A stretch of DNA of 33,011 bases, from positions 1-33,011 of the forward strand of contig JAKISF010000035.1 of NCBI GenBank assembly GCA_021648725.1, given 5' to 3'. The stretch is from Bacteroidales bacterium (GTDB lineage: Bacteria > Bacteroidota > Bacteroidia > Bacteroidales > JAADGE01). The translations under genes were made by a program, and so were the position numbers. Below, piece by piece: positions 1 through 33,011 of the stretch; positions within the stretch are counted from its first letter, which is position 1; every line of letters begins with the position of its first letter. The notes under the pieces were generated by a model that was given only the letters and a program-made list of their open reading frames with translations, did no database searches and was not told where the DNA came from.

Positions 1-251
1 CCGCTGTAAATAAAAAAAGAATTAATATCTGTGTCAAAAACAAGTAAACCGGAAGTTGCATTGCTTATTAATTTTCTTTGATTTGATGACATTCTGGGAA
101 TCAGCAAGCCTTGTGTCGTTGATTCAACATCTAATATTGCAGATGGGTGTGAACTGCCTCCGCTTGTTGAAACTTTCACACCTTGTGAAAAAGAGTTTTT
201 GCCTATAAATATGCAAAACAGAATAATAAATAATTTGTAAAGTTTCTTCAT
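1..251 (-). CDS. Secreted surface protein, N-terminal part (cut by window edge)
   Basis: The ATG is at 249-251 and the frame stays open to the left edge, giving 83 codons. The product starts with a signal peptide (MKKLYKLFIILFCIFIG, then NSFSQ). It continues with a motif typical of Bacteroidota surface and tail-fibre-like proteins: SHPSAILDVESTTQGLLIPR, then a short stretch ending TSGLLVFDTD. Proteins with this start often end in a chaperone-of-endosialidase or a T9SS domain, but the C-terminus is outside the window, so neither can be claimed. The role is unknown; export across the inner membrane is well supported. Confidence 0.8.
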   Translation of the reverse strand, partial: MKKLYKLFIILFCIFIGKNSFSQGVKVSTSGGSSHPSAILDVESTTQGLLIPRMSSNQRKLISNATSGLLVFDTDINSFFIYS

Positions 252-614
252 AGTAATGATGTTTTAGTATTAAAAAACCAAGTTACGACAAAAAATTAAT
301 TAAAACAAAAATGACATTTTTAGCAGCAGGACAAACTCACACTTTTTTCTTGGAAATACCTCCTAAATTAATTATTTGCATTGCCGACTGTTTGCGTACC
401 CCCTTATTGCCCAAGCAGTTACCCAACATAAAAATAGCAATAAACTAGCAAGTATTTTTGGCAGTACAGAAGATTCCAAGAGGCATATAACCTAATTTCA
501 CAAGTTAATCTGCATCCTTATAATATCCGTTATTTGCCGGCAAAAGACATAAGGCAGGGAGAACAACACTTACCCATTAAAAGTATTGGATATAAAAGTA
601 TGAGTTTGTTTTGA
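252..614. other. Non-coding gap of 363 bases
   Basis: No credible gene is visible. The stretch around 310-460 is richer in G and C than the neighbouring gaps and has stop codons in every frame. A perfect 12-base palindrome (TTTGCCGGCAAA) lies at 533-544, but it has no loop and no T-tract, so I do not call it a terminator. The gap must contain the promoter of the gene starting at 251 and the end of the 2619-residue gene's transcript, but I cannot place either. It could hold a decayed gene or element remnant. Confidence 0.4.
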
Positions 615-3600
615 CTATTTAACAATAAGCTTTTCAGTATAGTATTTGTTTTTCGTTTTAACTTTAATAAAATACGTTCCGCTTTTGAAACCGGAAATAT
701 CAATTTGCTTAAATGTATTTTTGATATTTGGTTTTTCACATACCTTTTTGCCTAAAACATCTGTAATCTCAATATCAAAAGCCGAAAACTCGTTCGAAAC
801 AATAATGTTTATAAAGTTTTTAGCAGGATTAGGATAAATTGAAATATTATCGGCTGAAATATCAGCAATATTTGTCGGTTGAGAAAAATGCAGTTCAAAT
901 CTGTCAAAAGTTGCTCCGCCTGAATGAGTGAATGTATAAACAGAGGTTTCTTTTAGGTTTTGATAAGTTCCCGCAAACTTGTCAACAATAAAAATATCAG
1001 CAGAAAGGTTTGTTCCACTTAAACTTATTTCATACACGTCAGAATTATTGCCTTTAAATCCAAGTTTAATTATCTGTTCATCAAAAAAATACGGAACTGC
1101 ATTTAAAGCAAATTCTATATTGTTGTTCGTTGTCCAAATGAGAGGAACATTTTCATCAAGGGAATACATTTTGTAAAGATCGTATTGTCCGTCAAAAGAA
1201 AAGTTTGCATTAGGGTTTTCAATGATTTTAGTTTCGTCAAAAAAGCCGTTTGCAGATGTTTGCAGAGTAATGAATAAGTCTCCGGTTGTTTCTTTATAAA
1301 AGTTTGTGGTATTGTGTACCCTTGCTCCGTTTGTAATTTGTATTTGTGCATTATTAACGGAAGCATGAACAAAAAAGCCCTGCATTGCCGGGATATATTG
1401 TGTTCCGCCGTTTATTGCCCCGCTTATTGTGTTGTAACCTCTGTAATTATGAATAACGTCATCATAAAAATATACACTTTGGTCAAGGTTTGTAAGTATG
1501 ATATTTGAATTATCAATATTTGCTTGTGAAAAATCAATTACCGAAGTATAAGGATTTCCGAGCAAGTGCCAACCTTCAAATTGGTCAGCCATCGCTGTAT
1601 TTGTCCAACTGAGCAGAGGGCTTGTATATGTGCCTGTATGAAGATTTCCGGAAAAGTTCAATGTTGTTTCTGTAAAGTAATAGGCATAGCCCTGCATTGT
1701 TGTCAGGTTTGATGCAGCATAGCTTATCCACCCTTGTGTTCCGGTTATTGTTCCTCCGCTCCAACTGTCGGAGGTTGTTTCGTCATAATAATAAAAATTA
1801 TTTGTGTTGAACATTGTCAAAGGAGCATTTACAACCGGAGGTGTTAAATAATGCCACTGCGTTCCGCTCAAATATCTTTCAACTGTTGCCGGAACATTTA
1901 TTGTAGAATTAATAAACGAACCAGTTCCTGTTACATCTGATTTTATAACTAAGCCGGTATTTCCTGCATTGTTTGTCATAGTTCCGTTTACAGAAAGAGA
2001 AAAGCCGGGGTTTATTTGTAAATTTGCACCGCTTTGAATTGTCAGATTATTCGTTTCCCCCGCTGATGTAATTATCGGGAAATTGTTGCTTTCTAAACTT
2101 ACATCAGGAATCACAACGTTATCAAGAACTGTAGGGACTTGCTGTTTTTGCCAGTTTGTTGCATCAGCCCAATCTGTGTTACTTGTGCCTCGCCACACAA
2201 TAAAATCACAATTGTATTCGTCAGCTCCGATATCCGGAACGGTTAAATCTCTAATCTCTCCGTCAAAATCTGCTGTAATACCGGCAATAACTTGCCCGCC
2301 CCCGTCAATATTTGTAATTGCAGATGTTTGAATATGTAAATCTGTTGAGCTTATAAAAGCTGCGTCTTCGCTGATTGTGTTTTGCTCATAAGTTACACAA
2401 CGTATCTTATAGCTTGCCAGTATTTGGTCTGAAACATTTGTATCATAGTAAATTAAGTTTTTCACAGAAGGGGTTCCGGCATAATACAAATTATTGTCCG
2501 AATTAGTTGAAATTGTCGAGTATTCTGCTGATTTATATAGTGTTGCAGCAATTGCTCCGATTGTAACATCAACTTTGTTTACTACAATATTGTTGCGAAC
2601 ATCTGAACTTGCCGAACCGTAGCTGAAGCCTTCCGTAAAAATACCGGCACTTTCGTTTGTTTCTGCTGTTGAAACAAAATTCAGCAAAATTGAATTATTA
2701 TATATGTTTGCTGTTCCTTTTCGGTTTGAGATACCTCTTGTTGTCGGATAATTATAGGTATCAGTTGCAGGTGTTCGAATATCATGAACAAAATTATTGT
2801 AAATGTCGGCCGTTCCCCCGTAAATTTCAATTCCGGAGGCCATATCAACACCTTCAATGTCATAAACATCATTGTTGTAAAAATTAATTGTGCTTTCATA
2901 AGCTCGCAAACCCACAACTTGAGATGCTGTTCCGTAAAGTCCGTGAACAATATTATTGTAGAAGTTTCCTTGATTATTCCCGGCTCCGTAAATTCCGAGA
3001 GTCCTGTGATTTGTTGTTCCGTTTGTGATTGTATTATGATGAATTGCCAGATTTTTCTGACTCCAAGTTAAAATTCCGACAGCCCTGCTTGCTCCGTTGC
3101 TTATTCCGAAATTATTTACCGTACAATTCATAATTTCTACGGCATCATCGTACAAAGGCTCTTGCCCTGTAACATCATAGCCGAAAACTTTAAAACCGTT
3201 ATAAGAACTTTCAACAGAAATATTATCGTAAGTATTAAATGAATTTGTACCCGATATACTTGTGGGTGTAATTGTTGTCCTTACAAGCTGGTAAATTCCG
3301 ACAGAGTTTATATTGTTGTTATTCAGAGTTACCGTACAATTTTTAATGGTATTGTGTTGAGCTCCGTCTGTCGGCGAAACAGTTGTAATATAATAGCCGT
3401 ATTCTACATCCGAACCACTCGCAATCGATATGTCAATTCCGTCAAAAGTGTAATAATCTCCTCCGTTTATGTGTATCCCGAAATCTTCATCGGCAGTTGT
3501 TCCTGTCGGTTTTAAAACTGGATTTGCAGAAATCCCTGACTTTTGAAATGTAATTGTATTTGTTGCTGTTCCTGAAATTTCCAGCGAAGGCACATCTTCG

Positions 3601-6600
3601 ATAAAAACTTGCCCGCTCAAAACATTAAAAACAACCGCACAAGAAATACCTCTGTCGTTTAGGCTGTTAATTGCATCTGTAAACCTGTTGAAATTTGTGC
3701 CGACTGTTGCCGAAGTATTATCAATTGTATAAGTTCCGCAAAGCGGATTTCCGGTATTGTATTCATCTGCACCTATATCCGGAGTTGTTGCGTGACGGGT
3801 ATCACCATCAAAGTCAGAGGTATATCCTGTAATCGGAGTTCCTCCGTTGCTTATTCCGCTTGTTTGAGTTACGTCAATGTGTAAATTATAAGGCAAAATT
3901 GTACTTTTAAACGGAGGGTTTTCCTCAATGGAATTTATATCATTAGGCGACGGAATTCGATATGCCGGCAAATCTAAATAATCAACGATATTCCCGGCAT
4001 CATACGCTAAGGCGTATTTTGAATTTGCAATACCGTTGTAATAACAATTATTATTTGTGCCGGCAGAAACATTTCCTAAATCTGCGGAAAGTTTAAAATA
4101 AAGAACATTTGCACGAGTTCCCGTTGTTGCATTTGTGTTATTTTCAAAAACATTATTTCTAAAATCTGCCGATGAGCCTTCAAGATACAGACACGTACTT
4201 TCGTTACCGGCATTTGTAGAGTTATATGCGATATATACTGAATTATAAAAAATGTTTTGCGTTCCTGCTGTGTATCTGAAACTTATTCCTCGTGTTGAGG
4301 GATAGCCGTTTAAAGTTGAATTACCGGAAGGGGCTTTTATGTCGTAAACAAAGTTATTATAAACATTTGAAGTTCCTCCGTAACCCTCAATTCCGGTTGC
4401 CATCTTTATTCCCTCTATATTATGAACTTCATTCAAATAAATATTCATACTTGAATTGTACTGCCTTATACCTACAACTTGAATACCCTTTCCGTAAAGT
4501 CCGAAGACAGTATTTGAGAAGATATTTCCGGAATTGTTTCCTGCACAGTAAATTCCTAATGTACGGTCGGCAGAATTTCCATTTTTAACGGTATTATTAT
4601 TTATTGACAGGTTTTTTTGGCTCCATGTTTGGATTCCTGTTGCCCTGTTAATACTTGCACCTGCAAGCCCGAAATTATCAATAATTACATTTTGAACTAT
4701 ACAGGCATCATCATATACAGGCTCTTGTCCTGCAACATCGTAGCCGTGAAGACAAATTCCGTAATAAGAGTTTTGAATTGAAACATTATCGTAAACATTA
4801 AACGAATTTGTCCCTTCTGCAGAAGTCGGGTTAATAGTTCCGGTTTTAATGTTTTGGAAAATTCCTTTTGATGTTTCGTTTGTATTGCTTAAGTTTATTG
4901 AACAATTTTTAACTGTATTATACTGTGAACCGTTTGTTGCAGAAGTGTTGTAAAGATAATATCCGTATTCCACTGCCGAACCACTCGCAATTGAAATGTC
5001 AATTCCGTCAAAAGTAAAGTAATCGCATCCGGCAAGGCTTATTGCCGCATCGTCAAAGGATGCAGTTCCTGTTGGTTTTATAACAGGATTAGCTCCGTTC
5101 CCGTATTTTTGAAAGATAACCGGTCTTGTTGCATCTCCGGTTGCGGTAATTACAGGCGGATCTTCGTTAAATATCTCATCAGATGCAACAAGGAAAGTTA
5201 TCCCTCCGGTTCCTATTCCGCAGGTATTTATTGCATTAATTGCTTCTGTAAAGTTTGCATAATCACCTCCGACGGCACTTATTGTTTTTGTTCCTGCCGG
5301 AGGAGCATAAATTTCAATATTATCAACTGCCCAATAGTTTGACCAGTTGTTGTTGTCTGTATATCTCCATCTTACATAAACTGTTGCCTGATTTGCAGCA
5401 TAGGCAGAAATGTCAAATTCTATAACCTCAGGACCGAAAGTGACGGTATTATATGTTACAACATCATTCCATATACTTCCGTCATTGCTGACCTGCACTT
5501 TTCCGTCGGCAATATTGGCAGAGCTTCTGAACCTGTGGGTAAATTTTAAAACCACCATATCTCGACCGGTACAATTTATTGCCGGAGTTGTAAGACTTGC
5601 ATCAGACTTATTTGTATTATCTCCATACCAATCGTCATCAAAAATTGCAAAGTCAGCATCAAAATCAGCTCCTGTTAAAATGCCGCTTCCGTATCTTCCT
5701 CCTGGATCGTTAAAACGCCAATCATAAGTTGCAAAACCTCCCGAATGAACAGTATTTGTCCATCCGGACGGCAATACTTGTCCTGTAAAGTCTTCGCTTA
5801 ATAAAATACAACAAGATGTACAGACCGGATCCGTAAGTGTTACTGTCTTTTGCTTAACACAACCGTAAGCATCTGTTACTTCAACGGTATAAATTCCGGC
5901 TGTTAGGTTTTGTGCAATATTTGTTGTTGAAACGTTCGGAGTCCAAACATAAGTATAAGGTTCAATACCTCCCGTAACATTTGCAACAATCTGACCGTCA
6001 GAAGCCCCGAATGAACTCGGATTTGTGTCCGTGGTTGTAACAGCAAGTAGTTGAGAGGCTTCCTTAATTATAACACTTGCATTATAAGTCGCAGAGTTTC
6101 CGTCTGTGACAGTTACGGTATAAGTTCCGGCAGATAAGCCTGAAACAGAAAGTGTTGTTTCTCCTCCGGGTGACCACAGATATGTATGTGTCGGCGGTCC
6201 TGGTGTGGTTGTAACTGTTGCTGTTCCGTCGCTTGCTCCGGTACAAGTTATGTTTGTAGAAGCAAGCTCAAGAGAACCGGCAACTTGTGTAAATCTTACG
6301 GCATCGAAAAGAACTTTTTTTCCGTTGTCTGCATAAGCAACAGCATCTCCCAGTCTTACGTAGCCATTTTTTCCTTGCGAGAATTGGTAGGTTCCTATAT
6401 CAACCCAGGCTCCTTGATTTGCAAGCTGGTTGACAGTAACACTTGTATTACCCCCATCATAGAAAATCTTATAATAAGCGGAACTTGTGACTGCTGCAGC
6501 AGAATATGAGTCTGTAAAAGTTGCCGGAATATAAACTTCTACTTTATAGGAAGCTGAGTTTGGTAAGTCCGGCGTCCATGAAACCCAGCAAATATCAGAA

Positions 6601-8474
6601 CTTGCACCACCTTCGCCTCCTGTCCACCAAATATGCCCGTTACTTCCGGCTGCATTTTTCACATGCCGATAGTAGCGTTGTGTTGCTCCGTTTTGTGAAT
6701 TATTTATGTAAAAACCGTGGTTATAATATGTATTTTGAATTGTTAAATTATCGTAAGTTTGCTCAGAACTTCTTGCGGTAAGAGTCCACGCAACAGTTCC
6801 GTGTGAACCGTCTGCATCAAGGTTTTGGAAGCCGTTGTTGTAGCCTGGCCAATCGTAGTAGGCATCAACACCATCGTAACTCGGATACCCGGGTGTGTTT
6901 TTATCTCCCCACGGATCATTAAATATTAGAGTGTGCTGCCCGTTAACATAACCGACAACTAAAGTTAAATGACCGGATGCCGTGATCCAAGAACAAATCG
7001 GATGCGGGTACTCTGCATCTATTTCTGCTTGTGTTTTTGCAAAAGTTGCATTTCCGAGCCACACATAACTTCCGGAAACAAGATTGTGTAGATTTTGGTA
7101 GTTTCGCATACCGTCGCCTCCTCCCGGAGATGTGTACGGGGATACCCACATATATGCGTAACCACCGTATGCGTTTTTAGAGGAAGAGTAAGCATCAAAT
7201 GAAAATTCATTATATTTATATCTGTCGAGGACATAGCCGGAGTAATCGGAATAATGCGGTGTTCCTGTTACGGAAGGGTAGCTTTCGGCTGCAACAGGCC
7301 ACTTAGGCAGTCGGTTGTAATATGCCAATGCCATATTTGTTGTTGTCGGGGCACAGGCAGAACCTCCGTTCCTTCCGGTAGGAGCATCATATTTTTGATG
7401 AATATAAGGAACCGGTTTAGTCAGATGTGTTATGGCTTTTGTGCTTTTCAGCCCACCTAAATCATAGAATTTCGGCTTTAAGTTTTGCGGATTATCAAGT
7501 AAAACTGTGGTTGAAATGATTTTAGATTTTGAAATATTTAATTTTGCTCTTATTATTTGTCGTTTATCATAAGTTTGGAATAAGATGCCGTTTTGCAGGT
7601 CAAAAGAAGGTGTCATTTCATATACATCCGGTGTATTTGTAATTTGTCTGGTATTTAAACCTTTATAGTCAGCAATATATATGTCGGAACTTTTTAAAAT
7701 AAAATTTGTTGCATCGGCATCAGTTTTTTGAAAAATGATGTTTTCCGATTTTGCATCCCAATTTCCGGCTCCGCCCTTTCCCAATTTATACAACTTTTTT
7801 GTTTTTAATTCATAGACCAAAAGCTCCATATTTTTGTTTTGAAAAAGAATTTTTTTGCTGTCGGGCGACCATTTGGGATAAATTACACCTTTGTTATCGT
7901 TGGGAATAATTATTTGTTTTAAGCTATTCAAATCTAAAAGCTTAAAATAATTTTGTTCAACATCATAGACTGCATATTTTTTGTCCGGAGAAACAGCGGA
8001 AAGGTTTGAATAGCTGTCTGTTCCGTATTTGGCTATTGCGTTTCCCGTCTTTATACAAAATTCGTTGTTTATGCTGAAAGCAAAGCTGTTATTATCGTCA
8101 GAGAAACTTACTTGGCTGCATAAATTTACGGGGTTAGTAAGAAGTTCAATGTTCTTTTTGTTTTTTAAATCAAAAAAAGCCGGCATTTGTTTGCCTTGTT
8201 TAGTGATTTTTTTATACCCGATTTTACTAAAGTCGGAAGAAACAGAAAAATACCTTCCGCAACCGGGACTTTCAACTAATGTTTCGATTTTGCCGTTGTT
8301 TAAGAGAAGAACTTTTGAGGCGTAGTTATCGGTAAAAACGATTCCGTATGGCGTTTTAATCGGATTAATAAAATAACCGGAGTTTTCTGCTTGGTAGGTT
8401 TGTGTTTGTGTTTTTTGTGCATAAATTCCTGTTAACAGAAATATAAGAATTGTAAAAAGAATAAATTGTTTCAT
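615..8474 (-). CDS. Giant T9SS-secreted protein with C39-like peptidase and tandem beta-helices (2619 aa)
   Basis: A signal peptide (about 1-19, ending TGIYAQ) is followed by a TolB/WD40-like propeller region (about 20-340, with motifs such as YPKWSPDSKKILF). A papain-like C39 peptidase domain (about 355-560) begins VPYIHQKYD. Its likely catalytic residues are intact: Cys374 in GSACAPT, His502 in SGHLTLVVGY and Asn519/Asp520 in FNDPWGD. Next come a golvesin/Xly-type module (about 569-735), two SprB repeats (about 735-885), a jelly-roll adhesion-like module (about 888-1058), two tandem parallel beta-helix units (about 1060-1570 and 1577-2088), and a segment with an NTDWADATNW motif. A T9SS type A sorting domain (about 2535-2619; SIYPNPAKNF, end EKLIVK) closes the protein. 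Expected at the cell surface or secreted. It is probably a peptidase or adhesin, perhaps acting on peptides or cell-wall material; the substrate is unknown. A -7 promoter box lies 29 bases upstream of the start. Confidence 0.9.
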   Translation of the reverse strand: MKQFILFTILIFLLTGIYAQKTQTQTYQAENSGYFINPIKTPYGIVFTDNYASKVLLLNNGKIETLVESPGCGRYFSVSSDFSKIGYKKITKQGKQMPAFFDLKNKKNIELLTNPVNLCSQVSFSDDNNSFAFSINNEFCIKTGNAIAKYGTDSYSNLSAVSPDKKYAVYDVEQNYFKLLDLNSLKQIIIPNDNKGVIYPKWSPDSKKILFQNKNMELLVYELKTKKLYKLGKGGAGNWDAKSENIIFQKTDADATNFILKSSDIYIADYKGLNTRQITNTPDVYEMTPSFDLQNGILFQTYDKRQIIRAKLNISKSKIISTTVLLDNPQNLKPKFYDLGGLKSTKAITHLTKPVPYIHQKYDAPTGRNGGSACAPTTTNMALAYYNRLPKWPVAAESYPSVTGTPHYSDYSGYVLDRYKYNEFSFDAYSSSKNAYGGYAYMWVSPYTSPGGGDGMRNYQNLHNLVSGSYVWLGNATFAKTQAEIDAEYPHPICSWITASGHLTLVVGYVNGQHTLIFNDPWGDKNTPGYPSYDGVDAYYDWPGYNNGFQNLDADGSHGTVAWTLTARSSEQTYDNLTIQNTYYNHGFYINNSQNGATQRYYRHVKNAAGSNGHIWWTGGEGGASSDICWVSWTPDLPNSASYKVEVYIPATFTDSYSAAAVTSSAYYKIFYDGGNTSVTVNQLANQGAWVDIGTYQFSQGKNGYVRLGDAVAYADNGKKVLFDAVRFTQVAGSLELASTNITCTGASDGTATVTTTPGPPTHTYLWSPGGETTLSVSGLSAGTYTVTVTDGNSATYNASVIIKEASQLLAVTTTDTNPSSFGASDGQIVANVTGGIEPYTYVWTPNVSTTNIAQNLTAGIYTVEVTDAYGCVKQKTVTLTDPVCTSCCILLSEDFTGQVLPSGWTNTVHSGGFATYDWRFNDPGGRYGSGILTGADFDADFAIFDDDWYGDNTNKSDASLTTPAINCTGRDMVVLKFTHRFRSSANIADGKVQVSNDGSIWNDVVTYNTVTFGPEVIEFDISAYAANQATVYVRWRYTDNNNWSNYWAVDNIEIYAPPAGTKTISAVGGDYANFTEAINAINTCGIGTGGITFLVASDEIFNEDPPVITATGDATRPVIFQKYGNGANPVIKPTGTASFDDAAISLAGCDYFTFDGIDISIASGSAVEYGYYLYNTSATNGSQYNTVKNCSINLSNTNETSKGIFQNIKTGTINPTSAEGTNSFNVYDNVSIQNSYYGICLHGYDVAGQEPVYDDACIVQNVIIDNFGLAGASINRATGIQTWSQKNLSINNNTVKNGNSADRTLGIYCAGNNSGNIFSNTVFGLYGKGIQVVGIRQYNSSMNIYLNEVHNIEGIKMATGIEGYGGTSNVYNNFVYDIKAPSGNSTLNGYPSTRGISFRYTAGTQNIFYNSVYIAYNSTNAGNESTCLYLEGSSADFRNNVFENNTNATTGTRANVLYFKLSADLGNVSAGTNNNCYYNGIANSKYALAYDAGNIVDYLDLPAYRIPSPNDINSIEENPPFKSTILPYNLHIDVTQTSGISNGGTPITGYTSDFDGDTRHATTPDIGADEYNTGNPLCGTYTIDNTSATVGTNFNRFTDAINSLNDRGISCAVVFNVLSGQVFIEDVPSLEISGTATNTITFQKSGISANPVLKPTGTTADEDFGIHINGGDYYTFDGIDISIASGSDVEYGYYITTVSPTDGAQHNTIKNCTVTLNNNNINSVGIYQLVRTTITPTSISGTNSFNTYDNISVESSYNGFKVFGYDVTGQEPLYDDAVEIMNCTVNNFGISNGASRAVGILTWSQKNLAIHHNTITNGTTNHRTLGIYGAGNNQGNFYNNIVHGLYGTASQVVGLRAYESTINFYNNDVYDIEGVDMASGIEIYGGTADIYNNFVHDIRTPATDTYNYPTTRGISNRKGTANIYNNSILLNFVSTAETNESAGIFTEGFSYGSASSDVRNNIVVNKVDVTIGAIAATLYKSAEYSTISTNSDNNLYYAGTPSVKNLIYYDTNVSDQILASYKIRCVTYEQNTISEDAAFISSTDLHIQTSAITNIDGGGQVIAGITADFDGEIRDLTVPDIGADEYNCDFIVWRGTSNTDWADATNWQKQQVPTVLDNVVIPDVSLESNNFPIITSAGETNNLTIQSGANLQINPGFSLSVNGTMTNNAGNTGLVIKSDVTGTGSFINSTINVPATVERYLSGTQWHYLTPPVVNAPLTMFNTNNFYYYDETTSDSWSGGTITGTQGWISYAASNLTTMQGYAYYFTETTLNFSGNLHTGTYTSPLLSWTNTAMADQFEGWHLLGNPYTSVIDFSQANIDNSNIILTNLDQSVYFYDDVIHNYRGYNTISGAINGGTQYIPAMQGFFVHASVNNAQIQITNGARVHNTTNFYKETTGDLFITLQTSANGFFDETKIIENPNANFSFDGQYDLYKMYSLDENVPLIWTTNNNIEFALNAVPYFFDEQIIKLGFKGNNSDVYEISLSGTNLSADIFIVDKFAGTYQNLKETSVYTFTHSGGATFDRFELHFSQPTNIADISADNISIYPNPAKNFINIIVSNEFSAFDIEITDVLGKKVCEKPNIKNTFKQIDISGFKSGTYFIKVKTKNKYYTEKLIVK
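2200..5292 (-). repeat. Tandem duplication of a ~1.56 kb beta-helix coding unit
   Basis: The two beta-helix units inside the giant gene are duplicates, offset by roughly 1,565 bases (about 521 codons). Near-identical protein stretches occur in both copies: GIDISIASGSAVEYGYY against GIDISIASGSDVEYGYY, GQEPVYDDA against GQEPLYDDA, and TWSQKNL in both. Each unit ends with a GADEYN motif. Short DNA stretches are also still alike, for example around 4981 and 3415. Other parts have diverged, so the duplication is not recent. Confidence 0.85.
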
Positions 8475-8836
8475 AAGTATTGGTTTATGATAAAGAGAAC
8501 TGACAAAGATAAAGCATTAAATTAAAAATATTAGGTGTTTTTTTAAAAAAAAGAGAGCTTATGTGTCAATTTTTGAAACAGCTTTCTGTAACAGGATAAT
8601 TTTTTACTATTATATTGCCGTGCATTTTCAATATAATCGTTTGTCATTTTGGAAGTTAGGGGGCTTTAGGTTCTTTATAATGTCAATGCAAAGGTTTTGT
8701 TGTATATGTGAGGACAGTAATAAGATTTATTTTGTGTTGTTTGGGTGTAATGTTTTTATTTACTCTGCAATAAGCTTAACAAATCACTTTAACAAAAAAA
8801 CATTGTCTTAATTTTCCCGGAATTATATGCCGTTAG
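8475..8836. other. Non-coding gap of 362 bases
   Basis: This lies between the start of the giant gene and the stop of the symporter gene, both on minus. The only recognisable element is a TATCTTTG promoter box at 8504-8511. An 82-codon plus-strand reading frame at 8563-8811 has no family signature, an odd Phe/Cys/Tyr-rich make-up and no visible signals, so I leave it out. No hairpin with a T-tract and no RNA gene was recognised. Confidence 0.5.
8504..8511 (-). promoter_or_regulatory. Bacteroidota -7 promoter box for the giant gene
   Basis: Reading on minus, TATCTTTG is an exact match to the Bacteroidota -7 consensus TAnnTTTG and sits 29 bases before the ATG at 8474. No TTG -33 element is found at the usual spacing, so the call is moderate. 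Confidence 0.4.
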
Positions 8837-10234
8837 TTATTGTTCGTTTTTGTCTTTTTTGAATCTTTTTATATATTTTCTCCAAAAAACATATAAAGCT
8901 GTAATATAAATAACTATTCCGCCTAAAGTATAAAGCAGATACTGATCCGGGTAATCAGTATTCATTCCCAGTAAAGGGATAATTGCACTAAGAATTAAAG
9001 GAGCAATAAACGGTGCTGCAATTCCCGCTCCGAATACTTGATCGTGTGCTGCTCGAGTTTTAAAATCTTTATCTAATATTCTTATTAATGTTAAACCGGA
9101 GGATAATGTTCCTGTTAAAGTTCCGAATAAACCGGCGATTCTTTCAAAAGCATATTTCATCCCGGATCTTCTTACCTCATGAAATATGAAATAAACCGTA
9201 AACACACCGCCTACTGTAGTCATTGTTAGTATAATACCCAAATATTTCAACAAAACAGGAATTGAAATTGCAGCAATTGAAGCTGTTACCATAAAATCTA
9301 ATGATATGCCGGAAATTCTTGTAAGTAAACCGTTATTCAGCATATTCCCCCATCCTAATTTGTAAATTATTTTTTTTACGGGAATTGCAATTAATGCAGC
9401 AAAAATAAAATGTAAGCCCCAGGCTGTGTTAACTAGTTGATGAATTAATTTGCTTTTTTCATTAATTGTAAAAAGACCTTTTTCTACTCCCTTTAAAAAG
9501 ATAAATGTAATAATATATACAAAAATTACTGCTGCTATTTGGAATGAAAAGCCGTCTATAGCGGCGGTATCAGTTGTTAAATTTCCGGCACTTGGTTGTT
9601 CTTTCAGTTCCTTAATTACCCCTTTCTCCTGATTTTCAGAAGTTTCAACCTTATGCGTTTCTTTGTAATATTTTTTCTTTAGTTGATAAATAATAATTAC
9701 ACCTATAAGAGCTGCCCAAACGTAACCGATTGCTGCAAATGTTAAACCTATATCTCCTGCATTTTCAAAACCGGAAGCCTCCCAAGATTTTCCGAGAGAA
9801 TAGCTTTGTCCGGGACCTTGTGAAAAACCCAACATAAGGAAGTAACCCAAAGTAGGAAATATATCCGGCATAATTGTTTGCATAAATACATAAGCAATTA
9901 CCAACCCGATAATTAATTGAACTCCTGTTGTAACAGACATCAGCAAACCAACGGCAAAAGTGCTTTTTGATCCTTTACCTTCAGCTTTCCTTAATGTCAT
10001 TGCAATAAAAACAATTGCCAATAAATGATAAACATAATTCCCTAATCTTTCTGAAGATGTTTCAATCAGCCCGAAACCGCCGGTTCCTATTGTCAACAAT
10101 AAAAAACCCGCCAAAATATTGTTAGGAACCATAAATTTTTGCAATATTTTTACTTTCGATCTTAAAATAGTTGCAACAAATAAGGCAGCACCTAAAATGC
10201 TTATATCCAACACAAAATCCCACTGAATAGCCAT
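8837..10234 (-). CDS. gltS: Sodium/glutamate symporter (GltS) family protein
   Basis: A 465-residue, strongly hydrophobic inner-membrane protein with about ten or more membrane segments and a charged cytoplasmic linker at about 185-225. It has the overall layout of the GltS family, which takes up glutamate with sodium. Two re-entrant-loop-like stretches are visible: LMLGFSQGPGQSYSLGKSWE in the first half and GLFGTLTGTLSSGLTLIRI in the second. Classical GltS proteins have a GGHGT-type motif where this protein has SQGPGQ, so the substrate may not be glutamate. The length is above the roughly 400 residues of the Escherichia coli protein, mainly because of the linker. It is transcribed alone, divergent from the DUF4294-like gene. 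Confidence 0.8.
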   Translation of the reverse strand: MAIQWDFVLDISILGAALFVATILRSKVKILQKFMVPNNILAGFLLLTIGTGGFGLIETSSERLGNYVYHLLAIVFIAMTLRKAEGKGSKSTFAVGLLMSVTTGVQLIIGLVIAYVFMQTIMPDIFPTLGYFLMLGFSQGPGQSYSLGKSWEASGFENAGDIGLTFAAIGYVWAALIGVIIIYQLKKKYYKETHKVETSENQEKGVIKELKEQPSAGNLTTDTAAIDGFSFQIAAVIFVYIITFIFLKGVEKGLFTINEKSKLIHQLVNTAWGLHFIFAALIAIPVKKIIYKLGWGNMLNNGLLTRISGISLDFMVTASIAAISIPVLLKYLGIILTMTTVGGVFTVYFIFHEVRRSGMKYAFERIAGLFGTLTGTLSSGLTLIRILDKDFKTRAAHDQVFGAGIAAPFIAPLILSAIIPLLGMNTDYPDQYLLYTLGGIVIYITALYVFWRKYIKRFKKDKNEQ

Positions 10235-10350
10235 ATACTTTTATCAAAATTCGGATAAAGATAAAAAGTTTTATGAATTTTTTTGAGGATGATTAGTAAA
10301 TTTTGATGTAATTTTACATACATATTTTACGTTAAGGCAAGATAGCAGCT

Positions 10351-10971
10351 ATGCGATATAGTTTATTCATCATATTATTATTTTTTAATTTGCAATTATC
10401 TGCACAAAAAAAAATGAATGCCATCGAAATGCTTGAGAAAGTAAAAACAGAAGGCGGAGCCATTGCTTTACAACGAATTAATGAAAACGGAGATACTTCT
10501 TTGCATGTAAAAATAAGACCGATTATAATATACCCGAAACGAACATTTAAGAATAATAGACATAAAAAAAGATATTATCGTTTAGTCAGAAATATTAAAA
10601 AAGTATATCCATATTCTATTATTATTAAGAATATTTTTGTTGAGACTGAGTTTGTTTTACAAAACATGGAGAACAACAAAGAACGAAGAAAATATATCAA
10701 TAAAAAAGAAAAAGAACTTAAACGAAAATTTGAAGGCACTATACGAAACATGACTTATTCACAAGGTCGAATTTTAATAAAATTAGTGGATAGGGAAACG
10801 CAACATACAACTTATGAGCTTGTTAAGCATTTTAAAGGAGGCATTGCCGCATTTTTTTGGCAAGGAATTGCAAAGATATTTGAAACCGACTTGAAATATG
10901 AATATGACCCCGACGGAACAGATAAATGGATTGAAGAAATAGTATCAAGAATAGAAAACGGACAACTTTAA
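10351..10971 (+). CDS. DUF4294-like exported protein
   Basis: A 206-residue protein with a signal peptide (MRYSLFIILLFFNLQLSAQ). The rest is basic and rich in Lys and Arg. The segment KKRYYRLVRNIKKVYPYS (about 72-89) resembles the conserved core of DUF4294, a Bacteroidota-restricted family of unknown function. The second half has a helical Lys/Glu-rich stretch (about 107-130) and ends in an acidic tail containing KYEYDPDGTDKW. It should be periplasmic or envelope-associated. It is convergent with the TlpA-type gene at 11007, with only about 35 AT-rich bases between them. No function is assigned. Confidence 0.75.
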   Translation: MRYSLFIILLFFNLQLSAQKKMNAIEMLEKVKTEGGAIALQRINENGDTSLHVKIRPIIIYPKRTFKNNRHKKRYYRLVRNIKKVYPYSIIIKNIFVETEFVLQNMENNKERRKYINKKEKELKRKFEGTIRNMTYSQGRILIKLVDRETQHTTYELVKHFKGGIAAFFWQGIAKIFETDLKYEYDPDGTDKWIEEIVSRIENGQL

Positions 10972-11006
10972 TTGTTTGTTTTTATTTTAAAAAAGATATT
11001 TTTAAA

Positions 11007-11624
11007 TTAATCTTTAATTAAATCATTTATAATCTTCTCCGTTTTTGAACCTCCCCAATTTAATGCTCCCGTTTCTTTAATTTTAATTATTCCGTCTTTT
11101 GAAATTACAAAAGTTGTAGGAATACTTTGAGAGAAAAACACTTCAGGAGATTTGTATTTTGTGGTATAAACCGGGAATGTATAGGATTTTTTATCAATAA
11201 AGGCTTTTACTCTTTCCGGGCTTTCGTTAGAAACCAATAAAAAAGCAATATTTTCATTGTCTTTAAATTTATCGTAAAGTTGTTGTATTCCCGGCATTTC
11301 ACCAACACAAGGCGGACACCATGTTGCCCACAGATTTAAAAAAACAACTTTCCCTTTATAATCTTGCAGGTTTACCTTTTTCCCCGAAATATCCTCAAGT
11401 TCCCAAAAATAATCATTCATATTTAAACCCGACTCATTGCCGGCATCTTTAACAGAGGGTTCAACAACCATTGATTTTATCCTGTTAACAAAACCTCCGA
11501 TTGCAAGCCTGCTGCCGGGAATAAAAAGAGCAATTATTAGTGCAATAAAAATTAAATCGGATATTTTTCCGAAGGTTGATTTCTTTTTCAAATATATTTT
11601 AAACTTTTCCTTTAAACTCTTCAT
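11007..11624 (-). CDS. TlpA/ResA-type thioredoxin, membrane-anchored
   Basis: A 205-residue protein with a basic N-terminus, one membrane segment (about 23-37) and no cleavage site, so it is probably anchored in the inner membrane with its catalytic domain in the periplasm. The thioredoxin fold spans about 68-205. The active site WATWCPPCVGEMP has Cys103 and Cys106, and SIPTTFVI supplies the cis-proline. WCPPC is typical of TlpA/ResA reductases, which keep periplasmic thiols reduced, for example during cytochrome c maturation. It stands apart from the other thioredoxin gene (15308-15823) and next to an AraC-type regulator, facing away from it. The partner protein is unknown. Confidence 0.88.
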   Translation of the reverse strand: MKSLKEKFKIYLKKKSTFGKISDLIFIALIIALFIPGSRLAIGGFVNRIKSMVVEPSVKDAGNESGLNMNDYFWELEDISGKKVNLQDYKGKVVFLNLWATWCPPCVGEMPGIQQLYDKFKDNENIAFLLVSNESPERVKAFIDKKSYTFPVYTTKYKSPEVFFSQSIPTTFVISKDGIIKIKETGALNWGGSKTEKIINDLIKD

Positions 11625-11710
11625 CGATTAAAAATTTTGACAAAAATATAAAAATATGCTTTCTATCTGCATTTAAAACATTAAACAGAATAATAAAAAC
11701 ATTATTGCTG

Positions 11711-11738
11711 TTGATTACAAATAAATTACTTAACTTTG
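11711..11738 (+). promoter_or_regulatory. Promoter of the AraC-type gene
   Basis: TTG at 11711-11713 and TAACTTTG at 11731-11738 match the Bacteroidota -33 and -7 elements with a 17-base spacer, inside the range described for this phylum. Transcription would start near 11745, about 30 bases before the ATG at 11776. This is the only promoter in the window with both elements well placed. Confidence 0.6.
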
Positions 11739-11775
11739 GTGTGAAAAATTTAAGCCTTTTTTTCAGAATCATATA

Positions 11776-12657
11776 ATGAAAAAAAACCAACCTTTAAATA
11801 TTATTAATAATCCGAAAGATTCAGAAATAAAATTTGAAATTACCGGTTTAAAGAAACTTGCTGAAATACAAAGTGAGTTTTCTTTCAACCTTCAAAACCC
11901 CCACAGAATAAACCACCACAGTATCATAGTAATAACAACCGGCATAGGTTCTCATTATATTGATTTTGTTAAACATGACTTTACACGAGGCTCATTGCTT
12001 TTTATAGCTGCCGAGCAAGTTCAAACATTTGACTTTAAGCCCGGGAATGACGGATTTGTAATTTCTTTCACGGAAAGTTTTTTAACAAGTGTAATAAAAA
12101 GAACTGAATCTTTATCGCAAACGTGGTTATATAATTACCATTTACAACGCCCAAAAATACAGGTTAAAGCTGCTGAGCAAGATCATTTTTTTGATATTTC
12201 CGAGAAAATGTATCAAGAATACCAAATAAAAGACGGGTTTGCAAAAAATGAAATAATACAATCATTACTAAACTTACTTTTGCTTAAATCTGAAAGAATA
12301 AAAAGAGCAGAATTTTCTGATCCTTTTAAAATAGATTACAGTGATATTTTTTTTAATTACAAAAATTTATGCGAAAACAAATATCCGGAAACTCGAAATG
12401 TTAAATATTATGCCGAACAATTAAATATTTCTTACAAACACTTAAATAATATTTGTAAACAATGCATTAAAAAAACAGCAAAACAGTTTATTGACGATTA
12501 CATTATCTTAGAATCAAAACGATACTTATTAAGTACAAACAAAACGGTAAAAGAAATATCCGAGAAAACCGGTTTTGACGAGGCAACTAATTTTGTGAAA
12601 TATTTTAAAAAGCATACGAGGTTTTCCCCGGAAAAATTCAGAAAAAAATATTCTTAA
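11776..12657 (+). CDS. AraC-family transcriptional regulator
   Basis: A 293-residue protein. The N-terminal ~180 residues look like a cupin-type sensing domain (about 20-110; HSIIVITTGIGSHYIDF, then an RGSLLFIAAEQVQTFD stretch). The C-terminal domain is a double helix-turn-helix of the AraC/XylS type. Helix pair one is at about 208-230 (VKYYAEQLNISYKHLNNICK); pair two is at about 258-280 (VKEISEKTGFDEATNFVKYF), followed by RFSPEKFRKKY, the usual family end. It is probably a cytoplasmic activator. The ligand and targets are unknown. Its position between a TlpA-type gene and the Omp28/DUF6029 cluster makes those genes reasonable candidate targets, but this is inference. Confidence 0.9.
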   Translation: MKKNQPLNIINNPKDSEIKFEITGLKKLAEIQSEFSFNLQNPHRINHHSIIVITTGIGSHYIDFVKHDFTRGSLLFIAAEQVQTFDFKPGNDGFVISFTESFLTSVIKRTESLSQTWLYNYHLQRPKIQVKAAEQDHFFDISEKMYQEYQIKDGFAKNEIIQSLLNLLLLKSERIKRAEFSDPFKIDYSDIFFNYKNLCENKYPETRNVKYYAEQLNISYKHLNNICKQCIKKTAKQFIDDYIILESKRYLLSTNKTVKEISEKTGFDEATNFVKYFKKHTRFSPEKFRKKYS

Positions 12658-12712
12658 CTGTTTAGTTTTTTTAGCGGATAAATAAGATAACTTATTCGGC
12701 AGAATATAATTG

Positions 12713-13543
12713 TCAATTTTGTACAATATGCTCCGATTCTGCTTGTATAATTTCGTTTGTTGAACCGTTACTTATAAAAGCAACCAATTCACAATGATTA
12801 ATATTCCATTCGGCATTTGTATTAAATATAAATGTTTTTTCAATAATATCTCCGAATTTTGCAGAAGTAACAAAATTTTCGCCGAAAGCACCGGTTATTC
12901 CTTTTCTTAATACGTGTCTGTGAACGTAGTCTTCAACAGTAGTGACCCCATTCTTTTGAGGGCTTATAATACTGTCTTCGGTAACATATAACCCTATATT
13001 CATGTCGTAATTAATATCCGACAGATATTCAGCAGTTATTGTTGCCGTTACTGTATGTGTATTTTCGTTATATGAACTTTCAATTGAAATATCAACTTCA
13101 GGTTTTAAGTTGTATAAAAGATTTACGACCGTTTCCCAATTACTTGAAGCCAACAATATATTGCCTTCATATTCAATTCTGTTTACCATACCTTTCGGTA
13201 AACCGGCAGATATGTTAAATTCGTTGTCTAATTCATTTCCTGCATCTGTTCTGTAATCTGCCGGAAAATCTTCATCAGGTTCTGCTAAGAATCCTACATG
13301 TATTCCTACCGGAACAATATGATCGCAATATTTATCAGTTATTTCTTGTAAAATATCAGCTGCAGCCGGACAAAAAACACATTTATGGGCGGTATAATCT
13401 TCAACCAATATTTTGCGAATAGGTACCGGGTCATTCTCATCTCCGCATGTATTGTCGTTGGTTTCTTTTAGCGGATTTTCAATTGTATTACACGAAAAAA
13501 AGAATATGAAAAGAGCGAAAGTTATTATTTTAAAAAGTTTCAT
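12713..13543 (-). CDS. Omp28-related lipoprotein with CxxC motif
   Basis: A 276-residue lipoprotein. The signal peptide ends at a lipobox-like FFFSC, with Cys18 as the lipid attachment site. The mature part begins ILVEDYTAHKCVFCPAAADI, which matches the thioredoxin-like start of the Omp28-related family; Cys55 and Cys58 form a CxxC pair. Omp28 of Porphyromonas gingivalis is a surface-exposed outer-membrane lipoprotein. The C-terminal half (about 145-276) looks like a beta-sandwich. It is the last gene of the minus-strand cluster, 16 bases after the DUF6029-like gene, and is convergent with the AraC-type gene. Whether the CxxC is redox-active or structural cannot be decided here. Confidence 0.85.
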   Translation of the reverse strand: MKLFKIITFALFIFFFSCNTIENPLKETNDNTCGDENDPVPIRKILVEDYTAHKCVFCPAAADILQEITDKYCDHIVPVGIHVGFLAEPDEDFPADYRTDAGNELDNEFNISAGLPKGMVNRIEYEGNILLASSNWETVVNLLYNLKPEVDISIESSYNENTHTVTATITAEYLSDINYDMNIGLYVTEDSIISPQKNGVTTVEDYVHRHVLRKGITGAFGENFVTSAKFGDIIEKTFIFNTNAEWNINHCELVAFISNGSTNEIIQAESEHIVQN

Positions 13544-13559
13544 TTGTATAGTTTAAAAA

Positions 13560-15248
13560 TTAAAAAGAACCGGTTAAAGTAAAATTAAAACCGCTTGCAG
13601 CCGGAACAAATCTGCATACGCCTCCGGCACAAACAATTCCTTCTCTTTGCCTGCCGTAACCGATTTGAATTCTGTTTGCTCCTTTTACAAAGCCTGCTGC
13701 AAAGTTGTAATAATGTGCACTTACGGGATTTGTGTGTCCGCCTGTGTTATATTGATCTGAAATAGCAACAAACCAATGCGGAGAATATGTGTATTCAACC
13801 ATTCCGGTGTACCAATCGCCAAAATCATTTTTTTCTCCGCTTTGAGTTTTATCTGTTAATAATGCTTGTGTTGCAAACCTTATTGACTGTTTTGATGAAA
13901 TTTTATAAGTTAAATCAAAAACTCCGATATCAGCATGAAGAATACTGTCTTTTCCTTGCATTATAAGTTTATTGTAATCCTGGTACATATAAATTAATGA
14001 AATTTTAAACTTCTTATTTATTTTCTTATGAAGTTCAATATTTATGTCTCTGAAATACAATTCATCTCCTACGGCAAAAAAGTCAGAAGTATAACCGTCT
14101 AAGTTTTTTATTTCGGCATCGGGGTTTATCGTTATTTTTTCAGTTTTAATTGAATTAACCTGAGAAAAGTTAATATTAATATTTGTACCGTATTTTCCTC
14201 CGAGCAATGTTTTTCTTTTGAATGTATAGAAAAAATCTGCATTAAACCCAACCTGCCCGTTTGTTTGTGTTGCAAAGGGGTACATTGCCGGAAAAGCATA
14301 GGTATGTGTTTTTGTAATAGCAGGTAAATAGTTAATACTTAAATCGTTGACAGAAGCACTTCTGTCAGAACGAAAACTCATATTATCTAACCTCAGAGCA
14401 GTAAATAAAAAGCCGATACCTTTTTTTGACCATGAAGCATTAACAAAAAGAGCATTTCCGTCTTTGAAAATAGGGTAACCGTATATAATTGAGTTATCGG
14501 CAGAAGGGTCGTTAATTTTATAAGCATATTCTGAGGAAATAATAAAACCTCCTCTTGAAAGATTAATTCTTCCGGCAAAAGCACCGACATTTTCGGGATA
14601 GTTATATTTAGGATTAAGGTTTTTTTGGTACTTACTGACAAAACTTCCGCCGAGTAAAAAATGTGTTTTGCTTTTTGCAAGTTTTTTAAAAGTTTCATTG
14701 AACGATATTTCTCCGTCTAAACCTCTCACAATTCCCGGACCGAGCGTCCAGTATAATCTTTGCTTTCCTATTATTCCCGTTAGTTTTATTCCTTTTACGG
14801 GTTTGTATTTTAATTTAATTCCGTCTAAGGAATTATCAATCCCCAGTGTTTTTTCTTCATATGTTCTTAAAATAAGACCGTTGCCGAATTGCTCATAAAA
14901 ATTTCCTGCAGTTATCTCTAATTCATCAGATGTATAAGATGCATACCTGTTTGCAATTCCGTGACCGTCATACCTTTTGTCAAACCCCTCAAGTGTATTC
15001 ATATAAACTTCATATCGAATACCTGCCGAGAACTTTCCTTTTGTGTAGGTAAGGTTCATATATGAGTTTGAGAGAGCTTTTTCTCTCGGAACATCAGCAC
15101 TGTCAATACCAATAATTGTATCAACCCTGTATGTTTGCACAATTGTTTCAAAATTTCCGTGTAATTGACCGGAGTTTTTTTCTTCTTCTTGTGCAGACAA
15201 AAAGAACGGAAAAAGTAAAAGAATAATTATGATAATTTGCCTGTTCAT
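13560..15248 (-). CDS. DUF6029-like outer-membrane beta-barrel protein
   Basis: A 562-residue protein with a signal peptide (ends FFLSAQ). It then has many alternating amphipathic strands and finishes with FNFTLTGSF, a terminal aromatic residue as in outer-membrane beta-barrels. Its size, strand pattern and conserved-looking end (GIVCAGGVCRFVPAASG) fit the Bacteroidota DUF6029 family, which has no known function. Cys540 and Cys545, in CAGGVC next to the last strand, are the only cysteines in the protein. An intrinsic terminator lies just upstream, between this gene and the thioredoxin gene, so read-through or a separate start is implied. The Omp28 lipoprotein follows at 16 bases. Family name from recall, moderate certainty; barrel nature well supported. 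Confidence 0.75.
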   Translation of the reverse strand: MNRQIIIIILLLFPFFLSAQEEEKNSGQLHGNFETIVQTYRVDTIIGIDSADVPREKALSNSYMNLTYTKGKFSAGIRYEVYMNTLEGFDKRYDGHGIANRYASYTSDELEITAGNFYEQFGNGLILRTYEEKTLGIDNSLDGIKLKYKPVKGIKLTGIIGKQRLYWTLGPGIVRGLDGEISFNETFKKLAKSKTHFLLGGSFVSKYQKNLNPKYNYPENVGAFAGRINLSRGGFIISSEYAYKINDPSADNSIIYGYPIFKDGNALFVNASWSKKGIGFLFTALRLDNMSFRSDRSASVNDLSINYLPAITKTHTYAFPAMYPFATQTNGQVGFNADFFYTFKRKTLLGGKYGTNININFSQVNSIKTEKITINPDAEIKNLDGYTSDFFAVGDELYFRDINIELHKKINKKFKISLIYMYQDYNKLIMQGKDSILHADIGVFDLTYKISSKQSIRFATQALLTDKTQSGEKNDFGDWYTGMVEYTYSPHWFVAISDQYNTGGHTNPVSAHYYNFAAGFVKGANRIQIGYGRQREGIVCAGGVCRFVPAASGFNFTLTGSF

Positions 15249-15261
15249 AATTTTAGTTTAT

Positions 15262-15287
15262 AAGAAAAAGCCGGAATTTAACCGGCT
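15262..15287 (-). terminator. Intrinsic terminator after the thioredoxin gene
   Basis: On minus, a GC-rich 6-base stem (AGCCGG pairing with CCGGCT, 15269-15274 with 15282-15287) and a 7-base loop are followed by the T-tract TTTTTCTT. It lies 20 bases past the stop of the TlpA-type gene and only 14 bases before the ATG of the DUF6029-like gene, so it may lower rather than abolish expression of the downstream pair. Confidence 0.65.
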
Positions 15288-15307
15288 GAAATAATAAGCA
15301 ATGTTTA

Positions 15308-15823
15308 TTAATGATTAATGTCTTCTCCGGCAGCAACTTTTTTAATTACCTCGTATATTTCATCTTCATCGCCTGGAGAGTAGGAGGTGTGTTGCCAAAC
15401 TACTTCCCCGTTTTTGTTGAGAATAAATGAATGAGGAACATTTATAACATTCATGGCTCTTTTAAAATCACTGTTGGCATCAAGTAAGACTTCAAATTCC
15501 CATGCTCTGCCGTTGACAAACGGAGCAACTCTGCCGGTACTTTTTGTATCATCAATTGAAACGGCATAAACTTTTAAACCTGTTTCTTCTTGCCAATCAA
15601 TATAGTTTTCATCAATTGCAATAAGTTCTCTGATGCACGGTTTACACCAAGTTGCCCAAAAACTTAAAAAAATTGGCCCGTCATTTGAAATTTTAGAAGT
15701 GTTAAGTGTTTTTCCGCTAAGGGTTTTAACATCAACAGAGGGTAATTTGTTAAAATTTTCTTGTGAAAGTATTGCTCCAAAGAACATTAAGTTTATACTG
15801 ATTAAAATTATTGTTTTCTTCAT
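15308..15823 (-). CDS. TlpA-type thioredoxin family protein, exported
   Basis: A 171-residue protein with a cleavable-looking signal peptide (about 1-20, ending GAILSQ), so it should be periplasmic and soluble. The thioredoxin fold spans about 26-165. The active site FWATWCKPCIREL has Cys60 and Cys63, the only cysteines in the protein. VPHSFIL carries the cis-proline, and the insert typical of TlpA/ResA is present (KVYAVSIDD). WCKPC differs from the WCPPC of the paralogue at 11007-11624. It lies inside a cluster of exported proteins that each carry a cysteine pair, so a natural role is to reduce or isomerise those pairs, though the sequence does not prove this. Confidence 0.9.
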   Translation of the reverse strand: MKKTIILISINLMFFGAILSQENFNKLPSVDVKTLSGKTLNTSKISNDGPIFLSFWATWCKPCIRELIAIDENYIDWQEETGLKVYAVSIDDTKSTGRVAPFVNGRAWEFEVLLDANSDFKRAMNVINVPHSFILNKNGEVVWQHTSYSPGDEDEIYEVIKKVAAGEDINH

Positions 15824-15917
15824 TTGTCTGATTTTTAGTTAATAACCGGCATCTCCCTTGTAACAATTCTCGGTTATATATTTACAAAATATATTCCGAA
15901 GTTAAATTAAATGCCAA

Positions 15918-16643
15918 TTATTTGACAATCAGTTTTTTTGTTTCAATAATTTTATTGTTTTTGATTATAGAATAAAAGTATATTCCGCTTACAAACTGAT
16001 TTGTCGAAAATATTATTTCAGGTTTATTAATGCTTTTTGTTAAAACGACTTTTCCTAAAAGGTTTGTAAAAACAATTTGTGTCCCTTTCAGTTCATTTGA
16101 TGATTTTAAAGTAAAATAATTTGTTGCGGGATTCGGATAAACGGAGAATAATTCATTTGTACTTATGTTGTCTAAACCTACACTTTTTGTATCTAAAGTA
16201 AATTCCGTAAAATTTGATGTGTTTCCTTCTTCATATATTTTAATTGTAATAACCGCCTGTTCTGTAATTCCTCCCGAATAATAATGAACGTAGAGGAACT
16301 CTGTTGTACTTCCCTCTTCTCCGTATGTGTCTCCTGCATCAAGGTAGACAGGGTTGCCGATTTGAGCCGGAAAACTACTTATTAATGAAAGCGAAACACA
16401 AGTTCCTCCGCCGCAAATTGACATTTCATCTGCATCTTTCGGGATAGAGTAAGAAGTAACTTCGGTTATAAAATTTGTTGCAGAGGCACCGTCATTAGTA
16501 ATCACAAAATGATAATCTTCATCAGACGGTAAAAAAGCTGTAGTATTTGTTAGGTCTAAGCCTGAATAGTCTGTAATTGTTATTTGTGCATAATTATTTA
16601 TTGTAAATAAAATAACTAATGCAGCAGTAAATAATTTTTTCAT
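15918..16643 (-). CDS. Small T9SS-secreted protein with CGGGTC motif
   Basis: A 241-residue protein with a signal peptide (1-19, ending NNYA, then QITITD). It has an immunoglobulin-like beta-sandwich region (about 20-155) and a T9SS type A sorting domain (about 160-241; LFSVYPNPATNYF, end ETKKLIVK). The only two cysteines are Cys77 and Cys82, in MSICGGGTCVSLS. The N-terminal domain is not one I recognise by name; its conserved-looking CGGGTC loop is the likely functional spot. It lies between a T9SS protein with an Omp28-like domain and a thioredoxin. A strong hairpin terminator lies upstream, between it and the preceding gene. A box with one mismatch to TAnnTTTG (16663-16670) could give it its own start. 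Confidence 0.8.
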   Translation of the reverse strand: MKKLFTAALVILFTINNYAQITITDYSGLDLTNTTAFLPSDEDYHFVITNDGASATNFITEVTSYSIPKDADEMSICGGGTCVSLSLISSFPAQIGNPVYLDAGDTYGEEGSTTEFLYVHYYSGGITEQAVITIKIYEEGNTSNFTEFTLDTKSVGLDNISTNELFSVYPNPATNYFTLKSSNELKGTQIVFTNLLGKVVLTKSINKPEIIFSTNQFVSGIYFYSIIKNNKIIETKKLIVK

Positions 16644-16670
16644 ATTGTTTCACTTTATTTAAGAAAGATA

Positions 16671-16699
16671 AAAGATACCTGAATTAATCAGGTATCTTT
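16671..16699 (-). terminator. Strong hairpin terminator between two T9SS genes
   Basis: A perfect 12-base inverted repeat (AAAGATACCTGA at 16671-16682 and its complement at 16688-16699) with a 5-base loop lies just past the stop at 16706. The strand following the hairpin is T-rich in both directions, so it could act either way. All genes nearby are on minus, so it most likely ends the transcript of the 701-residue gene. Confidence 0.7.
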
Positions 16700-16705
16700 T
16701 TAATT

Positions 16706-18811
16706 TTATTTAATAATATTTAACTTTTTTTCAGCAGAATACCCGTCTTGTTCAATTTTAATAAAATACATTCCGGGTGTAAAATTACTGATGTTAATTT
16801 CGTTAACTTTATAGTTAATATTTTGTTTTAAAAAAGTTTTTCCGGATAAATCAGATATTGTAATTGTTGAATTTTTTGCATTAGAGATAAATAAAATATC
16901 ATTTGCAGGGTTAGGGTAGATTACAATATTATCATCAATTTGTGAAATCCCTGTGTTGTCTATTGTAGTAAATGTTATCGACTCTCCTGCTAATGAAATG
17001 TTTTGAATGTTTTCAATTTCATTATCGTCAATAGCTACTGTAATATCCGTAAGTCTGTTGAATTGTACATCCGGCGTAATAGTTATTTCACTTTGATTAT
17101 AATTTACGGAAGCAGTAAAGGTTAAGTCCCCTTTTGCCGGGTCAGATAAATGAATGAAATCAGAAACATTATTGTCCGTTATAGGGCTGTCATCAACTAA
17201 CCTCATAATTTGGTTAAATGTTATAATAATATCAGAGTTAACATCAATATCTGTTGCTCCGTTTGCCGGATTAAAGGATATAGCGGGAGGCGGTAAAGTT
17301 ACGGCAGAATAAACAGACTGAAAAACTTCTTTAGTTGCATCATTTTGAATAAAAACTACAACTTTTAAATCATACATCTCCTCTACGTTTGTAGATGACA
17401 TATCAAATGTTTCATTAAAAGCGGTTGGTGTTCCTGCAACAAAATTAACTAATGTTCCGTCAGCATCCGGTAACATTTTCATCATTACATTCTTAAATGA
17501 TGTTTCTCCGTTATTTCCGACATTTCCCGTTGTCATTTTTTCAATTACTGCAATGTGTACTTTAAAATCGGCGGTTATATATGGTGTAATATTAACATCA
17601 ACAGTAATGTTGGACCCATCTATTATTGCAGCAGAGCTTAAATCAAAAAATGCAGGTTTATTTGTTTCGTATGTGTAAGCATTAGTAACAGCAGTTGAGT
17701 TTGTACCCGTATTTACACCTCCCGTATATAAGTCAGGAACAAAACTTACACCGTAATAACTTCTTCTCACTCCCCCTTCTGCCGTATAATAAGGGTCTCC
17801 GGGCGAAGGCCAAGACATTTGATATTTGACCACCGTAATATCATCAGGATGAGAGTTCATAAAAGGAGTAAAAGTTGAAGAATTAAAAGAGGCACAAGGA
17901 GCACATGTTGAACTTGTAAACTCCTCATATAGAGGTGTGTTTGTGACAGACTGAGTTGCAATACTCATTGTTTGCAATTGTAAATCATTATTGGTGTCAT
18001 CATCATTACCGTTACCGTTCATATTTGACACCCAAACTTTTAATGTATAACTTCCTGGTGTAGCAACCCACGGAGTTGTAAAGGTATGATTTAACGATTC
18101 GGTTGTTGCTAAATTTAAACCTGTAAGGTTTTCAGTAATAATTGTGCCTGCATCTATTTGATAATTAACATCAATAGATGTAATTGTATTTATTCCTGAA
18201 TTTTTAAATGTACAAGCTATGTCAACATTGCCTGCTGCTGCATATGGTGAAATGTTAATTGAAGCCATTTCAGAGTCATTATTGTCAGGGCTGATAAGAA
18301 TTAAATCATCAATATACCAATAATCAAAATTATAAGTATTTCCGCTTAAATAAATACAAATTTGAAAATCAGAAGCTCCGACATCAGCATTAGATATTAA
18401 CAAATCATTTGTTTCCGGTCCTATATTGTCAGTAGGACTGACTGCCCATATGTCTGTCCAGCTTCCTCCTCCTGAGCGTGTAGCAACACCAATAGAATAA
18501 CCTGTTCCGGAATAATCATCTAAAAAGTGTTTGAACGAAAACAGTACAGTTGAAATACCGGTTAAATCTATTGCAGGAGAAATTAATCGGGTAGTGTTTG
18601 TTCCGCTAACATAAGTTAGCTTTGCTTCAGGTGCCGTACCTCCGGCATTAGCACTTGTTGATTGCGACCATTGATTGCCTATGTTATCAATTGTCCATCC
18701 CGAAGGCGGAAAGCTTGCTGAAAAATCTTCATTAAACATTTCAGTTCCTTTCTGTGCAAAAGATGAACTTCCGATAATTAGCACTAAAAATAAAGATAAA
18801 AATTTTCTCAT
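16706..18811 (-). CDS. T9SS-secreted protein with Omp28-like CxxC domain (701 aa)
   Basis: A signal peptide (1-19, ending GSSSFAQ) leads into a jelly-roll/choice-of-anchor-J-like domain (about 25-175; EDFSASFPPSGWTIDN, later FDYWYIDDLILI). A CARDB-like beta-sandwich follows (about 185-285). The Omp28-like thioredoxin-fold domain (about 290-510) begins LYEEFTSSTCAPCASFN, with Cys303 and Cys306 as its CxxC pair. Next come an SbsA-type Ig-like domain (about 515-615; ISFNPANGATDIDVNSDIII) and a T9SS sorting domain (about 625-701; VIYPNPANDI, end EKKLNIIK). It should be released or anchored on the cell surface. The architecture, a redox-type fold wrapped in adhesion modules, is known in Bacteroidota, but its function is not. 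It shares its Omp28-type domain with the lipoprotein at the far end of the same cluster. Confidence 0.87.
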   Translation of the reverse strand: MRKFLSLFLVLIIGSSSFAQKGTEMFNEDFSASFPPSGWTIDNIGNQWSQSTSANAGGTAPEAKLTYVSGTNTTRLISPAIDLTGISTVLFSFKHFLDDYSGTGYSIGVATRSGGGSWTDIWAVSPTDNIGPETNDLLISNADVGASDFQICIYLSGNTYNFDYWYIDDLILISPDNNDSEMASINISPYAAAGNVDIACTFKNSGINTITSIDVNYQIDAGTIITENLTGLNLATTESLNHTFTTPWVATPGSYTLKVWVSNMNGNGNDDDTNNDLQLQTMSIATQSVTNTPLYEEFTSSTCAPCASFNSSTFTPFMNSHPDDITVVKYQMSWPSPGDPYYTAEGGVRRSYYGVSFVPDLYTGGVNTGTNSTAVTNAYTYETNKPAFFDLSSAAIIDGSNITVDVNITPYITADFKVHIAVIEKMTTGNVGNNGETSFKNVMMKMLPDADGTLVNFVAGTPTAFNETFDMSSTNVEEMYDLKVVVFIQNDATKEVFQSVYSAVTLPPPAISFNPANGATDIDVNSDIIITFNQIMRLVDDSPITDNNVSDFIHLSDPAKGDLTFTASVNYNQSEITITPDVQFNRLTDITVAIDDNEIENIQNISLAGESITFTTIDNTGISQIDDNIVIYPNPANDILFISNAKNSTITISDLSGKTFLKQNINYKVNEINISNFTPGMYFIKIEQDGYSAEKKLNIIK

Positions 18812-18884
18812 AATTATTAACTTTTTGTTAGAGGTAATAAGTTTATTTGCGAGATGCAGTTTACAATATAAAGTTGCACTTTAG

Positions 18885-19589
18885 TTAAAATAAATGCTTA
18901 ATATTATATTTTAGCCCCTTCCATCCCTTTTTTCTGTCAAAAGGGTGTGAGTTCCTGTAATTAAATTGGTAAGAAAAATTTAAACTTGCAATATCGTATC
19001 TCATTTCTCGTGCATCATCTTTTATGTATAAATTTCGCATACTTGCATAATAGCTCAGCCCCATTGTAACCGGCTTAAATTGAAATCCGATGCTTCCTTT
19101 GAAACCATAGTCATACCAATTATGTTTGTAGTCGTAGTATGATTTAGAATCAATTATTAAATCACGAGAAGTTGCCGTAACCTCTCTTTTATTGTTTATT
19201 AAAACAGATGCTTGCCCTCCCAAAGAAAAATAGTAAAATATAAATTCATAACCTCTTTTATATTTCAACATAACAGGAAAGCGAATGTAGTTATTAACTT
19301 CACTTACATTTAATAACCCGTCTTCGATATTATCAATTTTTTCCGAAAAACTGAAACGATACCTTGTGAAATTTGCTTCAACCTGTGTTGACATATGTTC
19401 TGCAAATCTTGTATCAATAAAAAAACCGACGGAATAAGCATATTCTTTACTGTATTGACTCGGCTTGTCAGGGCCAAATAATCCGGTTGAATTTCCTTCA
19501 GCAGTTATTCCGAATCTAACATCTTGCGAATAAGCCTGAAATGTGTTAGATAAAATAGATGTTAAAATAAAAAAATAAATTTTTTTCAT
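18885..19589 (-). CDS. Outer-membrane beta-barrel protein (PorT/OmpA-barrel-like)
   Basis: I start it at the ATG at 19587-19589 because it gives a normal signal peptide (MKKIYFFILTSILSNTFQAYSQ). A longer frame, open to 19655, adds 22 residues with no signal and would run into the divergent gene's leader. The mature ~212 residues are a series of amphipathic strands (for example FIFYYFSLGGQASVLI and VTMGLSYYASMRNLYI) typical of small Bacteroidota outer-membrane barrels of the PorT-like or OMP_b-brl type. It ends without the usual terminal Phe-x pattern in strict form (NIKHLF). It is the first gene of the minus-strand cluster, and a promoter box lies about 55 bases upstream. Specific role unknown. 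Confidence 0.78.
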   Translation of the reverse strand: MKKIYFFILTSILSNTFQAYSQDVRFGITAEGNSTGLFGPDKPSQYSKEYAYSVGFFIDTRFAEHMSTQVEANFTRYRFSFSEKIDNIEDGLLNVSEVNNYIRFPVMLKYKRGYEFIFYYFSLGGQASVLINNKREVTATSRDLIIDSKSYYDYKHNWYDYGFKGSIGFQFKPVTMGLSYYASMRNLYIKDDAREMRYDIASLNFSYQFNYRNSHPFDRKKGWKGLKYNIKHLF

Positions 19590-19601
19590 TATCTGTTCAT
19601 A

Positions 19602-19627
19602 TTGAGTAAAGCATTTTTTTATCTTTG
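19602..19627 (+). promoter_or_regulatory. Promoter of the GH3-family gene
   Basis: TATCTTTG at 19620-19627 exactly matches TAnnTTTG and precedes the ATG at 19691 by 63 bases. A TTG at 19602-19604 is 15 bases away, slightly short of the usual spacing. Confidence 0.45.
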
Positions 19628-19644
19628 ACGAAAGATTTTGACTC

Positions 19645-19652
19645 CAAAGATA
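19645..19652 (-). promoter_or_regulatory. Promoter box of the outer-membrane barrel gene
   Basis: Reading on minus, TATCTTTG matches TAnnTTTG exactly, 55 bases before the ATG at 19589. No TTG is found at a normal -33 distance. It faces the plus-strand box at 19620-19627, so the two predicted start points nearly coincide. Confidence 0.42.
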
Positions 19653-19690
19653 CAAAATTTGTTGTTAACTTATACCCAGACTTGAAATCT

Positions 19691-21211
19691 ATGAAAATAA
19701 TTAATAAAATAGTTTCAAAAGTTACGCAAAAACGATTGCAACAGATTGAGTTTTTCAGAAATAATCCTGAGGAAGCCCAGTCGGATGTATTGAAGAATCT
19801 TATTAAATCTGCCGAGAACACTGTTTACGGGAAAAAATATAAATTTAAAGGAATTTCATTAAATAACCTGCTTGAAGATTATAAAAAAAATGTTCCGATA
19901 ACAGATTACGAAAAATTGTTGCCGTATATTAACAGGGTTAGGGCAGGAGAGAGGAATGTTCTCTGGAATACGCCTATAAAGTGGTTTGCAATGTCCTCAG
20001 GAACAACAAGTTCTAAAAGCAAATTTATTCCCGTAAGTAAAGAAGCTCTTGAATTTTGTCATTTCAGAGGCGGAAAAGATATTATTGCATTATATGCCGA
20101 TAAATATGATGACACACAACTTGTTAAAAGCAAGTCTTTAGTTATAGGAGGGAGCCAACAAATAAGCAGTGTTGATAATGAATTATATTACGGAGATATT
20201 TCAGCCGTAATTATTGATAATTTACCTGTTTGGTCGCACCTTCTCAGAACACCGAAAAAAGAAATTGCCCTGCTTCCGAAATGGGAGGAGAAATTAGAAA
20301 AGATGGTCGGGCAGACCACACAAGAAAACGTTACCAGTATTACCGGTGTTCCGTCTTGGACTCTTGTATTATTAAAAAAAATATTAGAAGTTACCGGAAA
20401 AAAAAGAATTGAAGAAGTGTGGCCGAATTTTGAGCTTTTTATTCACGGAGGCGTAAGTTTTATTCCTTATAAAACAGAATTTGAAAAAATATTACCCGAA
20501 AGAACCAGATATTTAGAAACCTATAATGCAACGGAAGGATTTTTCGGAATTCAAGATGATTTATCAAGAAATGATTTGTTGTTGATGCTTGATTTAGGAA
20601 TTTTTTATGAGTTTATTCCTGTTGAAGATGTTCATAAAGAAAATTTGAAAACATATACTGTAAAAGATGTTGAGTTAAATAAGAATTATGCAATGATTAT
20701 TTCAACAAACGGAGGATTATGGCGTTATCTAATAGGAGACACAGTTATGTTTACATCATTAAAACCGCATAAAATTATAATAACAGGCAGAATAAAACAT
20801 TTTATAAATGCTTTCGGGGAAGAATTAATTATTGACAATGCAGAAAAGGCACTTCTTATTGCATCTGAAAAAACAAATGCACACATTAAAGAATATACGG
20901 CTGCACCGATTTATATGTCTGATAAAGAAACAGGAGGACATGAATGGTTGATTGATTTTTCGGAACGGCCTGAAAATCTTGATTCTTTTATTGAAGAATT
21001 AGACAGAGCTTTAAAATCGGTAAATTCTGATTACGCAGCAAAACGATATAAAGACTTTACTTTAAAAAAACCCGTTGTACATATTGCAAAAAACGATGTT
21101 TTTTATAAGTGGCTGAAACAAAAAGGAAAACTCGGAGGGCAAAATAAAATACCGAGATTGTCAAATAATCGAGACTATATTGATGAGTTATTAGAATTAA
21201 ATGACAACTAA
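19691..21211 (+). CDS. GH3-family acyl-adenylate/amidotransferase-like enzyme
   Basis: I choose the ATG at 19691 because MKIINKIVSKVTQKRLQQIE is the usual start of bacterial GH3 proteins; an upstream in-frame ATG at 19625 would add 22 untypical residues. The 506-residue product fits the family. It has the ATP-binding motif MSSGTTSSKSKFIPVS (about 98-113), the YNATEGFFGIQ motif (about 278-288), and RYLIGDTVMF followed by TGRIKHFINAFGEEL in the hinge region. GH3 enzymes belong to the ANL adenylating group. In plants they join amino acids to auxin or jasmonate; bacterial members are common in Bacteroidota but their substrates are largely unknown. Cytoplasmic. The next gene overlaps its end, so the two are probably co-transcribed. 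Confidence 0.92.
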   Translation: MKIINKIVSKVTQKRLQQIEFFRNNPEEAQSDVLKNLIKSAENTVYGKKYKFKGISLNNLLEDYKKNVPITDYEKLLPYINRVRAGERNVLWNTPIKWFAMSSGTTSSKSKFIPVSKEALEFCHFRGGKDIIALYADKYDDTQLVKSKSLVIGGSQQISSVDNELYYGDISAVIIDNLPVWSHLLRTPKKEIALLPKWEEKLEKMVGQTTQENVTSITGVPSWTLVLLKKILEVTGKKRIEEVWPNFELFIHGGVSFIPYKTEFEKILPERTRYLETYNATEGFFGIQDDLSRNDLLLMLDLGIFYEFIPVEDVHKENLKTYTVKDVELNKNYAMIISTNGGLWRYLIGDTVMFTSLKPHKIIITGRIKHFINAFGEELIIDNAEKALLIASEKTNAHIKEYTAAPIYMSDKETGGHEWLIDFSERPENLDSFIEELDRALKSVNSDYAAKRYKDFTLKKPVVHIAKNDVFYKWLKQKGKLGGQNKIPRLSNNRDYIDELLELNDN

Positions 21212-22004
21212 AATAATGCGATATTTTATTATTCCGGTGTTTTTTATATTTTTTTCAGAATCTTTCGGGCAGGTTGTGACAGAGAATGTAATTAACGTTA
21301 AGGCAGATATTATTTTTGCCGATGGCTTCGATAATTTATATGTTTTGTCGGAAAACTCTTTCATTAAGTATAATTCAAAAGGTAAAGAAATTTTTTCTTT
21401 TTATCCGGAAGCGGGAGATAAAATAACAAATGCGGATGTGCGAAATTCTTTGAAAGTTATTTTGTTTTTTGAAGACCAAAATAAAATTATTGTTTTGGAC
21501 AACAAACTGAGTAAAATAAGCAATGAAATATATTTAGACAAATTTAATATTTTCGGAGATGCTGTAATATGCGGATCAACAATAGGAGGATATTGGATAT
21601 ATGATAATATTAACAGCCGGTTATTAAAATTAAATGTAGATTTTATTCTTGAATATAAAAAAGATTTGAACATTTCGGAGGAAATAATATCAATAAGCGA
21701 TAATTCGGAAAATGTTTTTTTGCAGAAAAGTTCAAGAGAATTTATCAGCTATGATTTTAACGCCGGAGTAACAGAAGATATGCAAATTTATAAAGCTTCT
21801 GAAAGATATAGCTTTATTAATGACGAAATTGTTTTTTACAGCGGAAATGTTCACGGATTAACTTTTTTTAATTGGAAAAAAAGTGAGTACAGATATATTA
21901 AACTTCCGAAAGATATAAGCATTACAAATGCTGTTTTAGGGAAATCAAAGGTGTTTTTCTTCAATAAATATAAAGTTTATATTTCAAAAATTAGGGAAGA
22001 ATAG
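21201..22004 (+). CDS. Exported beta-propeller-like protein
   Basis: A 267-residue protein with a signal peptide (MRYFIIPVFFIFFSESFGQ from its second Met). The start at 21201 overlaps the GH3 stop by 11 bases; an ATG at 21216 would start at MRYF just past that stop and is equally plausible. The mature part consists of short repeated strands (for example FADGFDNLYVLSENSFIKYN and SDNSENVFLQKSSREFISYD) that suggest a small beta-propeller, with no enzymatic motif. Proteins of this kind often follow GH3 genes in Bacteroidota, but the link is unexplained. It ends one base before the convergent SpmA-SpmB gene. Periplasmic or lipid-free envelope location expected. Confidence 0.72.
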   Translation: MTTKIMRYFIIPVFFIFFSESFGQVVTENVINVKADIIFADGFDNLYVLSENSFIKYNSKGKEIFSFYPEAGDKITNADVRNSLKVILFFEDQNKIIVLDNKLSKISNEIYLDKFNIFGDAVICGSTIGGYWIYDNINSRLLKLNVDFILEYKKDLNISEEIISISDNSENVFLQKSSREFISYDFNAGVTEDMQIYKASERYSFINDEIVFYSGNVHGLTFFNWKKSEYRYIKLPKDISITNAVLGKSKVFFFNKYKVYISKIREE

Positions 22005-22005
22005 C

Positions 22006-23238
22006 TTAATGAAAGAACAAATAAGCCATCAAAATTGCGGCAATTATACCGACAAAATCAGCTATTAACCCGGCAGTTACGGCATATCTTGTGTTTTTAA
22101 TCCCTACGGAACCGAAATAAACAGCAATAATATAAAAAGTTGTATCGGTAGCACCTTGCACCGTTGAGGCTACTCGCCCTACAAATGAATCTGCTCCGTG
22201 GGCATTTATTGTATCAACCATCATGCCTCTTGCACCGCTTCCGCTGAGGGGTTTCATAAAGGCGGTAGGTAAAGCTTCAATAAAATCTGTATTTATTCCC
22301 AGAATTTCAAAAACAAAAGCAAAGCCCGTTATTAAATAATCCATAGCACCGGATGCTCTGAAAACTCCTATTGAAACTAAAATTGCAATTAAATAAGGAA
22401 TAATTTTTATTGCAACTTTAAAGCCGTCTTTTGCCCCTTCAATAAATGCTTCATAAACATTAACTTTTTTAACGGCTGCAAGCCCTATAAACAGCACAAT
22501 TATGCTGAACAATATCAAATTGCTTGCAACGGAAGATATTTCGGCAATTTGCTCTTTGGGAAGTTGCTGTAAGTAATAAATTAAACCGATAATTAATGCT
22601 GAGATGCTGCCGAGATATGCTAAAATGGTTTTGTTAAATAAATTAATTTTTTGAAATATTGAAACGGTAATTAAACCTGCCAGAGTTGAGAAGAAAGTTG
22701 CTAACAAAATCGGAATAAAAATATCCGAAGGGTCGGCAGCACCAAGTTGTGCTCTGTAAACCATAACACTTATCGGAATAATTGTTAAGCCGGAGGTATT
22801 TAGCACAAGAAACATTATTTGAGCATTTGAGGCAGTATCTTTTTTCTTGTTTGTTTCTTGAAGTTGATCCATTGCTTTCAGTCCCATTGGTGTAGCTGCA
22901 TTGTCTAAGCCCAGCATATTTGCGGCAATATTCATCATAATTGAACCGTAAGCGGGATGGTTTTTGTCAAGTTCCGGGAATATTTTTCTGAAAAAAGGAT
23001 TGATAAGTTTTGAAAATATTTTAATGATTCCGCCTTTTTCTCCGATTTTCATTATGCCCAACCAAAGGGTAAGAACACCGGTAAGCCCGAGAGAAATATC
23101 AAAACCGGTTTTTGCCATATCGAACGTGCTTGAAACCATTTCAGGAAAAACATTTACATCTCCTAAAAAAATAAGTTTGGCAAGCCCGACAACAAATGCG
23201 ATAAGAAAAAATGCTATCCAGATATAGTTTAAAACCAT
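22006..23238 (-). CDS. SpmA-SpmB fusion, nucleoside-recognition (Gate) domain membrane protein
   Basis: A 410-residue inner-membrane protein with about ten segments. The first half matches spore maturation protein A (NMLGLDNAATPMGLKAM, residues 107-123). The second half matches spore maturation protein B (LSGSGARGMMVDTINAHG and VASTVQGATDTTFY, about 333-372). In Bacillus, SpmA and SpmB are separate and are needed for spore core dehydration. In non-sporing Bacteroidota they are fused, and the role is unknown but likely transport related. Both conserved motifs are intact. A -7 box lies 22 bases upstream. It is divergent from the flippase gene and does not appear to be part of the glycan locus. 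Confidence 0.9.
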   Translation of the reverse strand: MVLNYIWIAFFLIAFVVGLAKLIFLGDVNVFPEMVSSTFDMAKTGFDISLGLTGVLTLWLGIMKIGEKGGIIKIFSKLINPFFRKIFPELDKNHPAYGSIMMNIAANMLGLDNAATPMGLKAMDQLQETNKKKDTASNAQIMFLVLNTSGLTIIPISVMVYRAQLGAADPSDIFIPILLATFFSTLAGLITVSIFQKINLFNKTILAYLGSISALIIGLIYYLQQLPKEQIAEISSVASNLILFSIIVLFIGLAAVKKVNVYEAFIEGAKDGFKVAIKIIPYLIAILVSIGVFRASGAMDYLITGFAFVFEILGINTDFIEALPTAFMKPLSGSGARGMMVDTINAHGADSFVGRVASTVQGATDTTFYIIAVYFGSVGIKNTRYAVTAGLIADFVGIIAAILMAYLFFH

Positions 23239-23259
23239 TGAATATTAATTATAAAGAAA

Positions 23260-23267
23260 CAAATATA
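23260..23267 (-). promoter_or_regulatory. Promoter box of the SpmA-SpmB gene
   Basis: Reading on minus, TATATTTG matches TAnnTTTG exactly, 22 bases before the ATG at 23238. No clear -33 TTG is seen. Confidence 0.4.
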
Positions 23268-23348
23268 AAAAACCTTTTATAAAAATATTGAATATTGCTA
23301 ATTATTCATTTTCGCAATTTTCATATTTCTTACAAATATATATTTAAT

Positions 23349-23356
23349 TACTTTTG
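23349..23356 (+). promoter_or_regulatory. Promoter box of the flippase gene
   Basis: TACTTTTG matches TAnnTTTG exactly and lies 25 bases before the ATG at 23382. No TTG is found 17-23 bases upstream. The box supports the later start chosen for the flippase. Confidence 0.4.
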
Positions 23357-23381
23357 TGTTTTCAAGAAAAGTATTTGTTAT

Positions 23382-24869
23382 ATGGGAATTATTGCCAAAC
23401 AATCAATAAGGGGTTCAATTTATACTTACGGCGGAGCTTTAATCGGTTTTGTAAATACAGGCTTATTGATGCCGAAATTTTTTTCAACGGAACAAGTTGG
23501 TTTGGTAAATATTTTAATAGCTCTAACATTAATGTTTTCGCAATTTTCAACTTTAGGTTTTGCAAGTGTTAATACTCGTATTTTTCCTTATTTCAGAAAT
23601 AAAGAAAACAAACATAACGGTATTTTTTCGTTAGGAGCAATTGTTACGCTTTCAGGCGTTATTTTGTCTCTGATTTTTATTTTTGTTTTTAAGTCGGAAA
23701 TTCTTCAAAGTAATGCCGAGAAATCGAAACTATTAGAAGATAACCTTTTTTATTTGCCGGTATTAATTTTTTTCACTGCATATTTTTTGTTTTTTGATTC
23801 TTACGCTAAAGCTGTTTATGATGCCGTAACCGGTACTTTTTTGAGAGATTTTTTTGTGAAAATTTCTAATTTGGGAATAATCATTCTTTACATATTTGAC
23901 ATAATCAGTTTTGACGTTTTTGTTTTTTTATATGTATTGGTATTTGTAATTCCGGCAATTATTATTGTTGTTATTTTATTTTTACGAAAAGATTTTTCAT
24001 TTAGGTTCATTAACTTGAAACTATTTAAAAAATATAAACGAGAAATATTTAAAGTCAGTGTATTCGGGATAATATCAGGTTTTAGCGGTATTGCAATATT
24101 GAATATTGATAAATATATGGTTAATGCTTATTTGGGTTTGAGTGCTGCGGGGATATATTCTATCGCATTCTTTTTTGGGATGTTGGTTATTATTCCGGCA
24201 AAATCATTAAGAAAAATTTCGTCTATTGTTTTAGCAGATGCTTGGAAAAATAATGATATTGATATTATAAAATCAATATATAAGAAAAGCACAATAAACC
24301 AAATGATTATAGGAGCAATATTAAGTGTCGGAATTATTATTAATCTTGACAATATATTTTTAATTATACCCGACTATGTTTCAGGAAGATATGTGATAAT
24401 ATTTATTGTAATCGGATACTTTTTTGAAATGACTTCGGGCGTAAGTTCTATGGTTATTTTAAGCTCAAAACATTATAAAATATTTTCTTATATGATGTTG
24501 ATAACTCTTTTTAATACTGTTGTTTTTAATATTATTTTTATTCCGATGTTTCAAATAACCGGTGCAGGAATTGCATCTGCATCAGCAATTATTATTTTTT
24601 TATTGATGAGGTATTTTTTTATTTTAAAGAAATTTAAATTACAGCCGTATTCGTATAAACACATATTGATATTGCTTATTTCGGGCTTCGTTTTTTTATT
24701 GAATTTGCTAATTCCGGAAAACAAAATGTATATTCTTGATATTATTATCAGAAGCAGTATAGTGTCTGTTGTATTTATTTTGCTGATTTATTTGTCAAAA
24801 GTTTCTGATGAAGCAAATAAATATGCCGATAAAGGTTTTAATTATCTTAAAAATAAACTAAGAAGATAG
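23382..24869 (+). CDS. Wzx-type oligosaccharide flippase (MATE/MOP superfamily)
   Basis: I choose the ATG at 23382 (MGIIAKQSIRGSIYTYGGAL), which gives 495 residues and the usual family N-terminus; a longer frame from 23295 would add 29 residues across the promoter box. About 12-14 membrane segments are visible throughout. The first helix region, YTYGGALIGFVNTGLLMPKF, and the FSTEQVGLVNILIA stretch are typical of polysaccharide biosynthesis proteins that flip undecaprenyl-linked oligosaccharides across the inner membrane. The C-terminus (about 445-490) is a pair of hydrophobic helices followed by a basic tail. The gene points at the convergent glycan operon and overlaps its last gene by 12 bases, so it probably serves that glycan. 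Specificity cannot be read from sequence. Confidence 0.88.
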   Translation: MGIIAKQSIRGSIYTYGGALIGFVNTGLLMPKFFSTEQVGLVNILIALTLMFSQFSTLGFASVNTRIFPYFRNKENKHNGIFSLGAIVTLSGVILSLIFIFVFKSEILQSNAEKSKLLEDNLFYLPVLIFFTAYFLFFDSYAKAVYDAVTGTFLRDFFVKISNLGIIILYIFDIISFDVFVFLYVLVFVIPAIIIVVILFLRKDFSFRFINLKLFKKYKREIFKVSVFGIISGFSGIAILNIDKYMVNAYLGLSAAGIYSIAFFFGMLVIIPAKSLRKISSIVLADAWKNNDIDIIKSIYKKSTINQMIIGAILSVGIIINLDNIFLIIPDYVSGRYVIIFIVIGYFFEMTSGVSSMVILSSKHYKIFSYMMLITLFNTVVFNIIFIPMFQITGAGIASASAIIIFLLMRYFFILKKFKLQPYSYKHILILLISGFVFLLNLLIPENKMYILDIIIRSSIVSVVFILLIYLSKVSDEANKYADKGFNYLKNKLRR

Positions 24870-25514
24870 GAGTGTTTCAATAATTTCTTCCGACAAACTT
24901 GTTTTAAATAAACGAATATTTTTTTTAATTTCTGAAATATCTTTATCCCACCATTTTATTTCTGACAACTTATCAATCGTTTCTTTATTAAAACGAAATT
25001 TAATATGTTTTGCAGGAACACCGGCAACTATTTCATAGTCATTAACATTTTTTGTGACTACTGCACCCGCACCTATTATTGCACCGTTACCAATTGTAAT
25101 GCCGGGCATAATTATTACGCCGGCACCTATCCACACATCATTTTTAATAATTACTTTTTTGTAGAAAGTTTCCCTTTTATCAACAAAACCGTAAGAGGGT
25201 AAATATGGGAAAGCATGCATTGTAAGTCTGTTGTACGGATGCTCAACAGCATTTATGGTAACGTCCCATGAAATTGAGCAAAACGAACCTATTTCTGTAT
25301 TAATTATTTTCGTATTTCTGCCTATTGAAGTGTATTTTTTTATTTTTGAGTTGCTTACGGAAGCATTTTTTGCAAAAGATACTTTTTCCTCAACTTGAAT
25401 ATTATTCAGAGTTGTTCCGTTTGCAATGTTTGTATCCCAAAAGACAGTATTTTTTTTTAGATATTTATTTATCAAATAGTTTTTTGCTTTTGACAGTCCT
25501 AATTTCGGTATCAT
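24858..25514 (-). CDS. CatB-type hexapeptide O-acetyltransferase
   Basis: A 218-residue left-handed beta-helix protein with hexapeptide repeats running from about 28 to 152 (for example VEEKVSFAKNASVSNSKI and IGNGAIIGAGAVVTKNV). The loop VEHPYNRLTMHAF carries the likely catalytic His92 of the xenobiotic-acetyltransferase (CatB/VatD) group, and VWIGAGVIIMPG is the acetyl-CoA-side signature. VAGVPAKHIKFRF is the usual end of the repeat domain. Members in glycan loci add acetyl groups from acetyl-CoA to sugars in the cytoplasm; antibiotic acetylation is possible but the setting argues against it. It is the last gene of the minus operon, 5 bases after the pyruvyl transferase, and its stop overlaps the flippase by 12 bases. 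Confidence 0.9.
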   Translation of the reverse strand: MIPKLGLSKAKNYLINKYLKKNTVFWDTNIANGTTLNNIQVEEKVSFAKNASVSNSKIKKYTSIGRNTKIINTEIGSFCSISWDVTINAVEHPYNRLTMHAFPYLPSYGFVDKRETFYKKVIIKNDVWIGAGVIIMPGITIGNGAIIGAGAVVTKNVNDYEIVAGVPAKHIKFRFNKETIDKLSEIKWWDKDISEIKKNIRLFKTSLSEEIIETLLSS

Positions 25515-25519
25515 AATAT

Positions 25520-26557
25520 TTATAATCTTTTTAAATTATTTAGAAATTTTTTCATTTCCTCGTATTTGTTTTTTATAAATATAGTATTACTTTCTGATAT
25601 TGAAAAAATGTTATCCTCAAACTTCTCTAAATATTTTTCAAAACCCGATTCAAAACTTTTGCTGTAGGCATAAAGCTCAGGCAAATTAAAGGTTTTAGAC
25701 ATTCCTAAGCCTCTTCCGTCTTCGCTTAATAATATTGAAGGTAAGCCGTTTGCCAGAAAAAACAAATGAGCATGAACTCTGTAGCCTATGTGAAGGTCTG
25801 CGTTTTTATAGAATTTTAATTTTTCTAAATCATAAGACACATCTTTTATTGAACATCCTTTTAGTTTGGCAAAACTTGACATTAACAAATATGCGGATGA
25901 ATCCCTTAATCCTGTAAATTTGTCGGGTAAAATACCTCTGTGAAAAGAAACAATTATTTCGGCATTTTTATACCTTCTTTTTAATAATTTAAGTATTCTG
26001 TTTGTTTGACCTGTGAGCTTTCTGTTTGCCGGTGTTGTAAAAACTATTTTTTTAATTTCTGTTGTTTTTTTTGTTTCTAAAGTATCAAGTTCTCTAAACC
26101 ATACGGGACAACCGGTCATTACGGAGTTCTCATATCCGTTTTGGTTTAGAATTTTATTTGTAAGAACATCTCGGCAGCTTATTTTTCCGAAACTTTTGTT
26201 TATATAGTTTAAAAGTATTTTAGAATTTTCGGAGAATTTAAATTTTTCGTGATTCAGTGCCGGTTTGCCGCTCCAACCGACACCTAAAGTTGTGACAGGA
26301 ACTTTTAACTTGTTTAAACTATCAACAATAGGATATATTTGCGGATACATATTTTCTCCGAATCCGGGACCTCCGCATATAATAATTGCTTTTGAGCTGT
26401 TAAGTAAATCAATTTTGCTTGAATGGTTTTCCCAACGATTTAATTCTATAATATTGTCGGAAATATGCTTTTTGATTAACTTTTTAGCACTGTCAAAAAT
26501 CAGATAATCTCCTATATTTTTTATTGCTCCCGAAAGAAGGATATATGGCTTATTCAT
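25520..26557 (-). CDS. Polysaccharide pyruvyl transferase family protein
   Basis: A 345-residue protein of the CsaB/WcaK type, with a GT-B-like fold. Visible features are the N-terminal NIGDYLIFDSAKKLI (about 14-28), ICGGPGFGENMYPQI (about 60-74), GVGWSG (about 92-97), and the family signature IGYRVHAHLFFLANGLPSI (about 257-275). These enzymes move pyruvate from PEP onto a sugar to make a ketal, giving the glycan a negative charge, as in Bacillus cell-wall polymers that anchor S-layer proteins. The start overlaps the NeuB-type gene by 8 bases. The pairing with an acetyltransferase suggests two kinds of decoration of the same glycan. Some members act on non-sugar acceptors, so the acceptor is open. 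Confidence 0.85.
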   Translation of the reverse strand: MNKPYILLSGAIKNIGDYLIFDSAKKLIKKHISDNIIELNRWENHSSKIDLLNSSKAIIICGGPGFGENMYPQIYPIVDSLNKLKVPVTTLGVGWSGKPALNHEKFKFSENSKILLNYINKSFGKISCRDVLTNKILNQNGYENSVMTGCPVWFRELDTLETKKTTEIKKIVFTTPANRKLTGQTNRILKLLKRRYKNAEIIVSFHRGILPDKFTGLRDSSAYLLMSSFAKLKGCSIKDVSYDLEKLKFYKNADLHIGYRVHAHLFFLANGLPSILLSEDGRGLGMSKTFNLPELYAYSKSFESGFEKYLEKFEDNIFSISESNTIFIKNKYEEMKKFLNNLKRL

Positions 26558-27596
26558 AAAACTCTTTTATTATTATTTCATCACAGAGAATGTTTTTTGT
26601 TGCTTTTTTTCCGATTACGTCATTAATATATTTAGGACTGATACCTGTACCCGGTCTTTTCCATGTTATGTCATCCTTTTCGATAATTTTTCCTTGCGGA
26701 ATTGTTTTTGCAGCGACTAAACTTCTTCGAGCATTTAATCTGGATATTTCTTCACTCGGAAGATAATCAATTTCTGTTTTCCCTATTAATTTTAATTTAG
26801 AATCAATTTTTTTGTAAAATTTTTTCAAATCATCTTTATCCATCGCATGATAATGGTCGTTTCCGGGTAACGTTTTGTCAAAAGTGAAATGTTTTTCAAT
26901 GATTTTTGCTCCTAAAAGGAAGGCGGTTTCTAAAATAGTCATATCACCGGGAAGTGTATGGTCGGAATATCCGACTAACAAATTCGGGAACTCTTTTTTT
27001 AATCCTTGAATCATTCCTAAGTTTGCGTTTTCATCTTTTGTAGGGTAATTTAAAACGCAATGTAAGAGTGAAAGTTTATTTTTGTATTTTCCTATCCAAT
27101 TAACGGCATCTTTAATTTCGGAAAGGTTTGAGGCTCCGGTTGAAAGAATAACAGGTTTGTTAAATTTGCATATATATTCAATAAAAGGTTTGTTTGTAAT
27201 ATCTGAAGAAGATATTTTAAAAGCATCCATTAAATCGTTTAAAAAGTTTGCAGACTCTGTGTCAAAAGGAGTACTTAAAAATTCAATATCTGTTTTATCG
27301 CAGTATGTTTTTAATTCTTCGTATTCTTTTTTCCAAAATGAGTCATATTTTTTAAATAAGTCGTATTGCGATTTTGTTTTTTCTTTTGTTGTGTCCCAAT
27401 AAGACGGTGATTGTTTTGATGCAATTAAATGTGCTTTATATGTTTGAAATTTTATTGCATCTGCTCCGCCTTCTTTAGCTTCGTCTATTAAACGCTTGGC
27501 TAAACTGATTTTTCCTTCGTGGTTTACACCGGCTTCTGCAATCACAAATGGTTTTGGTATGTTGTTGTGTAATTTGAAAAAGTCTTTAATCTTCAT
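26550..27596 (-). CDS. neuB: NeuB-type nonulosonic acid synthase
   Basis: A 348-residue enzyme. The N-terminal TIM-barrel domain (about 15-275) begins PFVIAEAGVNHEGKISLAKR and contains GGADAIKFQTY, FLSTPFDTESA, LLVGYSDHTLPGD and IIEKHFTFDK. The C-terminal SAF (antifreeze-like) domain (about 285-348) has RRSLVAAKTIPQGKII and WKRPGTGISP. The reaction is condensation of PEP with a six-carbon N-acyl amino sugar to make a sialic-type acid. The AGVNH and GYSDHT motifs are nearer to NeuB/LegI (sialic or legionaminic) than to PseI (pseudaminic), as I recall those enzymes. It sits 11 bases after the fused cytidylyltransferase gene and overlaps the pyruvyl transferase, so it is tightly co-transcribed. 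Confidence 0.92.
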   Translation of the reverse strand: MKIKDFFKLHNNIPKPFVIAEAGVNHEGKISLAKRLIDEAKEGGADAIKFQTYKAHLIASKQSPSYWDTTKEKTKSQYDLFKKYDSFWKKEYEELKTYCDKTDIEFLSTPFDTESANFLNDLMDAFKISSSDITNKPFIEYICKFNKPVILSTGASNLSEIKDAVNWIGKYKNKLSLLHCVLNYPTKDENANLGMIQGLKKEFPNLLVGYSDHTLPGDMTILETAFLLGAKIIEKHFTFDKTLPGNDHYHAMDKDDLKKFYKKIDSKLKLIGKTEIDYLPSEEISRLNARRSLVAAKTIPQGKIIEKDDITWKRPGTGISPKYINDVIGKKATKNILCDEIIIKEFYE

Positions 27597-27607
27597 AAAT
27601 TACTAAG

Positions 27608-29248
27608 TTAATCAGTTATAAAATTTGATATTATTTTTAATGTTCTTTTTCTGCCTTTTTTTAGATCTTTTTTCAACATTCTTGAACTTAATGTTTTTCT
27701 TTCTGTAAAGTTATTTATAAGGTCTTTAAAGGTTTTAAATATCTCATTGTCTGAGATTTTATATGCTTCGCCGAGATTAATAAACCCGTTTTCTTTATTT
27801 GCAAATAAATGGGTTGTTTCTCTTTTGTTTTGGCATAAAATAATGCTCGGAGTTCCGATTGTTGCAATTTCATAAACAGTTCTTCCTGCCGAAGAAAAAA
27901 TTATATCTGCTTTTGCCATATATGTTGAAATATTTGACACATTCTTTTTTAGATTTATTTGGTTGAATTTTTTTAGAGTTGAGCAGTTTGTGTAACCTAA
28001 TCCGGCAATTACATCAATTTTTATGTTATTTGAAATACAAAAATCATAAATAATATTTAAAATTCTTAAAGTGTAATTGTTTGGGTCTGTTCCGCCGAAA
28101 GATATTAATATTGTTTCTGCATTTTCCTTAATCTTTGTCGTTTCGGACAAAATGAATTCATCTCTTGCAATAAAATATTTATGCCCGGAGTAATAATTTT
28201 TTTCGGTTTTTTTCTTTTCGGGATACAATGCATTTATAACAATATCTGCGTACTCAGAACCTTTGCCGCAATCTTCGAAATTAATAATTTTGCTGCAAAT
28301 TGATTTTAATTTTTGCATGTATTCAATGTCGGTATCAAGTATGTCATTAATAATTATATTGGGTTTCAACATTGCAATATCATCTGTTATTTTCTCACTT
28401 TTTTGAATATGAACATTATAGTTTAAAGATTTTATTTTTTCAAAACCGGCTTTGCTTTTTTTGTCCGTCAGAAAAATTAATTCATGGTTTAGTATGTCAT
28501 TTGCAATAATTACGGTTCTGTAAATATGCCCTAATCCTATTTCTTTGTAGCCCGATGTTACGAAAAGGATTTTTTTTCTTCTTAAATAGTATTCGCACAA
28601 ACTCCAGTCCTCATAAGTGTCAATGTCAATATCTTCACCATTTTTCAATAAATATAATTCTACATTTTGCCCAATTCTGTCTGTTTTTGTAATTATTTCG
28701 GAGTTAGTAATAAAAAACCCTCCTGTTTCTTTGTAAATCGGTTTTAAAAATTGGCGGTTTAATCGTTCTTTATAATTAGGAATGAATTTTCCGTTTTCTT
28801 TTTTCCAACTTAAATGGGTGTCGTCTTTTGCCGAGATTACCGAATCAAGCTCCGGGTTTTTTATTAACATTCGAACAGCATTATCAAGGCTTTCTGTTTT
28901 TAGCAGAGGGGATGTCGGCTGAAGGGTAATTATTACACTAAACTTTTTATTGTAAATCTTTTCTGCTTTAATATATGTGTCATAAATTACGGAGTCAAGA
29001 GTAATTTCATCGGTTGCAAGCTTTGGGTTGCGTTTAATTGTATCTGCTCCTATTTTTTTTGCTAAATCTAATATTTCACGATCTTCACTTGAAACAACTA
29101 CCGTCGGATTGTAAACAGAGTTGAGAGCAGTTTTAACAGAGTAGTAAATTAATGGTTTGCCGTTAAGATATCTTAAGTTTTTTCTCGGAATGCCTTTTGA
29201 ACCTCCTCTTGCAGGAATTATTATAAGTATATTGTTATTATTACTCAT
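27608..29248 (-). CDS. Fused CMP-nonulosonate cytidylyltransferase and PseG/SpsG-like domain
   Basis: A 546-residue two-domain protein. Domain one (about 6-222) is a CMP-sialic acid synthetase: IIPARGGSKGIPRKN (10-24) binds CTP, LQPTSPL lies at 109-115 and DIDIDTYEDW at 206-215. Domain two (about 226-546) has the PseG/MurG-like GT-B fold: GLGHIYRT (238-245, with the likely catalytic His241), FGGTDPN (384-390) and SSAGRTVYE (452-460). PseG removes UDP from the amino-sugar precursor of pseudaminic acid; the Bacillus spore-coat SpsF, SpsG and SpsE proteins are a comparable trio as separate genes. The linker is short, with no gap or frameshift, so the fusion looks functional. The start overlaps the upstream gene by 8 bases. 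Cytoplasmic. Confidence 0.88.
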   Translation of the reverse strand: MSNNNNILIIIPARGGSKGIPRKNLRYLNGKPLIYYSVKTALNSVYNPTVVVSSEDREILDLAKKIGADTIKRNPKLATDEITLDSVIYDTYIKAEKIYNKKFSVIITLQPTSPLLKTESLDNAVRMLIKNPELDSVISAKDDTHLSWKKENGKFIPNYKERLNRQFLKPIYKETGGFFITNSEIITKTDRIGQNVELYLLKNGEDIDIDTYEDWSLCEYYLRRKKILFVTSGYKEIGLGHIYRTVIIANDILNHELIFLTDKKSKAGFEKIKSLNYNVHIQKSEKITDDIAMLKPNIIINDILDTDIEYMQKLKSICSKIINFEDCGKGSEYADIVINALYPEKKKTEKNYYSGHKYFIARDEFILSETTKIKENAETILISFGGTDPNNYTLRILNIIYDFCISNNIKIDVIAGLGYTNCSTLKKFNQINLKKNVSNISTYMAKADIIFSSAGRTVYEIATIGTPSIILCQNKRETTHLFANKENGFINLGEAYKISDNEIFKTFKDLINNFTERKTLSSRMLKKDLKKGRKRTLKIISNFITD

Positions 29249-30122
29249 TATTCAAGTTTAACTTTTCAAAGGCATCAATATATGAATCCGGTGTTATATT
29301 ATATATTTTTATTTTATTCTTTTTTGCAAATTTACCAATAATAAAATAGCCTTTTAATGATATTACAAATTTCTCTAATATTTCGTGTAATTTTCTTTCT
29401 CCTTTTCCCATTTTATCCATTGTTCGAGGCTTTGCTGTTTTTTCATCGTAAAAGTGTTTTTGTGTAAGTAAAACTTTATTTTCACGGGTTACATATATGT
29501 TTTTTATCCAATTGTGGTCTGCTCCGGCTATAAATATTGTTGAAAATTTAAACATGATTGAAATAATCAATGAAGGGATTAAAACATTGTGGGGTCTGGG
29601 AATTCCGAAACCTTTTGCAAAGCAATAAAAACAGAATTTGTTAAATCCTTCAATTCCCGTCGGGTTGAAATAAAATATTGAAATGTTTGAATTTTTTTTC
29701 AATTCATCCATTCGAGATTTATTTTTTTTAACACTATGCAGAATAAATAGTTTTATATTCCAGTTTGTGTTTTTACTTATTGCTTCAAATAACTTTTTCC
29801 CTTTGTTTTTATGATAAACTTCAACATCCTCTTTCCACATTTCCGGGGCACTTAAAATATATATTTCCGGTTTTAAATTGCTGTATAATTCAGTTTCTGC
29901 AAAATGATTTACTGCTATTAAAGTCTTGTTTTTTATGAAATTAGGGTTTGTTTCAACAGTTGATTTTAAAGAAGGACCGTTTCCCAGAATAATGCAACTG
30001 TCAGAGCCTAATTTGTTTTTAGGAAATTTACTTACTTTTGATAAAAGAACAATTTTAATAATTGAAACTAACGTTTTGTTAAGATTATTTAAAAATTGCT
30101 GTATTGTTGTAATTATGTACAT
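29241..30122 (-). CDS. DUF115/GT42-like putative nonulosonic acid transferase
   Basis: I choose the ATG at 30120-30122 (MYIITT); an upstream TTG at 30134 would add four residues. The 293-residue protein has CIILGNGPSLK (43-53), the nucleotide-binding signature of DUF115 proteins and of GT42 sialyltransferases such as Campylobacter CstII. Later parts follow the same layout: IPSLIISIMFKFSTIFIAGA (182-201), a His-containing loop (QKHFYDE), RKLHEILEKF, and a C-terminal IKIYNITPDS. GT42 enzymes move sialic acid from CMP; DUF115 (Maf-like) proteins move pseudaminic or legionaminic acid to flagellin. The position directly before the CMP-sugar synthetase fits a transferase. I did not see a membrane anchor beyond a hydrophobic stretch at about 18-28. 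Assignment is by motif order, not by alignment. Confidence 0.65.
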   Translation of the reverse strand: MYIITTIQQFLNNLNKTLVSIIKIVLLSKVSKFPKNKLGSDSCIILGNGPSLKSTVETNPNFIKNKTLIAVNHFAETELYSNLKPEIYILSAPEMWKEDVEVYHKNKGKKLFEAISKNTNWNIKLFILHSVKKNKSRMDELKKNSNISIFYFNPTGIEGFNKFCFYCFAKGFGIPRPHNVLIPSLIISIMFKFSTIFIAGADHNWIKNIYVTRENKVLLTQKHFYDEKTAKPRTMDKMGKGERKLHEILEKFVISLKGYFIIGKFAKKNKIKIYNITPDSYIDAFEKLNLNNE

Positions 30123-30153
30123 TTTAAACTGCAAATTAGACTCTGTGATTTTT

Positions 30154-31062
30154 TTATAGATTTGCGTAATTTTTTTTTGAAAAATAGCCGATAACAGTTT
30201 GCCAAATTATTATTACAGCATATTTTCCTTTCGGATATTCACCCTTTAAGGTAAAAATAACAAAAAGTACTAATGAACCGCTAAGTTTATAAAAATATTC
30301 CAGAGATTTATTTAGTCTGTCTTTAAAAGGTTTATTTTTTAATCGCAACTTTTCACTTGCCCCGATTGTTCTGCTTACCTTACGAATGTGTTCCGGAGTT
30401 GTTCTGAATTCTTCAATAAAGTGTTCAACAAATACATTCGGAGCGTATAGAATTTTAATATTATTTTCTTTCAACTTTAAGAAAACAAACTTATCATCAC
30501 CACGATATACTAAATCTGTATTAAACCCTCCGATATTTGCTATTTCTTTTTTTCTGAAAGCCATATTACATCCGGTAGGAAATTTTCTTGTAAACTCTTT
30601 TTCGGTGTCTCCATAGTCAACTTTAGATACTATCCCAAAAATATATTTACTCATCCAAACCGGTTCCGTCCCATTTTCGTAAACAGGAATTACTTTGCCT
30701 CCGAGAGCTCCGTAATCGGGATTATTGTCAAAAGCTTTTATTAGATTTTCAATATAATCTTTTCTTGCAACGGCATCATCGTCAATATATGAAATAATTT
30801 CTGCATTAGAAACTTCAATGCCTTTATTACGGGCAAAAGATAATCCCTGTTTTGTTTCCCGCACAAATTTCAAATTAAATTTAGGATTTTTTTTAATAAA
30901 ATTACAACAAATTTCTTTTGTATTATCCGTAGAATTATTGTCAACAACAATAACCTCAAACAGCTTATTGTCAGCAGTTTGGCTGTTTAGTGCTGTTAGC
31001 CCTTTATAAACATAGCTTGCTCTGTTATAGGCACATATAACCACCGATAATTTAATTGTCAT
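30154..31062 (-). CDS. Family 2 glycosyltransferase
   Basis: A 302-residue protein. The GT-A domain (about 1-230) starts LSVVICAYNRASYVYKGL, with VIVVDNNSTDNT at about 37-48 and the metal-binding IDDD (93-96) in SYIDDDAVARKD. FRKKEIANIGGFNTDLVYRG and the DDKFVFLKLKE stretch are the acceptor-side signatures. A hydrophobic segment near 270-285 (GSLVLFVIFTLKG) may tether it to the inner membrane. It probably adds one sugar, from a nucleotide-sugar donor, to the lipid-linked glycan. Donor and acceptor are unknown. Its ATG overlaps the reductase stop in an ATGA, and the next gene starts about 30 bases downstream. Confidence 0.9.
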   Translation of the reverse strand: MTIKLSVVICAYNRASYVYKGLTALNSQTADNKLFEVIVVDNNSTDNTKEICCNFIKKNPKFNLKFVRETKQGLSFARNKGIEVSNAEIISYIDDDAVARKDYIENLIKAFDNNPDYGALGGKVIPVYENGTEPVWMSKYIFGIVSKVDYGDTEKEFTRKFPTGCNMAFRKKEIANIGGFNTDLVYRGDDKFVFLKLKENNIKILYAPNVFVEHFIEEFRTTPEHIRKVSRTIGASEKLRLKNKPFKDRLNKSLEYFYKLSGSLVLFVIFTLKGEYPKGKYAVIIIWQTVIGYFSKKNYANL

Positions 31063-31976
31063 TTCTTATTTTCTTCAAGACAGGCTTTATATTCTTTGGT
31101 ATATTCTTTTAGGCACTCTTCCCAGTTTCTCATTGAGTTAATTTTTCTGGAATCTAATTTTAAGTTAATAAGCTTTTCAGAATACGGACGAGGGGCAAAA
31201 TATTCTTTTGCAAAGAAATCTGAACTTACTTTTGTAACTTTAATTTGATTTTGTATTCCGAGATATTCAACAAAAAGTTTTGCAACATCTAATCTTGAGC
31301 AGGAGCCTTGACATACTTGATTATATAAACCATAATAACCTGTCTGTATTGTATTGTAAATTCCTTGTGCAAAATTCACGGTGTAAGTCGGTGTTCCGAG
31401 TTTATCATCAACAACAAACAGTTCTTTGCTGCCGTTAATAATTTGCTTAAAAATTTTATTAATAAATTTCTTGTCTTTTTTTAAACCTCCGCCCATCATC
31501 CAACCGGCTCTAAAAATGTAATGATGTTTAACTGTTTGCTGCACAAATACTTCTCCATGGTATTTTGATTTAGCATAAATGCTGAGAGGCTCGGGTTTGT
31601 CAAAGTCATTGAAATATTCTTGTTCTCCTCCGAATATTCCGGCAGTGCTTATGTAAACGAATTCTGCATTATATTTATTAGACAAGACAGCAATATTTTC
31701 AGTTCCCAGTGCATTAGTCAGCCATGAATTTTCTTTATTTGTTTCGCAATATTCTAAATCAGTTAATGCTGCTAAATGTAACACAATATCAGGGTTAAAC
31801 TCGGCAAACACATTTTCACATTCTTGAATATCTCTTACGTCCATATATGATAACCAGTTTTCGTTCAAGTCAATATCTGTTGCCAAAACATTTGAGTATT
31901 TTGAGTTAAATTCATTGTAAACTGCTTTTCCCAGCATTCCGCCACATCCGGTAATAAGTATTTTTTTATTTATCAT
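31059..31976 (-). CDS. RmlD-type SDR sugar-nucleotide reductase
   Basis: A 305-residue extended SDR protein with a Rossmann N-terminus: ILITGCGGMLG (GxxGxxG at 10-16), DIVLHLAALTD (about 63-73), YISTAGIFGG (108-117) and the catalytic Tyr134/Lys138 in YAKSKYHGE. It most resembles the RmlD/StrL group, which reduces a 4-keto sugar nucleotide such as dTDP-4-keto-rhamnose. GTPTYTVNFAQGIY (about 193-206) is a family motif. No RmlA, RmlB or RmlC is in the window, so the substrate may not be rhamnose. It lies about 50 bases after YfhO and is translationally coupled to the glycosyltransferase. Confidence 0.85.
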   Translation of the reverse strand: MINKKILITGCGGMLGKAVYNEFNSKYSNVLATDIDLNENWLSYMDVRDIQECENVFAEFNPDIVLHLAALTDLEYCETNKENSWLTNALGTENIAVLSNKYNAEFVYISTAGIFGGEQEYFNDFDKPEPLSIYAKSKYHGEVFVQQTVKHHYIFRAGWMMGGGLKKDKKFINKIFKQIINGSKELFVVDDKLGTPTYTVNFAQGIYNTIQTGYYGLYNQVCQGSCSRLDVAKLFVEYLGIQNQIKVTKVSSDFFAKEYFAPRPYSEKLINLKLDSRKINSMRNWEECLKEYTKEYKACLEENKK

Positions 31977-32026
31977 ATTTTTTAATCAAAGATATTGTGT
32001 GCTGTTATTTTAACTGATTTTAAAAA

Positions 32027-33011
32027 TTATTCAGAAACCGTCGGTTGTTCTTTATTTCGTCCTTTTAATAACAAAAAGATACTCCCGGCTATAACCAAAA
32101 AGAAAATTATTGACCCTACAAGTGAAACAGTATTTCCTATTTGCCACATTTTGGGTTCAAATTTGAATTTAATTATATGTTCGCCGGCAGGAATTTTCAT
32201 TGCTCGCAATACATAGTTTGCTCTCATGTGCGGAGTAAACTTGTCATCAATATATGCATTCCAACCTTTTGCATAATATATTTCTGAAAAAACGGCTAAT
32301 TGGTCTGTATTTGCTTTTGATTTATATAATAGTTGATTTGGAGCATAGCTTGTTAAAACGATTGTTGCAGCCGTATCTTTTTTGAATTTAAAAAATTGGT
32401 CACTAAATCTTTTATCAATAATTGCTGTTCGTTCAGGATTAAACCTTGTAATTGCTTTTATTTCTTCATCTGCATTTTCAACTTCTTTTATCTCATTAAC
32501 AAACCAAGCATTCCCAAGCCTGAATCTGTTTGTCATCGGCAGCATATCGGGATTTAGAATGAAATACTTTGTATTCAGCATATTTAATACTGACAGTTTC
32601 ATTAATTCAATTTGAACTTGTTTTTCATTTGAACTGTTATTTATTGCATTAATCAGTATGTTTATTTCGTTGCCGATACCGTAATCAATCAGTTCTTGAT
32701 ACCGTTTCATTTTAACACCGCTGTATCCTCCTATTGATTTATGAAAGTATGATGTACTCGCATCATTAAAAGTATTTACAGTTAAATTCAGAACTCTGTA
32801 ATCTAAATCGTTATCCTTTAAAATGAATTTGTCTGCAATGGATTCAGAAAAAGGGTTTTTTGAAATTCTGGTACTTACAAAATCATCTGTATTTAAATAT
32901 CGTTTATCAACAATCCATAAATCTGCCAGAATTAATAAGCCTATGGCAGCAATAAAGCCTGTTTCTTTTAGTTTTTCATCGTTAAGGACAAAGCCTTTAA
33001 TTAAATATTCT
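32027..33011 (-). CDS. YfhO-family membrane protein, C-terminal part (cut by window edge)
   Basis: The frame stays open from the stop at 32027 past an internal ATG at 32710 to the right edge, so the gene is truncated and that ATG is not its start. Upstream of it the frame reads IAAIGLLILADLWIVDKRYL, then FHKSIGGYSGVKMKRYQEL, which is typical of Bacteroidota YfhO-like proteins. The visible 328 codons hold a soluble beta-rich domain with ITRFNPERTAII and EIYYAKGWNAYIDDK, and a final membrane helix (about VSLVGSIIFFLVIAGSIFLLL). YfhO proteins are large polytopic proteins; some move sugars from lipid carriers on the outer face of the membrane. It is placed first in the glycan operon, which fits such a role. 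Confidence 0.87.
   Translation of the reverse strand, partial: EYLIKGFVLNDEKLKETGFIAAIGLLILADLWIVDKRYLNTDDFVSTRISKNPFSESIADKFILKDNDLDYRVLNLTVNTFNDASTSYFHKSIGGYSGVKMKRYQELIDYGIGNEINILINAINNSSNEKQVQIELMKLSVLNMLNTKYFILNPDMLPMTNRFRLGNAWFVNEIKEVENADEEIKAITRFNPERTAIIDKRFSDQFFKFKKDTAATIVLTSYAPNQLLYKSKANTDQLAVFSEIYYAKGWNAYIDDKFTPHMRANYVLRAMKIPAGEHIIKFKFEPKMWQIGNTVSLVGSIIFFLVIAGSIFLLLKGRNKEQPTVSE

Follow-up and report, generated by a model that had tools for sequence, protein, structure and literature searches.

Background

Known pathways of thiol-disulfide exchange in Gram-negative bacteria operate in the inner membrane and periplasm, and the DsbD/CcdA relays, which are alpha-helical proteins of the inner membrane, carry the thiol-disulfide state across that membrane by cysteine pairs. 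The gene cluster described here resembles them in its cysteine pairs and differs in that its membrane component, a DUF6029 protein, is a predicted outer-membrane beta-barrel. For the DUF6029 family, HHpred similarity to Wzi-barrel homologues has led to the suggestion of a role in polysaccharide secretion (PMC9603273, in the portion available); the family entry itself (PF19494), which the barrel of the cluster matches over its full length, carries no assigned function. PorA (PGN_0123; structure 6kjk) is a surface protein of Porphyromonas gingivalis that acts upstream of PorXY-SigP, and its discoverers leave open how it communicates inward (PMC7712824). The 241-aa relative reported here differs in that it sits in a cluster of thioredoxin, barrel and Omp28 genes and has the spacing CGGGTC.

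Surface proteins related to other members of the cluster have also been described. HBP35 of P. gingivalis is a CTD-bearing surface thioredoxin whose two cysteines are required for insulin reduction; the accessible text presents it as hemin-binding and mentions no barrel partner (PMC2907840). Protein 00502 of Paraprevotella clara, a T9SS-dependent surface protein, is likewise Omp28-related and recruits trypsin, which leads to autodegradation of the trypsin, and no thiol mechanism is mentioned for it in the accessible text (PMC9477747). The SprF/PorG-GldK system provides outer-membrane proteins with functional cysteines from the same phylum and differs in that, according to the available portion of the report, the cysteines serve a mechanical linkage to a periplasmic track (PMC12635249); the words thioredoxin, reductase and oxidoreductase are absent from its main text. 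Literature searches on Omp28, T9SS disulfides and outer-membrane thiol-disulfide exchange, mostly outside subscription journals, gave no description of this module among the matches listed. Here we propose, at slightly less than an even chance, that the products of the cluster together form a module carrying thiol-disulfide exchange across the outer membrane.

Genomes and searches

The window, i.e. the whole stretch of DNA that was analysed, comprised 33,011 nt from a Bacteroidales bacterium (JAADGE01; assembly GCA_021648725.1, contig JAKISF010000035.1, forward strand 1-33,011), in which the cluster occupies positions 12,713-18,811. For comparison, 296 genomes were drawn from the phylum, 80 of which contained DUF6029 matches. 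The match in genome G227 (19.1 bits, below the cut-off) was dropped as false, as it had no cysteine motif and no thioredoxin beside it, which left 79 barrel genomes (the HMM-found set); the match in G183 (23.8 bits, also below the cut-off) was retained because both motif and thioredoxin were present. A second set (the named set) consisted of 80 loci, the highest-ranking of 569 confirmed matches, and a barrel was found by ORFs in 79 of them; this set leans to close relatives and contains the barrel motif by construction. The named set was gathered with a pattern containing that motif, and invariance of the barrel cysteines was counted in the HMM-found set.

Organization of the cluster

The five genes lie in a row on the minus strand with small gaps between them (Table 1), and the ORF list and a motif scan located each of them, with its cysteine pair, where the original prediction had placed it. 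The accompanying claim that cysteines are otherwise scarce holds for the 241-, 171- and 562-aa proteins, in which the pair accounts for the sole two cysteines, and needs correcting for the 701-aa protein, which has 4, and the 276-aa lipoprotein, which has 6 including the putative lipidated Cys18. Both T9SS tails, those of the 701-aa and 241-aa proteins, exceed the Pfam cut-off. The source genome contains one DUF6029 match and one PorA-like match, SprA, two DsbD_TM proteins, and 58 T9SS-tail matches at E 0.001 or better. No RNA family reached its gathering score anywhere in the window. Six terminator-like hairpins were found in the region (shuffle mean 3.2), including 15269-15287 in the gap between the thioredoxin and barrel genes and 16670-16700 in the gap between the genes for the 701-aa and PorA-like proteins, and because these lie within the cluster, a single transcript for all five genes is in doubt.

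Table 1. Coordinates of the cluster genes and their cysteine pairs in the window
Feature	Position	Strand	Basis
Exported 701-aa protein with an Omp28-like region (CAPC), a Big_5 domain and a T9SS sorting tail	16706..18811	-	ORF, Pfam, motif
CAPC, residues 303-306 of 701-aa protein	17894..17905	-	computed from residue numbers
241-aa member of the PorA family with a signal peptide, a T9SS tail and its sole Cys pair in an Ig-like domain	15918..16643	-	Pfam, motif, AF2 model, profiles
CGGGTC hairpin, C77 and C82 of 241-aa PorA-like protein	16398..16415	-	motif, model
171-aa exported TlpA/ResA-like thioredoxin, barrel-linked subfamily	15308..15823	-	family and profile searches
CKPC active site, residues 60-63 of 171-aa thioredoxin	15635..15646	-	motif
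562-aa DUF6029 outer-membrane beta-barrel, predicted	13560..15248	-	Pfam, AF2 model
CAGGVC hairpin, C540 and C545, last loop of barrel, predicted extracellular	13614..13631	-	motif, alignment, AF2 model
276-aa Omp28 lipoprotein, putatively thioredoxin-like	12713..13543	-	Pfam, NCBIfam, profile searches
CVFC, residues 55-58 of 276-aa Omp28 lipoprotein	13370..13381	-	motif

DUF6029 barrel

Assignment of the 562-aa protein as a DUF6029-like barrel was borne out by the PF19494 match (618 bits, cut-off 27). Solved relatives were sought with the barrel profile A1, and its matches, RecA fusions and an MHC chain, were taken as spurious. The AF2 prediction contains 24 long strands by our count. Among the Pfam matches of the protein up to E 0.1 there is no usher family, the family of the 24-strand pores FimD/PapC. 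The motif C-x-x-G-[VI]-C-[RY] is present near the C-terminus of 77 of the 79 HMM-found barrels; of the other two, one is split, with the motif in its second piece (L076), and one ends early at 372 aa without the cysteine hairpin and adjoins a PorA-like gene and a thioredoxin (L077, 8490-10246). Alignment of the 77 barrels revealed eight invariant columns, namely six glycines, C540 and C545, so that the two cysteines are the sole invariant residues other than glycine. In the AF2 models of both the barrel and the PorA-like protein the cysteines of the pair occupy facing strands of a hairpin, as read from the DSSP strings.

A pore of this kind might serve protein export: DUF6029 would form a wide, usher-sized channel through which PorA-like or Omp28 proteins reach the surface in folded form, and the thioredoxin would control their folding or a gate. 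We consider this very unlikely.

Barrel-linked thioredoxin

The 171-aa protein is an exported thioredoxin of the AhpC/TSA type that is only ResA-like, as it scored 77 bits against the NCBIfam cut-off of 170 for ResA and 63 against 210 for StoA. With profile A5, whose 23 rows were all taken from barrel loci, a thioredoxin scoring at least 129.6 bits was found in 79/79 barrel genomes and 0/217 others (best of the rest 120), the scoring having been applied to the best 12 first-look candidates per genome, so that a lower-ranked relative in the 217 could be missed. In 70 of the 79 genomes the thioredoxin gene is at most two genes away from the barrel, 67 by ORFs and three (G113, G144 and G230) from the profile search, which supplied the thioredoxins of L063, L069 and L072 that were not among the called ORFs. 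It is directly upstream of the barrel on the same strand at 60/79 HMM-found loci and 72/79 loci of the named set. The nine remaining thioredoxins comprise one fused to the barrel in a single 667-aa protein (L058), one at a contig end, where it adjoins two Omp28 genes and a PorA-like gene (G216), and seven elsewhere. Five of these seven (G109, G160, G196, G212 and G287) adjoin a PorA-like gene, and since four of the five carry one family label they represent few independent events; the other two (G128 and G164) adjoin neither a barrel nor a PorA-like gene. In a mirror-tree comparison of the first 90 loci with all three proteins, which includes shared species history, correlations were 0.93 for barrel and thioredoxin and 0.78 for barrel and Omp28, and the maximum of 200 label shuffles for the former pair was 0.28.

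Other thioredoxin-like genes were also observed. The window encodes a further TlpA-type thioredoxin at 11007-11624, three genes downstream of the barrel, with the motif CPPC and a hydrophobic stretch at its N-terminus; near the barrel of L132 there is likewise a thioredoxin-like gene with CPPC. A paralogue of the barrel-linked thioredoxin that lacks the CxxC was found at 8972-9475 of L217 in G160, a genome that encodes an intact copy as well.

Omp28 and other surface CxxC proteins

Two Omp28-like proteins had been predicted for the cluster. The 276-aa protein is one, at 153.8 bits against a cut-off of 150 for the Omp28 lipoprotein family NF033782, and the match of the 701-aa protein to Omp28 (PF11551) falls short at 32.2 bits, below the cut-off of 34.9 (E 1.2e-7). 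The former also has a weak match to NF045500, a selenocysteine form of Omp28 for which no literature description was found. Comparison of the Omp28 profile A6 with the PDB gave HBP35 (5y1a, E 2e-5) as the best thioredoxin match, followed by 2ypm and 1fo5 (E 0.002-0.003); the profile, whose rows had been cut around a CxxC, retains C, C, P and a later P. Direct alignment of Omp28 with the cluster thioredoxin by hhalign was weak (probability 5.5%, E 0.007).

As the original prediction had anticipated, the gene order recurs beside the barrel across genomes and the cysteines are kept. The gene after the barrel encodes Omp28 at 38/79 HMM-found loci and 73/79 loci of the named set, with a CxxC in 111/111 of them; the seeds of the Omp28 and PorA-like profiles were cut around the CxxC or cysteine pair, and these counts look anywhere in the protein. 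Thioredoxin, barrel and Omp28 genes are all present at L119, the locus of a Hymenobacter duratus strain. In another lineage (L176, L182) two thioredoxins, one bearing a lipobox and the other a T9SS tail, occupy the Omp28 slot, and L050 of that lineage has a protein with Pfam redoxin and Por_Secre_tail domains. Across the 158 loci, redox-like CxxC proteins that have either a T9SS tail or a lipobox-like start account for 163 of 1176 ORFs located one to four genes from the barrel, versus 1 of 934 at six to 12 genes; the detecting profiles took their seeds from neighbours in the first set of loci and are biased towards it. At least one such surface protein occurs within four genes of the barrel at 58/79 and 65/79 loci. 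At 13 of the 158 loci, three of them near contig ends, no further CxxC redox-like protein of any location was found within four genes.

Fusion of Omp28, a PorA-like domain and a T9SS tail was seen at L034. At 3390-5459 of L072 (G230), a 689-aa lipoprotein beside the barrel combines two Omp28 domains with a middle part containing CAGGQC; similarity of this part to PorA-like proteins was not significant (E 1 to 2).

PorA-like protein

The 241-aa protein, which had been left without a family, is PorA-like by profile and by fold. It has the PorA layout of a signal peptide, a single Ig-like domain and a T9SS CTD in about 240 aa, its model has the fold of the PorA N-terminal domain, and PorA-like profiles matched 6kjk at E 9.6e-6 with the cysteine pair aligned (A2) and at E 0.0018 (A4). 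The C-x-G-G-x-C noted earlier as common to the barrel and this protein is present in both in the source genome, one being the invariant last-loop hairpin of DUF6029 and the other the cysteine pair of a PorA-family Ig-like protein. The glycines are not kept in relatives of the latter, which mostly carry C-[FW]-x2-3-C (CFSSC, CWEAC, CIGAC and CACDQC in the nearest), and homology of the two motifs was rejected in favour of a coincidence of two cysteine hairpins.

PorA-like proteins were found in 50 genomes, 9 of which have no barrel, indicating that they do not need it. Five non-adjacent PorA-like places (G076, G271, two in G192 and one in G208) were left out of the neighbourhood comparison. A 495-aa protein with three tandem PorA-like cysteine-pair domains and a T9SS tail is encoded at 6863-8350 of L034. 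A PorA-like gene lies among OstA_2, YfiO and DUF4835 genes at 5899-11599 of L204, in a genome without DUF6029; we take DUF4835 to be PorD.

At 8275-11169 of L202, in a genome that likewise has no DUF6029, a short PorA-like protein (CSMCQHGAC, no T9SS tail seen) is encoded between Cu-oxidase_3 and tyrosinase genes; L203, L205 and L208 have similar proteins. This position is consistent with a role in metal or cofactor handling, in which the cysteine pairs would serve as binding or loading sites, for copper for example, and be maintained in the reduced state by the thioredoxins, with the barrel as the pore for entry or exit. Hairpin cysteine pairs could chelate; the constant thioredoxin-like CxxC neighbours would suit thiol exchange better, and metal or cofactor loading is judged quite unlikely.

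Distribution and relation to the T9SS

SprA_N was detected in 227 of the 296 genomes and, by comparison of the lists by eye, in 78 of the 79 barrel genomes. The exception, G230, also has no T9SS-tail and no PorA-like match, and it retains the thioredoxin, the barrel and an Omp28 lipoprotein, which argues that the module is not simply a part of the T9SS.

These distributions bear on two further explanations. The pairs of the barrel, PorA and cargo hairpins may be structural disulfides, the thioredoxin and surface Omp28 serving only to make or repair them while the proteins are assembled or exported by the T9SS, with no relay across the membrane. Pairs at hairpin tips, as in the models, can be plain structural disulfides, and the T9SS, nearly always present with the barrel, has intermolecular SprF-GldK and PorG-GldK disulfides in the portion of the account available (PMC12635249). 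Nevertheless, a thioredoxin subfamily co-inherited with one barrel, together with the adjoining surface CxxC proteins, exceeds what the folding of one hairpin would require, and the core persists without the T9SS in G230; we regard maturation as unlikely. Alternatively, the module could sense the surface redox state through PorA, report inward to PorXY and tune T9SS expression, and a PglZ protein in a 532-aa frame of the source genome is a candidate PorX. This is the most improbable of the explanations considered: G230 retains the barrel, thioredoxin and Omp28 although it gave no match to SprA, a T9SS tail or PorA-like proteins, and some genomes have PorA-like proteins but no barrel.

Proposed mechanism

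Support for a module comes from co-occurrence, adjacency, two kinds of gene fusion, cysteine invariance and predicted folds, and a thiol system joining periplasm and surface is the best reading of the cluster. The relay from periplasm to surface originally predicted is upheld to that extent, with both cluster and cysteines conserved, and the argument from matching loops fails as stated. The soluble thioredoxin of the periplasm (CKPC) would dock where the DUF6029 pore opens to the periplasm, and DsbD/CcdA-type inner-membrane reductases of the source genome probably recharge it. The invariant cysteine hairpin of the pore (CxGGVC, last surface loop) would join the exchange. Against this, the barrel pair is predicted to lie in an extracellular loop, far from a thioredoxin in the periplasm, and one of the two would have to reach into the pore; if the pore is wide, loop and thioredoxin could meet, presumably through the lumen. 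The redox state would be handed to putative thioredoxin-like proteins at the surface, namely the Omp28 lipoprotein and a T9SS-tailed Omp28 or thioredoxin, and also to the cysteine-pair hairpin of the PorA-like T9SS protein. We infer that the pairs would be redox-active in the cell, with electrons flowing outward and PorA acting as client or sensor.

A more specific proposal is that this would be an outer-membrane thiol-disulfide relay, the first in bacteria, in which a dedicated thioredoxin of the periplasm, acting via a wide pore with an invariant redox hairpin, governs the thiol state of PorA and of thioredoxin-like proteins at the surface and thereby supplies PorA's link to the inside of the cell; we consider it possible rather than probable. 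If true, it would constitute a new route serving outer-surface proteins in about a quarter of the sampled genomes of the phylum, taken to be Bacteroidota (79/296), DUF6029 and Omp28 would gain a function, and a testable answer to the inward communication of surface PorA would be at hand. It may also bear on the handling of T9SS disulfides and, as a conjecture, on the Omp28-related protein that makes trypsin digest itself, as described in the accessible text of PMC9477747.

Other genes in the window

An AraC-type regulator is encoded at 11776-12657 on the opposite strand, facing the cluster. The largest ORF listed (615-8474) encodes a 2619-aa T9SS-tailed protein, in which a stretch near residue 370 presumably represents a C39-type peptidase-like region. 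A surface-glycan cluster with sialic-acid-synthase-like and CMP-sugar-transferase-like genes was recognised by eye at 24858-31976.
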